NCBI RefSeq assembly: GCF_000738775.1
Contig: NZ_JPOC01000009.1
Span: 62,001-126,000 of the forward strand
Length of the DNA stretch: 64,000 nt
From: Prescottella defluvii
GTDB taxonomy: Bacteria > Actinomycetota > Actinomycetes > Mycobacteriales > Mycobacteriaceae
Direction of reading: 5' to 3'
Below are positions 1 through 64,000 of the stretch, piece by piece. The notes beneath the pieces were generated by a model. The model was not told where the DNA came from and did not search any database. It worked only from the letters and a program-made list of their open reading frames with translations. Position numbers and translations under genes: made by a program. Numbering within the stretch: position 1 is the first letter of the stretch; every line of letters begins with the position of its first letter.

Positions 1-978
1 GTGCCCGAGCGCGGATACCCACTCGAGCTGATCCCGCCGGTTCCGTTGCCCCGCAAGCCCACGATGGATCTGCTGCGTCTGCCGGCCCGCATCCGGCGGT
101 CCGTCGCGGCCACGCGCGCGGTGCTCGATCGGACCGAGGCGGACGTGATCGTGGGTTTCGGCGGCTATGTCGCGCTGCCCGCGTATCTCGCGGCCGGCCC
201 GGGCCTGTTGCGACGGCGGCGGCGGATCCCGATCGTGGTCCACGAGGCCAACGCGAGCGCGGGCATCGCGAACAAGATCGGTGCCCGACGTGCCCGCCGG
301 GTGCTGGCGGCGGTCGCGGGTTCGGGGGTGGCCGCGCGCGGCGCCGCGGATGCCGAGGTGGTGGGCATCCCGGTCCGGTCGTCGATCACCGGACTCGACC
401 GCGCGGCGTTGCGCGCGCAGGCCCGTGAGCATTTCGGTCTGCCCGCGGACGGCCCCGTGCTGTTGGTGTTCGGCGGCTCGCAGGGCGCCCGGTCACTCAA
501 CGAGGCAGTTGTCGGCGCCGCCCCACAGTTGGCGGCGGCCGGGATCTCCGTGCTGCACGCGTACGGGCCCAAGAACTCCGTGGACGTCGAGTCGGGCCCC
601 GACGCTCCGTATGTGGCCGTGCCGTACCTGACGCGGATGGACCTGGCGTACTCGGCGGCGGACGCGGTGATCTGCCGCTCGGGCGCGATGACCGTCGCCG
701 AGGTGTCGGCTGTGGGTCTTCCCGCCGTCTACGTGCCGTTGCCACATGGAAACGGGGAGCAGGAACTCAATGCCCGGCCGGTCGTCGCCGCCGGAGGTGG
801 GATGATCGTTCCGGATGCGGAACTGACGCCGCACTACGTGTCGGAGACCGTGGTGCCGTTGCTCGCCGACCGCGCGCGGCTCGACGAGATGGGCCGTGCT
901 GCGGCCGGTGCAGGCCACCGCAGTGCGGCGGCGGCCGTCGCACAGATCGTTGTCGAAGTAGCAAGGGGAAACCGATGA
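1..978 (+). CDS. murG: MurG, lipid II-forming GlcNAc transferase (5' end outside window)
   Basis: Transfers GlcNAc from UDP-GlcNAc to lipid I at the inner face of the membrane, the last cytoplasmic step of peptidoglycan precursor synthesis. Visible family blocks are [12 protein letters not shown] (acceptor side), [11 protein letters not shown] (start of the nucleotide-binding half) and [10 protein letters not shown] followed by a [12 protein letters not shown] region typical of the UDP-GlcNAc site. Only 325 codons are present against about 360-380 in the family. The first codon here (gtg) is an internal Val: the N-terminal GGTAGH loop is missing because the gene begins before the window. It overlaps murC by 4 bases (ATGA), suggesting coupled translation. 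Confidence 0.95.
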
Positions 979-2465
979 GCGAGCAGCTGCCCGCGGGTCT
1001 CGAGCGGGTACACATGGTCGGCATCGGCGGTGCCGGCATGTCCGGCATCGCGCGCATCCTGCTCTCCCGGGGTGGTCAGGTGTCCGGCTCGGATGCGAAG
1101 GAGAGCCGCGGGGTGCTCGCGTTGCGGGCCCGCGGGGCGGTGGTCCGGATCGGACACGATGCCGGCGCTCTCGACCTGCTGCCGGGTGGCCCGACGGTCG
1201 TCGTCACGACGCACGCCGCGATCCCGAAGGACAACCCGGAACTCGTCGAGGCGGCGAGGCGGGGCATTCCGGTGATCCTGCGTCCCGCCGTCCTGGCGTC
1301 GCTGATGCACGGACATCGCACTCTGCTGGTGTCGGGCACGCACGGCAAGACTTCGACGACGTCGATGCTCGTGGTGGCGTTGCAGCACTGTGGATTCGAT
1401 CCGTCCTTCGCGGTCGGCGGTGAACTCAACGAGTCCGGCACCAACGCCCATCACGGCTCTGGTGAGGTCTTCGTCGCCGAGGCCGACGAGAGTGACGGGT
1501 CGCTGCTCCAATACGACCCGGATGTCGTGGTGGTCACCAACATCGAGGCGGACCATCTCGACTTCTTCGGTACCACCGAGGCCTACGTCCAGGTCTTCGA
1601 CGACTTCGTCGCCCGGATCGCGCCGGACGGCCTGCTCGTGGCGTGCCTCGACGATCCCGGTTCGGCGGCGCTCGCCCGGCGAACGGTGGAGTCCGGCAGG
1701 GCGGTGCGGGTCGTCGGCTACGGCACTTCGGAGGCGGCCGCTGCCGCCGGGCCGGTTCCGGTGGGTGTGGAGCTGTCGGACTGGGAGGCGCGGGACGTCG
1801 GGGGAGTGGCGCACGTCCGCTTCGCCGGTGAGTCCGTGACCCGCACGCTGCGGTTGGGTGTGCCCGGAAAGCACATGGCGCTCAACGCGCTTGCTGCGAT
1901 GCTCGCGGGTATGGACGCGGGCGCGTCGGTGGACGAACTGCTCGAGGGGCTGGCCGGTTTCGGTGGGGTCCACCGCCGGTTCCAGCTCACCGGTCGTGAG
2001 CGCGGAGTGCGGGTGTTCGACGACTACGCGCATCATCCGACGGAGGTCCGGGCGGTGCTCGACGCCGCGCGCGAGCTCGTCGACAACGACGGCCGGAAGG
2101 GTCGTGTGGTGGTGGTGTTCCAGCCGCACCTGTACTCGCGGACCGTGACGTTCGCGCAGGAGTTCGGCGAGGCGTTGGACCTGGCGGACGAGGTGGTCGT
2201 GCTCGACGTGTACGGCGCTCGTGAGGAGCCGATCCCGGGTGTCAGCGGTGCACTGGTGGCGCAGGCGCTCACGAAACCTGTTCACTATCAGCCCGATCGG
2301 TCGCAGGTGCCGCGTCAGGTTGCCGCGCTCGTCGAGCCCGGCGACGTCCTGATCACCATGGGTGCGGGCGACGTGACGATGCTCGGCGGCCAGTTGCTCG
2401 ACGCGCTGCGGTCGCGGCCCAACCACGGTGGCCGTTCGGCGGGATCGGATTCGGAGCCTCGGTGA
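975..2465 (+). CDS. murC: MurC, UDP-N-acetylmuramate--L-alanine ligase
   Basis: Cytoplasmic ATP-dependent ligase that adds L-Ala to UDP-MurNAc, the first amino acid of the stem peptide. The N-terminal nucleotide-sugar loop [11 protein letters not shown] is followed by the Mur-ligase P-loop GTHGKT at residues 121-126. The central-domain EADESDGS block and the DDYAHHPTE signature of the C-terminal domain are also present. The 496-residue length is normal. The ATG at 975 overlaps the murG stop, and the gene ends in a GTGA overlap with ftsQ. It belongs to the dcw cluster murG-murC-ftsQ-ftsZ. Confidence 0.97.
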
Positions 2466-3343
2466 CGGCGGATCGTCGGGGTCGATCCCGCGGTGGCCGG
2501 CCCGACGCGCGCCGGTCGCGAGACGAGCGTGCGCGCCGGGCGTCCACGCGCCGCGAGCCGACGTCCGGGCGCCGTGCGTCGGCGGGCGCGGCTGGGAGGC
2601 CGACGGGTGCGGCGGTCGCCGATCGGGATTCGGAGACGACGGTCGCCGATCGTGGCTCGGAGGATCGGGCCCGTGTCCGCTCGTTGCGGCGCAAGGTTTT
2701 CCTGATCGCGACCGCGGTGGTGGTGGTGTTCGGCGGCCTCGGCGCCGCGCTGTGGTTCAGCCCGCTGATGTCGGTCCGTCAGGTCGAGTACGTCGGTGAC
2801 GGATTCCTCACGGCGGAGGAGGTCCTGCCGGTCGCGGGGATCGAGGACGGGACTCCGCTGCTGCGCGTCGACACGGCGGCCGCGGCCCGGCGCGTGGCGG
2901 GGATCCCGAGGGTCGCGGAAGCGCGGGTGCAGCGGGAGTATCCGTCGACGGTCCGGGTGACTGTGCGCGAGCGGATTCCGGTGGTGTTCTTCGATTCCCC
3001 GGACGGAACGCATCTGATGGACGAGACCGGGGTGGACTACGCGATCGAGCCGCCGCCGTTCGGTGTGGTCCGGCTCGTCACGCCGACGCCGGCGGAGGGC
3101 GACCATGCCACGCAGGCGGCGCTGGAGGTGCTCGGGTCGCTTCCCGAGGCGCTCCGGGTCCAGGTGGCCGAGGTTGCCGCACCGACGATTTCGAGTGTCT
3201 CGGCTACTCTGGTGGACGGCCGTGTCGTGGTGTGGGGCGGTGTCGACGATTCCGAGAGGAAGTCGGCAGTGGTTTCCGCGCTGTTGACTCAGCCCGGTCG
3301 GGTCTTCGATGTGTCGAGTCCCGAACTGCCCACAGTAAAGTGA
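2462..3343 (+). CDS. ftsQ: FtsQ, cell division protein with POTRA domain
   Basis: Bitopic divisome protein linking cytoplasmic and periplasmic division components. The sequence shows a long, Arg-rich and presumably disordered cytoplasmic region (residues 1-77), one membrane span at about 79-99 and a POTRA domain from about 102 to 170 ([17 protein letters not shown]). The FtsQ beta domain follows. GTG at 2462 overlaps the murC stop (GTGA), which fixes the start. The Arg-rich tail is longer than in E. coli but common in mycolata. It is the last gene before the ftsZ promoter region. Confidence 0.93.
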
Positions 3344-3563
3344 TGGGTGATTCGAGGCTCACGACCCGAGCGGATCGGGGGCTTCGTGCCCCGCAAAAAC
3401 TTGGCGCGCGTCGGCGCGCCTGCTGGCGGATCGCTGTGGCACTGCATAGCGTTTCGCTCCAAGGAACTACTTGACATAACCTTGACCCTGTGGTTGAGGT
3501 TGAGGGTTTTCCGAACTCACCCCCAGTACCAGCGCGATATCCACTCACGGAAGGCGAGAGCCC
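3344..3563 (+). promoter_or_regulatory. ftsZ promoter/leader region with imperfect inverted repeat
   Basis: This 220-base gap is the only sizeable break between murC and pgeF and must carry the ftsZ promoter. It holds a TTGACA at 3471-3476. Overlapping its downstream side is an imperfect inverted repeat, AACCTTGACCCT (3478-3489) and AGGTTGAGGGTT (3497-3508), with 9 of 12 positions complementary. The repeat could bind a regulator or form a leader hairpin. A purine-rich GGAAGGCGAG lies just before the ftsZ ATG. The promoter assignment is inference; the repeat is seen directly. Confidence 0.55.
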
Positions 3564-4802
3564 ATGACGCCCCCGCACAACTACCTCGCCGTAATCAAGG
3601 TCGTCGGTATCGGCGGCGGCGGCGTCAACGCGGTCAACCGCATGATCGAGCAGGGACTCAAGGGAGTCGAGTTCATCGCGGTCAACACCGACGCGCAGGC
3701 GCTGCTGATGTCCGACGCCGACGTCAAGCTCGACGTGGGCCGTGAACTGACCCGCGGTCTCGGCGCCGGCGCCGACCCGGAGGTCGGCCGCAAGGCCGCC
3801 GAGGATCACAAGGACGAGATCGAGGAGGTCCTCAAGGGGGCCGACATGGTCTTCGTCACCGCAGGCGAGGGTGGCGGTACCGGCACCGGCGGCGCGCCCG
3901 TCGTCGCGAGCATCGCCCGCAAGCTCGGCGCCCTCACCATCGGTGTCGTCACCCGGCCGTTCTCCTTCGAGGGCAAGCGCCGTGGCGCGCAGGCAGAGTC
4001 CGGGATCTCCGCGCTGCGCGAGTCCTGCGACACCCTGATCGTGATCCCCAACGATCGCCTGCTGCAGCTCGGTGACGCGGCCGTCAGCCTCATGGATGCG
4101 TTCCGCAGCGCCGACGAGGTGCTCCTCAACGGTGTCCAGGGCATCACCGATCTGATCACCACCCCCGGCCTGATCAACGTCGACTTCGCGGACGTCAAGA
4201 GCGTCATGTCCGGCGCCGGCAGCGCCCTCATGGGCATCGGCTCGTCCCGCGGGGAGGGCCGCTCGATCAAGGCCGCCGAGACGGCGATCAACTCGCCGCT
4301 GCTCGAGGCGTCGATGGAGGGTGCGCGCGGCGTGCTGCTCTCGATCGCGGGTGGCTCGGATCTGGGCCTGTTCGAGATCAACGAGGCCGCGTCGCTGGTC
4401 CAGGAGGCCGCGCACATCGACGCGAACATCATCTTCGGAACGGTCATCGACGATTCGCTGGGCGACGAGGTGCGCGTCACGGTGATCGCGGCGGGCTTCG
4501 ACGGCGGGGCTCCGGCCAAGCGGCCGCTCGAGGTCCAGTCGGCCATCGGTCGCGGCAACATCGGTGCAGGACGGGCCGGCGAGGTCGGGCAGTCCGAGCG
4601 CCCCGTGGCCGGCGAGCCCGCTCCGGCGGCGCACGCGGCTCCGGCCGCTCCCGCGGCGCCGGTGCCTCCTCGCGAGCCCGTTGCGGCGCCGACGGGTTCG
4701 ACGCTGCCGCCGCTGGGAGGCAGTGTCTCCCGCGCGGTTCCGGTCAGCAACGAGGAAGCCGAGGACGACGACGTCGACGTGCCTTCCTTCATGCGCCGTT
4801 GA
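3564..4802 (+). CDS. ftsZ: FtsZ, tubulin-like cell division GTPase
   Basis: Polymerises into the Z ring that recruits the divisome. The GTP-binding tubulin signature GGGTGTGG is at residues 103-110, and the T7/synergy region [11 protein letters not shown] is present. An Ala/Pro-rich linker (about 330-395) leads to the C-terminal partner-binding peptide [11 protein letters not shown]. That tail is where SepF, encoded two genes downstream of pgeF, is expected to bind. The 412-residue length is normal. The start [20 protein letters not shown] matches actinobacterial FtsZ. TTGA overlap with pgeF. Confidence 0.98.
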
Positions 4803-5548
4803 GCGGGGTTTCCGTGACGGGTGTCCGGGTTCGGCGGGTCGTGACGTCCCGTTCCGGCGGTGTGTCCGCGGCCCCCTACGACTCCTTCAATCTCGGCGAT
4901 CATGTCGGTGACGACCCGGCGGCGGTGGAGTCGAACCGTCGCCGGCTCGCCGACGGCATCGGGTTGCCGTTCGAGCGTCTGGTGTGGATGGAGCAGATCC
5001 ACAGCCGCAACGTGACTGTCGTCGACGGCCCGAGGGACCTGGCCGACGGCCCGGTGCCGGCCACGGACGCGTTGGTCACCAAGGTTCCCGGGCTTGCGCT
5101 GGTGACGTTGAGCGCGGACTGCGTGCCGATCCTGCTGTCGGACGACGAGGCCGGTGTCATCGCTGCCGTGCACGCGGGGCGGATCGGTGCCCGGATCGGC
5201 ATCGTGCCGAAGGTGATCGGCGCGATGATCGAGCAGGGTGCGCGGCCGGAGCGGATCGGTGCTTTCCTCGGTCCGGCGGCGAGTGGTCGGCAGTACGAGG
5301 TGCCGGCTGCGATGCAGGCCGACGTCGAGAAGTTCCTGCCCGGTAGCGCCACGCGCACCGTCAAGGGCCGGCCGGGGCTGGATCTGCGGGCCGGTCTGCG
5401 GCGGCAGTTGCTGGCCGCGGGGATCTCGGGTGTGGCCGAGGATCCGCGGTGCACGATCGAGGACACCACGTTGTTCAGCCACCGGCGGGGAGCGCCCACG
5501 GGCCGCCTGGCCGCGGTGATCTGGATGGACCCACTCGGAGAAGAGTGA
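4799..5548 (+). CDS. pgeF: PgeF/YfiH-type purine nucleosidase, peptidoglycan editing factor
   Basis: Member of the YfiH/Cu-oxidase_4 family. Studied homologues act on adenosine/purine nucleosides and, in E. coli, prevent mis-incorporation of L-Ser for L-Ala in peptidoglycan. The zinc-site residues are visible: His68 (EQIHS), Cys108 (SADCVP) and His125 (VHAGR). In this protein the usual HAGWRG reads HAGRIGA. The TTG at 4799 overlaps the ftsZ stop; a GTG at 4814 is an alternative start. Its place right after ftsZ is conserved in actinobacteria. Confidence 0.9.
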
Positions 5549-6297
5549 CGGGATCGAGTCGAGGGCCGATGAGCAGGCATGATGAAATCGCATCGGCGCT
5601 GGCGGGGGTCCGTGCCCGCCTCGACGTGGCGTGCCGGGACGCCGGGCGTGAGCTCACCGAGGTGGCGTTGCTCCCGGTGACGAAGTTCTATCCGGTGACG
5701 GATGTGCGGATTCTCTACGATCTGGGCTGCCGGGCGTTCGGGGAGTCACGGGAGCCGGAGGCCGGCACCAAGGTGGCCGACTTCCGATCGATGCCGGGCG
5801 TGACCGAGTCGGTGCGGTGGCACATGATCGGGCGGCTCCAGCGAAACAAGGTGAAGTCGGTGGTGCGCTGGGCCGACACGGTCCACTCGCTCGACAGCGT
5901 CCGGCTCGCGGATGCGCTCGACCGCGCGGCGGCAGGTGCGCTCGACGACGGCTCCCGGTCCGCTCCGCTCGAGGTTCTCCTCCAGGTGAGTCTCGACGAC
6001 GACCCGGAGCGCGGCGGGGTGGCGGTCGCGGACGTCGCCGAGTTGGCCGAGCGGGTCGCGGCGTCGTCGAATCTCACGCTCGGCGGCATCATGGGTGTGC
6101 CGCCGCTGGGGACCGATCCCGACACGGCCTTCGCGCGACTCGCGGACGTCCACGAGAACCTCCAGCGCACGTATCCGGAGGCGTCGACGTTGTCGGCCGG
6201 GATGACGGGCGATCTCGAGGCCGCGGTGCGCCACGGGTCGACGTGCGTGCGTGTCGGAACCGCCCTCCTCGGCCGTCGACCGATAGTCTCGAAATGA
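5545..6297 (+). CDS. YggS/PLPBP-family pyridoxal phosphate homeostasis protein
   Basis: Single-domain TIM-barrel PLP-binding protein related to alanine racemase domain 1. The family manages PLP supply and has no known catalytic turnover. Lys47 in LLPVTKFYP is the expected Schiff-base lysine, and GESR(EPE) and MIGRLQRNK match the family HFIGxLQxNK and GEN regions. The GTG at 5545 makes a GTGA overlap with pgeF, the style of this cluster. An ATG at 5569 would remove eight residues and has a closer GAGGG, so the start is uncertain. Confidence 0.88.
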
Positions 6298-6330
6298 TCA
6301 CCAGTCACACCAGTCACAAAAAGAAGAGCT

Positions 6331-6346
6331 CTGCGGTCGACCGCAG
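6331..6346. repeat. 16-base perfect palindrome in the yggS-sepF gap
   Basis: CTGCGGTCGACCGCAG is self-complementary and lies 42 bases before the sepF ATG, after an A-rich stretch. As RNA it could fold into a short hairpin with a four-base loop. It could be a protein-binding site, a weak terminator or an mRNA-processing element. No T tract follows, so a classical terminator is unlikely. Confidence 0.45.
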
Positions 6347-6388
6347 GATTCGCCCACACCAGTCCACCGCGCCCAGGAAGGTCGATCA

Positions 6389-6976
6389 ATGAGCAGCCTG
6401 CACAAGTTCAAGGCTTACTTCGGCATGGTTCCCCTCGAGGATTTCGAGGACGACTACATCGACGAGCCCGGTCAGGGTCGCCGCGAGTACGCCGAGCCCG
6501 GTTACGCGGCGTCACGCCGTGACGAGGTCGAGAGTGATTTCGACCGCTACGAGCCGGCACCCCGCGCGTCGGGGCGGGTCGAGCCGATCGCTCCTCGGGG
6601 CGCCGCACCGCGCGGTGCCACCCGCGGCGCGCTCGCCGTGGACCCGCGGATGGAGCGGCACGAGAGCCGCCGGTCGGTGGTCGACGAGGGTGGACCGCTG
6701 TCGAAGATCACGACGCTGCGACCCCGGGACTACGGCGAGGCCCGCACCATCGGTGAGCGCTTCCGTGACGGAACGCCGGTGATCATGGATCTCGTCGAGA
6801 TGAGCAACGCGGACGCCAAGCGGCTCGTCGACTTCGCTGCCGGGCTCGCCTTCGCGCTGCGTGGGTCGTTCGACAAGGTCGCGACCAAGGTGTTCCTGCT
6901 CTCACCCGCCGACATCGACGTCTCCGCGGAGGAGCGTCGCCGCATCGCGGAGACCGGGTTCTACAACCAGAAGTAG
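6389..6976 (+). CDS. sepF: SepF, FtsZ membrane anchor
   Basis: Cytoplasmic divisome protein that ties FtsZ filaments to the membrane. It has an N-terminal amphipathic segment ([20 protein letters not shown]), a disordered acidic/arginine middle (about 25-105) and a C-terminal SepF domain (about 110-190) with [20 protein letters not shown] and the glycine-bearing [11 protein letters not shown]. In Actinobacteria, which lack FtsA, SepF is the principal anchor. At 195 residues it is of normal length. Co-directional with ftsZ and wag31, it fits a division/polar-growth operon. Confidence 0.95.
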
Positions 6977-7099
6977 TCCGTCGTCCGGACTGAACGGTCT
7001 GTCGATGGGACCGCGTCGCCGATTGTGCGCGAGTGTGATGCGTGACTCGGGGAGCGAGATCGTTTTGATAGACCGGACGTCGTCAGGCAGAGTGAAGGT

Positions 7100-7402
7100 G
7101 TGGCCGTGTTCTCGGTGATCTACGTGATCCTGTTCATCTTCTGGTTGTTGCTCATCGGGCGGATCATCGTCGAGTTCATCCGGGTGTTCGCACGTGACTG
7201 GCGCCCGACGGGCTTCGTCGTGATCGTGCTCGAGACGATCTTCACGGTCACGGACCCACCGGTGAAGTTTCTTCGCCGGCTCATCCCGCCGATCTCACTC
7301 GGCGGGGTCCGGCTGGATCTGTCGATCATGGTCCTGCTGTTCCTGCTGTTCATCCTCATGCAGGTGGTCTCGGGACTAGCGGCACCGGCGGGTTTGGTGT
7401 GA
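7100..7402 (+). CDS. YggT-family membrane protein
   Basis: A 100-residue protein with two long hydrophobic segments (about 3-24 and 72-95) flanking the YggT signature RLIPPISLGGVRLDLS. The exact biochemical role of the family is unsettled; it is repeatedly found between sepF and divIVA/wag31 and is linked to the cell-division membrane environment. The GTG at 7100 gives the hydrophobic start MAVFSVIYVILF. No strong Shine-Dalgarno is seen, so translation may be weak or leaderless. Confidence 0.88.
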   Translation: MAVFSVIYVILFIFWLLLIGRIIVEFIRVFARDWRPTGFVVIVLETIFTVTDPPVKFLRRLIPPISLGGVRLDLSIMVLLFLLFILMQVVSGLAAPAGLV

Positions 7403-7514
7403 AAGAATGACCCGCAGTTACAGTGTGGGGTAACGAAATGGTTAACGAGTACGCGCAATGCCCTAGAACTCAATGCGTGCTAGACCGCCAATTGATGCGT
7501 GAAGGGATCCTTCC

Positions 7515-8357
7515 ATGCCGCTGACTCCAGCTGATGTTCACAACGTTGCGTTCAGCAAGCCTCCGATCGGGAAGCGTGGCTACAACGAGGACGAGGTGGA
7601 CGCCTTCCTCGACCTCGTCGAGCAGGAACTGTCCCGGCTCATCGAGGAGAACGCCGATCTTCGTCAGCGAGTAGGCGAACTGGACCAGGAGCTGGCCGAG
7701 GCGAAGAAGGCCCCGCGTGCGGCCGCTGCCCCGGTCCCGGCGCCCGCGCCGGAGCCCGTTCGCGTCGTCGAGCAGCCCAAGCCTGCTCCGGTTCCCGCTG
7801 CCGCTCCGCGTCCGTCCGAGGACGCCAACATGCAGGCGGCGAAGGTCCTGGGCCTCGCGCAGGAGATGGCCGACCGTCTGACCGGCGACGCCAAGGTCGA
7901 GGCTGAGCAGCTGCTCGGCGATGCCCGCACCAACTCCGAGCGCCTGGTCACCGATGCGCGCACCAAGTCGGAGACGATGGTCTCGGACGCGAAGCGGAAG
8001 TCGGAGACCATGCTCTCCGACGCCAAGCAGAAGTCGGAGTCGCTTCTCTCGGACGCGCAGACGCGTTCGGAGACCCAGCTGCGTCAGGCCAAGGAGAAGG
8101 CCGACGCGCTGCAGGCGGATGCCGAGAAGAAGCACACCGAGATCATGGCGACGATCAACCAGCAGCGTTCGGTCCTCGAGGGCCGGATCGAGCAGTTGAA
8201 GACGTTCGAGCGCGAGTACCGGGTGCGGCTCAAGTCGTACCTGGAGTCGCAGCTCGAGGAGCTGGAGCAGCGTGGTTCGGCCGTGCCGGTCGACGGTGGC
8301 CAGGATGCGTTCAACCAGTCCGGCTTCAACCAGTCGTTCGCCAAGGGAAACAACTGA
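7515..8357 (+). CDS. wag31: Wag31/DivIVA, polar growth coiled-coil protein
   Basis: Tropomyosin-like scaffold that marks negatively curved poles and recruits the elongation machinery in mycolata. The N-terminal lipid-binding domain [20 protein letters not shown] is intact, followed by a coiled coil to about residue 70. A Pro/Ala linker (about 73-110) separates it from a long second coiled coil. Residues 133-209 are seven tandem 11-residue units of the form xLxDAxxxSEx, a hendecad pattern. AAGGGATCC lies before the ATG, and the 112-base gap upstream probably holds its own promoter. Confidence 0.96.
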
Positions 8358-8398
8358 CTGAGCCGACGCCCGGCCGGCTCTCGAGTAGAGGGTGAATC

Positions 8399-8641
8399 GT
8401 GCTGGTCATGACGCTGGTCCTCGCCGCAGTAGGTTTCGCCCTGCTGGTGATCGCCCTGATGACGGGTTCCGTCCTCTGGGCCTGGGGATGCATCGCAGTC
8501 TGTGTCGCGGGTGCCGTCCTCCTGCTCGTCAGTGCGCTGGCGAGCAGGAAGGCGGCACCAGCCGTCGGTTCGGGTGGGACGCGGGACGGCGACGTCGGGT
8601 CCGACCACGGTGATGCCGGCGGAAGTTCGGCTCAGGGTTAG
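8399..8641 (+). CDS. Small two-span membrane protein downstream of wag31
   Basis: An 80-residue protein starting at GTG 8399, with two hydrophobic segments (about 2-20 and 25-46) and a Gly/Asp/Ser-rich hydrophilic tail. It has no catalytic motif. A small membrane protein sits at this place in mycobacteria too (next to Rv2145c/wag31), so it is probably a conserved accessory of the polar-growth locus. An ATG at 8408 is an alternative start. Confidence 0.75.
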   Translation: MLVMTLVLAAVGFALLVIALMTGSVLWAWGCIAVCVAGAVLLLVSALASRKAAPAVGSGGTRDGDVGSDHGDAGGSSAQG

Positions 8642-8649
8642 AATGAGCG

Positions 8650-8894
8650 CACACACGGCGCAGATCCGGCGATCACCGGGGAGCCTTCGGAAGAACGGTC
8701 GAGATTCGGCTGCGCATCGGTCGCGTAGCGGGGATCCGGCCCAGTAGAACCGAACGGGTGGGCCCGTCACAGCCTTGATCGAGTGGCTCGTCGCGCGTAG
8801 GTGGCGGCGAGCAAGCGGGGTGGTACCGCGGTTGCGGCGCACAGGGCGTCGCCGTCGTCCCCGTGCCGGTAAATCGGGCACGAGGAGCCACGCG
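8650..8894 (+). promoter_or_regulatory. Translational T-box riboswitch for ileS (ultrashort stem I)
   Basis: The T-box core GGGGTGGTACCGCG is at 8817-8830. Upstream, CCGG (8666-8669) and CCGG (8676-8679) close a tiny loop CGATCA that presents the isoleucine codon ATC (8672-8674), followed by GGGGAGCCTTCGGAAGAACGG. This matches the ultrashort stem I type described for mycobacterial ileS leaders, where the specifier is in the terminal loop. Downstream, CGTGCC and GGCACG (ending 8882) can pair next to the Shine-Dalgarno GAGGAG (8882-8887), consistent with an SD sequestrator. Uncharged tRNA-Ile binding is expected to expose the start at 8895. Confidence 0.9.
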
Positions 8895-11800
8895 GTGACC
8901 AGTAACGAATCCACCTCTCCCCAGACGAACGACGGGTATCCCCGCGTCGATCTCGTCGGCGGCCGCGCCACCGGGGCCGTCTCCTTCCCGGAGCTCGAGC
9001 AGAAGGTGCTTGCCGCGTGGGACGCGGACGACACCTTCCGGGCGAGCATCGAGAACCGTGAGGGCGCCGAGGACTTCGTCTTCTACGACGGCCCGCCCTT
9101 CGCGAACGGTCTGCCGCACTACGGTCATCTCCTCACCGGCTACGTCAAGGACCTGGTCCCGCGCTTCCAGACGATGCGCGGCAGGAAGGTCGACCGCCGC
9201 TTCGGCTGGGACTGCCACGGTCTGCCCGCGGAGCTCGAGGCCGAGAAGCAGCTGGGCATCAAGGACAAGTCGCAGATCGACGCGATGGGTCTCGCCGAGT
9301 TCAACGCGTACTGCAAGCAGTCGGTGCTGCGCTACACCGACGAGTGGCGTGACTACGTGACCCGTCAGGCCCGCTGGGTCGACTTCGACAACGACTACAA
9401 GACCCTGGATCTGGACTTCATGGAGTCCGTGATGTGGGCGTTCAAGGAGCTCTACGACAAGGGCCTGATCTACCAGGGCTTCCGGGTGCTGCCGTACTCC
9501 TGGTACGAGCAGACGCCGCTGTCGAACCAGGAGACCCGGCTCGACGACGCCTACAAGATGCGTCAGGATCCGGCGGTCACCGTCGACATGGTGCTGCAGG
9601 CTCCGGGCAGTGACCTGGACGGCGCCAACGCGCTGATCTGGACCACGACGCCGTGGACACTGCCGTCCAACCTGGCGATCGCGGTCCACCCGGACGTCGA
9701 CTACGTGCAGGTTCGCGGCGCCGACGACAAGCGGTACGTGCTCGCCGCGGCCCGCGTCGGGCACTACGCGCGCGAGCTCGGTGAATCGCCCGAGGTGCTC
9801 GGCGAGTACAAGGGTGCCGACCTCGTCGGCCTGTCCTACACGCCTCCGTTCGACTTCTTCCACGGTCCGGGCAAGGGCCACGAGAACGCGCACCGCGTGC
9901 TGTCGGCCGACTACGTCACCACCGACTCCGGTACCGGAATCGTCCACCTCGCACCGGCTTTCGGTGAGGAGGACATGGAGTGCGCCAGCGCCAACGGCAT
10001 CGAGATCGTGCAGCCGCTGGATCCGGGTGGCAAGTTCACCTCGATGGTGCCGCCGTACGAGGGTCTGCAGGTCTTCGATGCCAACCCGGTCATCATCAAA
10101 GACCTCAAGGCCGCCGGAAAGTTGTTGCGGCACGAGACGATCGAGCACTCGTATCCGCACAGCTGGCGTTCGGGTCAGCCGCTGATCTACATGGCGGTGC
10201 CGTCGTGGTTCGTCGCGGTCACCAAGTTCCGCGACCGCATGGTGGAGCTCAACCAGGAGATCACCTGGGTGCCCGAGCACATCAAGGACGGCCAGTTCGG
10301 TAAGTGGCTCGAGGGTGCACGCGACTGGAACATCAGCCGAAACCGCTACTGGGGCAGCCCGATCCCGGTGTGGGTGTCGGACGATCCGTCGTACCCGCGG
10401 ATCGATGTCTACGGTTCGCTCGATCAGCTCGAGGCGGACTTCGGGGTGCGCCCGACGGATCTGCACCGGCCGATGATCGACGACTTGGTTCGTCCCAACC
10501 CGGACGACCCGACGGGCAAGTCGATGATGCGCCGGGTCCCCGAGGTCTTGGACTGCTGGTTCGAGTCCGGTTCGATGCCGTACGCGCAGGTGCACTACCC
10601 CTTCGAGAACCGCGACTGGTTCGACTCGCACTACCCGGGCGATTTCATCGTCGAGTACAACGGTCAGACCCGCGGCTGGTTCTACACGCTGCACGTGCTG
10701 GCGACCGCGCTGTTCGACCGTCCGGCGTTCAAATGCGTTGCGGCGCATGGCATCGTGCTCGGTGACGACGGCCTGAAGATGAGCAAGTCCAAGGGCAACT
10801 ACCCGGACGTCAAGGAGGTGTTCGACCGCGACGGCTCCGACGCCATGCGGTGGTTCTTGATGTCGTCGCCGATCCTGCGCGGCGGCAACCTGGTGGTGAC
10901 CGAGCAGGGCATCCGTGAGGGTGTCCGGCAGGCGCTGCTGCCGATGTGGAACGCGTGGAGCTTCCTGCAGTTGTATGCGTCGAAGCCCGGCCAGTGGCGG
11001 ACCGACTCGCCGAACGTGCTCGACCGCTACATCCTCGCCAAGCTCGCGGCGACGCGGGATGCGATCACCGATGCGCTCGAGGTGACCGACATCGCCGGCG
11101 CGTGCGACGAGTTGCGGACGTTCTGCGATGCGCTCACCAACTGGTACGTGCGTCGTTCGCGCAGCCGGTTCTGGGACGAGGACCGCGACGCGATCGACAC
11201 CCTGCACACCGTGCTCGAGGTCGTCAGTCGTCTTGCGGCGCCGATGCTGCCGATGGCGACCGAGGTGATCTGGCGGGGTCTGACCGGTGGCCGGTCGGTG
11301 CACCTGACGGATTGGCCGGCGGCGTCCGAGCTGCCCGCCGATGCCGGTCTGGTCGCCGCGATGGACGATGTCCGTGGCGTCTGCTCGACGGTGCTGGGCC
11401 TGCGTAAGGCGCAGAACCTGCGGGTGCGGCTGCCGCTGCCCGAGGTGACCGTCGCGGCACCCGACGCCGAGCGGCTGCGCCCGTTCCTGGGGCTGATCGC
11501 CGACGAGGTGAACGTCAAGAAGGTCGACATCACCGAGGACGTCGACGTGCACGGCCGGTTCGAGTTGGTCGTCAACGCGCGGGCGGCGGGTCCGCGTCTG
11601 GGTAAGAACGTGCAGACCGTCATCAAGGCGGTCAAGGCCGGCGACTGGACCGAGGTCGACGGTGTGGTCACAGTCTGGCCGGGTCGCTCCGCCGGCTCCG
11701 CTCCCGAGGCGGGCATCGAGTTGCTGCCGTCGGAGTACACCCAGCGCCTCGTGGCCGCCGAGCCCGAGTCCACGGCGGCTCTGCCCGGTGGCGCGGGCCT

Positions 11801-12083
11801 GGTGGTGCTCGATTCGCAGGTCACCGAGGAGCTCGAGGCCGAGGGTTGGGCCAAGGACCGGATCCGTGAGTTGCAGGACGCGCGTCGCGCTGCGGGTCTC
11901 GATGTCTCCGACCGCATCTCGGTGACGATGCAGGTTCCGGCCGAGCGTCTCGACTGGGCGCAGCGGCACCGCGAGCTGATCGCCGGGGAGGTCCTGGCGA
12001 CGACGCTCGAGCTCGGTGAGGTGGCCGGCGACGCCGTCGTCGATCTCGGTGAGGGTGTGCGCGCCACGGTCGCCAAGGCGTGA
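8895..12083 (+). CDS. ileS: Isoleucyl-tRNA synthetase
   Basis: Charges tRNA-Ile with isoleucine in the cytoplasm, with editing of valine. The class I HIGH-type motif is HYGH at residues 75-78 ([14 protein letters not shown]) and KMSKS is at 628-632. The long connective editing domain contains [10 protein letters not shown]. At 1062 residues and without a C-terminal zinc finger it resembles the eukaryote-like IleS2 class, the class usually insensitive to mupirocin. GTG at 8895 follows GAGGAG and ends the T-box leader, which decides the start over the longer open frame beginning at 8775. Confidence 0.97.
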
Positions 12084-12104
12084 TCGGGTAGCGGTACTCG
12101 CGAG

Positions 12105-12141
12105 CGAAGCCCTGGGGGACCTCCGGTCTCTCAGGGCTTCG
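12105..12141. terminator. Bidirectional terminator-like hairpin between ileS and tetR
   Basis: CGAAGCCCTG (12105-12114) pairs perfectly with CAGGGCTTCG (12132-12141) around a 17-base loop. It lies just after ileS and overlaps the last codons of the convergent TetR gene, so it could end transcription from both sides. No T run follows, as is usual in high-GC actinobacteria. Confidence 0.65.
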
Positions 12142-12748
12142 TCGTGTCCGGGGTGGTCCGCGCGCTGATCGCGGCGCCCATCCAGCGGCGGAGGTACTGC
12201 CGCAGTTCGTCCTCGCTGCGCGGGGGGTTTCCGGGGGAGACGAAGAACGACTGCATCGTCCGCAGTAGGTACTCGACGAGTTCGCGCAGGGCCGGTTCGT
12301 CGTACCCGTGCCGATCCCAGTCGACGTCGAACCGTCTGATCATCGTCATCCCGAAGGCGAGTGCCTCGTCGGAGGTGATTCCCTCCGCGTGGGAATGCGT
12401 GCCGGACAGCATGATTCCCAGGTGCGGGGTGCGGGGCAGTGCGTCGAGGGTGTAGACGACGGCCTCGACCAGTGCGTCGGCGGGATCGTCGCGGCCCTGG
12501 ACGTGTTCGGTGAGGCGATCGAGGAAGCCGCCGACGGACGCGATCGCGGATGCCCGCATGAGGGCGTCGGCACTGGGGAAGTAGCGGTACACGGTCTGCC
12601 GGATGACGCCCAGCGATTCGGCGACGTCGGCGATGCTCACCGCCGATCCGGTGCGGGAGATGGTCTCGACCGCGGCGGCGACGATGCGCCGCGCGGCCTC
12701 GTCGTCGTCGGCCGGCGGTCTGCCGCCCCATCCGCGTCTGCGTGCCAC
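12131..12748 (-). CDS. TetR-family transcriptional regulator
   Basis: About 205 residues. The N-terminal helix-turn-helix reads AVSIADVAESLGVIRQTVYRYF, and the C-terminal ligand/dimer domain is not specific enough to name an inducer. The GTG at 12748 (protein MARRRGWGGRPP...) is preferred to the longer frame starting at 12811, because that extension would run into the operator-like repeat. It is divergent from the PF10118-type hydrolase gene and probably represses it, with autoregulation through the inverted repeat at 12811-12840. Confidence 0.85.
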   Translation of the reverse strand: MARRRGWGGRPPADDDEAARRIVAAAVETISRTGSAVSIADVAESLGVIRQTVYRYFPSADALMRASAIASVGGFLDRLTEHVQGRDDPADALVEAVVYTLDALPRTPHLGIMLSGTHSHAEGITSDEALAFGMTMIRRFDVDWDRHGYDEPALRELVEYLLRTMQSFFVSPGNPPRSEDELRQYLRRWMGAAISARTTPDTTKP

Positions 12749-12810
12749 GGGCGGACGGTACCAGCAGCGTGCGGGTACCCACGCAGGTGGCGGCGATTTC
12801 GCCGAAACCA

Positions 12811-12840
12811 ATCATACATCCGTGAAGTCAATCGTATGAT
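12811..12840. promoter_or_regulatory. Probable TetR operator, ATCATAC-N16-GTATGAT
   Basis: A perfect 7-base inverted repeat, ATCATAC (12811-12817) and GTATGAT (12834-12840), is centred in the 156-base divergent gap between the TetR gene and the hydrolase. Its 30-base footprint and position fit a TetR dimer-pair site. The repeat is seen; binding by the neighbouring regulator is inference. Confidence 0.6.
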
Positions 12841-12904
12841 GACCGCGATCGTGGCCCCGGCCTGCGCGGACGGGCCCGCACCGACGACGAACGAGGTAGT
12901 GCGC

Positions 12905-13834
12905 ATGACGGATCTCAAGCCCCGGAAGATGGATTTCGGGTTCGACGACGGGGACGTGCCGTTCCTGTGGAATCCCGACAACCCGGCCTGGTCGAGCATG
13001 TCGAACGCGGTGTCGTTCCTGGCCATCGGCTTCGAGAAGATGATCGTGAAGCTGATCCTGCAGGCCAAGCCGCTCATCACCGATCCCGCGGTCGCGGAGG
13101 AGGCTGTCGCGTTCATGCGCCAGGAGGGGCACCACTCGACCGCGCACCGCCAGCACGTGAACGGGCTGATCCGGAGCTACCCGGGCCTGCAGAACACGCT
13201 CGATGCGGTGATCGGCGAGTTCGATCTGCTCACTGATCGCACCTCGATCGACTATCGGCTCGCGTACACCGCGGACCTCGAGGCGACCTTCACCCCGGTG
13301 TTCAAGCTGATGCTCGACAACGAGGCGACACTGTTCGCGCCCGGTGACGACCGGGTCGCGTCACTGTTCCTGTGGCACTTCGTCGAAGAGGTCGAGCACC
13401 GCAGTTCCGCGCTGATCATCTACAACTCGGTGGTCGGCAACGAGCTGTACCGGATGCGGATGGCGCCGTCGGTCTTCGCGCACGTGATGAAGTCGATCCG
13501 GATCGCGTGTGCCGGCTTCAATCAGCACGTTCCGCTGTCCGAGCGGAAGGTCGACTCGATGTCGATGTTCGCCCGCCACCGTGCCAAGCAGCGGGTGCTC
13601 ACCGCCTTCGCGCCGTATCTGACGAAGGGGCCGATGCCGCGCGCGTTCGACGGCCTGCCGATCGGCGAGCAGCTCGTCGCTCTGCGCGGCGCTGTCCGCA
13701 GTCAGCTGCCCGGTCACGATCCGACGCACGAGAATCTGCCCGTGCTGGCCGACGAGTGGTTCGGCCGGTACGACGGCGGCGCCGACTGCACGCGCTGGTA
13801 CTCCGCCGCATCGGTGCCGTCGGAGGTGAACTGA
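12905..13834 (+). CDS. PF10118-type predicted metal-dependent hydrolase
   Basis: A 309-residue, mainly helical protein with several His/Glu pairs: RQEGHHSTAHRQH (about residues 73-85) and WHFVEEVEHRSS (about 157-168). This ExxH-type pattern resembles a di-metal four-helix site as in the PF10118 'metal-dependent hydrolase' family. Substrate unknown. ATG 12905 has GAGG eight bases upstream; the ATG at 12838 lies inside the operator-like repeat and is less likely. The stop overlaps the start of the next membrane protein, so the two are translationally coupled and probably regulated by the divergent TetR. Confidence 0.75.
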   Translation: MTDLKPRKMDFGFDDGDVPFLWNPDNPAWSSMSNAVSFLAIGFEKMIVKLILQAKPLITDPAVAEEAVAFMRQEGHHSTAHRQHVNGLIRSYPGLQNTLDAVIGEFDLLTDRTSIDYRLAYTADLEATFTPVFKLMLDNEATLFAPGDDRVASLFLWHFVEEVEHRSSALIIYNSVVGNELYRMRMAPSVFAHVMKSIRIACAGFNQHVPLSERKVDSMSMFARHRAKQRVLTAFAPYLTKGPMPRAFDGLPIGEQLVALRGAVRSQLPGHDPTHENLPVLADEWFGRYDGGADCTRWYSAASVPSEVN

Positions 13835-14994
13835 TGTCCGATCTGTGTTCACCCACCTTCGAGGACCTGGCCATCCGCCTCGGCTTCTCGTGCGAGGAGG
13901 CCGGCGGGCTGGTCGAGTTCCGCAACCCCGCGGCACTGGAGAACTGGACGCTGCCGGTCCTCGAATGGATGATCGTCCTCGGCGCGGTGCTGGCCCTCGT
14001 GTACGCGATCGTGCGGCTGCGGCGGCACGGTGATCCCACGAACCTGGTGCTGTGGTTCGGTGCCACCGCGTTCCTGTTCGTGATCGAACCGCCGATCTAC
14101 TTCCCGGCCACGTTCGGCACCGAGGAATACCTGGGCACGATGTTCGCGCACAACGTGTTCACGGTGGATTTCCTGTGGGGTCGGCTCCCGCTGTACATCG
14201 TCGCGATCTATCCGCTGATGGCGACGTTGGCGTTCGAGATCGTCCGGATGCTCGGCGTGTTCCGGCGGTACGGGGTGTTCCTCGGCGCGGTGTGTGTCGG
14301 GTTCGTCCACCACGCGTTCTACGAGATCTTCGACCAGCTCGGACCGCAGTTGCGCTGGTGGGAGTGGACCCTCGACAACAAGGTCAACCTGCCGTTCTTC
14401 GATTCGGTTCCGCTGCCGAGCGTCGTGGTGTTCGCGGCGCTGTGGCCGATGTCGCTGGCGCTGTGTGTCCAGTTCTTCGTGGGTCGTCACGTCGACTCCG
14501 GTCGGCACTTCCGGGGCCTCGAGCTGGTGTGGCGCACCGTCGTCATCGGGCTCACCGCGTCGGTCGGCGTGTTCGTCCTGCCGCTCCCGGCGACGGTCCT
14601 CGGGATGGGCAGCGACACCGTCCGCGGCATCCTGTACGCGGCCGAACTCGTCGCGCTGACGGTCGTTGCGATTCCGCTCCTGGTCAAGCAGTGGTCGCGG
14701 CTGCGTGCGGGGACATCCGACGCCCCCGCCTACTCCAACGACTTCGTCCGGGCCTACGCGATCGTGTACCTGGTGGTGATGGGCGTGCTGTGGGCGAGCG
14801 CGTTGCCGGACTTCTTCGGGGCGGTCGACGGTGTCACCGCGAACGGCGATCCCATCGGCAACCTCTGGTACACGATCGCGTGTTTCGCGGTCGCGATCGC
14901 CTGTGTGGCCGCCACGTTCACCGTGCCGCGCGGTCCTGCCGGAGACGACAGCGTTCCGCCTGCCGGGGCGGAGCCGGCGACGAACACCGCATAG
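13834..14994 (+). CDS. Polytopic membrane protein of unknown function
   Basis: A 386-residue protein with about eight or nine hydrophobic spans from residue 43 onward, after a roughly 40-residue hydrophilic N-terminus. I do not recognise a family. Polar residues inside spans include IEPPIYFPATFGTEEY and FVHHAFYEIFDQ, which could form a site for a cofactor or lipid. It overlaps the PF10118-type gene by one base (TGATG), so the pair is likely one functional unit, perhaps a soluble diiron-like enzyme with a membrane partner. Confidence 0.7.
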   Translation: MSDLCSPTFEDLAIRLGFSCEEAGGLVEFRNPAALENWTLPVLEWMIVLGAVLALVYAIVRLRRHGDPTNLVLWFGATAFLFVIEPPIYFPATFGTEEYLGTMFAHNVFTVDFLWGRLPLYIVAIYPLMATLAFEIVRMLGVFRRYGVFLGAVCVGFVHHAFYEIFDQLGPQLRWWEWTLDNKVNLPFFDSVPLPSVVVFAALWPMSLALCVQFFVGRHVDSGRHFRGLELVWRTVVIGLTASVGVFVLPLPATVLGMGSDTVRGILYAAELVALTVVAIPLLVKQWSRLRAGTSDAPAYSNDFVRAYAIVYLVVMGVLWASALPDFFGAVDGVTANGDPIGNLWYTIACFAVAIACVAATFTVPRGPAGDDSVPPAGAEPATNTA

Positions 14995-15041
14995 CCGGAG
15001 GTCCCGGTGGGGATGTCGTCCGTGCCGCGTAGTTTTCAGGC

Positions 15042-16388
15042 ATGGACTCCGCCGACCCCACACGCAGCCGTCGGTGGGTCCTGCACCTAGACATGGACGC
15101 ATTCTTCGCGTCCGTGGAGCAGTTGACTCGTCCGACTTTGCGGGGTCGTCCCGTGCTGGTCGGCGGGCTCGGTGGTCGGGGAGTGGTCGCGGGGGCGAGC
15201 TACGAGGCGCGGGCGTTCGGCGCGCGGTCGGCGATGCCGATGCACCAGGCACGACGTCTGGTGGGGGCGTCGGCCGTCGTGCTGCCACCGCGCGGCGGGC
15301 TGTACGGGCACGTGAGCCGGGAGGTGTTCGAGGCGCTGCGGGTCCGGATGCCTGTGCTGGAACAGCTTTCGCTCGACGAGGCGTTCGGGGAACCCGCCGA
15401 GCTCGCCGGTGCCGGTAAGGCGGAGGTGGAGCGCTACTGCGAGGAGCTTCGGGCGTTGGTCCTCGCCGAGACGGGGCTGGTGGCGTCGATCGGCGCCGGT
15501 GCGGGGAAGCAGATCGCGAAGATCGCGTCCGGCCTGGCCAAGCCGGACGGGGTCACGGTGGTGTCCCCGGACGTCCAGCAGGCGTTGCTGGGGGCGCTGC
15601 CGGTCCGGAAGTTGTGGGGGATCGGCCCGGTCGCGGAGGAGAAGCTCAAGCGGCTCGGGATCGAGACCGTCGGTGCGCTCGCGGCGCTGCCGGAGGCCGA
15701 GGTGGCGTCGATCCTCGGGACGACGATCGGGCCGAGTCTGCAGCGGCTGGCCCGGGGCATCGACGACCGTCCCGTCGCGGAACGCGCCGACGCCAAACAG
15801 GTCAGTGCCGAAACGACATTCGCGCAGGACATCGTCACGCTCGCCGAGCTGCGACGGGCCGTCGAGTCGAGTGCCGCGTCGGCGCACCGGCGGCTGGCGC
15901 GGGACGGTCGTGCGGCGCGCACCGTGGTCCTCAAGCTCCGGAAGTCGGACATGAGCATCGTGACGCGATCGTTGACGTTGCCGTACGCGACGACCGACCT
16001 CCAGACGCTCACCGCGACCGCGCAGCGCCAGGTGATCGACCCGCTCGAGCTGGGTCCGGTGCGCCTGGTGGGGGTCGGGTTCGGTGGCCTGTCCGCGGTG
16101 GTCCAGGGGTCGTTGTTCCCCGAGCTGGATCAGGGGGAGGGTGGGCCGGAAGTCGATGCGCCCGAAGATGATTCGTCGGAGCGTCCGGTGTCCGACGCGC
16201 GGCCGCGCTGGCATCCCGGGCTGGACGTGTCGCACCCGGAGTACGGCCACGGCTGGGTGCAGGGCGCGGGACACGGCGTGGTGACGGTCCGGTTCGAGAC
16301 CCGTGGCAGCGGCCCCGGTCTGTCGCGTACCTTCGAGGACACCACGGGGGACTTGGTTGCTGCCGATCCGCTCGACAGCCTGGGGTGA
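15042..16388 (+). CDS. dinB: DNA polymerase IV (DinB) with C-terminal Tudor-like tail
   Basis: Y-family translesion polymerase. Catalytic acids are Asp17 ([12 protein letters not shown]) and Asp112/Glu113 (SLDEAF). The helix-hairpin-helix thumb ([18 protein letters not shown]) and little finger follow, then a beta-clamp peptide QGSLFPEL at about 355-362. Unusually about 85 residues come after this. Residues 390-448 contain [16 protein letters not shown] and VVTVRF, a pattern like the small Tudor domain at the end of UvrD/PcrA helicases. At 448 residues it is longer than the usual 350-400. Expressed alone; a hairpin overlaps its stop. Confidence 0.92.
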
Positions 16389-16403
16389 GGTCCGCCTCAC
16401 CCC
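16382..16403 (+). terminator. Hairpin overlapping the dinB stop
   Basis: GGGGTGAGG (16382-16390) pairs with CCTCACCCC (16395-16403) over a TCCG loop. The TGA stop of dinB lies in the left arm. The 9-base GC stem makes a good intrinsic-type terminator, though no T run follows. Confidence 0.6.
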
Positions 16404-16502
16404 GGTACTCTTGCTGTGAACCGGCGTCATAGCTGGGACAGTGGAGCGCATCCTGGCGCTGAGCCGTGAACGATGTTCGACCGAGAAGAAAAGGACGAAG
16501 AC

Positions 16503-16991
16503 TTGAAGCTTCGGAAGATGACCATCGCGGGTGTGGCGATCGCGGCCGCCCTGACCATGACTGCGTGCTCGGACGACGGCGGCAGCAGCGAGCGCACCAC
16601 CGCTCAGGCCACCACGACCACCGCGCCCGCGACGCCGGCCCTGGCTCCGCCGACGCCGGCCGAGCTCAATGCGGCTCTGGCGAAGGCGTTCGACGAGAGC
16701 GTCCCGCTGGACCAGAAGGTCGAGCTGGTGCAGGGCGCCGAGGCCGATCCCGAGCTGATCAACCAGGTCGCGAAGGCCGCCAAGGACGCCAATGCGGCCA
16801 TCGAGGTCGTCGACGTCACGCCCACCGGTGACGAGACCATCACCGCCGGTGTCACGTTGACGGTCAACGGCCAGGCCAACCCGGCCACCGTCGATTTCGT
16901 CGCCGAGAACGGTGTCTGGAAGATGTCGCAGCAGTACGCGTGCCAGCTGGTCACGATGGCCAACCTGACCTCGCCGGCCTGCCCCGCGTAG
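16503..16991 (+). CDS. MTB12-like secreted antigen / lipoprotein
   Basis: A 162-residue exported protein. With the TTG start at 16503 (AAGGA eight bases upstream) it has a basic n-region MKLRK, a hydrophobic core and a lipobox-like MTAC, then a Thr/Pro-rich linker (about 28-52). The mature domain begins PTPAELNAALAKAFDESVPL and ends in YACQLVTMANLTSPACPA. This resembles the C-terminal domain of M. tuberculosis low-molecular-weight antigen MTB12 (Rv2376c). The two Cys residues near the end could form a disulfide. Function unknown. ATG 16518 is an alternative start. Confidence 0.8.
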   Translation: MKLRKMTIAGVAIAAALTMTACSDDGGSSERTTAQATTTTAPATPALAPPTPAELNAALAKAFDESVPLDQKVELVQGAEADPELINQVAKAAKDANAAIEVVDVTPTGDETITAGVTLTVNGQANPATVDFVAENGVWKMSQQYACQLVTMANLTSPACPA

Positions 16992-17006
16992 TAGTCGCCT
17001 CGTTCA

Positions 17007-17050
17007 CGCCGATGCCGGCGTCACCCGCACGGGTGACGCCGGCATCGGCG
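17007..17050. terminator. Very strong bidirectional terminator hairpin
   Basis: The arms at 17007-17027 and 17030-17050 are perfectly complementary for 21 bases with a two-base centre. It sits between the convergent MTB12-like gene and the minus-strand lipoprotein, so it insulates both. The left arm starts CGCCGATGCC and the right arm ends GGCATCGGCG. Confidence 0.85.
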
Positions 17051-17070
17051 TTCGTGTGCCGGGCGGCGAT

Positions 17071-17826
17071 CTACCCGGGCTGCGAGGCCGCCCGTATGCG
17101 GTCGGTCGTCGTGGCTGCGATCCGGGTGAGCAGGTCGCCGTCCGCGGCGTCCGGTCCGGTCTCGGCCACCTGGACGACGGTGGAGCCGACCACCGCGACG
17201 ATCGCGTCGGACACCAGCGTGAATCCCTCACTGGTGGTGGTGAGCCGGAAAGCCGTCGACGCGTCGCCGACGGTCGACCGCTGCAGGGGCTCGAGCCGGT
17301 ACTGCACTGGTGTGCCGTCGAAGTCGGTGCCGGTGTAGGCGGTGCAGCCGCGGAGCGTGCTCTGGACGGTCGCGAAGGCGTCGGCCGCGCCGGTGCCCGC
17401 GTAGCCGGCCATGTCGACGTCGATGCTGGTGAATCCCGGTCCGGCCAGGTTCTGCTCGGCGGAGGCGGTCGCGCCGGGAACCTGACGGGCCACGGTGTCG
17501 AGCACGTTCGCGCACGCGGTGGGGTCGGTCCGCGAGTGCTCGGTGGTGTCGCCGGTGTCCGGTGCGAGCCCGAGGTCGTCGACGGGATCGGGTAGCGGTG
17601 CGTAGCCCGGCGGCAGATCCGCGGCCGTGAGCAGAGCTGCCTGCAGCACGGTGGAGTCCGTGATCGGTCCCGACGGTGGCGCGGAGGCCGGGACGGTGAC
17701 CGCGGGACCCAGTTCGACGGGCGGCGGGGTGGGCTCGTCCGCCGATCCGCACGCGGACAGCGTGGCCCCGACGGTCGCGACCGCCGCGATCGTCGCGGCG
17801 GTGCCGGAGAGTCGGCGCCGCGTCAC
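17071..17826 (-). CDS. Lipoprotein of unknown function (sensor-domain-like)
   Basis: A 251-residue predicted lipoprotein: MTRRR n-region, hydrophobic core and lipobox LSAC with Cys26. A Pro-rich spacer follows, then a globular domain containing LLTAADLPPGYAPLPDP and two Cys (near ACANVL and GCTAYT) that could pair. The LLTAADLPxGY pattern is common in actinobacterial surface lipoproteins of the LppA/PknH-sensor kind, but I cannot assign a ligand. GTG 17826 overlaps the stop of the upstream lipoprotein (GTGA), so the two form an operon. Confidence 0.75.
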   Translation of the reverse strand: MTRRRLSGTAATIAAVATVGATLSACGSADEPTPPPVELGPAVTVPASAPPSGPITDSTVLQAALLTAADLPPGYAPLPDPVDDLGLAPDTGDTTEHSRTDPTACANVLDTVARQVPGATASAEQNLAGPGFTSIDVDMAGYAGTGAADAFATVQSTLRGCTAYTGTDFDGTPVQYRLEPLQRSTVGDASTAFRLTTTSEGFTLVSDAIVAVVGSTVVQVAETGPDAADGDLLTRIAATTTDRIRAASQPG

Positions 17827-18776
17827 GAGGACCACTCGACCCGCTCCCCGGTGTTCTGCTTCAGGCGCATCTCGTCGGCGGGGTCGCTGAACGACTGGGT
17901 GCCCTCCACACTGACCGATCCGTCGACGGGCAGCGGCAGCCCGAGGTCGACGACGATCCGGCCCGCCCCCTGCAGCGAATACGAGTCCACGTCCAGCGTT
18001 CCCGCGCCGTTGGGGAGTTCGAACACCGGCGACTGGGGCATCTGCTCCACGCGGATCTCGATCGTGAGCCGATCGCCGTCGCGGGCGGTCAGGGTCGCGG
18101 TGGTCACCTGGTTCAGCGCCACGGCGCTCATCACCTGCTGGTGGATCGTCCACACTGCGCCGACGCCGATCGGCTGCTCGGGGAACACGACGGTGCGGTA
18201 GACGGCCTGGTAGAACGCCTGCTCGATCATCGAGCGCGCCTTGTTCTGGGCGTCGGGGTCCGGGCGCAGCCGCAGCGCGGTGATCGCGCCGGACGGGTTC
18301 ATCGTGAACCCGGCGTGCGAATCGGTTGCGGGCGAGAGGAGTTCGTTCAACCCCTCGTCCGCGGTGCGGAGGTCGCCCAGGGTGAGATCGATGGTCGTGG
18401 CCGGCGTGCTGTCGGACACGCCCTGCGTCACGAGCGCGGTGAGCGGCATCGTCAGCTCCGGCGTGGAGAAGTCCTGCACGGGCTGGTCGTCGATCTGCTG
18501 CTGCACGGTGCCGGTGGTGACGAGCCGGGCCTCCTGCCGCGTCCCCTGCGCCGGCCGGATCTGCACCACCGCGCGCGGTTCGGCTCCGGCGTCGACGATC
18601 TCCGTGGTGGCGGCCGTCACCGGGACTGTCACCTCGTCGGATGCGGCACCGACCGCATCGGGGCTGGCCGGGGCGGCATCGCCGCCGCTTCCGCACCCGG
18701 TGACGAGGACGGTGAAGGAGAGAGTGGCCGCGATCAGCGCGGTCCCGGGACGAAAGAGTTTCGACGGCAGTGGCAC
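17823..18776 (-). CDS. Lipoprotein of unknown function
   Basis: A 317-residue predicted lipoprotein with n-region [11 protein letters not shown], a hydrophobic segment and lipobox VTGC (Cys28). The mature part is beta-rich and repeats a two-lobed pattern ([17 protein letters not shown]... and [18 protein letters not shown]...), reminiscent of lipid-carrying or scaffold lipoproteins, but no family is recognised. Start is GTG 18776. It is first in a two-gene operon and divergent from lspA, whose product would process both lipoproteins after lipidation. Confidence 0.75.
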
Positions 18777-18841
18777 GCCAACAGGTTAGTCGGCGCGGGT
18801 GGGATGACCGGTCTGTCTCCCGGGTAGGGGATGATGGCGGG

Positions 18842-19480
18842 GTGAGTGACGACCGCACCGACAGCGACGACCACGCCGTGAAAGGTAAACCGATTCCCGA
18901 TCAGCCCGTACCGGACCCCGACCATCCCGTCGAGGCCGCGCCGCGCGGCGCGCGTCTGATGCGCCTGCTGATCGGCGTCGCGGTCGGGATCCTCGCGTTC
19001 GATCTGGTGACGAAGATTCTCGCCGTCGCGCTGATCGACCCCAAGGACCCGGTCCGGATCATCGGCGACACGGTCACCCTGACGCTGATCCGCAACCCGG
19101 GTGCCGCCTTCTCGATGGCGACCGGGATGACGTGGCTGCTGACGCTGGTGGCGGTCGGTGTCGTGATCGGTGTGATCAAGATCGGTCGCACCCTCGGCTC
19201 GCGGTGGTGGGCGCTCGGTCTGGGACTCGTGCTCGGCGGTGCGCTCGGAAACCTGATCGACCGGCTCTTCCGGTCACCGGGACCGCTGCAGGGCCACGTC
19301 GTGGACTTCGTGTCGGTGGGCTGGTGGCCGGTGTTCAACGTCGCCGATTCGGCCATCGTGTGCGGTGCGATCCTGCTGGTGGCGCTCACCCTGTTCGGTA
19401 TCGAACCGAACGGCACGAAGCACGACCCGAAGAAGTCCGACACGACGACCGAGACCTCGGACAAGGGGGATGTGGCATGA
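18842..19480 (+). CDS. lspA: LspA, prolipoprotein signal peptidase
   Basis: Membrane aspartyl protease that cleaves signal peptides of lipidated prolipoproteins. Four membrane spans are visible from about residue 42. The conserved boxes are NPGAAFS, GNLIDRL (first catalytic Asp) and VDFVSVG...FNVADSAI (second catalytic Asp). GTG 18842 gives 212 residues, with an extra hydrophilic, acidic N-terminal arm of about 38 residues. ATGA overlap with the rluD-type gene is a conserved actinobacterial arrangement. Confidence 0.93.
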
Positions 19481-20403
19481 GAGAAACACGTTCGATGCCG
19501 GTTCCCGACGGGCTCGAGGGCATGCGGGTCGACGCCGGACTGGCGCGACTGCTGGGCCTCTCGCGCACCGCGGTGGCCGTGCTCACGGAGGAAAGCGCGG
19601 TCCGCATCGACGGTGCCGCCGTCGGGAAGTCCGATCGGCTCTCCGCCGGCACGTGGCTCGAGGTGGAGTTGCCCGAGCCGCCGCGGCCGCTGACGATCGA
19701 GGCCGAACCGGTCGAGGGGATGGAGATCCTCTACGCCGACGACGACATCGTCGCGGTCGACAAGCCGGTCGGTGTCGCGGCGCACGCGTCCGTCGGCTGG
19801 ACCGGTCCGACGGTGATCGGTGGTCTCGCCGCGGCGGGCTTCCGGATCTCGACGTCGGGGGCGCACGAGCGTCAGGGCATCGTGCACCGTCTCGATGTCG
19901 GTACGTCGGGCGTCATGGTGGTCGCGACGTCCGAGCGTGCGTACACGGTGCTCAAGCGCGCGTTCAAGCAGCGCACGATCGACAAGCGCTACCACGCGCT
20001 CGTGCAGGGGCATCCCGATCCGAGCAGTGGCACGATCGACGCGCCGATCGGCCGGCATCGCAGCAACGACTGGAAGTTCACGGTCACCCCGGACGGCAAG
20101 CCGAGCATCACGCACTACGACACCGTCGAGGCGTTCCAGGCGGCCAGTCTGCTCGACATCCATCTGGAGACGGGCCGGACTCATCAGATCCGCGTCCACT
20201 TCTCGGCGTTGCGGCACCCGTGCTGTGGCGACCTCACCTACGGTGCGGATCCGCGTCTGGCCGAGCGCCTGGGGCTGGAGCGGCAGTGGCTGCACGCCCG
20301 GGCGCTGGGCTTCGCGCATCCGGCGGATGGACGCTGGATCGAGATCACCAGCGACTACCCGAAGGATCTGCAGCACGCGCTCGGAGTTCTGCGGGGCACG
20401 TGA
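19477..20403 (+). CDS. RluD-type 23S rRNA pseudouridine synthase
   Basis: Isomerises specific uridines in large-subunit rRNA. It has an N-terminal S4 RNA-binding domain (about 15-65, [21 protein letters not shown]) and the RluA-type catalytic core HRLDVGTSG with nucleophile Asp140. [16 protein letters not shown] completes the family signature. At 308 residues it is full length. Overlaps lspA by 4 bases; the pair is conserved in mycobacteria (Rv1539-Rv1540). Confidence 0.92.
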
Positions 20404-20404
20404 G

Positions 20405-21094
20405 ATGAGTTCGCGGAGGTGGGCGACCGTCTTTGCGGCGGTCGTGCTCACCGGAACCGTCGTCGCGCTCGGGGTGGCGAATCCGGTGCCGCCCGCGCGG
20501 GTGTCGACCGACAGGTTGGGCCCGGACGCGGGGGAGCAGGTCGCGGAGTATCTCGACCGCGCGACCGCGTCCCTGGTCGCGGATCCGGTGCCCGACGCCG
20601 ATCAGCAGGTCGGTGCCGATGCCGAGCACTGGGCGCTGGTGTCGTTGGCGGCGCCGGTGACGGCGTCGGCGTTGCTCGACACCGTGGGCGCCCTGCGGGT
20701 GTCCCAGGTGTTGTTCCAGGTTCCGGTCGAGCGGGTGCAGACTCCGATCGTCACGATCCCGGTCGCGGCGAACCGGGAGTCCGTCGAACGCGCGGCGACG
20801 GTGGCGTCGGCACGTCTGTCGATGGCGGCAACGGGCGCGGACCGGCAGTCGCAGGTCATGGCCTATTCGGCGGCGCGATTGTCGACGGGGTGCCCGTGCG
20901 TGGTGGGTGCGGTGGTCCGCGGTTCGCTCGCGGATCTGCGGGCGCTGGCGGCGGCACCGACCGTGCGGGCGGTCGAGGCATTGCCGTCGGACGCCGTCGC
21001 CGGGGCCTTCGCGGTCAGCCCGCTGCTGCCGTCCCAGACGATCGCCGTGGTGCCGGGGTCCGACGACGGGCCGGTGCCGCCGCTGCCGGCGTGA
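20405..21094 (+). CDS. Hypothetical exported or membrane-anchored protein
   Basis: A 229-residue protein starting MSSRRWATVFAAVVLTGTVV, an N-terminal signal anchor or signal peptide with no clear cleavage site. The rest is Ala/Val-rich with alternating helices and strands and a CPC motif (TGCPCVV, about residue 160). No family recognised. It starts two bases after the rluD stop, so it belongs to the lspA-rluD operon. Confidence 0.65.
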   Translation: MSSRRWATVFAAVVLTGTVVALGVANPVPPARVSTDRLGPDAGEQVAEYLDRATASLVADPVPDADQQVGADAEHWALVSLAAPVTASALLDTVGALRVSQVLFQVPVERVQTPIVTIPVAANRESVERAATVASARLSMAATGADRQSQVMAYSAARLSTGCPCVVGAVVRGSLADLRALAAAPTVRAVEALPSDAVAGAFAVSPLLPSQTIAVVPGSDDGPVPPLPA

Positions 21095-21122
21095 TCCTCG
21101 GCCGGACGTTCGGTAGTCGCGA

Positions 21123-22217
21123 TCATCGAGCCTTGGGGTGTCGGTCCACGGGAGCGTCTGCGGTGTGCTTGCGGAGGAACTCGACGGTCCGGGCCAGTGC
21201 GTTGATGCCGTCGGCGTTGTCGAGGTTGAACTGGTACTCGTGCGCCAGGGCCGGTTCGTGGTCGTCCGGGTAGAACAGTGTGGTCACGTCCACGCCGAGG
21301 TCCGTCAGTTTCGTGGCGAGGGCCTTGGACTGTTTCTCGGTCAGTGCGTCCGCGTTGCCGCCGGAGATGTACGCGGGCGGGAACCGGTCGGTTACGTGGT
21401 GGAGCGTGGACATCTGCGCCACCGCCGCCGAGTTCGCGAAGTCCTTGGTGCCGGTGTACGCCCAGATGGACTCGGCGGTGCCCCATCCGATGATGCCGGG
21501 CCCACCGACCATGTTGGGGACGTCGTAGATGCCGCAGTCGAGTACGACACCGCGCAGTTGCTCGGGCTGCAGCGCCGACTCGATCCCGATCGCCCGCGCA
21601 TACTCGGGATTGGTCGCGATCGTCGCGAGCTGGCTCGACAACTGCGCGCCGGCCGAATCCCCGGCCAGCACGATTCGATTCGAATCGACGTGCAGGCGTT
21701 CGGCATTCGCGAGAACATATGCGTGCGCGTCGCGCAGTTGCTCGACGGCCGTCGGGTACTTGCGGCCGGGCCCGAGAGAGTAGTCGAGCGAGACGACGGT
21801 GAATCCGGCGTCGGCGATCAGCTGGAAGTACGGGGCGTAGTTGGTGCGGTGCCCGGAGATCCAGGCGCCGCCGTGCGTCCAGATCACCGTCGGCAGCACC
21901 CGTGTCGTGCCCGCCAGGTCCTCGGGGAAGTAGACATCGAGGTAGGCGTCGCCGTCGCCGTCCCGGTACTGCAGGTCCGTGATCGATGCGATGCCGTCGG
22001 GGGCGTGCTTCCCGAGCGCCTCCGTCGTCTTCTGCGCACCCTTGTCGAAGACGAAACGTACGAGGATCGCGCCGGGCCGCGGGGTGGTTGCGAAGGTGAG
22101 GGCGAAGATCAGGACGCGCGCGAGCAGCAGACCGAGCGACGATGCGAAGCGTCGCCGCCACGGATGATCCTCCGTCCGCCCGGCATTCGTGTTCTCGGGC
22201 TCTGTGGGCGTCGTCAC
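21123..22217 (-). CDS. Alpha/beta hydrolase, carboxylesterase/HSL-like
   Basis: A 364-residue hydrolase with an N-terminal membrane span (about 25-45), probably acting at the outer face of the membrane. The oxyanion motif HGGAW (115-119) and nucleophile elbow GDSAGA with Ser188 place it in the hormone-sensitive-lipase/carboxylesterase group. A late Asp (SGGNADAL) and His (DDHEPALAHEY) complete a plausible triad. Start GTG 22217. Substrate unknown; cell-envelope esters are a reasonable guess. Convergent with the preceding gene. Confidence 0.82.
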   Translation of the reverse strand: MTTPTEPENTNAGRTEDHPWRRRFASSLGLLLARVLIFALTFATTPRPGAILVRFVFDKGAQKTTEALGKHAPDGIASITDLQYRDGDGDAYLDVYFPEDLAGTTRVLPTVIWTHGGAWISGHRTNYAPYFQLIADAGFTVVSLDYSLGPGRKYPTAVEQLRDAHAYVLANAERLHVDSNRIVLAGDSAGAQLSSQLATIATNPEYARAIGIESALQPEQLRGVVLDCGIYDVPNMVGGPGIIGWGTAESIWAYTGTKDFANSAAVAQMSTLHHVTDRFPPAYISGGNADALTEKQSKALATKLTDLGVDVTTLFYPDDHEPALAHEYQFNLDNADGINALARTVEFLRKHTADAPVDRHPKAR

Positions 22218-22304
22218 CGGGGCGTCCTCCTGCGTCTGGGGTGGCCCCGGATCCGCACCGGTGCGTGACGGGTCACAGTAGCGCGAAGGCTATCGTCGGA
22301 CCAC

Positions 22305-23234
22305 GTGACACAGCGGGCCCGCAGCGACGATTCCACCGGATTACTGTCGGGCGTCGGGGCCTATCTGATCTGGGGCATGTTCCCGATCTTCTTCGGTCTC
22401 CTCGCGCCCGCCGGGTCGCTCGAGGTGCTGGCCCACCGGATGGTGTGGACGGTGCTGCTGATGCTCGGTGTGCTGCTCGTCCTCGGCCGGTTGGGTTCGC
22501 TGCGGGGGATGGGTGCGCGGACCTGGGGGCTGGTGGCGGCGGCCACCGTCGCGATCGCGATCAACTGGGGTACCTACATCTACGCCGTCGTGTCGGGGCA
22601 CGTCGTGGAGGCGGCGCTCGGGTACTTCGTCAATCCTTTGGTCAGCGTGCTCCTGGGCGTGCTGATCTTCCGGGAGCGGCTGTCCCGCGCGCAGATCGCG
22701 GCGCTGACGCTGGCGGCGGTCGCGGTGGTGATCATCACCGTCGACTACGGGCGGCCACCCGTCGTCGCCCTCACACTGGCGTTGTCGTTCGCGCTGTACG
22801 GCGTGATCAAGAAGGTCATCCCGCTCGATCCGCGCACGAGCCTGACTGCGGAGGGCGTGGTGGCGGCGCCGTTCGCGGTGGTGTACCTGACCGTGCTCGC
22901 GGTCACGGGCACCGGTTCGTTCTTCGACAACGGCGCCGGCCACAGTCTGCTGCTGATGGTGGCCGGCCCCGTCACCGCGGTGCCACTCCTGCTGTTCGGG
23001 GCGGCGGCGCAACGCATTCCGCTGACGACACTGGGCATCCTGCAGTACCTCACGCCGGTCATGCAGATGGTGTGGGGTGTGGTCGTCATGCACGAGGTGA
23101 TGCCACCGTCGCGGTGGATCGGGTTCGCCCTGATCTGGGCGGCGCTGGTGGTGTTCACCACCGACGCCCTGGCCCGTGCCCGCCGGACCCGCCGATCGGC
23201 CCAGGCGGTGCGGGAGCGCGTCGAGGCGCCGTGA
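22305..23234 (+). CDS. rarD: RarD-type EamA/DMT transporter
   Basis: A 309-residue, ten-span drug/metabolite transporter superfamily protein. The N-terminal GAYLIWGMFPIFFGLL and the AHRMVWTVLLM region match RarD, whose substrate is unsettled. Two EamA repeats are visible. GTG 22305 has no clear Shine-Dalgarno, but a TATCGT lies a few bases upstream, so the mRNA may be leaderless. Divergent from the alpha/beta hydrolase. Confidence 0.85.
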   Translation: MTQRARSDDSTGLLSGVGAYLIWGMFPIFFGLLAPAGSLEVLAHRMVWTVLLMLGVLLVLGRLGSLRGMGARTWGLVAAATVAIAINWGTYIYAVVSGHVVEAALGYFVNPLVSVLLGVLIFRERLSRAQIAALTLAAVAVVIITVDYGRPPVVALTLALSFALYGVIKKVIPLDPRTSLTAEGVVAAPFAVVYLTVLAVTGTGSFFDNGAGHSLLLMVAGPVTAVPLLLFGAAAQRIPLTTLGILQYLTPVMQMVWGVVVMHEVMPPSRWIGFALIWAALVVFTTDALARARRTRRSAQAVRERVEAP

Positions 23235-23339
23235 GTGTCGCCGGTGGCGACGGTTCGGGGCCGTCGGTACCAGGGCCTAGACTCAGGGGCTGCTGGACCC
23301 GCCGGTGTTCGTGCACCGGCCGTAGATGGAGAGGCGCGC

Positions 23340-26300
23340 GTGGCTGACTCGTTCGTTCACCTGCACAATCACACCGAGTACTCGATGCTCGACGGTGCGG
23401 CAAAGGTCGGCCCGCTGTTCAAGGAAGCCGAACGCCTCGGCATGACCGCCGTCGGCATGACCGACCACGGCAACATGTACGGCGCCAGTGAGTTCTACAA
23501 CGTCGCCAAGAAGCACGGCATCAAGCCGATCATCGGTATCGAGGCGTACATCGCGCCGGAGTCGCGGTTCAACACCAAGCGTGTGCTGTGGGGTGATCGC
23601 AGCCAGAAGTCCGACGACGTCTCCGGTAGCGGCGCCTACACGCACATGACGATGGTCGCCGAGAATTCGACGGGCCTGCGGAACCTGTTCAAGCTGTCGT
23701 CCCTCGCATCGATCGAGGGCCAGCTCGGCAAGTGGCCGCGCATGGACGAGGATCTCATCGCCCATCACGCCGAGGGCATCATCGCGACCACCGGTTGCCC
23801 GTCCGGCGAGATCCAGACCCGGCTGCGCCTCGGCCACGACCGGGAGGCCCTCGAAGCCGCCGCGAAGTGGCAGGAGATCTGGGGCAAGGACAACTTCTTC
23901 CTCGAGCTGATGGACCACGGTCTGTCGATCGAGCGGCGGGTCCGGGAGGGCCTGCTCGACATCGGCAAGCAGTTGGGCATCCCGCCGATCGCGACCAACG
24001 ACTGCCACTACGTCACCAAGGATGCGGCCGAGAACCACGAGGCGCTGCTGTGCATCCAGACCGGCAAGACGCTGTCGGACCCGACGCGCTTCAAGTTCGA
24101 CGGTGACGGCTACTACCTCAAGTCCGCCGAGGAGATGCGGGCCATCTGGGACGCCGAGGTCCCGGACGCGTGCAACAACACGATGCTCATCGGCGAGCGG
24201 GTGCAGCCGTACGAGGACGTGTGGCAGCACCGGGACCGGATGCCGATCTTCCCGGTGCCCGAGGGTTACACCCAGCAGTCGTTCCTGCACCACGAGGTGA
24301 TGCGGGGTCTGCGCGAGCACCGGTTCCCGCACGATCCGGTGCCGGAGGAGTACATCGAGCGCGCCGAGTACGAGATCAAGGTCATCAACGAGATGGGCTT
24401 CCCGGCCTACTTCCTCGTCGTCGGTGACCTCATCAACCACGCCCGCGAGGTCGGCATCCGCGTCGGCCCGGGTCGTGGTTCGGCGGCCGGGTCGCTCGTC
24501 GCATACGCGATGGGCATCACCAACATCGACCCGATCCCGCACGGCCTGCTGTTCGAGCGGTTCCTCAATCCCGAGCGCGTGTCGATGCCCGATATCGATA
24601 TCGACTTCGATGATCGCCGCCGCGGTGAGATGGTCCGCTACGCCACCGACAAGTGGGGCAGCGACAAGGTCGCCCAGGTCATCACGTTCGGCACCATCAA
24701 GACCAAGGCCGCCATCAAGGACTCGGCGCGAGTCCAGTTCGGGCAGCCCGGTTTCGCGATCGCGGACCAGATCACCAAGGCGTTGCCGCCGCCGATCATG
24801 GCCAAGGACATCTCGGTGTCGGGCATCACCGACCCCGAGCACGAGCGGTACAAGGAAGCGGTCGAGGTCCGCGCGCTCATCGACTCCAACCCGGACGTCG
24901 CGAAGATCTACCAGACCGCGCTCGGGCTCGAGGGCCTGATCCGCAATGCCGGCGTGCACGCCTGCGCGGTCATCATGTCGTCCGAGCCGCTCACCGACGC
25001 GATCCCGGTGTGGAAGCGCGCGCAGGACGGCGCGATCATCACCGGTTGGGACTACCCGTCGTGTGAGGCCATCGGCCTGCTGAAGATGGACTTCCTCGGT
25101 CTGCGCAACCTCACCGTGATCGGTGACGCGATCGAGAACATCAAGGCCAACCGCGGCGTCGACATCGACCTCGACACGTTGCCGATCGAGGATCCGGCCA
25201 CGTACGAACTGCTCGCCCGCGGCGACACGCTCGGCGTGTTCCAGCTCGACGGCAGTGCGATGCGAGATCTGCTGCGGCGCATGCAGCCCACCGGCTTCGA
25301 GGACATCGTCGCCGTCCTCGCCCTGTACCGCCCGGGTCCGATGGGCATGAATGCGCACAACGACTACGCCGACCGCAAGAACGGGCGGCAGGACGTCAAG
25401 CCGATCCACCCGGAACTCGAGGAGCCGCTGAAGGAGATCCTCAAGGACACCTTCGGTCTGATCGTCTACCAGGAGCAGATCATGCAGATCGCTCAAAAGG
25501 TGGCCGGCTACTCGCTCGGACAGGCAGACTTGCTGCGCCGCGCGATGGGCAAGAAGAAGAAGGAGATCCTCGACGAGGCCTACGACGGCTTCGCCGACGG
25601 CATGAAGGCCAACGGCTTCTCGCAGGCCGCGATCACCGCACTGTGGGACACGGTCCTGCCGTTCGCCGGCTACGCGTTCAACAAGTCGCACGCCGCCGGC
25701 TACGGCCTGGTGTCGTTCTGGACCGCGTACCTCAAGGCGAACTACCCGTCCGAGTACATGGCGGGCCTGCTCACCTCGGTCGGTGACGACAAGGACAAGG
25801 CCGCGGTCTACCTGTCGGACTGTCGGAAGATGGGCATCACGGTGCTGCCGCCGGACGTCAACGCGTCCCGCGTCGACTTCGCGTCGGTCGGCGAGGACAT
25901 CCGGTTCGGTCTCGGTGCCGTCCGCAACGTCGGCGCCAACGTCGTGGCGTCGATCATCGCGGGGCGCGAGGAGAAGGGGAGTTTCACCGACTTCTCCGAC
26001 TACCTCAACAAGATCGATGCGTTGGCGTGTTCGAAGAAGGTCACCGAATCTCTCATCAAGGCAGGCGGATTCGATTCCCTCGGGCATCCGCGCAAGGGCC
26101 TGATGCTGGTGCACGCCGACGCGATCGACGCGGTGATGGGCACCAAGAAGGCCGAGGCGATGGGCCAGTTCGACCTGTTCGGCGGTGACGACGCCGACGA
26201 GTCGATCGCGTCCGTGTTCAACGTCAAGGTCCCCGACGAGGAGTGGGACACCAAGCACAAGCTCGCGCTCGAGCGGGAGATGCTGGGCCTGTACGTGTCC

Positions 26301-26882
26301 GGGCATCCGCTCAACGGCATCGAGCACGTCCTGGCGTCGCAGTCGGACACCGCGATCCCGACGATCCTCGAGGGTGACATCAAGGACGGCACCCAGGTGA
26401 CCGTCGGTGGCATCCTCGCGTCGGTGAACCGTCGGATCAACAAGAACGGCCTGACGTGGGCGTCCGCCCAACTCGAGGACCTCTCCGGTGGCATCGAGGT
26501 GCTGTTCTTCCCGCAGGCCTACTCGGTGTACGGGATGGACGTGGTCGAGGACTCGGTGGTGCTCGTCAAGGCGCGTGTGTCGATCCGCGACGACCGCGTC
26601 TCACTGATCGCGAACGACCTTGCGGTGCCGGATCTTTCGGCGATCGGTGTCGCGAAGCCGGTCGCGGTGAGCCTGCCGGTGCGGCAGTGCACCAAGGAGA
26701 AGCTCGGTGCCCTCAAGCAGGTGCTCACCCGGCACCCCGGCACCTCCGACGTGCATGTGCGGTTGATCGGCAGCCGCGGCACGTCGCTGTGGAAGGTGGA
26801 CGAGGTCCTGCGGGTGGAGCCGTCGTCGGCGCTGATGGGTGACCTCAAGGCGCTGCTCGGTCCGAGCTGCCTGGCGGGCTGA
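23340..26882 (+). CDS. dnaE1: DnaE1, DNA polymerase III alpha subunit
   Basis: The main replicative polymerase, 1180 residues. The PHP domain at the N-terminus has an intact [14 protein letters not shown] metal motif. In mycobacterial DnaE1 this domain is the proofreading exonuclease. The palm carries catalytic Asp418 and Asp420 ([10 protein letters not shown]). The helix-hairpin-helix region and an OB fold ([18 protein letters not shown], about 1020-1090) follow. GTG 23340 is chosen because GGAGAGG precedes it and the protein begins [11 protein letters not shown]; the open frame extends further upstream. Confidence 0.97.
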
Positions 26883-26895
26883 CCCGGTACGCGGC

Positions 26896-26921
26896 CGTCC
26901 GGGTCCGATCGGACCCGGACG
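26896..26921. terminator. Palindromic terminator between dnaE1 and a convergent small gene
   Basis: A 26-base perfect palindrome (13-base arms starting CGTCCGGGTCC) begins 14 bases after the dnaE1 stop. It can serve both dnaE1 and the convergent minus-strand gene that ends at 26952. Confidence 0.75.
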
Positions 26922-26951
26922 TCGGGGTGGGTTAGTCGTCACCGGCGCGTG

Positions 26952-27221
26952 TCATCGGTGGTGTTCGTGCCACATCCAGTTCCACTGCCCCTGTTGATTC
27001 TGTTCCCAGCGCCAACAGCCGCCGTGATGGTGGTGATGGTGGTGGTGCGCCGGTGTCGCGGCGACCACGCTCGGAGCGGCGGCCGGTGTAGCGGTCTCGG
27101 CGAGTGCCGGGGACGCGGCCAGCCCCAGGGGGATGGCGGCCAGTGACAGCGTGACAAGGATCTTCACGACCACCCGCCGCACGCTGCGTGCGGTGTCCGC
27201 GGTCTGTGTCTGTTGTTCCAT
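26952..27221 (-). CDS. Tiny secreted octahistidine/tryptophan-rich protein
   Basis: An 89-residue protein. ATG 27221 has a strong GGAAGGGAG on the minus strand. It has a basic n-region (ARSVRRVVVK), a hydrophobic core and an ASPALA|ET cleavage site near residue 41. The mature part is only about 48 residues: an Ala/Pro/Val linker, eight consecutive His (59-66), GGCW, then a tail with five Trp and further His (WRWEQNQQGQWNWMWHEHHR). It probably binds metal (Ni, Zn, Cu or haem) outside the membrane, but no family is recognised. Confidence 0.75.
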   Translation of the reverse strand: MEQQTQTADTARSVRRVVVKILVTLSLAAIPLGLAASPALAETATPAAAPSVVAATPAHHHHHHHHGGCWRWEQNQQGQWNWMWHEHHR

Positions 27222-27276
27222 GACGCTCCCTTCCGTACGGCACCCGGACGGGTGTGCGTCCGGGGCGCACCGGTGC

Positions 27277-27289
27277 TGTTGCTGCAACA
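27277..27289. promoter_or_regulatory. Inverted repeat upstream of the His-rich gene
   Basis: TGTTGC-T-GCAACA is a perfect 6-base inverted repeat 56 bases upstream of the His-rich start codon, where a promoter would lie. It could be an operator for a small dimeric regulator. The rest of the 181-base gap to 27402 holds no gene. Confidence 0.35.
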
Positions 27290-27402
27290 CCCATGATATT
27301 GCCGGTTTTGTCCGGTTGTTCGAGACTCCTAGGAGACTCACAGGAAGGCGGCGGCGCCGCGGAACTCACCCCTCGGCGACCGATGCGTCGGTAGGGCCCG
27401 GG

Positions 27403-28647
27403 CTACGCGAGCAGATCCAGTTCGGTCAGTACCGCTGTGCTGCTCAGGCTTTCCACTCCGTCCACAAGATCCAACTGCCACGGCCCGGCGGTAGCGGCCA
27501 CCAGTTCGTCCCAGGAGCGGGCGGACGGGATCTTGGCCGCGCGGCGGGCATCGGCAACCACTGTCCCGGCGAGTGCGCCGGCACGCAGAAGAGCCGGGAT
27601 GTTCGCATGTCGCAGGTGCGATGGATGTGCCGCGCGTAGGTAGTTGCCGGCCGAACTGTGGGCGATCACCTGCGCCGATACCTTGCCGATCGACACCGCG
27701 GACACGAGGCTGTGCGCCGCCAGGAGCAGTTCGTTTCGCCGCCTCCGCTGAGGAAGGTCCAAGCGGGCAGATCCGGTCTCCTGGTAGACATCGAGGTGCA
27801 CGTACGTACGTATGAGAATCTCGGTGGCCATGACACACATCCCGGGAATCGCGATGCCGCTTCGCACGTTCCACCCGGTACCGCCTCGACCGAGGCCGCT
27901 GTAGGCGTGGAGTGCGAAGTCGCGCAACGCCTTGCTGTCGCTCTCGTACAGGAACGACATGCCGGGGATCGGCAGACTCATGGGTGTGATCACGTCGGCG
28001 AGTAGGTGCTGGGCCAGCCGCAGGGCCGCCTCGGGTGCAGAATCGACCGCTCTGAACCTGTCGCCGACGACGACCTGGGTGACGTCGTCGCCGAGCCAGG
28101 CCGCGCCGCGGAACTCGCCCTTCATGATCTGCCGAATGGCCTCGACGGGACGCGCGAGATCATGGCCGGCCGACTTCACTCGGTGTGCGCGTCCGCCGAA
28201 TCCGGGGCCCATGTAATCGATCGGCAGTCGCTTGCCCGCAGTCTCCCAGCTCTTCACGAGGTCTGACGGCATCAGCTTCCCGAGACGATCCCTCACCGCG
28301 GTGTCGATCGATGCGTCGAACCAGGTGCACAGCAGTCCGACGACACCGACAGCCCCGACAGCGACAAGGTCGGCCTTCGACCACGCCAGCCGGTGTTTCT
28401 GCTGCCAGAGATCCCACGCTTCACGCTGTGTGTCCGTCAGGCACGCATCGAGGTCGACCTCCGTCCACTCCCGCTGGGCACGAATCTCGTCGTTGTGTGC
28501 CGTCAGTTCGGCATAACTCTGGTGACGAGGGCCCTGTGCAAGCTGGATGTCAGTTTCCCGATCCTCGAGAGTTGCGCTGATCAGAGCATCGAGATCGGCG
28601 AGCCGGCGAGATTGGGTGTCGAGGTTGCGTTCGACGTGGTCGCTCAC
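27403..28647 (-). CDS. Unrecognised membrane-associated protein, second gene of a two-gene cassette
   Basis: A 414-residue protein from GTG 28647. Residues 1-90 are charged and helical (likely coiled coil), followed by one clear span at about 92-110. A distinctive block from 144 to 181 reads DYMGPGFGGRAHRVKSAGHD then LARPVEAIRQIMKGEFRG. The HR-x4-GHD arrangement could bind metal or phosphate. A second hydrophobic region lies near 245-290, ending in a His/Ala-rich C-terminus. I do not recognise the family. It overlaps the upstream gene by 4 bases (GTGA), so the two are co-expressed and probably form a complex. Confidence 0.7.
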   Translation of the reverse strand: MSDHVERNLDTQSRRLADLDALISATLEDRETDIQLAQGPRHQSYAELTAHNDEIRAQREWTEVDLDACLTDTQREAWDLWQQKHRLAWSKADLVAVGAVGVVGLLCTWFDASIDTAVRDRLGKLMPSDLVKSWETAGKRLPIDYMGPGFGGRAHRVKSAGHDLARPVEAIRQIMKGEFRGAAWLGDDVTQVVVGDRFRAVDSAPEAALRLAQHLLADVITPMSLPIPGMSFLYESDSKALRDFALHAYSGLGRGGTGWNVRSGIAIPGMCVMATEILIRTYVHLDVYQETGSARLDLPQRRRRNELLLAAHSLVSAVSIGKVSAQVIAHSSAGNYLRAAHPSHLRHANIPALLRAGALAGTVVADARRAAKIPSARSWDELVAATAGPWQLDLVDGVESLSSTAVLTELDLLA

Positions 28648-29744
28648 GCGGTCATCTCCGTGGGTAGGCGCTCGCGAACCAGTTCGAGTGTGGTCTGTGC
28701 TTGCTTGGTGTCCTCCAGTTCTGCCTCGAGATCCTTGATGCGTTCGCGCAGCGCCGTGTTCTCGGCAGACGTCGCAGCCTTCTCCTGTTTGAGCGACTCG
28801 ATCTTCTCGACCAGCAGACCGACGCGGTCGGTGACTTCGTTGAGCCTGTCCTGCAAGCTCTCGACGACGCGACGGATCTTCTCGTCGCGGTCGGGTGCGT
28901 CCGCGAGAACCATCCGTGCGACGAGGTCGAGTTTGACGGCTTCTGCTGCGATGGCTTGAGAGCCCAACGGGCTGTAGCGGACTCCAGCCGCGGCCACGCC
29001 GCCACCGGCGAGTCCACCTACACCGGTCAGGAGCAGCGTCCCGCCGGCGACGCCGAATCCGCCTGCAGCAAGGGACCCGCCGCCCAACATGGCCAGGCCG
29101 GCGGAAGTCGCCGCGGCACCGGTGAGGCCCATGGTGCCGCCGATCGCGGCACCGATGGGTGCTGCCGCCCAACCTGCGGTCAGCGCGCCGGCGCCGATTC
29201 CGATGACGGACACCGCGGCGACCCGTCCCCACTTGATCGACTTGCGCCGGAGCGCTTTGACCAGGCCTTCGAATTCGTTTGTCATCGTGGCGAGATCGTT
29301 CTCGCGCAGCCCCGCGAGATTTCCGGCGGCCAGCGCGAGCGCGGACGTTCGTGCTGCAGGTCCCCACTTCGTATCGTCGGTCCAGGGACTGAACGTCATG
29401 AGTTCGGCGAGGATCACCAGGCACGCAGACCGACTGGGAATCGCCTTGGCGAGAAGCGGTGCAAGCTCGGTCAGGCCGTCCAGCTGCTCGGGAAGCGGCC
29501 TGCCTACGAGGGCAGTCAGTTGTTCCGACATCGACTCCGGTTGCGCCTCGGCCGACAGCATCTCTTCGAGTACATCCGAAACGAAACTCCGCAATCGGAT
29601 TCGCTTCCTGAGTTCGGTGCGGTCCTTGCGCTCCTCCTTCCAATCGATGCCGAGCATCCGGACTTGGAGGGCACGTAGGGCCAGCATCTGATCCGGGCTC
29701 AGCCGCAGGTCATCAGCGAGCTGGTCCGACGAAACCTCAGTCAT
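28644..29744 (-). CDS. Unrecognised Gly/Ala-rich membrane protein with C-terminal coiled coil
   Basis: A 366-residue protein. Residues 1-165 are soluble and helical; 174-256 form a Gly/Ala-rich hydrophobic region (IGIGAGALTAGWAAAPIGAA onward, many GxxxG spacings) long enough for two or three spans or a membrane-inserting hairpin. Residues 288-356 are a strong coiled coil (EKIESLKQEK...AENTALRERI). Such architecture is seen in pore-forming or membrane-remodelling proteins, but no family is identified. It leads the two-gene cassette; ATG 29744. Confidence 0.7.
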   Translation of the reverse strand: MTEVSSDQLADDLRLSPDQMLALRALQVRMLGIDWKEERKDRTELRKRIRLRSFVSDVLEEMLSAEAQPESMSEQLTALVGRPLPEQLDGLTELAPLLAKAIPSRSACLVILAELMTFSPWTDDTKWGPAARTSALALAAGNLAGLRENDLATMTNEFEGLVKALRRKSIKWGRVAAVSVIGIGAGALTAGWAAAPIGAAIGGTMGLTGAAATSAGLAMLGGGSLAAGGFGVAGGTLLLTGVGGLAGGGVAAAGVRYSPLGSQAIAAEAVKLDLVARMVLADAPDRDEKIRRVVESLQDRLNEVTDRVGLLVEKIESLKQEKAATSAENTALRERIKDLEAELEDTKQAQTTLELVRERLPTEMTA

Positions 29745-29834
29745 GGGGTCATCCTCTGCACGAGTCGAGACGAATTCGCCGAAACAGTACCGAGCGAATC
29801 CGACAATCGGACCGGTCTGTCGAGTTGCCGCGCA

Positions 29835-30881
29835 TCACGCCACGCGCATGCCCGCCGGAAGTCGGCCGATCGGTGTGCGTAGTCGTCGGTGTCCGGCGAC
29901 GAGTGCGGCGGCAGCTACCGCGGCCTGGATGCCCACGCCCAGTGGCCAGATCGGTCCGGGCCGTGCCGTGGTCGGTGCGGTCGGCGCGTTCCGGTCGGTC
30001 AGGCAGGGGATGTCCTCGTCGCCGCCGCGCTGCGCGTCGCGGACGCTCGAACTGATCGAGCCCATGATGCCGAAGTCCTGGGAGGTGTCGGGTCCCTTGG
30101 GGACGGCGTCGGAGACGATGACGAAGGGATTGGCCGCGAGCATCCAGGCGGTGCGTTCGGTGTGCAGGAGCGTCCACGACGTCGTCCGGGTCTCGCTGCA
30201 CCTGTAGTGCCCGTTGCCGTTCTCGCCGTCGGGTTCCCAGCCGACGACGGCGGGGGCCTGGATCTCCTCGCGCGTCAACGCCGAGCCCAGGCCGAAGGCG
30301 ATCGGCGTTCCGACCGTGAACGCTGCCACCAGGAGGTAGGTGGCGGTCACCGCGAAAAGCGGTCGGTGTGAGCGGGCGGAGATCCCGATTCCGATCGCGC
30401 ACATCAGGCCCAGTTCGAGCGCCACCATGAGGATGAACACCGGCAGGCTCGCGACATGGACGCCGCCGCTGAGCACGGCCCACACCAGGGCCGGCACCGC
30501 GACCGCGAGGAATACCAGGGAGGCGGCCCACGCGGCCAGCCATTTGCCCCACAGCAACTGTCCGGGACGCAGCAGGGTGCTCTGCAGGATCGCCAGCGTG
30601 CCCGACGCGCGATCGCCGCTGACGGAGTTCGCCGACATCGCCGGCACCACCAGCAGCGCGAACAGCAGGACGAACCCGACGACCAGTTCGAACAGGAACT
30701 GTCCGGCCATGTCGGCCGAGTTGTCCGCCGCCTGCCCGAGTGCAGTGACGCCGCAGATCAGTGCGAACCACACCACGAGCAGCACGTACCAGCCGCGGGT
30801 GCGCAGTCGCTGGCGGAACTCGAGTCCGAACACCGTCAGGACGCCGTCGAGGTATCCGAGGGTCGGTCGTGTGGTGGTCAC
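29835..30881 (-). CDS. ABC-2 type transporter permease
   Basis: A 348-residue membrane protein with six or so spans. The first cytoplasmic stretch FGLEFRQRLRTRGWY leads into a span, and the SANSVSGDRASGTLAILQSTLLRP loop is the typical ABC-2 coupling region. A large extracytoplasmic loop before the last span (about 215-310) contains two Cys (HYRCSET and IPCLTD) that may pair. GTG 30881 overlaps the ATPase stop (GTGA). Works with the next gene as an exporter of unknown substrate. Confidence 0.85.
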   Translation of the reverse strand: MTTTRPTLGYLDGVLTVFGLEFRQRLRTRGWYVLLVVWFALICGVTALGQAADNSADMAGQFLFELVVGFVLLFALLVVPAMSANSVSGDRASGTLAILQSTLLRPGQLLWGKWLAAWAASLVFLAVAVPALVWAVLSGGVHVASLPVFILMVALELGLMCAIGIGISARSHRPLFAVTATYLLVAAFTVGTPIAFGLGSALTREEIQAPAVVGWEPDGENGNGHYRCSETRTTSWTLLHTERTAWMLAANPFVIVSDAVPKGPDTSQDFGIMGSISSSVRDAQRGGDEDIPCLTDRNAPTAPTTARPGPIWPLGVGIQAAVAAAALVAGHRRLRTPIGRLPAGMRVA

Positions 30882-31834
30882 CGTGCGTCCTCCTGCATGC
30901 TCAGGTATGTCTGCTCCCAGGTTCCGGTTGCAGGGGCGAACTCGGTGACGGCGACACCGTCGGCGACGAGTGCCTGCAGTGCCGCGGCCGCATCGACTTC
31001 GTTCTCCACCAGGATCACCCGGTCTCCGGGGCGCCGGTCCGCGGACGTGTCGAGTCGGCGTCCGGCGCGCAGCAGCGAGGCGTCGAGGGTGTCCGGGTCC
31101 AGGGCGCGCACGACGAACCGGCGGGCCTGCGCTCCGGCCTCCGCGATCGTCTGCATGCGCACCGTCCGGCCGTCCGCGACGAAGACGGCGCGATCGGCGG
31201 TCTCGTCGAGGTCGGACAGCACGTGCGAGCTCACGACGATCGTCCGCCCGTCGGCTGCCAAGCGGCGCAGCAGGATTCGCAGGTCGATCCGGGCACCCGG
31301 GTCGAGGCCGGAGGCGGGTTCGTCCAGGAGCAGCACGCGGGGATCGTTGACGAGGGCGCGCGCCAGGGACAGTCGCTGCTGCTGTCCACGGGACAGGGCG
31401 CGGGCGGGGGCGTCGGCGAGGTCGGTGAGCTTGACGGTCTCGAGGAGGTCGCCGGCCCGCTCGCGTGCGGCGTCCGGCCTGATGCCGTACAGCCGAGCCA
31501 CCGCTGTCAGGATCTCCCGTGCGGTCAGCGACTCCCACACACCGAGGGTGTCGGGCATCCAGCCGAGGAGTGCGCGCACGGCCGCGGTGTCGGTGAGAGG
31601 ATCGTGCCCGCAGATGTCGATCGAACCGGCGTCGGGACGCAGCAGCGACGCGAGCATCAGCAGCAGTGTGGTCTTTCCGGACCCGTTCGGCCCGATGAGG
31701 GCGGTCACCTCGCCGGGATGTGCGACGAAGTCCATCGAGCGGACGGCGTGGACGGCGCCGAACGCGCGTGCCAGGCCGTCGGCGCGGATGCCGGTCTCGG
31801 TGGCCTCGGGGGTCTCGGGGGTCGAGGGGGTCAT
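30878..31834 (-). CDS. ABC transporter ATP-binding protein
   Basis: A 318-residue ATPase with Walker A GPNGSGKTT, signature LSRGQQQR, Walker B VLLLDEP and the H-loop VVSSHVLSD. The C-terminal extension after about residue 215 is of the CcmA/NatA-type exporter kind. It forms an operon with the ABC-2 permease downstream. Substrate unknown; possibilities include a lipid, a peptide or a drug. Confidence 0.92.
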   Translation of the reverse strand: MTPSTPETPEATETGIRADGLARAFGAVHAVRSMDFVAHPGEVTALIGPNGSGKTTLLLMLASLLRPDAGSIDICGHDPLTDTAAVRALLGWMPDTLGVWESLTAREILTAVARLYGIRPDAARERAGDLLETVKLTDLADAPARALSRGQQQRLSLARALVNDPRVLLLDEPASGLDPGARIDLRILLRRLAADGRTIVVSSHVLSDLDETADRAVFVADGRTVRMQTIAEAGAQARRFVVRALDPDTLDASLLRAGRRLDTSADRRPGDRVILVENEVDAAAALQALVADGVAVTEFAPATGTWEQTYLSMQEDAR

Positions 31835-31902
31835 CGGCCGAACGCTACTGCGGTTCGGACAATTACGACGTCGAACTCACCGGCGAGCGTCGTGCGGGCG
31901 GG

Positions 31903-32157
31903 TCAGTCCGTCGGCGGGAGCGGGCGGTCGGCCAGCATCACGCGCCGGGTCCACCACACGAGTACCGCCACGGCGGCGGCGGTGAGCACCGCCGTCTGCA
32001 GGACCTGCGTGACGGCGAGGACGAGGAGGAACACGCCGAGCGCAGTGGCCACGGCCTCGATCTTGTAGAGCGGCCACGCGGTGCCGGCGATGTCGACGGT
32101 GAGACCGGCCCGGTGACGGGTGTGCCGAGGGGGTGTCGCGGTCGTCATCGTGGTCAC
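31903..32157 (-). CDS. Small two-span membrane protein
   Basis: An 84-residue protein with a charged N-terminus, two hydrophobic helices (about 32-53 and 55-72) and a basic/proline tail. GTG 32157 (AGGAG five bases upstream) and ATG 32148 are both possible starts. No family recognised. It precedes the ABC operon on the same strand with a 68-base gap, so it may be co-transcribed. Confidence 0.6.
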
Positions 32158-32309
32158 CTCGTCTCCTGGTTTCGGCCGGCTCTCCCGGTGAGTTCAGAGT
32201 ACGCATACTTCGAAGTTCGGTCCAGCGAACAATTGACGGAGGCGGACGAAACTCCCGACGTCCGGGCATTCGGGTGGTCGAGATCATGTGCGCGGTGTTC
32301 ACTGGTTGC

Positions 32310-32747
32310 ATGCCACTCATCGGTGAATACGAGCCCAGTCCCAGTTCCTGGGCCGCGGACCAGGTCGATCTGTACGAGCGCTCCGGCGGGACCGAGGGGA
32401 CGACGATGGAGGGCAAGCCCGTCGTCATCCTGACAACCAAGGGCGCCAAGTCCGGCAAGCTGCGCAAGACGCCGCTCATGCGCGTCGAACACGACGGGCA
32501 GTACGCGGTGGTCGCGTCGCTCGGCGGCGCGCCGCAGCATCCCGTCTGGTACCACAACGTGGTCGCCGATCCGCACGTCGAACTCCAGGACGGTCCGGTC
32601 AAGCGGGACATGATCGCGCGCGAGGTCACCGGCGAGGAGAAGGCCGAGTGGTGGAAGCGGGCGGTCGAGGCGTGGCCGGCGTACGCCGACTACCAGACCA
32701 AGACCGATCGTCAGATCCCGGTCTTCGTGCTGGCGCCGCAGGACTGA
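32310..32747 (+). CDS. Ddn-family (F420-dependent nitroreductase-like) protein
   Basis: A 145-residue split-beta-barrel protein of the deazaflavin-dependent nitroreductase/F420H2 quinone reductase group (PF04075). Recognisable blocks are [20 protein letters not shown], with KSGKxRxTPL contacting the cofactor phosphate, and [20 protein letters not shown]. Mycobacterial members reduce quinones and activate nitroimidazoles. ATG 32310 gives family length; an in-frame ATG at 32286 is possible. A single gene, divergent from the small membrane protein. Confidence 0.88.
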
Positions 32748-32846
32748 TCCGCCGGAACAATCGCTGTCGCCGCGCCGAACGGCCCGGACCCGGGTAGCCT
32801 GCGAGGAGCAAGCTCTCGATTCCGGACCGTTCGGGCGGAGGCTGAA

Positions 32847-34622
32847 ATGGCGCCGAAAACTGTTGCAGATCAACTCGTTTCACAGTTGCTTGATGCGGGT
32901 GTGCAGCGCATCTACGGCATCGTCGGAGACAGTCTCAATCCGGTCGTGGACGCGGTGCGGCGCACCGGGGGAGCGGCGTCGGGTGGCATCGACTGGGTGC
33001 ACGTCCGGCACGAGGAGGTCGCGGCGTTCGCGGCCGCCGCGGAGGCGCAGATCACCGGGCGGCTCGCGGTGTGCGCGGGCTCGTGCGGTCCCGGGAATCT
33101 GCACCTGATCAACGGCCTGTACGACGCGAACCGTTCGGGCGCACCGGTACTCGCGATCGCCTCCCACATCCCGAGCACGCAGATCGGGACCGGGTACTTC
33201 CAGGAGACGCATCCCGACCGACTGTTCGTCGAGTGCTCCCGATACAACGAGATGATCAGCGTCCCCGCGCAGGCGCCGCGGATCGTGCAGAGCGCGATGC
33301 AGCACGCGATCGCGCAGTCCGGGGTCGCGGTGATCACGCTGCCGGGCGATGTCGCCGATCAGCGGGCGGAGGGTGCGGCGCCCCCACTGGTGCGGACGGG
33401 TACACCGTCGGTGGTGCCGGCCGACGACGACGTCCGAGCGCTCGCCGACGCGATCAACGCCGCGTCGGCGGTCGCGATCTTCGCCGGTGCCGGGGTCCTC
33501 GGCGCCCGCGACGAGTTGCTCGGCCTCGCGGACACGATCGGCGCCCCGATCGGTCATTCCCTGCGGGGCAAGGAATGGATCCAGTACGACAACCCGTTCG
33601 ACGTCGGCATGACCGGGCTGCTCGGCTACGGCGCGGCGCACGACGGCATCCACGGGGCCGATCTGCTTCTGCTGGTCGGGACCGACTTCCCGTACGACCA
33701 GTTCCTGCCCGACGACGTGCGGACCGCGCAGATCGACATCGCGGCGGAGAAACTCGGTCGGCGCACCGGCGTCGATCTCGCGGTGCACGGCGACACCCGA
33801 TCGGTGCTGCGGGCGCTGGCACCGCTCGTGGAACGCAAGTCCGACCGCGGCTTCCTCGACCGAACCCTGGACCGGCACGACAAGCTCATGGCCCGCGTCG
33901 TCGGGGCCTACACCGAGCCGGTCGGTCAGCGGGTCCCGATTCATCCCGAGTACGCGGCGTCGATCCTCGACGACCTGGCCGCCGACGACGCGATCTTCAC
34001 CGCGGACACCGGAATGTGCAATGTGTGGACCGCCCGCTACCTCACGCCCAACGGCCGACGCCGATTCCTGTCGTCGGCGCTGCACGGTTCGATGGCGAAC
34101 GCGCTGCCGCACGCGATCGGCGCGCAGTTCGCGCAGCCGGACCGTCAGGTGGTGGCGATGTCGGGTGACGGCGGGCTGTCGATGCTGCTGGGGGATCTCG
34201 TCACCGTCGCGATGTACAAGTTGCCGGTCAAGATCGTCGTGTTCGACAACTCGACCCTCGGCATGGTCAAGCTCGAGATGCTGGTCGACGGTCTGCCCGA
34301 TTTCGGCGTCGATGTCCCGTCCGTCGACTATGCGGCCGTTGCTGCGGCGCTGGGGATCCACTCACGGCGGATCGAGGATCCGGCGGATCTCGAGGAGGGA
34401 CTGCGGTCGGCGCTCGACCACGACGGCCCGGTGCTCGTCGACATCGTCACCGACCCGAATGCGTTGTCGTTGCCGCCGACCATCACCGGCGAGCAGGTGC
34501 GCGGTTTCGCGCTGGCGATGTCGCGGATGGTGATGAACGGTGGTGTTGGGCAAGCCGTTCAGATGGCGAAGTCCAACCTGAGGAACGTGCCGCGTCCGTC
34601 CCAGTTCTCGCGGAAGGACTGA
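32847..34622 (+). CDS. poxB: PoxB-like thiamine-diphosphate pyruvate dehydrogenase/oxidase
   Basis: A 591-residue ThDP enzyme with the conserved Glu in VRHEEVAAFAA and the FAD/central domain from about 195. The ThDP motif GDGGLSMLLGDLVTVAMYKL ends near the NN-equivalent FDNSTLGM. It resembles pyruvate:quinone oxidoreductase/pyruvate oxidase, which decarboxylates pyruvate to acetate (or acetyl phosphate) and feeds electrons to the respiratory chain. GGAGG lies before ATG 32847. The C-terminus (QMAKSNLRNVPRP) could be the membrane-binding tail. Other ThDP decarboxylases cannot be fully excluded. Confidence 0.85.
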   Translation: MAPKTVADQLVSQLLDAGVQRIYGIVGDSLNPVVDAVRRTGGAASGGIDWVHVRHEEVAAFAAAAEAQITGRLAVCAGSCGPGNLHLINGLYDANRSGAPVLAIASHIPSTQIGTGYFQETHPDRLFVECSRYNEMISVPAQAPRIVQSAMQHAIAQSGVAVITLPGDVADQRAEGAAPPLVRTGTPSVVPADDDVRALADAINAASAVAIFAGAGVLGARDELLGLADTIGAPIGHSLRGKEWIQYDNPFDVGMTGLLGYGAAHDGIHGADLLLLVGTDFPYDQFLPDDVRTAQIDIAAEKLGRRTGVDLAVHGDTRSVLRALAPLVERKSDRGFLDRTLDRHDKLMARVVGAYTEPVGQRVPIHPEYAASILDDLAADDAIFTADTGMCNVWTARYLTPNGRRRFLSSALHGSMANALPHAIGAQFAQPDRQVVAMSGDGGLSMLLGDLVTVAMYKLPVKIVVFDNSTLGMVKLEMLVDGLPDFGVDVPSVDYAAVAAALGIHSRRIEDPADLEEGLRSALDHDGPVLVDIVTDPNALSLPPTITGEQVRGFALAMSRMVMNGGVGQAVQMAKSNLRNVPRPSQFSRKD

Positions 34623-34640
34623 CGCCGCCCGCGGGCGGCG
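34623..34640. terminator. GC palindrome after poxB
   Basis: CGCCGCCCGCGGGCGGCG is self-complementary and begins directly after the poxB stop. It would form a short, very stable hairpin that could limit read-through into ilvA. Confidence 0.5.
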
Positions 34641-34683
34641 GGGCGGTTGCGCGGTACCGGGTACGCAGTGGGAACATGGTTGG

Positions 34684-36033
34684 GTGTCAAATTCGCCTGA
34701 ACTCGCAGAACTGAAGGTCACCTCGCCCGCGCTCACCGCGGACGAGATCGATGCTGCTGCCGAGCGAATTGCGCACATTATCGACGCGACACCCCTGCAG
34801 CTCAGTGATCGGCTGTCGGCGCTGACCGGCGCGCGGGTGTACCTCAAGCGTGAAGATCTCCAGGTGGTCCGCTCCTACAAGCTGCGCGGCGCCTACAACC
34901 TGATCATGCAGTTGAACGACGCCGAGCGTGCCGCGGGCGTGGTCACGGCCAGTGCCGGCAACCACGCGCAGGGCGTGGCGTTCGCGTGCCGGTCGATGGA
35001 GATCCGCGGCCGCATCTACGTGCCGGCCAACACGCCCAAGCAGAAGCGCGACCGGATCATGGTCCACGGTGGCGGTTTCGTCGAGTTGATCCCGACGGGG
35101 GAGACCTACGACGCCGCCGCGGCCGCCGCGGCCGCCGACGTGGAGCGGACGGGCGCCACCATGGTGCCGCCGTTCGACGACACCCGCACCGCGGCGGGCC
35201 AGGGCACCATCGCGGCGGAGATCCTCGAGCAGCTGGGGCACGCGCCGGACAGCGTGATCGTCCCGGTCGGTGGCGGCGGCTGCATCGCCGGCATCGCGAC
35301 GTACATGCACGAGCGGGCACCGCAGACCACGATCATCGGTGTCGAGCCGGTGGGGGCGGCGTCGATGACGGCGGCCCTCGTCGCCGGGTGCCCGGTGACC
35401 CTGCCGGAGGTGGACCCGTTCGTCGACGGCGCGGCCGTCAAGCGGGTCGGTGACCTGCCGTACGCGGTGGTCTCGGTGCTCGGCGCGAGCGTCGTCTCGC
35501 ATGCGTCACTACCGCTGCTCGCGACCACCCGCACGAGTGGGTCGGGAAAGTTCGTGATGACGCAGGTCGACGAGGGTGCGATCTGCACCGCGATGCTCGA
35601 GCTGTACCAGAACGAGGGCATCATCGCCGAGCCGGCCGGTGCGCTGTCGGTGACCGCGCTCGGTCAGCTCGACGTCGAACCGGGGAGCACGGTGGTGTGC
35701 CTGATCTCCGGCGGCAACAACGACGTGTCCAGGTACGGCGAGATCCTCGAACGCTCGCTCGTCCACCTCGGTCTCAAGCACTACTTCCTGGTGGACTTCC
35801 CGCAGGAGCCGGGTTCGCTGCGACGTTTCCTCGACGAGGTGCTCGGGCCGGACGACGACATCACCCTGTTCGAGTACGTCAAGCGCAACAACCGGGAGAC
35901 GGGTGCGGCACTGGTCGGCATCGAACTCGGTTCGGCGGACGGGCTGACCGACCTGCTCGACCGGATGCGTGAGTCGCGTCTGCAGGTGGAGCAGCTCGAG
36001 CCCGGTTCCCCGGCGTACCGCTACCTCACGTAG
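34684..36033 (+). CDS. ilvA: Threonine ammonia-lyase (biosynthetic)
   Basis: PLP enzyme converting threonine to 2-oxobutanoate, the first step of isoleucine synthesis. The PLP-lysine is Lys66 in RSYKLRGAYNL. The SAGNHAQGVA substrate/phosphate loop and the glycine-rich PVGGGGCIAGIA are present. The C-terminal part (about 350-449, HYFLVDFPQEPGSLRRFLDEV) is a single ACT-like regulatory domain, so isoleucine feedback is expected. 449 residues; GTG 34684. It overlaps the convergent TetR gene by 8 bases at the 3' end. Confidence 0.93.
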   Translation: MSNSPELAELKVTSPALTADEIDAAAERIAHIIDATPLQLSDRLSALTGARVYLKREDLQVVRSYKLRGAYNLIMQLNDAERAAGVVTASAGNHAQGVAFACRSMEIRGRIYVPANTPKQKRDRIMVHGGGFVELIPTGETYDAAAAAAAADVERTGATMVPPFDDTRTAAGQGTIAAEILEQLGHAPDSVIVPVGGGGCIAGIATYMHERAPQTTIIGVEPVGAASMTAALVAGCPVTLPEVDPFVDGAAVKRVGDLPYAVVSVLGASVVSHASLPLLATTRTSGSGKFVMTQVDEGAICTAMLELYQNEGIIAEPAGALSVTALGQLDVEPGSTVVCLISGGNNDVSRYGEILERSLVHLGLKHYFLVDFPQEPGSLRRFLDEVLGPDDDITLFEYVKRNNRETGAALVGIELGSADGLTDLLDRMRESRLQVEQLEPGSPAYRYLT

Positions 36034-36580
36034 CGGGGTCGTCCTCCGTCGCCGCGGTGGTGCCGAGCAGTCGGTCCACCACCCGGCGGTGGAGTTCCGG
36101 GTCGGTCTCGGGGAGGCCGAGCAGGGCCGCGAGGTAGATGCCGTCACCGACCAGGCGCACGATCTCGGCCTGGACCGGATCGTCGATCTCGGCGATCAGT
36201 CCGTCGTCCCACGAGCGCATCACGTCGGCGACGGCCTGCTGCACCTCGTCGTGCTGCCCGTCGGCGCTGCGCATCGCCGCGATCATCGAGCGGTACAGCG
36301 CCATCTCCTCCGCCGATTCGGCGCCGGGATACTGCAGGTAGATCTCGGACACGGTCCGGCCGCCGGCGACGGCGTCGGCGAGTTGCCGGTCGGACCGGTC
36401 GCCCAGGCGGCGGACCATCGACGCGAGCAGGGCTTCCTTGCTCGGGAAGTGGTACAGCAGTCCGCCCTTCGAGACGCCGGCCGCTGCGGCGACGGCTTCG
36501 AGCGTCACGTGGGCGACGCCGACGTCGTGCAGCAGGCTTTCGAGGGCGTCGAGGATGCGATCGCGTGTGTCGGAGGCCAT
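36026..36580 (-). CDS. TetR-family repressor of the adjacent MFS pump
   Basis: A 184-residue regulator with HTH VTLEAVAAAAGVSKGGLLYHFPSKEAL. ATG 36580 is preferred to a longer frame (to 36706) because the extension would cover the operators. It is divergent from an MFS exporter and separated from it by two identical operator-like palindromes. The arrangement parallels LfrR/LfrA of M. smegmatis, so it probably represses the pump and itself until a toxic ligand binds. Confidence 0.87.
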   Translation of the reverse strand: MASDTRDRILDALESLLHDVGVAHVTLEAVAAAAGVSKGGLLYHFPSKEALLASMVRRLGDRSDRQLADAVAGGRTVSEIYLQYPGAESAEEMALYRSMIAAMRSADGQHDEVQQAVADVMRSWDDGLIAEIDDPVQAEIVRLVGDGIYLAALLGLPETDPELHRRVVDRLLGTTAATEDDPAT

Positions 36581-36591
36581 GAAAATCAATG

Positions 36592-36647
36592 TACCGGCTG
36601 GACGGTCAACTGCTACCCTGGTCGAGGTGCTATACCGGCTGGACGGT
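36592..36647. promoter_or_regulatory. Twin operators ACCG-N6-CGGT between tetR and MFS gene
   Basis: The 15-mer TACCGGCTGGACGGT occurs twice as a direct repeat (36592-36606 and 36633-36647), each containing the palindrome ACCGGCTGGACGGT. The spacing is 41 bases, close to four helical turns, so two TetR dimers could bind the same face and block both divergent promoters. Confidence 0.8.
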
Positions 36648-36699
36648 TCACCATCTGGTCGGTTTCCGTTCATCCGAGAAGAACGCGTGGGGAGAAGAG

Positions 36700-38214
36700 A
36701 TGTCATTGGACGCGGTGCGGGATCCGCACGAGGTTCGGGCCAGCCGGAAGGACTGGCTCGGGCTGGTCGTGCTGGCCTTCGCGGTCCTGCTCATCGCCGT
36801 CGACGCAACGGTCCTGGACCTGGCGCTGCCGTTCATCAGCGAGGACCTGGCGCCGAGTGGCACGCAGTTGCTGTGGATCATCGACGTCTACTCGTTCGTG
36901 CTCGCCGGTTTGCTGGTCACGATGGGCACGCTCGGTGACCGGATCGGACGCCGCAAGCTGCTTCTCATCGGTGCGGCCGGGTTCGGGTTGGCGTCGCTGA
37001 TCGCCGCGTGGTCGGGCAGCGCCGAGATGCTGATCGCGGCCCGCGTCCTGCAGGGCGTGTCGGGTGCGACGCTGATGCCCGCGACGCTGGGTCTGATCCG
37101 GACGATGTTCGTCAATCCGCGCCAGCGCACCACCGCGATCGGTGTGTGGGGCGCGATGGCCGGTGGCGGCGCGGCGGCCGGTCCGTTGGTCGGTGGCTGG
37201 TTGCTCGAGCACTACTGGTGGGGTTCGGTGTTCCTGATCAACATCCCGGTCATGGTCGGGCTGCTCATCCTCGGGCCGCTGGTGATTCCGGAGTCCAAGG
37301 ACCCGTCGCCGGGGCGCTTCGATCTAGCCAGTGCCGGTCTGTCGATGCTCGCGATGGTGCCGATGGTGTACGCGGTCAAGGAGACTGCGGTGCACGGGCC
37401 GAGTTGGACGCTCACCATGATCGGTGTCGTCGGTGCCGCTGCGGGCTGGGCTTTCGTTCGCCGGCAGCGCCAGTTGGACGATCCGATGATCGACCTGTCG
37501 CTGTTCGCGCGACCGGCGTTCTCCACCGCGGTCGTGACGAACCTACTGTCGATCTTCGCGCTTGCGGGCGTGCTGTTCTTCGGGTCGCAGTACCTGCAGT
37601 TGGTGCTCGGTTACAGTCCGCTCGATGCCGGTCTGCTCATGTTGCCGGGCACGCTCGTCAGCGCAGTCGCCTCGGTCGCGGCGGCGTGGCTCGTCCGGCG
37701 CTGGGCGCCTGGTCGGGTGCTGAGCGTCGGTCTCGCGGTCGCGGCCCTGGGTGCGGCGGCGTTGATCACGCTGGGGACCGACACCGGGCCGGAAGCGTTC
37801 GTCGTCGGATTCATCCTGGCTGGCGCCGGCGTCGGTGTGGCGTTGACGCTCACCTCCGACCTGGTGGTCAGCGCGGTCGAACCGGAACGGGCCGGTGCGG
37901 CGTCGGCGGTCTCGGAGACCGCATACGAACTGGGTGTGGCGCTGGGTGTCGCCGTCCTCGGCAGTGTGGTGCTCGCGATCTTCCGTCGTGGCCTGGACGT
38001 CTCGGCGCTGGAGCCCGATCAGGCGCACATCGCGCAGGGCACGCTCGGCGGCGCGGTGGAGGTGTCGAAGTCGATGCCGGCCGATCAGGGCGCGGTGTTC
38101 GTCGATGCCGCGCAGTCGGCGTTCGTCGACGGCATGCACATCGCAGCCGGCGCGACAGCGATCATCCTGTTCGCAACCGCACTCCTGGCGGCGCGGATGT
38201 TGCGTCAGCGCTGA
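36700..38214 (+). CDS. DHA2-type 14-span MFS drug exporter
   Basis: A 504-residue major facilitator of the 14-span DHA2 group (LfrA/SmvA/EmrB-like). Motif A is GTLGDRIGRRKLL, motif C lies in the GAMAGGGAAAGPLVGGWLLE region, and DATVLDLALP in span 1 is the family signature. These pumps export cationic drugs and dyes by proton antiport. GGAGAAGAG lies before ATG 36700. Regulated by the divergent TetR through the twin operators. Confidence 0.9.
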   Translation: MSLDAVRDPHEVRASRKDWLGLVVLAFAVLLIAVDATVLDLALPFISEDLAPSGTQLLWIIDVYSFVLAGLLVTMGTLGDRIGRRKLLLIGAAGFGLASLIAAWSGSAEMLIAARVLQGVSGATLMPATLGLIRTMFVNPRQRTTAIGVWGAMAGGGAAAGPLVGGWLLEHYWWGSVFLINIPVMVGLLILGPLVIPESKDPSPGRFDLASAGLSMLAMVPMVYAVKETAVHGPSWTLTMIGVVGAAAGWAFVRRQRQLDDPMIDLSLFARPAFSTAVVTNLLSIFALAGVLFFGSQYLQLVLGYSPLDAGLLMLPGTLVSAVASVAAAWLVRRWAPGRVLSVGLAVAALGAAALITLGTDTGPEAFVVGFILAGAGVGVALTLTSDLVVSAVEPERAGAASAVSETAYELGVALGVAVLGSVVLAIFRRGLDVSALEPDQAHIAQGTLGGAVEVSKSMPADQGAVFVDAAQSAFVDGMHIAAGATAIILFATALLAARMLRQR

Positions 38215-38234
38215 CATGTAGCTGCAAGGCTCGA

Positions 38235-38268
38235 GCGGCCGGCCCGATCTGTGGATCGGGCCGGCCGC
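38235..38268 (+). terminator. Terminator after the MFS gene
   Basis: GCGGCCGGCCCGATC (38235-38249) pairs perfectly with GATCGGGCCGGCCGC (38254-38268) over a TGTG loop. It lies 20 bases after the MFS stop. Confidence 0.8.
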
Positions 38269-38856
38269 TGCCGTATCCGGGTGGCGATGTCGGACTCGGG
38301 ACCTTTGATTCAACGTTCAACGGGTGATTCTCGGGGTGATTTGCCCCTTCGCGTGCTGTCGTCGTTTCTGCTACTCCGCTGAGGTGCATGCCAGGGAGCT
38401 ATCGTGCTGACCAGTATGTTTCGGAAAACCAGCTGGTTCCGTCGTGGTGCAGCGCGCAGATTCGGGCGATATCGGCCGTTGCGGTCTGTGCTTGTATATC
38501 CCATGTCGGGGTGTTCGTTCATTCATCATTCATTTCGCCGTGGCCGGATTCGGTCGAGTGTTCACGAGAAGGGCCTCGAATTGTGGGGAGGTTGGCTTTG
38601 ATCTGTCGCGAGCCCTGCCGTGCCGGCCTGATCGTCTTCCGATCGGGCGGCCGGGGTGCGTCAGCGCTGGGTCGGCCCGAACGCTCCAGACCGGGAAGAG
38701 GCGCTTTCGTGAAATTTGGTCGCAGACAGTAGCTACTCTGTCGCGATGTCGGCCCTGGGTGACGATCCCCTGGGGCGATGGGTACAGCGGGGGCTGTACC
38801 GGGGGTCTCGCCCCCCAACTCAGAGCTTCTTCGTCATTGCGTAGGGGGGGATAGGT
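38269..38856 (+). other. 588-base gene-free leader of the exopolysaccharide locus
   Basis: I see no convincing coding frame. Base composition is visibly lower in GC than the neighbouring genes, as expected of a promoter region. It includes the palindrome AACCAGCTGGTT (38427-38438) and, near the 3' end, two tandem hairpins at 38781-38816. A long leader in front of a polysaccharide operon suggests regulated transcription or antitermination. Confidence 0.5.
38781..38816 (+). promoter_or_regulatory. Tandem G-rich hairpins ahead of the exopolysaccharide operon
   Basis: GGTACAGC (38781-38788) pairs with GCTGTACC (38793-38800) over GGGG. It is followed directly by GGGGG-TCTCG-CCCCC (38801-38815). 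A second G-run (38844-38850) precedes the GTG start at 38857. These may form an attenuator or mask the ribosome binding site. Structure is read from sequence; function is inference. Confidence 0.45.
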
Positions 38857-40251
38857 GTGAGTCAGACAATCACGCCGTCAAGCGAATCCGAGATGGGTGG
38901 GATTCCGGACACGCGCCGACTTGCCGGTCCGGTCGTGCCGCTCGTGGCCTATGTGGCGGTGGATATTTCGGTTCCGCTTCTCCTCGTGTGGCGCACACCC
39001 ATCGCATGGCCGGGCCTGCTCGCACTGGTTGTCGGATGCGTGGCCGTGTGGATCTGGACAGGCTTGTACCGGGTCCGATTCACACTGTCGGTACTGGACG
39101 ACTTCCCGATACTGCTGCTCGGGCTGGCCGGCGGTGCCGGTGCCGTGGTGGTGAGTGGGCGGGCGGTGACGGACGGCGAGCTTCCGGACGTGTCGGACAC
39201 TCTAGGACTCGTTGCGGCAGTTGCGGTCCTCGCACGAGCGATGCTGTACACCGTCGAGCGTCGTGCGAGGACCGCCGGTCGTCGCTGCGTCGGACGCGCT
39301 GTGATCATCGGTGACAGTCCGACGGGTCGCGAGCTCTCGGCTGCAATGAGCGCCCACCCCGCTCTTGGCGTGGTCCCGGTCGGGCGGGTGTCGGTGCCCG
39401 GCTCCAGTGAGGACGAGCGACTCCGCGAGAGCGCGACTCTCGGGTCGATCGACGAACTGGGCAGGGTCGTCCAGCTTTACGGCGTTTCTCACTTCTTCGT
39501 CGTGGGCATGGTCGACGAAGGCAGGCTCACCGATGTACTTCAAGTGGCCGGAGACTACGGCGTGCAGGTGTATCAGACGGACCGGTTCCGGCTGGCCAAG
39601 TGGCATCGAGCAGCTGGAAGTGACCAGCTGTGGGGCATTCCGGTTCGTGACATCACGCCGAGGCGCACTGATGGCGCAGCCTATGTGCTCAAGCGGCTCT
39701 TCGATTTCCTGGCCGCGTCGGCTGCGCTCGTCCTCCTGGCGCCGGTCATGGCGGTGGTGGCGTGCGCAGTGTGGTTCGAGACGCGAACGGTCATCTACCG
39801 TCAGGTGCGTATCGGCCGAAACAATCGGGAGTTCGTGCTCTACAAGTTCACATCGATGTTGCCTGTCCCCGAGGAGAATTCGGAATCCTTGTGGTCGATT
39901 GCGGAGGATCGTCGAATCGGTCCGGTCGGACGATTCATCAGGCGCACCTCGCTCGACGAACTCCCTCAGTTGGTCAACGTGATACGAGGGGATATGAGCG
40001 TCGTCGGGCCTCGCCCGGAGCGCCCGGAATTCGCCGAGCACTTCGCCCAGACCGTTCCCGGATACCGGTACCGACTCCGTGTCCCGGTGGGCTTGACGGG
40101 TTACGCCGCGGTGAACGGACTCCGCGGCGACACATCGATTCATGATCGCGCTGTGTTCGACAACGTCTACATCGCGAACTGGTCCCTGTGGCTCGACGCA
40201 AAGATCATTCTCCAGACCGTCATCAGTGTGTTCAGGGGACGAGGTGCCTGA
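38857..40251 (+). CDS. Polyprenyl-phosphate sugar-1-phosphate transferase (WbaP/CpsE-like)
   Basis: Starts repeat-unit synthesis by moving a sugar-1-phosphate onto undecaprenyl phosphate. N-terminal half: four or five spans and a CoA-binding-like domain (VIIGDSPTGRELSAAM). C-terminal catalytic half (from about residue 275): re-entrant helix KRLFDFLAASAALVLLAPVM, then YRQVRIGRNNREFVLYKF, RRTSLDELPQLVNV and GDMSVVGPRPERPEF, all typical of the bacterial sugar transferase family. 464 residues, GTG 38857. First gene of the locus, as expected for the priming enzyme. Confidence 0.9.
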   Translation: MSQTITPSSESEMGGIPDTRRLAGPVVPLVAYVAVDISVPLLLVWRTPIAWPGLLALVVGCVAVWIWTGLYRVRFTLSVLDDFPILLLGLAGGAGAVVVSGRAVTDGELPDVSDTLGLVAAVAVLARAMLYTVERRARTAGRRCVGRAVIIGDSPTGRELSAAMSAHPALGVVPVGRVSVPGSSEDERLRESATLGSIDELGRVVQLYGVSHFFVVGMVDEGRLTDVLQVAGDYGVQVYQTDRFRLAKWHRAAGSDQLWGIPVRDITPRRTDGAAYVLKRLFDFLAASAALVLLAPVMAVVACAVWFETRTVIYRQVRIGRNNREFVLYKFTSMLPVPEENSESLWSIAEDRRIGPVGRFIRRTSLDELPQLVNVIRGDMSVVGPRPERPEFAEHFAQTVPGYRYRLRVPVGLTGYAAVNGLRGDTSIHDRAVFDNVYIANWSLWLDAKIILQTVISVFRGRGA

Positions 40252-40252
40252 G

Positions 40253-42382
40253 ATGGAGTCGAATCCCGCGCCGCAACAGCTTCGTGTGCTGGCGCTCCAC
40301 CCGAGCGGAATGGTCGGCGGAGCCGAGATCTACCAACTGCTGTTGGCGGAAGCCACCGACCGAGTGCAATGGGACGCGGTGATTCTCGCTCCCGGCAGGT
40401 TGGCTTCCAGATGGAACAGTGCCGGCGGTAGCGCCCACGTGTTGCCCACTGGCACGGGGGTCGGCGAAATATCCAGGGCGGCAGCAAGGATGGTCGGTGC
40501 GGTCCGACGGTTGCGCCCCGACGTCATCGTTGCGCACGGCGTCAAAGCCGGGTTGATCGCGGTGCCGGCTCGGCTGTGGTTGGGCACCCCCGCCGTCTGG
40601 GTGCGTCACGACGACTCGTTCGCGCACACCTGGGCTCGCCTGGTGGGGCGTCTGCTCACCGGCGAGATCTCCACCTCGAAGAGGGTGTCCGTGTTCGGCC
40701 GATCTGCGCGTCGGGTCGTCGTCGAACCGCCGCGGCCGTCCCCGGCCGCTCGCTCCACGGTGGGTTCAGCGAACACGGTGCCGGGCGTCGGTTCCGCCGT
40801 CGGCGCGCACGGGGTGAGATCGACTCTCGTACTGGGTATGGGTGGCCGGTTGGTGCCGGAGAAGGGGTTCGAGGACGCGATCCGCGCGATAGCACTGTCG
40901 GCAGCAGGCGAACGACTCTGGGATCTGGTGATTTTCGGCATCGACGACCCCGCACATCCGGACGAACGAGCGCGACTGCACGCGTTGGTGCGCGAGCTCG
41001 GCGTGGACGAGCGTGTCTCGATCCATGCCGCGGTCGACGACTTCCCTTCGCGCGTGTACGGATTCGATGCGCTCGCCGTTCTCACCCGGACCACCAGGGG
41101 CTCCGACAGCACCGCGGAATGGTTCGGCATGGTGGCACTCGAGGCCATGTCGGCGGGCATCCCTGTCGTCTGTGTGGAGTCCGTAGGCGCCTGGGTGGGG
41201 GAGGGCGGACTCGTGGTCGCCGCATCCGATCCGTCCGATGTCGATCGTGCACTGCGTGCCCTCGAAGACCCGGAATTGCGTTCGCGGATCGGTCGAGCGG
41301 GCTTCCGTGCAGCTGCCGACCGTCTCGACGCGGCCGGCGCCTCGGACCTGTTCGTCGAATACCTGGCGTCTGTCGTCCATCGGCCGGGAATCGGCGTTGC
41401 CGGTACGGCTCGGCTGAGTGTCGTTGTCACGGTGCGCGACGAGGCTGCCACCATCGCGGTGCTGCTGCACGAGGTGATGAACCAGATGCGTCCGGATGAC
41501 GAGTTCGTCATCGTCGACGGCGGTTCTCGCGACGGCACCTGGGAGTATCTCGTCGACGAGGCGAGCCGAGACGAGAGGATCCGCCCGCTCCGTGCCGAAG
41601 GCGCTGGCATCTCCGCTGGTAGAAACCGTGGGATCGCTGCCGCACGCAACGAGCACATCGTCTGTACCGATGCCGGCTGTGTGCCGGCCGCGGGTTGGCT
41701 CGAGGCGTTTCGGTCTGCCATAGCGCAACATCCCGGCGACGGCCTGTGGACCGGTGTCTACGACGTGTCCGCAACCGGGGCGTTCCAACGTGCGTTGCGG
41801 GCCGTCGGTTATCCCGATCCACACGAACTGGCGGTACCGACGCCGTGGTCCGACCTGTACGGCAGGGTCCTCGGCCGCGTCTTCGACCCGGCTAGGCCGA
41901 CCGGCCGTTCGGTTGCGATGACCAGGGATGTCTGGGAAAGAGTCGGCGGATTCCGGGAGGACCTGCAGACCGGCGAGGACGTGCTGTTCGGGCAGCAGGC
42001 GGTGGCGTCCGGCGCGACACCGCGGCTGGTCCGCGATGCCGTTGTGCGCTGGGACCAGCGACCGACGCTTCGAGAGAACTTTCGGATGTACTACAGATAC
42101 GGCCTCGGTTCCGGGGCGTCACGCCGCGCCTCGCTGCTCGGCCGGGACCTGTTGAGGGCGTTCGCGTATCCGGCCGGAATCGCAGTTGCGCTGTCCGGGA
42201 ATCGCGGCGCTCAGGCCGGGGCGCTGGCTGCTGCCGCAGCCTACCTCTCCCTGCCCGTGCGCCGGGTGCTCCGGGAGCGAGGCGGAATCGCGACTTTGGC
42301 GCTGGTGCCGGCGGTCGCTGCCGGACGAGACCTGTCCAAAGCGGCCGGAGCTGTGGCCGGACTGGTGGGGCAGCGGGCATGA
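40253..42382 (+). CDS. Two-domain glycosyltransferase, GT4-like plus GT2-like fusion
   Basis: A 709-residue protein. The N-terminal part (about 1-380) is GT-B/GT4-like: HPSGMVGGAEIYQLLL, MGGRLVPEKGFEDAIRAI and a SAEWFGMVALEAMSAGIPVV donor-site block. From about residue 386 a GT-A/GT2 domain begins (LSVVVTVRDEAATIAVLL, FVIVDGGSRDGTW, DAGCVPAAGWLE). The C-terminal 100 residues are hydrophobic and may touch the membrane. It could add two successive sugars. GAGG lies eight bases before ATG 40253; it ends in an ATGA overlap with the kinase-like gene. Confidence 0.85.
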   Translation: MESNPAPQQLRVLALHPSGMVGGAEIYQLLLAEATDRVQWDAVILAPGRLASRWNSAGGSAHVLPTGTGVGEISRAAARMVGAVRRLRPDVIVAHGVKAGLIAVPARLWLGTPAVWVRHDDSFAHTWARLVGRLLTGEISTSKRVSVFGRSARRVVVEPPRPSPAARSTVGSANTVPGVGSAVGAHGVRSTLVLGMGGRLVPEKGFEDAIRAIALSAAGERLWDLVIFGIDDPAHPDERARLHALVRELGVDERVSIHAAVDDFPSRVYGFDALAVLTRTTRGSDSTAEWFGMVALEAMSAGIPVVCVESVGAWVGEGGLVVAASDPSDVDRALRALEDPELRSRIGRAGFRAAADRLDAAGASDLFVEYLASVVHRPGIGVAGTARLSVVVTVRDEAATIAVLLHEVMNQMRPDDEFVIVDGGSRDGTWEYLVDEASRDERIRPLRAEGAGISAGRNRGIAAARNEHIVCTDAGCVPAAGWLEAFRSAIAQHPGDGLWTGVYDVSATGAFQRALRAVGYPDPHELAVPTPWSDLYGRVLGRVFDPARPTGRSVAMTRDVWERVGGFREDLQTGEDVLFGQQAVASGATPRLVRDAVVRWDQRPTLRENFRMYYRYGLGSGASRRASLLGRDLLRAFAYPAGIAVALSGNRGAQAGALAAAAAYLSLPVRRVLRERGGIATLALVPAVAAGRDLSKAAGAVAGLVGQRA

Positions 42383-43125
42383 CCGTCCATTCGGAACCGG
42401 CTAGGAGAACGGTCACCCGTACAGGTCATGACGACGACTCCCGTCGCCGAAACCTTCTGGAGATGCGTGGCCGCGACTGGGCGACGGCTCACGGTATCCG
42501 CACGCCCTCGACCGTCGACTCCGACGGGGACGGATCGCTGCTGGTGAGCGAGTACGTGCCGTCGCTGTCGTCCTCGGGAGCGAACTACGTCGAGGCGGCG
42601 TTGGCGCTTGCGGGGATGGTCTCGGCTGCACCGGAACCCAGCTTCGGAATCTCCGCCTCGGGATGGCGGGCTCCCCGGACGTCGCTTCTCACCCGTGCGG
42701 CTCGACTGTGTGCGGCCGGTGTCGATCCGGTGGTCTTCGTCCGGGCACGGCGACGGGTGGCACGGATCCCTTCACAGGTGACCGTGCACGGTGACTTCCA
42801 CGTCGGCAACGTTCTCAACCTCGGCGACGGGGTCGTGTGCCTGCTGGACTTCGAGCACGCGGGACGCGGTCCTCGCCATGCCGATGCGCTGCGTTTGGTC
42901 ACCACGCTCGACAGGACCTCCGACGCAGAGTACGGGCTCGAACTGCTACTCCGCGCTGCCACCCGTGATGACCGCGGCACAATCGCGGACCAGCTGGAAT
43001 GGCTGGCGTTGCGGCACTTGGCCGATCTCGTCACCGGCCGAGTGAGCCGTTCGCGCGTGGACGCCGCGCACGCTCGGTGGCACTTGGCTCGACACTGGGC
43101 GCGAGATATTCGGAACATGTTGTGA
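42379..43125 (+). CDS. APH/choline-kinase-fold phosphotransferase
   Basis: A 248-residue protein with the small-molecule kinase signature HGDFHVGN (137-144, catalytic Asp139, Asn144) and metal-binding DFE (157-159, CLLDFEHAG). It is shorter than most APH enzymes and the N-lobe is reduced, with no obvious ATP-binding Lys, so activity needs confirmation. Within a polysaccharide operon it could phosphorylate a sugar or add a phospho-substituent. Overlaps both neighbours by 4 bases. Confidence 0.78.
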   Translation: MTVHSEPARRTVTRTGHDDDSRRRNLLEMRGRDWATAHGIRTPSTVDSDGDGSLLVSEYVPSLSSSGANYVEAALALAGMVSAAPEPSFGISASGWRAPRTSLLTRAARLCAAGVDPVVFVRARRRVARIPSQVTVHGDFHVGNVLNLGDGVVCLLDFEHAGRGPRHADALRLVTTLDRTSDAEYGLELLLRAATRDDRGTIADQLEWLALRHLADLVTGRVSRSRVDAAHARWHLARHWARDIRNML

Positions 43126-44624
43126 CGCTGAAGAAGAATCCGGTGGAGGTCTCGGCCACGTCGTCGAGTTCCCCGCACGGGCGCGCGCGCCACCTGGCGA
43201 CCGCCGTCGGGTCGTTGGCGACCGGGGAGGTCCTCGGCAAGGTGGCCACGTTGGTGACCTTCGCATGGTCCGCCCGCTTGCTCGGGCTCGATGAGTTCGG
43301 CCTGTTCACCTACGCCCTCGGCATCGGCACTCTCCTCGCGACCATTCCGTCGTTGGGTCTGGAAGCTCGGCTCATCCAACTGACCGGACGTGACCCTCGG
43401 TTGCTCAACGAGTACCTCGGTCCGCTGATGGTTGTGCGGCTGGTCCTGACGGTCGCGGCGTTCGGCGCCGCAGTGCCGTTCGTGCTGGCGAGAGATTCCA
43501 CGAGCGCTCGTCTCACGATCGTCCTGATGGTGTCGGCGGCCGTGATCGACGTCATGACCGACGCCCAGCGGTCGGCGTGTGTGGTCCTCGAACAACAGCA
43601 GGCGACGGCAGCGGTGACCGTCTTCCAACGAGCGCTCACGTTGGTGGCGGCGCTGGTGCTGTTGACAATTTCCCCGAGCACCGTGAGCCTCGCGGTGGCA
43701 TTCAACGTCGCCGGCCTCGCCGCGTGTACGGCCATGACCCTCCTGGCTCGTCGGCACGGGGCACGAACGGAGTTCCGCCGGGTCACCTGGGGGAAGACGA
43801 AGACCATCCTCCGGGCAGCACCGGTGATGGGGGTCAACGAGATCGTCGGTGAGGCGGTCACTCGTATCGATGTGATCCTCATCCAGATGATCCTGGGCGA
43901 TGCAGCCGTCGGCGTGTACGGCGTGGCCTACCGGCTGATGGAGACCGCGTTGTTCATCACGTGGTCGGTCGGGCACGCTCTCGCTCCCGACCTGGTCCGG
44001 GCCAAGGACCGCGACGCGTTGGGCAGGACCGTGGGTGTGGGTGTCGTGCTGATGTTCGTCGTCTATCTGCCGTACGGAGCAGTACTTGCCACTCGCGGTC
44101 AGGACTTGGTGGACCTTCTGTTCGGCAGCGGATATCAAGCCGGTGCGCTCTTGGTCTGCCTGGCGCCTGCACCGTTGGTGTTCGGGCTCGGTCAGCTCGC
44201 CAGGAAGGCCCTGTTCGCGCGCAGTCCGACGCCTGTGGTTCCGATCGCTACGGCGTTGGCCCTGGTGATCAACATTGCGATGAACTGGATGCTGCTGGCC
44301 AGTGGGGGTCTCGTCTGGGCCGCGATCGCGAAGACGACCGCCTACGCGGTCCAGATGTTCGTCATGTGGGCACTGCTCGTGACCGTGGCGCGCGTGCACG
44401 GCGTGGTTCGGGGAGTCGCGGTCGCGGTCGGGGCCACGGCCGTGTCTGTGCTGCTGCTGACGAGTGGTCTTCCACTGGTTCCTGCGCTGCTCTCCGCGGG
44501 TGCGGCCTACGGGCTCGTGTGGATACTTCTCACCCGCCGGTTCGATCCCGTTATGGCGCAGCGTATTCGAGTGCTGCGGGGCGGGCGGCACACAGACGGT
44601 CGGGAGCTCGAACATGCGGCGTAG
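43122..44624 (+). CDS. Wzx-type flippase (MOP superfamily)
   Basis: A 500-residue, 12-14-span membrane protein. The N-terminal ATGEVLGKVATLVTFAWSARLLGLDEFGLF is the polysaccharide-synthase/Wzx signature, and EAVTRIDVILIQMILGDAAVGVYGVAYRL is the matching second-lobe block. Flips the lipid-linked repeat unit to the outer face. GTG 43122 (GTGA overlap) begins MTLKKNP. Confidence 0.88.
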   Translation: MTLKKNPVEVSATSSSSPHGRARHLATAVGSLATGEVLGKVATLVTFAWSARLLGLDEFGLFTYALGIGTLLATIPSLGLEARLIQLTGRDPRLLNEYLGPLMVVRLVLTVAAFGAAVPFVLARDSTSARLTIVLMVSAAVIDVMTDAQRSACVVLEQQQATAAVTVFQRALTLVAALVLLTISPSTVSLAVAFNVAGLAACTAMTLLARRHGARTEFRRVTWGKTKTILRAAPVMGVNEIVGEAVTRIDVILIQMILGDAAVGVYGVAYRLMETALFITWSVGHALAPDLVRAKDRDALGRTVGVGVVLMFVVYLPYGAVLATRGQDLVDLLFGSGYQAGALLVCLAPAPLVFGLGQLARKALFARSPTPVVPIATALALVINIAMNWMLLASGGLVWAAIAKTTAYAVQMFVMWALLVTVARVHGVVRGVAVAVGATAVSVLLLTSGLPLVPALLSAGAAYGLVWILLTRRFDPVMAQRIRVLRGGRHTDGRELEHAA

Positions 44625-45954
44625 TGAACTGGGGGAGGTTACCGAGGAACAGCAGCAGGCGGGCGCTCCGCGTGAACCGGAAAGACCGTCGCCCATGTGG
44701 GCGGCATGCCGGACAGCCGTTCTACTTCTCCCGGTGGGTGGTGTGCCGGTATCGGGCGTCCCGTTGAACGCGATCGTCATCGTCTTCGCGATTCCTGTCG
44801 TGTTGACGGTCTTGTACGTCCTACGGGGAGGGCGCCCCGTGATCTCGGCGCCCGCAACAGGTCTGCTTCTGCTGTTCGGGGTGGCCCTGCTCGCCTCCGT
44901 CTTCGGGTCGGACGATCTGAGCAGGGCCCTGGAGCTGGTGTTCGTCACCTTCGCCGGCATCGGCTTCACAGTGGCGCTGACATTCTGTGTCGACTCCATC
45001 GACCGGATCCGCATTCTCTGCGGCGACCTGGTGCTGGCGCTCAGCGTGTGCGCCGTGTGGGCGATCGTCTCCATGCCCGACCTGGCGGTGCGGTTCGGTG
45101 GCGGTGCCATCGACGGGCGCGCCACCGGCCCGTTCTCGCAACCGAACGAGCTGGGTATCGCCTGCGCTGCCGGTCTGCCGATGGCCCTGGTGCTGTTCTG
45201 CCATGCCGACACGCGGAACCGTCGACTGCTCGCGGGATTCGAGATGCTGTTGCTGGCACTGGCACTCACCTTGAGCTTCTCCCGGGGGGGATGGGTCGCC
45301 GCGGTGTTCGGATGCGTCGCGGTGATCGTCGTCCTGCCGTCGGCCCGACGCACGGTGGCGGTGCTGGTACTGGCCGGGATCGCCGCGGTTGCATACGTGT
45401 CCGCACTGTCTCTGAGCCCGGGACCGGCGGGGCAGATGTCGACCACCGGCCTGGTGGTGGAGCGCTTGGGGAGCATCGGCCAAGTGTCCGAGAATCCGGA
45501 CGATCATCGCGCGGAGATCTGGGAGGAGTCGCTGCGTCAGATGGACGAGCACCCCGTGCTGGGGACTGGACCGGAGGGCTTCAGACGCAACGCGGAGAGC
45601 GGCGACGGACCGTTGGCGAGCATCCGGCCTCCACATCCACACAACATTTTCTTCTCGTATCTGAACGAGATCGGACTACTCGGAGTGATTCCTTTGTCGC
45701 TGTTCATCGGTCGTGCCCTCGGGAATGTGGGGAGAGTCGCGAGATCGGCAAGACGCGGGCCGTCGGCAGCAGCCGTGGCCGCCGTGATCTTCATGCCACT
45801 GGTCGGACTGTCGGTCATGCTGTTCCACGGCCTGGTCGACAACCCGTTGGCGAACCCGATGATCGCCTACACGTGGTGGACCCTTCTCGGGTTGGCCGGA
45901 CTCGGTGTATCGCTGTATCGCGGCCGGGACAGCGAAGGCGGGGCGCACGCATGA
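44614..45954 (+). CDS. Wzy/WaaL-family polymerase or O-antigen ligase
   Basis: A 446-residue membrane protein with about 11 spans and a large extracytoplasmic loop (about 275-345) containing RAEIWEESLRQMDEHPVLGTGPEGF and PHPHNIFFSYLNEIGLLG. The HN at the end of this loop is typical of the PF04932 Wzy_C group. It joins flipped repeat units or transfers the chain. ATG 44614 overlaps the flippase gene by 11 bases. Polymerase is more likely than ligase, because no other polymerase is present and an LCP protein follows. Confidence 0.85.
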   Translation: MRRSELGEVTEEQQQAGAPREPERPSPMWAACRTAVLLLPVGGVPVSGVPLNAIVIVFAIPVVLTVLYVLRGGRPVISAPATGLLLLFGVALLASVFGSDDLSRALELVFVTFAGIGFTVALTFCVDSIDRIRILCGDLVLALSVCAVWAIVSMPDLAVRFGGGAIDGRATGPFSQPNELGIACAAGLPMALVLFCHADTRNRRLLAGFEMLLLALALTLSFSRGGWVAAVFGCVAVIVVLPSARRTVAVLVLAGIAAVAYVSALSLSPGPAGQMSTTGLVVERLGSIGQVSENPDDHRAEIWEESLRQMDEHPVLGTGPEGFRRNAESGDGPLASIRPPHPHNIFFSYLNEIGLLGVIPLSLFIGRALGNVGRVARSARRGPSAAAVAAVIFMPLVGLSVMLFHGLVDNPLANPMIAYTWWTLLGLAGLGVSLYRGRDSEGGAHA

Positions 45955-46739
45955 CCGAGCGAACGAGAGAAGGGGTTCTGGGCTGGGCGCGACGCCACCC
46001 GCTGGCCCTGTCGTGTCTCGGGGGTGCCGTCGCCGTGATCCTTCTGGGCCTCGCCGTCATCATGGCCATGCCCACCACGTATCGGGCGACGTCGGTGCTC
46101 GCGGTGCGGGCTGCGCCTGAGACGCCGGTGTCCACCGATGCGCTCCGCCTGATCGCACACGAGTACGCCGTCCGGATCACCTCGTCGGAGTCGCTGAACG
46201 CTACGGCGCGCGACCTGGCGATCGATCCACGCGAGCTACGTTCGATGATCGAGGTCAAGACGGATGCGGACGCGACCGTGATCCGTGCCGTCGCCGAAAG
46301 CGAGGACGGACTCGAAGCGGTCGGCATCGCGAACCATCTTGCGCAGTCGGGTGTGCGACAGTCCTTCGACGACAGCGACGTGCGTGTCCAGATCATCTCG
46401 CTCGCCGGACTCGACGATGCGGCGACGGGGCCGCCACGGCTGACCTATCTACTGCTCTTGGTGGGCATGACGGTGACCCTGGCGGCCGCGCTCTGGTACG
46501 TCGTGAGCGGGCGCCGATCTGCGTCACCGGTTCCGGAGGAGATCGATTCCGCAGCGGACTTCTCGCCGGCACCTCCGTCTGAGCCGCCGTTGGTTTATCC
46601 GCCGTTGCTGCGTTCGGTGGACAACTGTGACACAGACGTTTTCGACGCGATACCGCGTACCTACCGCCCGGCGAACGACCGGACGCGGGCCGAACCGTTC
46701 TCGCGAGCCGTCCGATACTCCGAGGGGAAGGACTCGTGA
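45951..46739 (+). CDS. Wzz-like chain-length/co-polymerase protein
   Basis: A 262-residue protein with two spans (about 19-40 and 163-184) flanking an extracytoplasmic domain (MPTTYRATSVLAVRAAPETP...), the Wzz topology. There is no fused Walker-type tyrosine kinase domain. The C-terminal cytoplasmic tail (about 188-262) is Pro/Ser/Asp-rich with tyrosines (VYPP, TYRP, RYSEGKDS) that could be phosphorylated. ATGA overlap with the polymerase gene and GTGA overlap with the LCP gene. Confidence 0.8.
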   Translation: MTERTREGVLGWARRHPLALSCLGGAVAVILLGLAVIMAMPTTYRATSVLAVRAAPETPVSTDALRLIAHEYAVRITSSESLNATARDLAIDPRELRSMIEVKTDADATVIRAVAESEDGLEAVGIANHLAQSGVRQSFDDSDVRVQIISLAGLDDAATGPPRLTYLLLLVGMTVTLAAALWYVVSGRRSASPVPEEIDSAADFSPAPPSEPPLVYPPLLRSVDNCDTDVFDAIPRTYRPANDRTRAEPFSRAVRYSEGKDS

Positions 46740-47809
46740 TGCCGTCGGTGGAGACGGCCCCGACGGTGACGGACGAGCACCGGTCCTCGCGTCGAGACCG
46801 CCGCCGCAGACGCAGCCTTCGAAAGACGGTGACGCGACTCCTGCTCGCGACAGCACTGATCCTGACGCTGTTCGTCGGGGGCGCGGTGGCATTGATCCAT
46901 CACTGGCTCGCCGAGATCGAACGGATTCCGGGGGTTTTCGCCGACCTCCAGGAGTCGGCCCGGCCGCCGACAGTGACCGATGGCGGTCAGACCACGTTCC
47001 TGCTCATGGGGTTGGACGTCCGGGCAGACGACGCCACCACCGGATCCGATGCGGCAGAATCGAACAGTGGTAGTCGCGCCGACGCAATGATGGTCGTGGC
47101 CCTGCAGGACGACGGTTCGGGAGTGCGGGTCGTATCCGTACCCCGTGACAGCTGGGTCGAGATCCCGCGGCACGGGATGGACAAACTGAATGCCGCGCAC
47201 GCCTACGGTGGTCCGTCGTTGCTGGTCGAGACGGTCGAAAGGATCACCGGTGTGCGGATCGATCACGTCGCCACGGTCGACTTCCGCGGGTTCGCGGCAC
47301 TGACGGATGCTGTCGGCGGTATCTCCGTGGAAGTTGCCGGTGACACCGCGAACTGGGGGCACGAGTTCACCGAGGGGAAGAACTTCCTCGATGGCGAGCG
47401 GGCGCTCTGGTACATCCGACAACGCATGGATCTACCGGGCGGCGATCTCGATCGCGTCCAGCGTCATCAGAACTTTCTGCGGGCGATGATGGACACTCTG
47501 TCCAGTCCCGGTACGTATCGTTCGCCCCAACAGGTGAAGAACGTCGTACAGGCTGTAACGCGGAACATCAGTCTGGATGCGGGGCTGGATGATTCGAGTC
47601 TGCTGGGCTTGGCGCAAGTACTGCGACGGACCGATCGGGAGAGCTTCGAGTTCTTCACCGCCCCCGTGTCCGGGACCGGACTGGAAGGGGATCGGAGCGT
47701 GGTCTACCTAGATGTGGATCGAGGCGCCGAGTTCTGGCGGGCAGTCGCTCACGGTGACCCGATCACCCCCGGCCTTGGTGCGAAAACCCTTCCAGCCGTA
47801 ACGAAGTGA
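46736..47809 (+). CDS. LytR-CpsA-Psr (LCP) glycopolymer ligase
   Basis: A 357-residue protein with an Arg-rich cytoplasmic N-terminus (RDRRRRRSLRK), one span (about 35-55) and an extracytoplasmic LCP domain. The blocks LLMGLDVR, RADAMMVVALQ, VSVPRDSWVEIP, KLNAAHAYGG and a late DLDRVQRHQ provide the Asp/Arg residues that bind pyrophosphate and metal. LCP enzymes attach lipid-linked polymers to peptidoglycan (arabinogalactan in mycolata, capsule elsewhere). Here it probably anchors the locus's polysaccharide to the wall. GTG 46736. Confidence 0.9.
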   Translation: MMPSVETAPTVTDEHRSSRRDRRRRRSLRKTVTRLLLATALILTLFVGGAVALIHHWLAEIERIPGVFADLQESARPPTVTDGGQTTFLLMGLDVRADDATTGSDAAESNSGSRADAMMVVALQDDGSGVRVVSVPRDSWVEIPRHGMDKLNAAHAYGGPSLLVETVERITGVRIDHVATVDFRGFAALTDAVGGISVEVAGDTANWGHEFTEGKNFLDGERALWYIRQRMDLPGGDLDRVQRHQNFLRAMMDTLSSPGTYRSPQQVKNVVQAVTRNISLDAGLDDSSLLGLAQVLRRTDRESFEFFTAPVSGTGLEGDRSVVYLDVDRGAEFWRAVAHGDPITPGLGAKTLPAVTK

Positions 47810-47818
47810 TCGAGAACA

Positions 47819-49987
47819 ATGAACTCGGACGTCATGCGACCCGGTCGACCCGGTCGAAGATCCTCATTCGGTGACCCGGTGCCGATGCGTGCTCGCCTCG
47901 CCGGAGTCGCGGGGCGAACGGCCGCACGCGTTTCCCGCCTCACCGGTCGGGGCCGTGGGTCGACCGTCGGAGGCCGCGTCGCCCTCGCCATCGATCCCGC
48001 TGCCCTGCGCCGCCTCGGCGGATGGCGGACGACGGTTGCCATCGTCGGGACGAACGGCAAGACCACCACGAACCTTCTCGTCACTGCCGCGCTGTCGGCG
48101 GTCGCGCCGGTCGCAGCCAATGTGCGGGGGTCCAACAAGCGGCACGGAATCGTCGCCGCACTCGTCGACGCGCCGCTCGCGCCGTTCGCGTCGATCGAGA
48201 TCGCCGAAGGTGATGCTCCGTCCACGATCGCGGAACTCGAGCCCGATGTCGTCATCGCGCTCAACCTCAGTCACGAACAGCTGGATCGAGCCGACGAGCT
48301 TCGATCGGTGGAACAGGCACTGCGCGAATCATTTTCGCGTCTCCCCGAAGCGACTGTGGTAGCGAACTGCGACGACGTCGACATCGTGTCCGCGGCCCGG
48401 GACGCCCACAAGGTGATCTGGGTGGCCTGCGGTGCTCCCCGCGTCGATCGGGCCGTCGGTTGCCCGCGCTGCGGAGGTCTGATCGAGTGGGCCACGACCG
48501 GCACCGCCGGACTCGCAACGTGGTCGTGTACCCACTGCGTGCTTACCCGGCCCGCACCCGACTGGACGATCGAAGGCCGGACCCTCTCCGGACCCGGCGG
48601 GGTGAATGCGAGGGTGGACAGCAGGTTGCCCGGCCGCGCCAATCTCGGCAACGCCGCCCAGGCGGTCGCTGCAGCAGTGGCGCTGGGAGTGGATCCACTA
48701 GAGGCCGTTCGCGGCGTGTCGTCGGTGGACAGCGTCGCCGGACGGTATCGAGTTGCCGAATGGGGTGAGCACCTCGTACGTCCGATGATGGCCAAGAACC
48801 CGGTCGGTGCGGAGGAATGCCTGTCTGTGGCGGCGACGGACGGTGCCGCTGTGGTCGTGGCGGTGAACGGGCGCGCGGCCGACGGCCGGGATCCGTCGTG
48901 GCTCTGGGATGTCGACTACTCCAGCCTGAGCGGGGAACAGGGGGCTTCCGCACCGCCGCCGACGGTGATCGTTTCCGGCGATCGCGCGGCGGATCTGTCC
49001 CTGCGCCTGTTCCATGCCGGGGTCGACCACGAATTGGAAGGTGATGTGGCCGCGGCGATTCGGCGGTGCCCAGCCGGCCGAGTGGACGTTCTGGCCGATT
49101 ACACGGTGATGGAAGAGCTGATCGGGGTTCTCGACACCGAGCCCGCAGCGGTCACCGAGACCGCGGGCGCCGGGGGCTGCAGACCGCCCGACCGGGACGT
49201 CCCCGTCGTTCGATCCAGACCGTGTGACAGGAACGCCGGGAACGGTGCGTCCACGGTGCGAATCGGCCTGGTGCTTCCGGCCGTCCTCGGAGCCGGCGGC
49301 TACAGCGGGAACGCCGTCGTCCTCCGAGATCGTCTCCGCCGCCGAGGCCTGAGCGCGGTGATCGTCCCCACCACTCTCGACGATCCGGCGCCCTCTGCTT
49401 TGGACATCTATGTCGTCGGGGGGCCGCTCCGAGAGGAATTGGTGCTCGCTTGCGGCGTTCTGCGCCGGCACGGTGGGATGTCCGCTGCTGTCGAGCGGGG
49501 GGCTCCGGTGCTCGCGGCGGGCGGAGGACTGCACATCCTGGCCAGTCGATTCGCATTGCCGAACGACAGCTCGTCCACGGGCCTCGGCCTTCTCGACTGC
49601 CACACGGAGTCGGCCAGCACCGCGGACTTCCCCGCCTTGCGGCAAGTGGTCGCGCGCCCCCTCGTCGACGGACTGACCGACCCCGTGATCGGGTTCGAGA
49701 ACCCAGGGATCCGTACGATTCTCGGCAAAGACGCGGCACCGTTCGCCGAGATCGAGCCCGGAGCCCCTCGCGCGTCGGAGCACACGTGTCTCGGTCGGGA
49801 GGGCGCCGTGCAGGGTTCCGTTGTCGGCACCCTTCTCCACGGTCCGGTTCTGGCCTACAACCCGCAGCTAGCCGATCTGCTGTGTGCACGCGCGCTCGGT
49901 CTGTCCCGAGTGGAAGAACTCCCGGCCCTGAATCTGTCGCCTACCTCCCGCGTCCGCGTCGAGCAACTACGGCGGCCGAGCTCGTGA
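47819..49987 (+). CDS. MurT-GatD-like fusion with degenerate glutaminase site
   Basis: A 722-residue fusion. Residues 1-about 460 are MurT-like: Mur-ligase P-loop GTNGKTTTN (77-85), a four-Cys zinc ribbon (Cys215, 218, 237, 240) and the MurT C-terminal domain with AKNPVGAEECL and WLWDVDYSSL (Asp364/366). From about 484 a GatD-like class I amidotransferase domain follows (RIGLVLPAVLGAGGYSGNA). MurT and GatD, normally two proteins, amidate the lipid II glutamate. Here the nucleophile position, usually VLAxCGG, reads VLAAGGG (Gly568), whereas the His is kept (LLHGP, His674). Glutamine hydrolysis is therefore doubtful. Its location points to a polysaccharide-linked role. Confidence 0.85.
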   Translation: MNSDVMRPGRPGRRSSFGDPVPMRARLAGVAGRTAARVSRLTGRGRGSTVGGRVALAIDPAALRRLGGWRTTVAIVGTNGKTTTNLLVTAALSAVAPVAANVRGSNKRHGIVAALVDAPLAPFASIEIAEGDAPSTIAELEPDVVIALNLSHEQLDRADELRSVEQALRESFSRLPEATVVANCDDVDIVSAARDAHKVIWVACGAPRVDRAVGCPRCGGLIEWATTGTAGLATWSCTHCVLTRPAPDWTIEGRTLSGPGGVNARVDSRLPGRANLGNAAQAVAAAVALGVDPLEAVRGVSSVDSVAGRYRVAEWGEHLVRPMMAKNPVGAEECLSVAATDGAAVVVAVNGRAADGRDPSWLWDVDYSSLSGEQGASAPPPTVIVSGDRAADLSLRLFHAGVDHELEGDVAAAIRRCPAGRVDVLADYTVMEELIGVLDTEPAAVTETAGAGGCRPPDRDVPVVRSRPCDRNAGNGASTVRIGLVLPAVLGAGGYSGNAVVLRDRLRRRGLSAVIVPTTLDDPAPSALDIYVVGGPLREELVLACGVLRRHGGMSAAVERGAPVLAAGGGLHILASRFALPNDSSSTGLGLLDCHTESASTADFPALRQVVARPLVDGLTDPVIGFENPGIRTILGKDAAPFAEIEPGAPRASEHTCLGREGAVQGSVVGTLLHGPVLAYNPQLADLLCARALGLSRVEELPALNLSPTSRVRVEQLRRPSS

Positions 49988-51174
49988 CGTCGGCGGACGG
50001 ACGGTCCCTGCGGGTACTCCACGTCGCCCAGCCCACGACCGCCGGCGTCGCCGCGGTCGTCGCCCAGTACGTCTCCTCGCTGATGGATTCGTCCCGGGAA
50101 TCTCGTCGCCGATTCACGGTTGCGGTGGCCTGCCCGACGGACGGTCACCTGCACACCGACATCGTGACGGCGGGGGCCGAACACCTTCCGTGGTCTGCGA
50201 ACCGTAGTCCCGGTGTGGGAGTGCTCGGTGAATCACGAGATCTGGCGAGAACGGTACGTCGCTGGAGGCCGGACGTGATCCACCTGCACAGCGCAAAGGC
50301 CGGACTCGCGGGACGGCTGGCCGTGCGGGAGCGGATTCCCACAGTGTACCAACCCCATGCCTGGTCGTTCCAGGCTGCCCGGGGTGTCACCGCGGCCGCC
50401 GCCGTCCGGTGGGAGCGGGCCGCGAACCGCTGGACCACGCTGACGGTGAACGTGGGTGGGCACGAGCGACGCGTCGGCGAAGTTCAGGGGATCGCCGGTC
50501 CGTTCCATCTGGTGTCGAATCGGGTCGACGTCGCGGAGTGGGGTCCCGATGATCGGGGAGAAGCGCGGCGTCTGCTCGACATGCCCACGGATGTTGCGGT
50601 AGCTGTGTGTGTTGCTCGCCTGTGTGAACAGAAGGGGCAGGACCGCCTGGTCGCGATCTGGGACCGGGTGCGTGCCGCAGTTCCGGGTGCACTGTTGTAC
50701 CTGGTGGGACCCGATCAAGGCGATTCGAATCTTCCTCGGCCGTTGCCGGAAGGAGTTGTCCACGTCGGTGCAGCGGTGCCCAGGCGGTGGTACGCGGCGG
50801 CCGATGCCGTGGTGATGGCTTCCAGGTGGGAAGGGTTACCGATGGTGGCCCTCGAGGCCGAGGCGGCAGGCCGTGTCGTGGTGGCGACCGAGGAAGCAGG
50901 TGCGTCCGGATTTCTCGATCCGGTGGACGAGGTGGCCGGCACGGACCTGGATGCACTGGCGTCGAGGGTGATCCATCGCTTGGCCGATCGCGGAGAATCC
51001 GCTCGGGTGGGTGAACTGGCCCGTTTGCGCGCCGAGAAACGACCAGGGCTCCGTTTACTCTCCGTGGAGTTGGGTGAGTTGTATGATCGCGCTATGCGGC
51101 CTGAATATTCCCCTGGAATATGGGAATCCAGGCGGCATACAGATCCACCGCTGCAAAATCCGTTATCCGGATGA
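49984..51174 (+). CDS. GT4-family glycosyltransferase
   Basis: A 396-residue GT-B enzyme. The N-terminal acceptor domain begins LRVLHVAQPTTAGVAAVVAQ, and HLHSAKAGLAGRLA is the usual second block. The C-terminal donor domain has VARLCEQKGQDRLVAIWDRV and a SRWEGLPMVALEAEAAGRVV block with the conserved ExxxxxxE donor-binding pair. It probably adds an internal sugar of the repeat unit. GTG 49984 overlaps the MurT-GatD stop (GTGA). Confidence 0.87.
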   Translation: MTSADGRSLRVLHVAQPTTAGVAAVVAQYVSSLMDSSRESRRRFTVAVACPTDGHLHTDIVTAGAEHLPWSANRSPGVGVLGESRDLARTVRRWRPDVIHLHSAKAGLAGRLAVRERIPTVYQPHAWSFQAARGVTAAAAVRWERAANRWTTLTVNVGGHERRVGEVQGIAGPFHLVSNRVDVAEWGPDDRGEARRLLDMPTDVAVAVCVARLCEQKGQDRLVAIWDRVRAAVPGALLYLVGPDQGDSNLPRPLPEGVVHVGAAVPRRWYAAADAVVMASRWEGLPMVALEAEAAGRVVVATEEAGASGFLDPVDEVAGTDLDALASRVIHRLADRGESARVGELARLRAEKRPGLRLLSVELGELYDRAMRPEYSPGIWESRRHTDPPLQNPLSG

Positions 51175-51200
51175 CTGACGCTGTGTGCGAGGTGGCGCGG

Positions 51201-52280
51201 ATGAAGAAGATGCGACGTATTCGGAATCGTTCTGTGCTTGCTCTGGGTGGGGTCCTCGCTCTCGGCGCACTGAGTGTCGCGATGGCGGACAAGGATCCGG
51301 GGTTTCCGGAGGTGGGAGCCCAGTATCACGGTTTTTGGAACTATGAGGACGAACAGACGGCGAGCCAGGCGTTGTATTCGCTTCGCTCTGCAGGTGGGCG
51401 GAGTGTCCGCGTCGACATGGGCTGGAAGACCGTAGAGCCGGTTCAGGGCGAATACGCCGCGTGGGCGCTGGCCAAGTACGACAAATCCATCGATCTGGCG
51501 CATTCTGTCGGATTGGATGTACTTCTCACAATTCAGGATTCGCCGGAATGGGCGAATAATGGTCGATCGAAGCAGTCTTCGCCGAAGGACCCGAACGATT
51601 TTGCGAAGTTCGCCAGGAGTATGGCAGAAAGATATTCCGGTAAGGTGAGCGCAATCGAGGTTTGGAACGAACCAAATAATCCCGACTTCTTTGTTGCACA
51701 GCAGGAAGGCCGGGAGGCTGAAGAATATGTGAAAATGCTGCGGGCCACCCACGAGGCTGTCGAGGGCTCTCGCGTGGGGAACAAAATGGCTGTGGTTGCC
51801 GGTGGCTCGCAGTATGTGGACGACCGATGGTGGGACGCACTGCTCCGGGGCGGTGCCTGTTCGTCCACGGATGCGATCACGGTCAACCCGTATCAGTTGC
51901 CGTCGGATGCCGGGCCGGATCGGCCGGATGACGGTGTCGGGTCTCTGCGGCATCTCGATGTTCTGGAAGCCGTGCTCGATGCCAACGGTTGTTCGGACAA
52001 GTCGATCTGGTTCACCGAATTCGGATGGTCCACGCACGGCGAGTCGCCGGCCTCCAAGCCGTGGGCTCGAGGGGTCACCGAAGACGCTCAGGCCGAATAT
52101 CTGACCACGACACTGAGAATCGTCAAGGACGAGTATCCCCGCGTGGATCGCGTGTACTGGTACAACCTGCGAGATCGAGGGTCCGAAGCTTCCGTGCAGA
52201 ACGGCAACTATGGACTCCTACGGCGGGATCTGTCGGAGAAGCCCGCGCTGATCCATCTGAGGGACATCCTCACTTCGTAG
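51201..52280 (+). CDS. Exported clan GH-A glycoside hydrolase
   Basis: A 359-residue TIM-barrel glycosidase with a signal peptide or anchor (MKKMRRIRNRSVLALGGVLALGALSVAMA). Acid/base Glu157 is in VWNEPN (155-159) and nucleophile Glu273 in FTEFGWST, the GH-A arrangement seen in GH5/GH39. GAGG lies eight bases before ATG 51201; longer frames start inside the previous gene. It probably cuts the locus's polysaccharide during export or turnover, like PslG in the Psl system. It carries more A/T-ending codons (aat, aga, ttt) than its neighbours, which hints at a different origin. Confidence 0.82.
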   Translation: MKKMRRIRNRSVLALGGVLALGALSVAMADKDPGFPEVGAQYHGFWNYEDEQTASQALYSLRSAGGRSVRVDMGWKTVEPVQGEYAAWALAKYDKSIDLAHSVGLDVLLTIQDSPEWANNGRSKQSSPKDPNDFAKFARSMAERYSGKVSAIEVWNEPNNPDFFVAQQEGREAEEYVKMLRATHEAVEGSRVGNKMAVVAGGSQYVDDRWWDALLRGGACSSTDAITVNPYQLPSDAGPDRPDDGVGSLRHLDVLEAVLDANGCSDKSIWFTEFGWSTHGESPASKPWARGVTEDAQAEYLTTTLRIVKDEYPRVDRVYWYNLRDRGSEASVQNGNYGLLRRDLSEKPALIHLRDILTS

Positions 52281-53083
52281 CGGGACGTGAGCCAGGTCGC
52301 GTGTTCGGCGGCGCCGTCCAGCGGTGGAAGATATTCGGGATCGCTCGCTTGCTGCGGTAGTGCCAGAAAATTCACCGTTCAGGGTCGGCACGTCGCAGGG
52401 GATCGGGCCGCGCCTGTGCCGGCGACATGCTCGGAGCATTTCGTCGCGACCTGGTACCGGCGTCACATCAAATTCCTTGCAGGGCAGTGGTGTACGTCAC
52501 TCGGGCATGCTGAAGTGAGTGACGACACCGCCGCTGCGGCGACTTTGCTGTCGTGAAAGTGTGCGCGCCTGTCCAAACGAACGGCCGACGAAGTTAGACG
52601 GGCGACCAGTACGTTAGGGTGATTTCGGGGGTGAAGTTTCCGCCTGGTCGCGGGTGCTTCGCGGTTCGCTCCGATCTCGCTCGATTCGGCTCAATCACTC
52701 TGTAGTGCAACATTTTTGTCAGAATGTCTGAGGTCGCCTGCGGTCCGAAAGTCCGAAATCAAACGTTGGTTCGTCTCAGCGCGTGTGCCCTCCGAGCGTG
52801 TATATGGATGGTTGTCCAACTTGCGCCGTTCAGTGGAAGGGATCGAATGGCAAGCCTTGCGGCCGCGTCGCGCGTTGCCCGAAGACTGCTCGCCGGTCAC
52901 ATCGTCGACATCCGAACTTGCGCGCACCCCGGTGGCGCCGCCCGGGGGTAGTTGCGAGCCGTTCCCGGTCCTCGAACGGGTCACCGGAGTGGTGCGGGCC
53001 TGATCTCGAGAACCCTGCGCGCCAGGTCGGTGAACTCCGCCATGTCCACAAGAACATTTGTGTGTGTAACGAAAGGTAAAACC
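52281..53083 (+). other. 803-base gene-free region ahead of the adhesin gene
   Basis: No convincing gene is seen on either strand. It is less GC-rich than average and holds the hairpin at 52522-52554, a direct repeat GTCCGAAAGTCCGAAA at about 52743-52759 and a GAAAGG at 53071-53076 before the adhesin ATG. It must contain the 3' end of the exopolysaccharide transcript and the adhesin promoter, and may give a long 5' leader. Confidence 0.5.
52522..52554. terminator. Nested hairpin, possible end of the exopolysaccharide operon
   Basis: Outer arms ACGACA (52522-52527) and TGTCGT (52549-52554) enclose CGCCGC-T-GCGGCG (52529-52541). It is about 240 bases past the last gene of the operon, so it might instead be part of the adhesin promoter region. 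Confidence 0.4.
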
Positions 53084-56000
53084 ATGCGTAACCGTGTCTT
53101 CCTTCGCCGTGCCGAAGAGGGGGTGGTGTCTCGGTGGGCGGCGCTGGGGTTACTTTTCATGGCCCTCACCCTGGTCTGGACGTCCTTCGCACTAGCCCCG
53201 GTTGCTTCGGCGGACCCGGGCGAGACCACGACGACCAGTCCGGCCACCTCGACGACGACGGCGCCCCGCGCGTCCACGACCACGCCGACGGCGCCGGTCA
53301 CGACCACGACGAAGGCTCCGGCGACCACGACCAAGGCTCCGGCCGCCACGACGTCCGAGTCGCCCGTGACCACGACGAAGGCTCCGGCCACCTCGACGTC
53401 CGAGTCGCCCGCGACCACAACCACGACGACGGCCCCCGCGACAGAGAAGCGGGAAGCAAAGGCCGCCACCCCTCGTGGACTGAACCCGGACATCCAGGTG
53501 AAGATCACCGACGTCCAGGTCGAGGGGAAGAACGGCGAGCAGATCACCGTCGGCGATTCCGTCTCGGTGAAGGGCACGTGGGACGCCTCGCAGGCCGACC
53601 CGCAGCCGGGCGACGAGTTCACGGTTCAGTTTCCCAAGGAGCTGAAGATCCCGGCAAACCAGCCGGTCGAACTCAAGGGCGGTGGCGTCGTCTGGGGCGA
53701 ATGCAAGCTTGTGGCCGCCACCAACCTCATGACCTGCGTGCTCACGGACGCTGTGCTGGAGAACCCCGAGGAGGTGCGCGGCACGTTCGAGGTCTTCGTC
53801 AGGGCGGTCCAGTACACCGAGTCCAAGGACGTCGACTTCACGATCAACAATGAGCTGAACCAAGAGGTCCCGCTGCCCGGTGGCGGCGGTATCGGCGACG
53901 GTCAGAACCTCGGCGATGTGAAGAAGGTGGGCAAGCTCCAGTCTGACAAGCAGGCCGTGCGCTGGACCATCGACATCCCCGGCTCCGATCTGATTGCTCG
54001 GGATCCGGCGGGCACCGGCAAGGTGACGCTGAGCGACACGCTCTCGGAGACCATGAAGCTGTGCGGCGACGGCCGTCTGAACGCCACGCTGGCGTCCGGT
54101 CGCCCGAACGACCTCAAGCCGGTCGCGAGCGGCGTCTCCATCACCCAGGCCGAGGCGGGCGAGCCCGTCAGCATCGCGATCGACAACGGCAAGGCCTTCG
54201 AGGCGAACAAGCTCTACCGCATCGAATACACCTCGTGCACCTCCAGCGGCGTGGTGGACCCCAAGGACACGCAGTACACCAACTCCATCGACGTGGGCAA
54301 GGGCGCGAGCGCTGGCGTCGGGCAGGACTGGACGCCGGACACCAAGGCGAAGAAGTCCGGCAGCTGGGTCGGCGGCTCGCGCTACAACGAGATTGCTTGG
54401 ACCATCATGGTCCCGGGCAGCGTCATCGCAGCCAACGAGCACAAGGTGGCCATCGCGGAGACCCTTGGTGATGGGCACGAGGTTTGCGTGAGTGGCCTTG
54501 ATGTGAAGATCAAGAAGTCCAACTACCTGCCCGGCGCGGACGGCAAGGCCCCCGCGAGGACCGACGCCAGCGGCCAGTTCACGATCACGAACACGGCGAA
54601 GGCGGGCGAGCAGTCGTTCGACATCAACTTCGAGGTGAAGGACAAGAGGTCCTTCGACGCGGAGCAGTACTACTACGTCGAGTTCCGGAGCTGCCTCGCC
54701 GACAAGGCCGTGCCGGATGACAAGAACGTCTTCGCCAACGACGCGAAGGTCAACGGCGTGGACGTCGACGCGTCGGTGAAGGGTCCCGGCTTCAGCGGCA
54801 AGAAGACCGGCAATCTCAACACCGTCCCGAAGGACGTCGCCGGCGAGGCGCAGCCTGCCGGCACCACCATCGACTGGAAGGTGGAGGTCCCCGGACGCCA
54901 CCTCGAGGGGCTCACGGAGCCGGCGGTCCTCTCGGACAAGTTCTCCGACACCCTGACGGTGTGCGAGGTCACCGGTGATCTGAAGAAGGACCTCAACTTC
55001 AAGGTCATCGCGAAGGACTTCCTCGGCAACAACCCCGCCAACCCGGAGCGCGACCTGACGGCCGCCACCGTGGTGACGCGCACCGCCGGCGGCATCGACA
55101 TCACGCTCCCGAAGGACGCGGCCAAGGGCGACTACAGCCGCGAGACTCGGTACTTCATCGAGTACACGCTCTGCACCACCAGCGGCGGCGTGGACGATCG
55201 CGGCACCGGCTACAGCAACACGCTCTCCTACACGGGTGACAGGGAGCTCTCGCACGGCGTCACGCAGCAGTGGGGCGGCAGCGGCACCGGTGAAGGCGTT
55301 TCGCGCGGCTCGTTCTCGCTGCTGAAGAAGGCCGACCAGTTCTCTGAGGAGTTCCCGGAGGACACCGAGTTCACGGTGAAGGTCGAGGAGTTCGCACCCG
55401 GGAAGACTCCGGGCGTCGATCCGGCGAGCAGCACCTACGAGATCAAGGTGAAGGCGGATGGCACGCCCGTCAGCGGCGTCAACAACCGCGGCAACGGCTG
55501 GCAGATCCGGCTGACCGAGATCAACCTGCCCACGGTTCCCGGTGTCGCCTTCGAGCCGGGCAAGTTCGCGCCGGCCGAGGGCGTGACGCTCAACGCGGAC
55601 CGCTCCGAGGCGGTCGTGGCGATCACGCCGAAGACCAACGTCGCCGTCGAGCTCGTCAACAAGGCGGTGCTGGGCTCGGCGAAGATCACCAAGACCGTCG
55701 TCAGCGAGCCGGGTGTGACGCTGACCGGCAATGAGGTCTTCGAGTTCAAGGCGGAGATCGATCTCGGCGACGGATCGGGTAACGAGACGCGCGCGTTCAC
55801 GCTGAAGAACGGCCAGTTCCGTAACCTGGACAAGCTGCCGATCGGCGCGAAGGTCACCATCACCGAGGTGCAGCCGACGAACACCGACCTCATCACCTGG
55901 TCGGAGCCGAAGTTCGAGGCCAGCAATACGCTGACCATCGGCAAGGACGCGGCGGCGAACACCATCTCCGTCACCAACGAGGCCAAGGTCACCCAGGGCA

Positions 56001-57820
56001 CCTTCGAGGTGAGCAAGAAGCTCACGGGTCCGGAGGCGTTCGCCGAAAACGTCCCCGAGACGTTCGACGTGATCGCCGCCTGGACCGACGCGAACAACGT
56101 TCCGCAGTCCAAGACGCTGACGCTCCCGTCCGACGGCACCGCGGTCCCGTTCGGTGAGAGCCTGCCCGGCGGCACCAAGGTCACGCTGACCGAGACGGTT
56201 CCGGACAACGGCAAGGGTCTCGCCTACGGCGTGCCCGCCTACACCGGGGACGTCACGATCGGCGAGTCCGGCGTGGTGACCATCGGCAAGGACCTCCGCG
56301 AGGTCGAGGTCGTCAACTTCGTCGACAAGAACGACGGCACCCTGCGCGTCCTCAAGCAGGTCGAGGGCGAGGCCGCCGGCAAGATCGGCGACGACGTGGA
56401 GTTCACGGTCGAGGCCAGCTGGAAGGACGGCGTCGACTACGCCAAGGAGACGCTGACCGTCAAGATGGGCGTGGCCACGCCGCTGAGCGCCAAGCTGCCC
56501 GTCGGCACCGAGGTGACCTTCACCGAGGTCGGCCGCCCGGATGTCGCAGGCGTGGAGTGGGGAACGATCGCCTGGGGCACCGACCCCAACGGTGCGTCCT
56601 GGCTGAAGGACAACGGCAACGGCACGGTGACTGGCATCGTGTCCGACGACCCCACCGAGGGGCGTCTGATCACGCTGACGAACGAGGCCCTGTGGGCCTT
56701 CGGTTCGGTCGAGTTCACGAAATTCATCCTCGACGGCGATGAGGCCGTCCGGGCCATCGATTCCGACCTGCCCGCAGGCGCGGAGTTCCAGGTGAGGATC
56801 GACGGCATCGATCCGGCGCTCCCCGCGGGCACCGATTTCCCGGCAGTGGGCGAGACCATCACCCTCAATGCCGAGAACGGCTTCAGCTGGAAGTCCGGCG
56901 AGGTTCTGCCGCGGAACACCGTGATCACCTTCTCCGAGGTCGATCCCAGCCCCCTGCCCGGCATGGACTGGGCGCGGCCGTACTACTGGGTGTCCGAGGA
57001 CGCCGGTGCCGCGGACTACCGCAACACCGTCGCGATCGTGCCCGGAGACGAGGCGAAGGTGGAGATCCACAACCGCCCGATCCCGACGACGGACGTGAAC
57101 ATCGAGAAGATCGTGACCGGCCCCAAGGGCAACCAGGTCACGAAGGATCCGTCCACGACCTTCCAGGTCACGGCCACGTGGACGGACATCGACGACGAGG
57201 CGCGTTCCTGCGTCCTCGACGTCAAGCCGGGCGCGTCGGTCACCCCGACCTCCGCGTGTGACGCCGCCGTCGTCGATGGCCGGGTCCAGTTCCCGCTCGA
57301 CACGGAGATCACCTTCGTCGAGACCGGCGCCCACACTGACGTGACCAACGTCAAGTGGGGCGACGTGAAGTGGGGCGTCAAGGACGGCAGCGCGGACGTC
57401 GCCGGGATCGACGGCGAGAAGGCCGGATCCACCGTCATCCTCACCGGTGACGCGAACGCACCGGTGGTCCTGGGACTCGAGAACGAGACGAGCAGCAACG
57501 GGCTGATCATCATTCCGCTCCCGATTCCGCTGCCGCCGTGGGACGGATCGTGGACCCCTCCGGGTTCGGGCTCCGTCGGACCGACTCCGCCGGTGTCCGG
57601 TCAGCCGGGCGAGCCGTCCAATCCGGGCGACTCCGGCCACAATGGTGCTCCGGGCAAGCCTGCTCCGGGTAGGCCGGCCGCGGCCCAGCCGGACCAGTCG
57701 TCGTCCCTGCCGGTGACCGGTGCGAACGTCATCTGGCTGGTCGGTGCGGCGCTGGCGCTGATCGCCGGTGGCGGATGGCTGACCCTGCGTAACCGCAGGC
57801 GGGTGTCCGGCGAGGGATAG
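53084..57820 (+). CDS. LPVTG-anchored repeat adhesin
   Basis: A 1578-residue cell-wall protein. The signal peptide is cleaved near ASA|DP (residue 43). A Thr/Pro/Ser-rich spacer (about 48-125) is followed by an SdrG/collagen-adhesin-like beta domain (GDSVSVKGTWDASQADPQPG) and related domains to about 770. At least five Ig-like repeats of the DUF5979 style follow (each with a VTxTE or similar core, e.g. GAKVTITEVQ, GTKVTLTETV, GTEVTFTEVG). A Pro/Gly linker leads to LPVTG (1542-1546), a hydrophobic span and a basic tail. Sortase will join it to the wall; the sortase gene follows. ATG 53084 has GAAAGG upstream. Confidence 0.9.
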   Translation: MRNRVFLRRAEEGVVSRWAALGLLFMALTLVWTSFALAPVASADPGETTTTSPATSTTTAPRASTTTPTAPVTTTTKAPATTTKAPAATTSESPVTTTKAPATSTSESPATTTTTTAPATEKREAKAATPRGLNPDIQVKITDVQVEGKNGEQITVGDSVSVKGTWDASQADPQPGDEFTVQFPKELKIPANQPVELKGGGVVWGECKLVAATNLMTCVLTDAVLENPEEVRGTFEVFVRAVQYTESKDVDFTINNELNQEVPLPGGGGIGDGQNLGDVKKVGKLQSDKQAVRWTIDIPGSDLIARDPAGTGKVTLSDTLSETMKLCGDGRLNATLASGRPNDLKPVASGVSITQAEAGEPVSIAIDNGKAFEANKLYRIEYTSCTSSGVVDPKDTQYTNSIDVGKGASAGVGQDWTPDTKAKKSGSWVGGSRYNEIAWTIMVPGSVIAANEHKVAIAETLGDGHEVCVSGLDVKIKKSNYLPGADGKAPARTDASGQFTITNTAKAGEQSFDINFEVKDKRSFDAEQYYYVEFRSCLADKAVPDDKNVFANDAKVNGVDVDASVKGPGFSGKKTGNLNTVPKDVAGEAQPAGTTIDWKVEVPGRHLEGLTEPAVLSDKFSDTLTVCEVTGDLKKDLNFKVIAKDFLGNNPANPERDLTAATVVTRTAGGIDITLPKDAAKGDYSRETRYFIEYTLCTTSGGVDDRGTGYSNTLSYTGDRELSHGVTQQWGGSGTGEGVSRGSFSLLKKADQFSEEFPEDTEFTVKVEEFAPGKTPGVDPASSTYEIKVKADGTPVSGVNNRGNGWQIRLTEINLPTVPGVAFEPGKFAPAEGVTLNADRSEAVVAITPKTNVAVELVNKAVLGSAKITKTVVSEPGVTLTGNEVFEFKAEIDLGDGSGNETRAFTLKNGQFRNLDKLPIGAKVTITEVQPTNTDLITWSEPKFEASNTLTIGKDAAANTISVTNEAKVTQGTFEVSKKLTGPEAFAENVPETFDVIAAWTDANNVPQSKTLTLPSDGTAVPFGESLPGGTKVTLTETVPDNGKGLAYGVPAYTGDVTIGESGVVTIGKDLREVEVVNFVDKNDGTLRVLKQVEGEAAGKIGDDVEFTVEASWKDGVDYAKETLTVKMGVATPLSAKLPVGTEVTFTEVGRPDVAGVEWGTIAWGTDPNGASWLKDNGNGTVTGIVSDDPTEGRLITLTNEALWAFGSVEFTKFILDGDEAVRAIDSDLPAGAEFQVRIDGIDPALPAGTDFPAVGETITLNAENGFSWKSGEVLPRNTVITFSEVDPSPLPGMDWARPYYWVSEDAGAADYRNTVAIVPGDEAKVEIHNRPIPTTDVNIEKIVTGPKGNQVTKDPSTTFQVTATWTDIDDEARSCVLDVKPGASVTPTSACDAAVVDGRVQFPLDTEITFVETGAHTDVTNVKWGDVKWGVKDGSADVAGIDGEKAGSTVILTGDANAPVVLGLENETSSNGLIIIPLPIPLPPWDGSWTPPGSGSVGPTPPVSGQPGEPSNPGDSGHNGAPGKPAPGRPAAAQPDQSSSLPVTGANVIWLVGAALALIAGGGWLTLRNRRRVSGEG
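53225..53458 (+). repeat. Degenerate tandem repeats encoding the Thr-rich stalk
   Basis: Units such as CCACGACGAAGGCTCCGG and CGACGTCCGAGTCGCCCG recur in tandem with small changes, encoding TTTKAPA and TTSESPVT-like peptides. Such repeats tend to vary in number between strains, changing stalk length. Likely heavily glycosylated in the protein. Confidence 0.75.
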
Positions 57821-57841
57821 ACCTCAGCCGCCACCCCGGTA

Positions 57842-57882
57842 GCGGGGCGGGTGCGATCCATACCTGGTCGCGCCCGCCCCGC
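57842..57882 (+). terminator. Strong hairpin between the adhesin and sortase genes
   Basis: GCGGGGCGGGTGCGA (57842-57856) pairs with TCGCGCCCGCCCCGC (57868-57882), 15 pairs with one G-U, around an 11-base loop. It could end most adhesin transcripts, or act as an attenuator that sets a lower level for the downstream peptide and sortase. Confidence 0.7.
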
Positions 57883-57965
57883 CACCACCCCGATCGAACA
57901 CCCCGCACCAGCCGACCATCCATCTCGCGGCCGCCCGTTCGGCCGCCCCACGAAGGAGAATTCTC

Positions 57966-58103
57966 GTGCTCATCCTCCCGTTTCCGATTGTCATCGGCGA
58001 CATCCAGACCACCGGTTCTGCCGTGATCGACGGGCTCGGTCGCCTGTCCGTGCTCCTCTACGATCTTCTCGGCGGCGCCGGAAGCATCACGATCAACAGC
58101 TAG
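57966..58103 (+). CDS. 45-residue peptide between adhesin and sortase
   Basis: GTG 57966 has a textbook AAGGAG (57953-57958) seven bases upstream. The product MLILPFPIVIGDIQTTGSAV continues to ...LGGAGSITINS. It is hydrophobic at both ends, has no signal peptide and no known motif. The strong ribosome binding site, clean stop and position argue for a real gene, perhaps a sortase partner, a membrane-active peptide or a leader peptide. No family recognised. Confidence 0.65.
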   Translation: MLILPFPIVIGDIQTTGSAVIDGLGRLSVLLYDLLGGAGSITINS

Positions 58104-58134
58104 TTCGACGCATCTGTGGAAGGGGCTCCGGTCC

Positions 58135-58950
58135 GTGAGTGATACCAAGATTCCTGGCCCCGATCGGCCGCGGCCGCGCGCGGGCCAGATTCTCGGCGAA
58201 CTGCTCCTCACGGCCGGGGTCCTCGTCCTGCTTTTCGTTGTCTACGAGGCGTTCTGGACCAATCTCGTCTCCGGGCGGCTGCAGGACGAGGTCAACACCC
58301 GACTGGAGCAGTCCTGGGGCGACGACGCCCGGGCGGCCGGCGACGAGCCGGTCGCCCGGCCGGCCCCCGCCCTCGGCGAGGGGTTCGCGCGGGTGCACCT
58401 TCCCGCACTCGGTTCCGGCGCCGCGTACGCCGTGGTCGAGGGCACCCGCAACGAGGACCTGCGGGCCGGCCCCGGCCACTACCCGGAAACCCAGATGCCC
58501 GGTGAGGCGGGGAATTTCGCGCTCGCCGGGCATCGCATCGGTACCGGCGCGGTGTTCCAGCATCTCGATCAACTCGAGGCGTGCGACGCCGTCGTCGTGG
58601 AGACCGCGTCCCACTGGATGACCTACCGACTGCTCCCGCTCGAGGCCCCCTCGGCCGACCGACGCGCGGCGGCGGACGCCTGCCTGAGCCCCGAGCAGGC
58701 GGACCGCGTCTCCGACGGCGACTACGCGCACCTCCAGGGCCGGCACATCACCGTGCCCGGCGACATCGAGGTCGTCAACCCGATGCCCGGCGCCCCGTGG
58801 GTGGAGGCGGGCCCCGGGCTGGAAAGTATGCTCACGCTGACCACGTGCCATCCGCTGTTCTCGAACGCCGAACGCATGATCGTGCACGGCATTCTCGTCG
58901 AGACGATCCCGAAGTCCGCGGGCCACCTTCCCGCGGCATTGCAGGAGTGA
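58135..58950 (+). CDS. Class E-type sortase
   Basis: A 271-residue transpeptidase with an N-terminal span (about 19-40) and an extracytoplasmic sortase barrel. The catalytic set is His133 (ALAGHRIG), Cys238 (TLTTCHP) and Arg247 (NAERMIVHG). The HRIGTG...TYRL spacing is of the actinobacterial class E kind, which usually recognises LAXTG; the only visible substrate here carries LPVTG. GTG 58135 follows AAGGGG. It presumably anchors the upstream adhesin to peptidoglycan. Confidence 0.9.
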   Translation: MSDTKIPGPDRPRPRAGQILGELLLTAGVLVLLFVVYEAFWTNLVSGRLQDEVNTRLEQSWGDDARAAGDEPVARPAPALGEGFARVHLPALGSGAAYAVVEGTRNEDLRAGPGHYPETQMPGEAGNFALAGHRIGTGAVFQHLDQLEACDAVVVETASHWMTYRLLPLEAPSADRRAAADACLSPEQADRVSDGDYAHLQGRHITVPGDIEVVNPMPGAPWVEAGPGLESMLTLTTCHPLFSNAERMIVHGILVETIPKSAGHLPAALQE

Positions 58951-58953
58951 TGA

Positions 58954-59106
58954 ATGTACGGCTTTCTCTGGCGCGCACTTCCCGGCCCCCGACCGGTGAA
59001 GGCCCTGCTGGCGATCGTTCTCGCGGTCGCGCTCGTGCTGCTGCTCATGGAAGTGGTGTTTCCCTGGGTGTCCGAGCTCCTGCCCTACTCGGACGTCACC
59101 GTATAG
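58954..59106 (+). CDS. 50-residue single-span membrane peptide after the sortase
   Basis: ATG 58954 is preceded by AGGAG (58943-58947). The protein MYGFLWRALPGPRPVKALLA continues through one hydrophobic helix (about 17-36) to ...LPYSDVTV. Basic residues before the span predict an outside C-terminus. The gene starts four bases after the sortase stop, so it is co-translated; a small membrane peptide in this position fits a sortase accessory. Confidence 0.7.
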   Translation: MYGFLWRALPGPRPVKALLAIVLAVALVLLLMEVVFPWVSELLPYSDVTV

Positions 59107-59126
59107 CCCGGCAGTCCCGCTCCGCG

Positions 59127-60866
59127 TCAGCCGATCGAACCGGTGTCGAGAACCGCGAACGAGTGCCCGGGTAGCACGATCGCCGACGCCGTCTCGTCCA
59201 CCGTCGGCTCCTCCCACCACAGGATCGGGACCCCGCCGATCGGTACCGTCACCGCGTCGGCGCCCAGATTGCACGCGATCCGCAATTCGCCCCGGATCAG
59301 CGCGATCCAGCGTTCGTTCTCGTCGTACTCGACCCTGAGGTGTTCGAGCCACGGGTCGGTCAGCTCGGCGCGACTGTGCCGCAACGCAATCAGCGCCCGA
59401 TAGCACTCGAGCAACCGCGCGTGCGTCGCGATCGCGGTCTCGGACCAGTCGAGCTTCGACCGCTCGAAGGTGCCGGGGTCCTGCGGATCGGGGATGTCGG
59501 CGCCGTCCCAGCCGTGTTCGGCGAACTCGCGGCGGCGGCCCTCCGCGGTCGCCTTCCCGAGATCGGGCTCGGGATGGGAAGTGAAGTACTGGAAGGGCGT
59601 TCGAGCGCCCCATTCCTCGCCCATGAACAGCATCGGCGTGTACGGGGAGCACAGCACCAGCGCGGCCTTGATCGCGAGCTGACCGGCGGTGAGATACGTC
59701 CCGGGCCGGTCGCCGGTGGCCCGGTTGCCGACCTGATCGTGGGTGCAGGTGTAGGCGAGCAGGGCGTCGGCGGGAATCCGGCGGATGTCGATGGGCCGGC
59801 CGTGGTTACGCCCCCGGAACGTCGAGTACGTGCCCGCGTGGAAGTAGCCGTGGGTGAGCGTGTGGGACAGTGCCTGCAGGGAGCCGAAATCGCCGTAGTA
59901 TCCCTGTCTTTCGCCGGACACCGCGGCGTGGATCGCGTGGTGGACGTCGTCGTCCCACTGGGCGTCGAGGCCGTAGCCGCCGGCGGCCCGCGCCGAGATG
60001 ATCTTGGGATCGTTGAGGTCGCTCTCGGCGATGAGGGTCAGTGGCCGGCGCAGGTGCGCCGACAGCCGGTGCACCTCCACCGCCAGATCCTCGAGCAGGT
60101 GCACGGCGGTGTTGTCGACGAGCGCGTGGACCGCGTCGAGGCGCAGCGCGTCGATGTGGAACTCGCGCAGCCAGTACAGCGCGTTCTCGATGATGTAGCG
60201 GCGCACCTCCTGGCTGTGCGGGCCGGACAGGTTCACCTCGCGGCCCCACGAGTTTCCGCTGTCCGCGAGGTACGGGCCGAACCGGTCCAGGTAGTTGCCG
60301 GACGGGCCGAGGTGGTTGTAGACGACGTCGAGGACCACGGCCAGCCCCCGGCGGTGGCAGGCGTCGACGAAGCGCTGCAGGCCGTCCGGGCCGCCGTACC
60401 CCTCGTGCACCGCGTACCAGAGCACGCCGTCGTAACCCCAGTTGCGGGGACCGCCCCACGCGGCGACCGGCATCAACTCGACGAAGCCGACGCCCAGGCC
60501 GACCAGGTGGTCGAGCCGTCCGATCGCGGCGTCGAACGTGCCTTCGGTGGTGAAGGTGCCCACGTGCAGTTCGTAGACGATGTTGCCCGCCAGCCGGCGG
60601 CCCGTCCACGCCGAATCCGTCCAACCCGCGGGATCGAGTCGGTGCAGTTGCGAGGGCAGGTGGACCCCGTCCGGTTGCCGTCGCGAGCGCGGATCGGGCA
60701 GCGCCGGCGGAGTGCCGTCGAGCACGAATCCGTACCGTGCCCCCGGTCCGGCGGCGACGTCGGCGCGCCACCAACCGTCGGGGGAGCGGGTCATCTCGTG
60801 CCCGTACCCGTCGACCTCGACGCGCACCGACTGCGGAAGCGGGGCCCAGACCTCGAAGGTGTGCAC
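59127..60866 (-). CDS. treZ: Malto-oligosyltrehalose trehalohydrolase
   Basis: Releases trehalose from maltooligosyl-trehalose made by TreY, giving trehalose from glycogen for osmoprotection and mycolate glycolipids. It has an N-terminal E-set domain (1-about 90) and a GH13 barrel with VVYNHLGPSGNYL, nucleophile Asp244 (DALRLDAVHAL) and acid/base Glu281 (LIAESDLND). 579 residues. The end of treY lies at 63840 on the same strand, with three unrelated genes between. Confidence 0.95.
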   Translation of the reverse strand: MHTFEVWAPLPQSVRVEVDGYGHEMTRSPDGWWRADVAAGPGARYGFVLDGTPPALPDPRSRRQPDGVHLPSQLHRLDPAGWTDSAWTGRRLAGNIVYELHVGTFTTEGTFDAAIGRLDHLVGLGVGFVELMPVAAWGGPRNWGYDGVLWYAVHEGYGGPDGLQRFVDACHRRGLAVVLDVVYNHLGPSGNYLDRFGPYLADSGNSWGREVNLSGPHSQEVRRYIIENALYWLREFHIDALRLDAVHALVDNTAVHLLEDLAVEVHRLSAHLRRPLTLIAESDLNDPKIISARAAGGYGLDAQWDDDVHHAIHAAVSGERQGYYGDFGSLQALSHTLTHGYFHAGTYSTFRGRNHGRPIDIRRIPADALLAYTCTHDQVGNRATGDRPGTYLTAGQLAIKAALVLCSPYTPMLFMGEEWGARTPFQYFTSHPEPDLGKATAEGRRREFAEHGWDGADIPDPQDPGTFERSKLDWSETAIATHARLLECYRALIALRHSRAELTDPWLEHLRVEYDENERWIALIRGELRIACNLGADAVTVPIGGVPILWWEEPTVDETASAIVLPGHSFAVLDTGSIG

Positions 60867-60912
60867 GGGATCAGCATGCCCTGATCCCGTGCACGACGCA
60901 GCCGCTCTGCGG

Positions 60913-61722
60913 TCAGCGGATGAGAGTTCCCAGGTCCACCGGCAGCTGGATGCCGGTCACGTGCCGGGCCTCGTCGGAGGCCAGCCATGCGACCGCGTTG
61001 GCGATGTCCTCGGGCTGGCTGATCTGGTCCGGCAGGCTGCCCATGAAGATCGGTCCCAGGTTGGGGTGCTCCTGGATGAGGGCGTGCATGTCGTTGACCT
61101 GCATGCCGGTCGCGACACCGTTGGGGTGGACGGTGTTGACGCGGATGTTGTGCTCGCCCAGTTCCACCGCGAGGGTCTTCGCGAGCCCGGTGACGCCGTG
61201 CTTGCTGGCGACGTAGTGGCCGAGGAACGGCAGTCCGCGCAGGCCGGCGACCGAACTGGTGAGGACGATCGAACCGCCCTCGCCCTGCGCGATCAGGTGC
61301 GGGATCGCCGCCTTGACGGTGTAGAAGACGCCGGTGAGGTTGACGCCGAGGGTTTCCTCCCACTGCTCGGGCGTGATCTCCCACGACATGTTGCCGGAAC
61401 AGATGCCGGCGTTCGCGACGACGACGTCGAGACGGCCGAGGGCCGCGATGCCGTCGGCCAGGGCGGCCGACAGTGCGTCGAAGTCCCGGACGTCGGTCTT
61501 TGTGGCGACGATCTTGCGGCCGAGTCCCTCGACGAGGGCGACGGTCTCCGCGAGATCGGCCTCGGTGGCGCCGTCGTAGGCGGTGGAGCCGAAGTCGGCG
61601 CACACGTCGACCGCGATGATGTCCGCACCCTCGGAGGCCAGGCGGACCGCCTCGGCGCGGCCCTGGCCGCGGGCGGCTCCGGTGATGAAAGCGACCTTGC
61701 CGACGAAACGGTTCGCGCTCAT
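60913..61722 (-). CDS. Mycofactocin-type SDR oxidoreductase
   Basis: A 269-residue Rossmann oxidoreductase with TGAARGQG (14-21), NAG(105), Ser156/157, Tyr170 and Lys174 (HYVASKHG). The TGAARGQGRAEAVRLA start and the insert after VDVCADF are typical of mycofactocin-coupled SDRs, such as carveol dehydrogenase-like enzymes, which hold NAD(H) tightly and need mycofactocin as electron acceptor. Substrate unknown, probably a secondary alcohol. ATG 61722. Confidence 0.85.
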   Translation of the reverse strand: MSANRFVGKVAFITGAARGQGRAEAVRLASEGADIIAVDVCADFGSTAYDGATEADLAETVALVEGLGRKIVATKTDVRDFDALSAALADGIAALGRLDVVVANAGICSGNMSWEITPEQWEETLGVNLTGVFYTVKAAIPHLIAQGEGGSIVLTSSVAGLRGLPFLGHYVASKHGVTGLAKTLAVELGEHNIRVNTVHPNGVATGMQVNDMHALIQEHPNLGPIFMGSLPDQISQPEDIANAVAWLASDEARHVTGIQLPVDLGTLIR

Positions 61723-61836
61723 GGGTATGTCCTCCAGCTCTCGACGATCATGTGAGCTGGACCATATTCGGTTGCCGGGGTGAGCGGACATTCCTTTCTC
61801 GCTGACCGGGAGGGCGACGCCGTGCGGCGGGCCAGG

Positions 61837-63159
61837 TCAGCGCAGGATGTTCGCTGCGCGGGCCGCCTTCAGCCAGTCGGGGTACTCGGAGAGCAGCCGG
61901 CGGTAGAGTTCGGCGTCGGACAGGGCATCGACGTCGCGCACGGAGAAGAAGCCGGCGTTGTCGACCACTCGACCCTCCAGCGTGTCGAGCTTCTCGAGCA
62001 CACCGAAGCTGCTCTTGCCGATGCCGATGAACTGCCAGAACGCCGCTCGCGACGATGCCTGGCGCATGAGCGCCTGGATGGCTGCCTTCTTCTGGAAGCC
62101 GCCGTCGGTGAAGAACAGCACCAGGGTCGGGGTGCTGGTGCCGCTGTCGATACCGGCGAGCACCTCGGACATGATCGGAATCTCGTCGTTGATGCCGCCG
62201 ATCTGCTTGTCGTAGTCGATGCCGCCGTGCACTCCGTGGAGGTGTACATACGTGTCGATCCACTCGTCGACACCGTCGACGGTCACATCGGGCAGTTTCG
62301 CGAACCGCACTCCGTACAGGTACGCCTCGAGCATTCCGTCCGCATCGAGTTGCGTTGCCACCGGGACCATACGACGGACGATCTCCTGCACTTCGCCGCC
62401 CGAGTACCGGCGACTCATCGAACCGGTCTTGTCGATCACCAGGATCACCCGCCCGACGTAGTCACGGGCGCCCTTGGTGAGCAGGACCTTCGCGACCTCC
62501 TTCTTGCGTAGGTCGAGCTTCTGCCGCTTCTCGAGCGACAGCCTCGCCTCCGCGGGCACCGAACGGACACCGTCGGCATCGACCGTCGCCGTGCCGGTGG
62601 TGGACGGACGCGGTGTCGACGCAGCGCCCGCCGCGGCCGTCGATGTCGGCTCGGACGGGGAATCGTCCACTGCGACACCGTGCTCGGTGACCAGTGCGAC
62701 CAGCCCGCCGTTCCAGCCGGCGCATACGTTGCGGACCTTCCACGTCCCGTTCCTGCGGTAGACCTCGAGCAGGACCGCCGAGCGTTCCGTCGTGAGACCG
62801 TCCGTGGCGGCGGTGATCGATTCCCCGCCGGTCTGGTCGAACGTGACGGCGAGCGCCGGCACCGCCGACAGCGGTCCGGGCACCATCTCGTCCACGGACA
62901 CCGCGACCGCGATCATCGTGACATCGTCGGGGATCGCGGTGAGGTCGAGCCGGACCTGCCCCGACGGATCGAGTGTCACTGCCCCCTCGGCGGAGACCGG
63001 GTTGTTGAAGAAGACGAGGTCGTCGTCGCTGCGGACCTTGCGATCGTCTCCCAGTTGGAAGACGAACAGGTCGACACTGCCGGGCACGGTTCCAGTTACC
63101 GCAATTGCGGCGGGCTGATCGGTGATCGTCGTGTTGGCGCCGCGGGTCAGGGTGGTCAC
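61837..63159 (-). CDS. TerD-vWA fusion protein (TerF-like)
   Basis: A 440-residue cytoplasmic protein. Residues 1-165 form a TerD/CABP-type calcium-binding domain (MTTLTRGANTTI, DDDLVFFNNP), followed by an Ala/Thr/Pro linker. From about 235 there is a von Willebrand A domain whose MIDAS reads DKTGSMS (243-249), the Thr variant common in TerF-like proteins. The Ter family is linked to tellurite resistance and envelope stress or phage defence. GTG 63159 follows AAGGAG; an ATG at 63195 would add 12 residues. It stands alone here, with no other ter gene. Confidence 0.85.
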   Translation of the reverse strand: MTTLTRGANTTITDQPAAIAVTGTVPGSVDLFVFQLGDDRKVRSDDDLVFFNNPVSAEGAVTLDPSGQVRLDLTAIPDDVTMIAVAVSVDEMVPGPLSAVPALAVTFDQTGGESITAATDGLTTERSAVLLEVYRRNGTWKVRNVCAGWNGGLVALVTEHGVAVDDSPSEPTSTAAAGAASTPRPSTTGTATVDADGVRSVPAEARLSLEKRQKLDLRKKEVAKVLLTKGARDYVGRVILVIDKTGSMSRRYSGGEVQEIVRRMVPVATQLDADGMLEAYLYGVRFAKLPDVTVDGVDEWIDTYVHLHGVHGGIDYDKQIGGINDEIPIMSEVLAGIDSGTSTPTLVLFFTDGGFQKKAAIQALMRQASSRAAFWQFIGIGKSSFGVLEKLDTLEGRVVDNAGFFSVRDVDALSDAELYRRLLSEYPDWLKAARAANILR

Positions 63160-63449
63160 GGTGAAACGGTCTCCTTGTCGGGGGATTCGGGGCATCGACT
63201 CGCCGCCCGTGCATGTTTCGGGTAGGGCTGCTAGGTTCGCACGTGCGCCCCAGATGGGCCTACACCGGAGGTAGTGGTTTCACGCTCGAGTCATTCGGCG
63301 ACTCAGTGTTCCGTGCACCCTGCACCTACCTCCGAGGTTGCTCGATTCCTCCCCGGTAGGTCGTCAACGCGTGGGCGGTGCGCTTCTTCGGTGTTGTCTC
63401 GCGTTGAACCACATCCTCGGCTACCGATCAACCGAGAGGTCATCGCACG

Positions 63450-63824
63450 ATGCCGGCAACGTTCAACCACACGATCATTCCCGCCACGGACCGCCATGCG
63501 TCCGCTGCGTTCTATAGAGAACTGCTCGACCTGAGCGATGCGCCTGACTGGGGAATCTTCGCGAACCTGCACCTCGAGGGAGGTGCACTGCTCCAGTTCG
63601 CTGAGCCGCCCTTCGACATCCAGATGCAGCACTACGCCTTCCTCGTCGACGACGAGCAGTTCGATCGGACCTGTGGGCGGCTCCGGTCGGCGGAGATCGA
63701 ACACTGGGCCGATCCGCAGATGTTGCTGCCCGGGCGGACCAATACGGAACACGGTGGGCGGGGCGTGTACTTCAAGGATCCGGCTGGACACGCCATCGAG
63801 GTGATCACCCGCCCGTATCTCTAG
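63450..63824 (+). CDS. VOC-superfamily (glyoxalase/dioxygenase-like) protein
   Basis: A 124-residue protein with two beta-alpha-beta-beta-beta modules. His6 (TFNHTIIPATD) and the late GRGVYFKDPAGHAIEVIT with Glu near the end are the expected metal ligands. This could be a lyase, dioxygenase or antibiotic-binding protein; the exact role cannot be told. GAGAGG lies upstream of ATG 63450. Confidence 0.8.
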   Translation: MPATFNHTIIPATDRHASAAFYRELLDLSDAPDWGIFANLHLEGGALLQFAEPPFDIQMQHYAFLVDDEQFDRTCGRLRSAEIEHWADPQMLLPGRTNTEHGGRGVYFKDPAGHAIEVITRPYL

Positions 63825-63839
63825 CGGTGCAGGTGTCGC

Positions 63840-64000
63840 TCAGGGTCGGTCGAGGCGGACCAGCAGGGCCACCGGGAGCCGCTCGAACACCCTCGTCAGC
63901 TGCGCGGTGCCGGCATACAGCTCGCCCGTGAGCCGGTCGAACCATTTCCCGTTCGGCAGCGCGACGCTGGAACTGCCCCAGCCGGTTTCGTTCAACCGCA
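63840..64000 (-). CDS. treY: Malto-oligosyltrehalose synthase, C-terminal end (truncated by window)
   Basis: The minus-strand frame ending at the TGA at 63840-63842 reads ETGWGSSSVALPNGKWFDRL then TGELYAGTAQLTRVFERLPV and ends LLVRLDRP. This matches the TreY C-terminal barrel end (LPxGxWxDxLTGxxxxG ... LPVALLVR). TreY isomerises the reducing-end glucose of maltodextrin to trehalose, for TreZ to release. The start is outside the window. Confidence 0.85.
   Translation of the reverse strand, partial: RLNETGWGSSSVALPNGKWFDRLTGELYAGTAQLTRVFERLPVALLVRLDRP

Follow-up and report, generated by a model that had tools for sequence, protein, structure and literature searches.

In the 64,000-nucleotide stretch of Prescottella defluvii DNA that we analysed (the window), a MurT-like Mur ligase and a GatD-like domain are encoded as a single chain of 722 residues. 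At the level of sequence, the two halves are fused, glutaminase residues are lost from the GatD half, nucleotide-site residues are retained in the MurT half, the gene sits within a polysaccharide operon, and a canonical murT-gatD pair is present elsewhere in the genome. We tentatively propose, with slightly less than even confidence, that this diverged single-chain paralogue could be a glutamine-independent amide ligase that keeps its dead GatD half as a scaffold; we infer the activity, the nitrogen source, the acceptor and the scaffold role that this proposal would entail. A Cys-less fused paralogue of this sort is a variant of a known enzyme, and fusion alone is not new.

Architecture of the fused gene and its canonical counterpart

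The gene and its parts are as follows.

47819..49987, + strand: fused MurT-GatD-like gene, a single ORF with an ATG start (722 aa)
47885..49138, + strand: MurT ligase half, residues 23-440 (Pfam, alignments, AlphaFold model, match to MurT chains)
48047..48070, + strand: P-loop GTNGKTTT, residues 77-84, with K81 and T82 equivalent to S. aureus MurT K59 and T60
48461..48538, + strand: zinc-ribbon segment with C215, C218, C237 and C240
49139..49252, + strand: low-confidence linker between the halves, about residues 441-478 (pLDDT <50 at 445-475)
49253..49984, + strand: GatD-like half with eroded glutaminase site, residues 479-722 (Pfam, alignments, model, conservation counts)
49520..49522, + strand: codon GGC for Gly568, replacing the catalytic Cys (S. 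aureus GatD C94; alignment)
49838..49840, + strand: codon for His674, kept (S. aureus GatD H189; alignment)

The first-pass annotation had described one 722-residue chain encoding MurT and GatD between an LCP ligase and a glycosyltransferase, with the P-loop, zinc ribbon and MurT C-terminal domain in place, and this description stands. Pfam recognised Mur_ligase_M (residues 76-196), MurT_C (325-431) and GATase_3 (506-680) in that order, each above its cut-off, and all four ribbon cysteines are present. The ATG lies 9 bases after the stop of the upstream LCP gene, and a GT4 gene follows downstream. The NCBIfam models for MurT (128.5 of 800 bits) and GatD (34.1 of 400 bits) both matched far under their curated equivalog cut-offs. 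In an AlphaFold model of the 722-aa chain, both halves were confidently folded (pLDDT 86.6, pTM 0.87) and matched MurT chains and GatD chains, respectively, with Gly568 placed at the strand-helix (nucleophile) elbow. The composition of the three codon positions was coding-like in both halves (GC1/2/3 of 0.742/0.560/0.770 and 0.762/0.533/0.779).

MurT_C occurs twice in the assembly. The second copy, on another contig, belongs to the separate canonical pair whose presence the first-pass annotation had proposed checking, with a MurT of 418 aa and, overlapping it downstream, a GatD of 250 aa that carries the catalytic Cys in the motif VLAICAAIQVLG. The fusion is 43% (MurT) and 46% (GatD) identical to this pair, and the canonical MurT is itself 84.5% identical over 439 residues to Rhodococcus globerulus MurT, among the matches listed. 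As the canonical pair is present, it probably already takes care of lipid II amidation.

Residues lost and kept in the two halves

The sequences extracted for alignment came from 59 loci with MurT and 58 with GatD. The column of residue 568 holds Cys in 58/58 other aligned GatDs and Gly in the fusion, and no Cys elsewhere in the fusion aligns with the nucleophile column, which confirmed the reported loss of the nucleophile. The canonical motif had been given as VLAxCGG and needs correction, as it is mostly [VI]LAxCA[AG] in the rows shown. In S. aureus GatD, Cys94 and His189 are reported to be catalytic and Arg128 to capture glutamine (PMC5871853). Only the histidine of these three has a kept equivalent in the fusion, namely His674, as had been noted; Arg128 corresponds to Pro605, an assignment made less sure by a gap nearby in the alignment. 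Two further S. aureus residues, Y17 and D19, are replaced by Gly493 and Tyr495.

We counted conserved positions after dropping rows whose coverage of the query half was no more than 80% and rows at least 85% alike to a kept row, which left 43 MurTs and 40 GatDs. The GatD half keeps 36/54 of the positions conserved in the 40 ordinary GatDs, and 18/54 are changed. All 40 ordinary GatDs keep more than the fusion, the lowest being S. aureus with 43/54, in a comparison that favours the ordinary rows because they help define the conserved positions; S. aureus GatD keeps 38/49 when excluded from its own reference. The other changed positions include E537, D538, Q541, A569, Q572, G575 and G583, followed by G608, H629, G631, G650, N651, Y672 and P703. 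The best reading of these alignments is that the glutaminase site has been lost and that the GatD half would no longer hydrolyse glutamine.

We considered whether the Gly codon or the fusion itself could be a sequencing or assembly artefact, or the contig a contaminant, in view of the draft state of the genome (265 contigs). A sequencing error at the Gly codon is unlikely, since the loss extends beyond one Cys to 18 conserved GatD positions. The contig is the host's, as its flanks match those of sibling genomes (13 on the left at 81-87% and seven on the right at 70-78%, among the matches listed), and the 43-46% identity to the organism's own pair rules out a copy error. An artefact is therefore very improbable.

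The ligase half presents a different balance of kept and changed residues. Counted on the alignment with S. aureus MurT, residues K59, T60, E108, N267 and D349 correspond to K81, T82, E127, N278 and D358 of the fusion, and all five are kept, including the four of the nucleotide site (K59, T60, E108, N267). Mutation of T60, E108, N267 or D349 is reported to abolish or severely cut the activity of S. aureus MurT (PMC6113224). The fusion thus combines a lost glutaminase nucleophile with kept synthetase nucleotide-site residues, a combination that an ammonia-dependent amidotransferase with a pseudo-glutaminase domain would show. The DGRDPSWLWD segment, which contains the D349 equivalent, is also kept, and the Cys4 zinc ribbon is complete in the fusion, although P. 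defluvii has lost it from its canonical MurT. The ribbon cysteines are lost in 7/8 of the same-family MurTs shown (L001, L005, L033, L035, L036, L063, L068), and the remaining one, L039, keeps all four, as do the fusion, the Streptomyces-type L041 and S. aureus.

Overall, the ligase half keeps 63/72 positions conserved in ordinary pairs (87.5%), the nine losses being T85N, D129A, L147A, R152H, D153E, D211R, L324M, A329V and W331A. Fifteen ordinary MurTs with a comparable mean identity (0.40-0.45) keep more, 90-99%, and five of six remoter ones keep less. With either of the two strictest cut-offs (41/47 and 46/53), all 43 ordinary MurTs score higher than the ligase half, indicating some excess change in this half too. 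The difference in retention between the two halves gave Fisher p values of 0.0045 to 0.0135 over four cut-offs, which serve as a guide only because positions are not independent.

At positions 107-109, 129, 131 and 132, the fusion departs from residues that at least 95% of a set of 37 MurTs, mostly from the same family, have in common. Amino acids are the usual substrates of Mur ligases, and these changes, together with the intact nucleotide site, would suit a true Mur-type peptide ligase that couples an amino acid or an amino sugar, and not ammonia, to a polymer carboxylate, with the GatD half as a remnant. We regard this as rather unlikely, as the fusion keeps the DGRDPSWLWD segment (including the D349 equivalent) as well as the zinc ribbon, features that go with a GatD partner.

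Operon setting, rarity and origin

The fusion is gene 8 of a plus-strand series that forms a Wzx/Wzy/LCP operon of ~14 kb, the other members of which are listed here.

38857..40251, + strand: polyprenyl glycosylphosphotransferase (Bac_transf), start of the operon (Pfam, NCBIfam)
40142..42382, + strand: two-domain glycosyltransferase, GT4 + GT2 (Pfam)
42379..43125, + strand: APH-fold phosphotransferase (Pfam)
42999..44624, + strand: Wzx-type flippase, Polysacc_synt (Pfam, sibling and family searches)
44464..45954, + strand: Wzy-type polymerase / O-antigen ligase family (Pfam)
45981..46739, + strand: small membrane protein, Wzz-like by eye only; the 3' part of an ORF (44697-46739) that has no Pfam match, start unsettled
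46736..47809, + strand: LCP (LytR-CpsA-Psr) glycopolymer transferase (Pfam, NCBIfam)
49988..51174, + strand: GT4 glycosyltransferase (Pfam), true start unsettled, ORF open from 49450
51120..52280, + strand: GH5-like glycoside hydrolase with a signal-like N-terminus by eye (Pfam)

Pfam and NCBIfam profiles revealed none in the operon that would modify a polymer with uronic acid, pyruvate or lactyl groups, a point against the proposal above. Outside the operon lie an MFS efflux pump at 36589-38214, whose nearest models are LfrA and QepA (under their cut-offs), a large DUF5979-repeat protein that also has a Big_8 domain, directly downstream at 52952-57820, and TerD plus a TerF-type vWA protein at 61837-63195 on the minus strand.

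The ~14-kb operon was not found in 13 sibling genomes, judged from the DNA matches listed. Among those matches, all 13 siblings align with the left flank up to ~38.2 kb at 81-87%, seven align with the right flank at 70-78%, starting at ~52.45 kb in the closest sibling and at ~53.1 kb in most others, and the interior of the island gives only short matches, including pieces of the canonical murT-gatD. The interval separating the MFS gene from the DUF5979 protein (window 38.2-52.4 kb) is variable in siblings G002-G008, where it is occupied by different DNA that measures from ~1.3 kb in G008 to 6 kb in G005, among the matches listed. The island Wzx had no match in the 13 siblings or on plasmids, nor, at E 1e-30, in 300 further genomes of the family, and the island LCP matched plasmids only at <60%. 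Third-position GC was 0.67-0.80 in the operon genes versus 0.86-0.90 in four flanking genes. The absence from siblings, the lack of a Wzx match and the lower third-position GC fit a surface-polymer locus that was horizontally acquired or is fast-changing.

Only one sequence of the fused, Cys-less kind is known. The murT-gatD pair is present in all 14 genomes of the genus, and the fusion only in that of P. defluvii. A MurT_C search (E 1e-8) of 296 genomes sampled from the class found the domain in 152, and only this genome had two matches, with no second MurT in the other 151. Strict protein searches found no second example of the fusion in samples of the family (401), order (397) and class (394), which overlap and are not summed; their E limits, from 1e-110 to 1e-112, were strict enough to miss a copy that had diverged further, a gap that the MurT_C search of 296 genomes does not share. 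Five genomes of the genus with the closest MurT gave no second example either, and no relative was present among 58 stretches of viral contigs or among 20 stretches from a genome-contig search with the fusion protein alone; matches in 14 plasmid and 6 phage records were all under 60% identity. We noticed no MurT-GatD in a polysaccharide locus in the parts of the open-licence literature available to us.

Several candidates were rejected. Apparent full-length relatives from the family search (G020, G372, G143, G327, G285, G370) and the class search (G801, G1051) were ordinary pairs in separate frames, the match having run through a stop. Of the long open MurT frames (up to 893 aa), nine were read, L041 and L090 among them, and 9/9 have MurT and GatD in separate frames; in L098, GatD is cut at the contig end. 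Elsewhere, Aldersonia sp. (L135:9962-14933) has its best GatD-like frame ~3 kb from MurT rather than adjoining it, and two sibling genomes carry an extra gatD, truncated at its N-terminus, close to the normal gene (L032 in G011, and G013:C20:143838-144323), that of L032 being a 217-aa frame that keeps the Cys, a partial duplication.

The earlier statement that MurT and GatD are normally two proteins holds for most cases and not for all, which also rules out the fusion itself as a novelty: among the matches listed, 6/80 named loci have both in one frame. These loci (L137, L149, L157, L171, L173, L176) are Acidimicrobiia-like, and their hosts are Aciditerrimonas ferrireducens, one Acidimicrobiaceae MAG and four 'Actinomycetes bacterium' MAGs. 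Like the Prescottella protein, they are single chains with MurT followed by GatD, with linkers of varying length; unlike it, they keep the catalytic Cys, as do 79/79 GatDs of the 80 named loci listed (one locus yielded no GatD). They also differ in tree position and in surroundings, as phmmer matched none of eight island proteins to the examined flanks of the six fusions, the positive control being self-matches only.

A tree built from 45 joined MurT-GatD rows groups the fusion with 22 family pairs (100/100) but outside all of them (92/89), on a branch of 1.32 compared with a median of 0.19. Quick per-half trees, the only ones to include the six Acidimicrobiia-like fusions, put both halves with Mycobacteriaceae pairs and those six elsewhere, so that a shared origin of fusion was not recovered, with the query long-branched. 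Its exact placement is unsure because of long branches, and the simplest reading would be a separate fusion event in a member of the family or its stem.

The long branch, the occurrence in a single genome and the excess loss of conserved positions, partly in the ligase half, are also what a decaying or non-functional gene might display, that is, a duplicated or transferred pair that lost its murT stop and is drifting. An open frame running for 722 codons within a tightly packed operon speaks against decay, though weakly in GC-rich DNA, as do the coding-like codon-position composition of both halves, the kept nucleotide-site motifs and the confident fold. We consider decay unlikely, yet it stays a serious rival, given that only one sequence exists. 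The specialised paralogue suggested in the first-pass annotation gains support from the retained canonical pair, the status of this genome as the only one with a second MurT among 152 MurT-bearing genomes, the stronger erosion of the glutaminase half and the Wzx/Wzy/LCP setting.

Proposed activity and implications

Under our preferred reading of a glutamine-independent amide ligase, the Mur-ligase half would use ATP to activate a carboxylate as an acyl phosphate and convert it to an amide, with free ammonia or some other small amine as the nitrogen source. The GatD half would not hydrolyse glutamine and may be kept as the covalent scaffold that MurT needs for activity. The acceptor would most likely be a carboxylate on the lipid-linked repeat unit that the operon around the gene assembles, for example a uronic acid, a pyruvate ketal or a lactyl ether, and less likely lipid II. 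The earlier idea that a uronic acid or the lipid II stem is modified at the site of polysaccharide attachment is speculative. Rhodococcus polysaccharides are reported to carry glucuronate, pyruvate and lactic ethers (PMC12786566), a comparison suggested by the 84.5% MurT match, among those listed.

The S. aureus enzyme offers a laboratory parallel. Its GatD C94G mutant, with the very substitution seen in the fusion, is reported to lose glutamine-dependent activity with NH3-dependent amidation at pH 8.5 unaffected, and MurT or GatD alone was insufficient (PMC3266927); GatD is reported to be needed even when ammonia is supplied (PMC6085368). Given the C94G result and the dependence of MurT on its partner, a non-glutamine nitrogen source with the GatD half retained would be an economical mechanism. 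The use of free ammonia, as suggested earlier, or of another amine is strengthened by this analogy and is plausible. Against it, the S. aureus enzyme used ammonia only at pH 8.5 and not at neutral pH (PMC3266927). C94G is a man-made change in an otherwise normal GatD, whereas the fusion has lost several more site residues.

A dead glutaminase site beside an LCP gene could also suggest a pseudo-enzyme with a regulatory or scaffolding role, which would bind either the canonical pair or lipid-linked precursors and control how the lipid carrier is shared by polymer and peptidoglycan. The kept ATP-site residues argue against such a role, which we consider quite improbable.

Compared with the MurT-GatD lipid II isoglutaminyl synthase of S. 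aureus, S. pneumoniae and mycobacteria, the fusion shares domain content and order, both folds, the nucleotide-site residues, the Cys4 ribbon and the D349 and His189 equivalents. It differs in being one chain, in having lost the glutaminase residues, in being a second copy within a polysaccharide operon and in scoring below the NCBIfam equivalog cut-offs. Human CPS1 likewise has a fused inactive glutaminase domain (Cys to Ser) in an ammonia user, as proposed for the fusion, but belongs to an unrelated synthetase family with another reaction (PMC4655335). The archaeal MurT-like protein is described as a MurT relative working without a glutaminase; it differs in its pseudomurein context and in the reported lack of a GatD homologue in MurT-like-only species (PMC11915815).

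A bolder version, which we regard as unlikely, is that this is the first MurT-GatD recruited off peptidoglycan, where it would cap carboxylates of Wzx/Wzy repeat units before LCP transfer, with the GatD half as scaffold and ammonia entry. If active, the fusion would represent a natural equivalent of the laboratory mutant GatD C94G and would provide a way to ask what GatD gives MurT besides ammonia. Activity would also mean that the Mur-ligase/GatD scaffold can move to capsule or exopolysaccharide chemistry.
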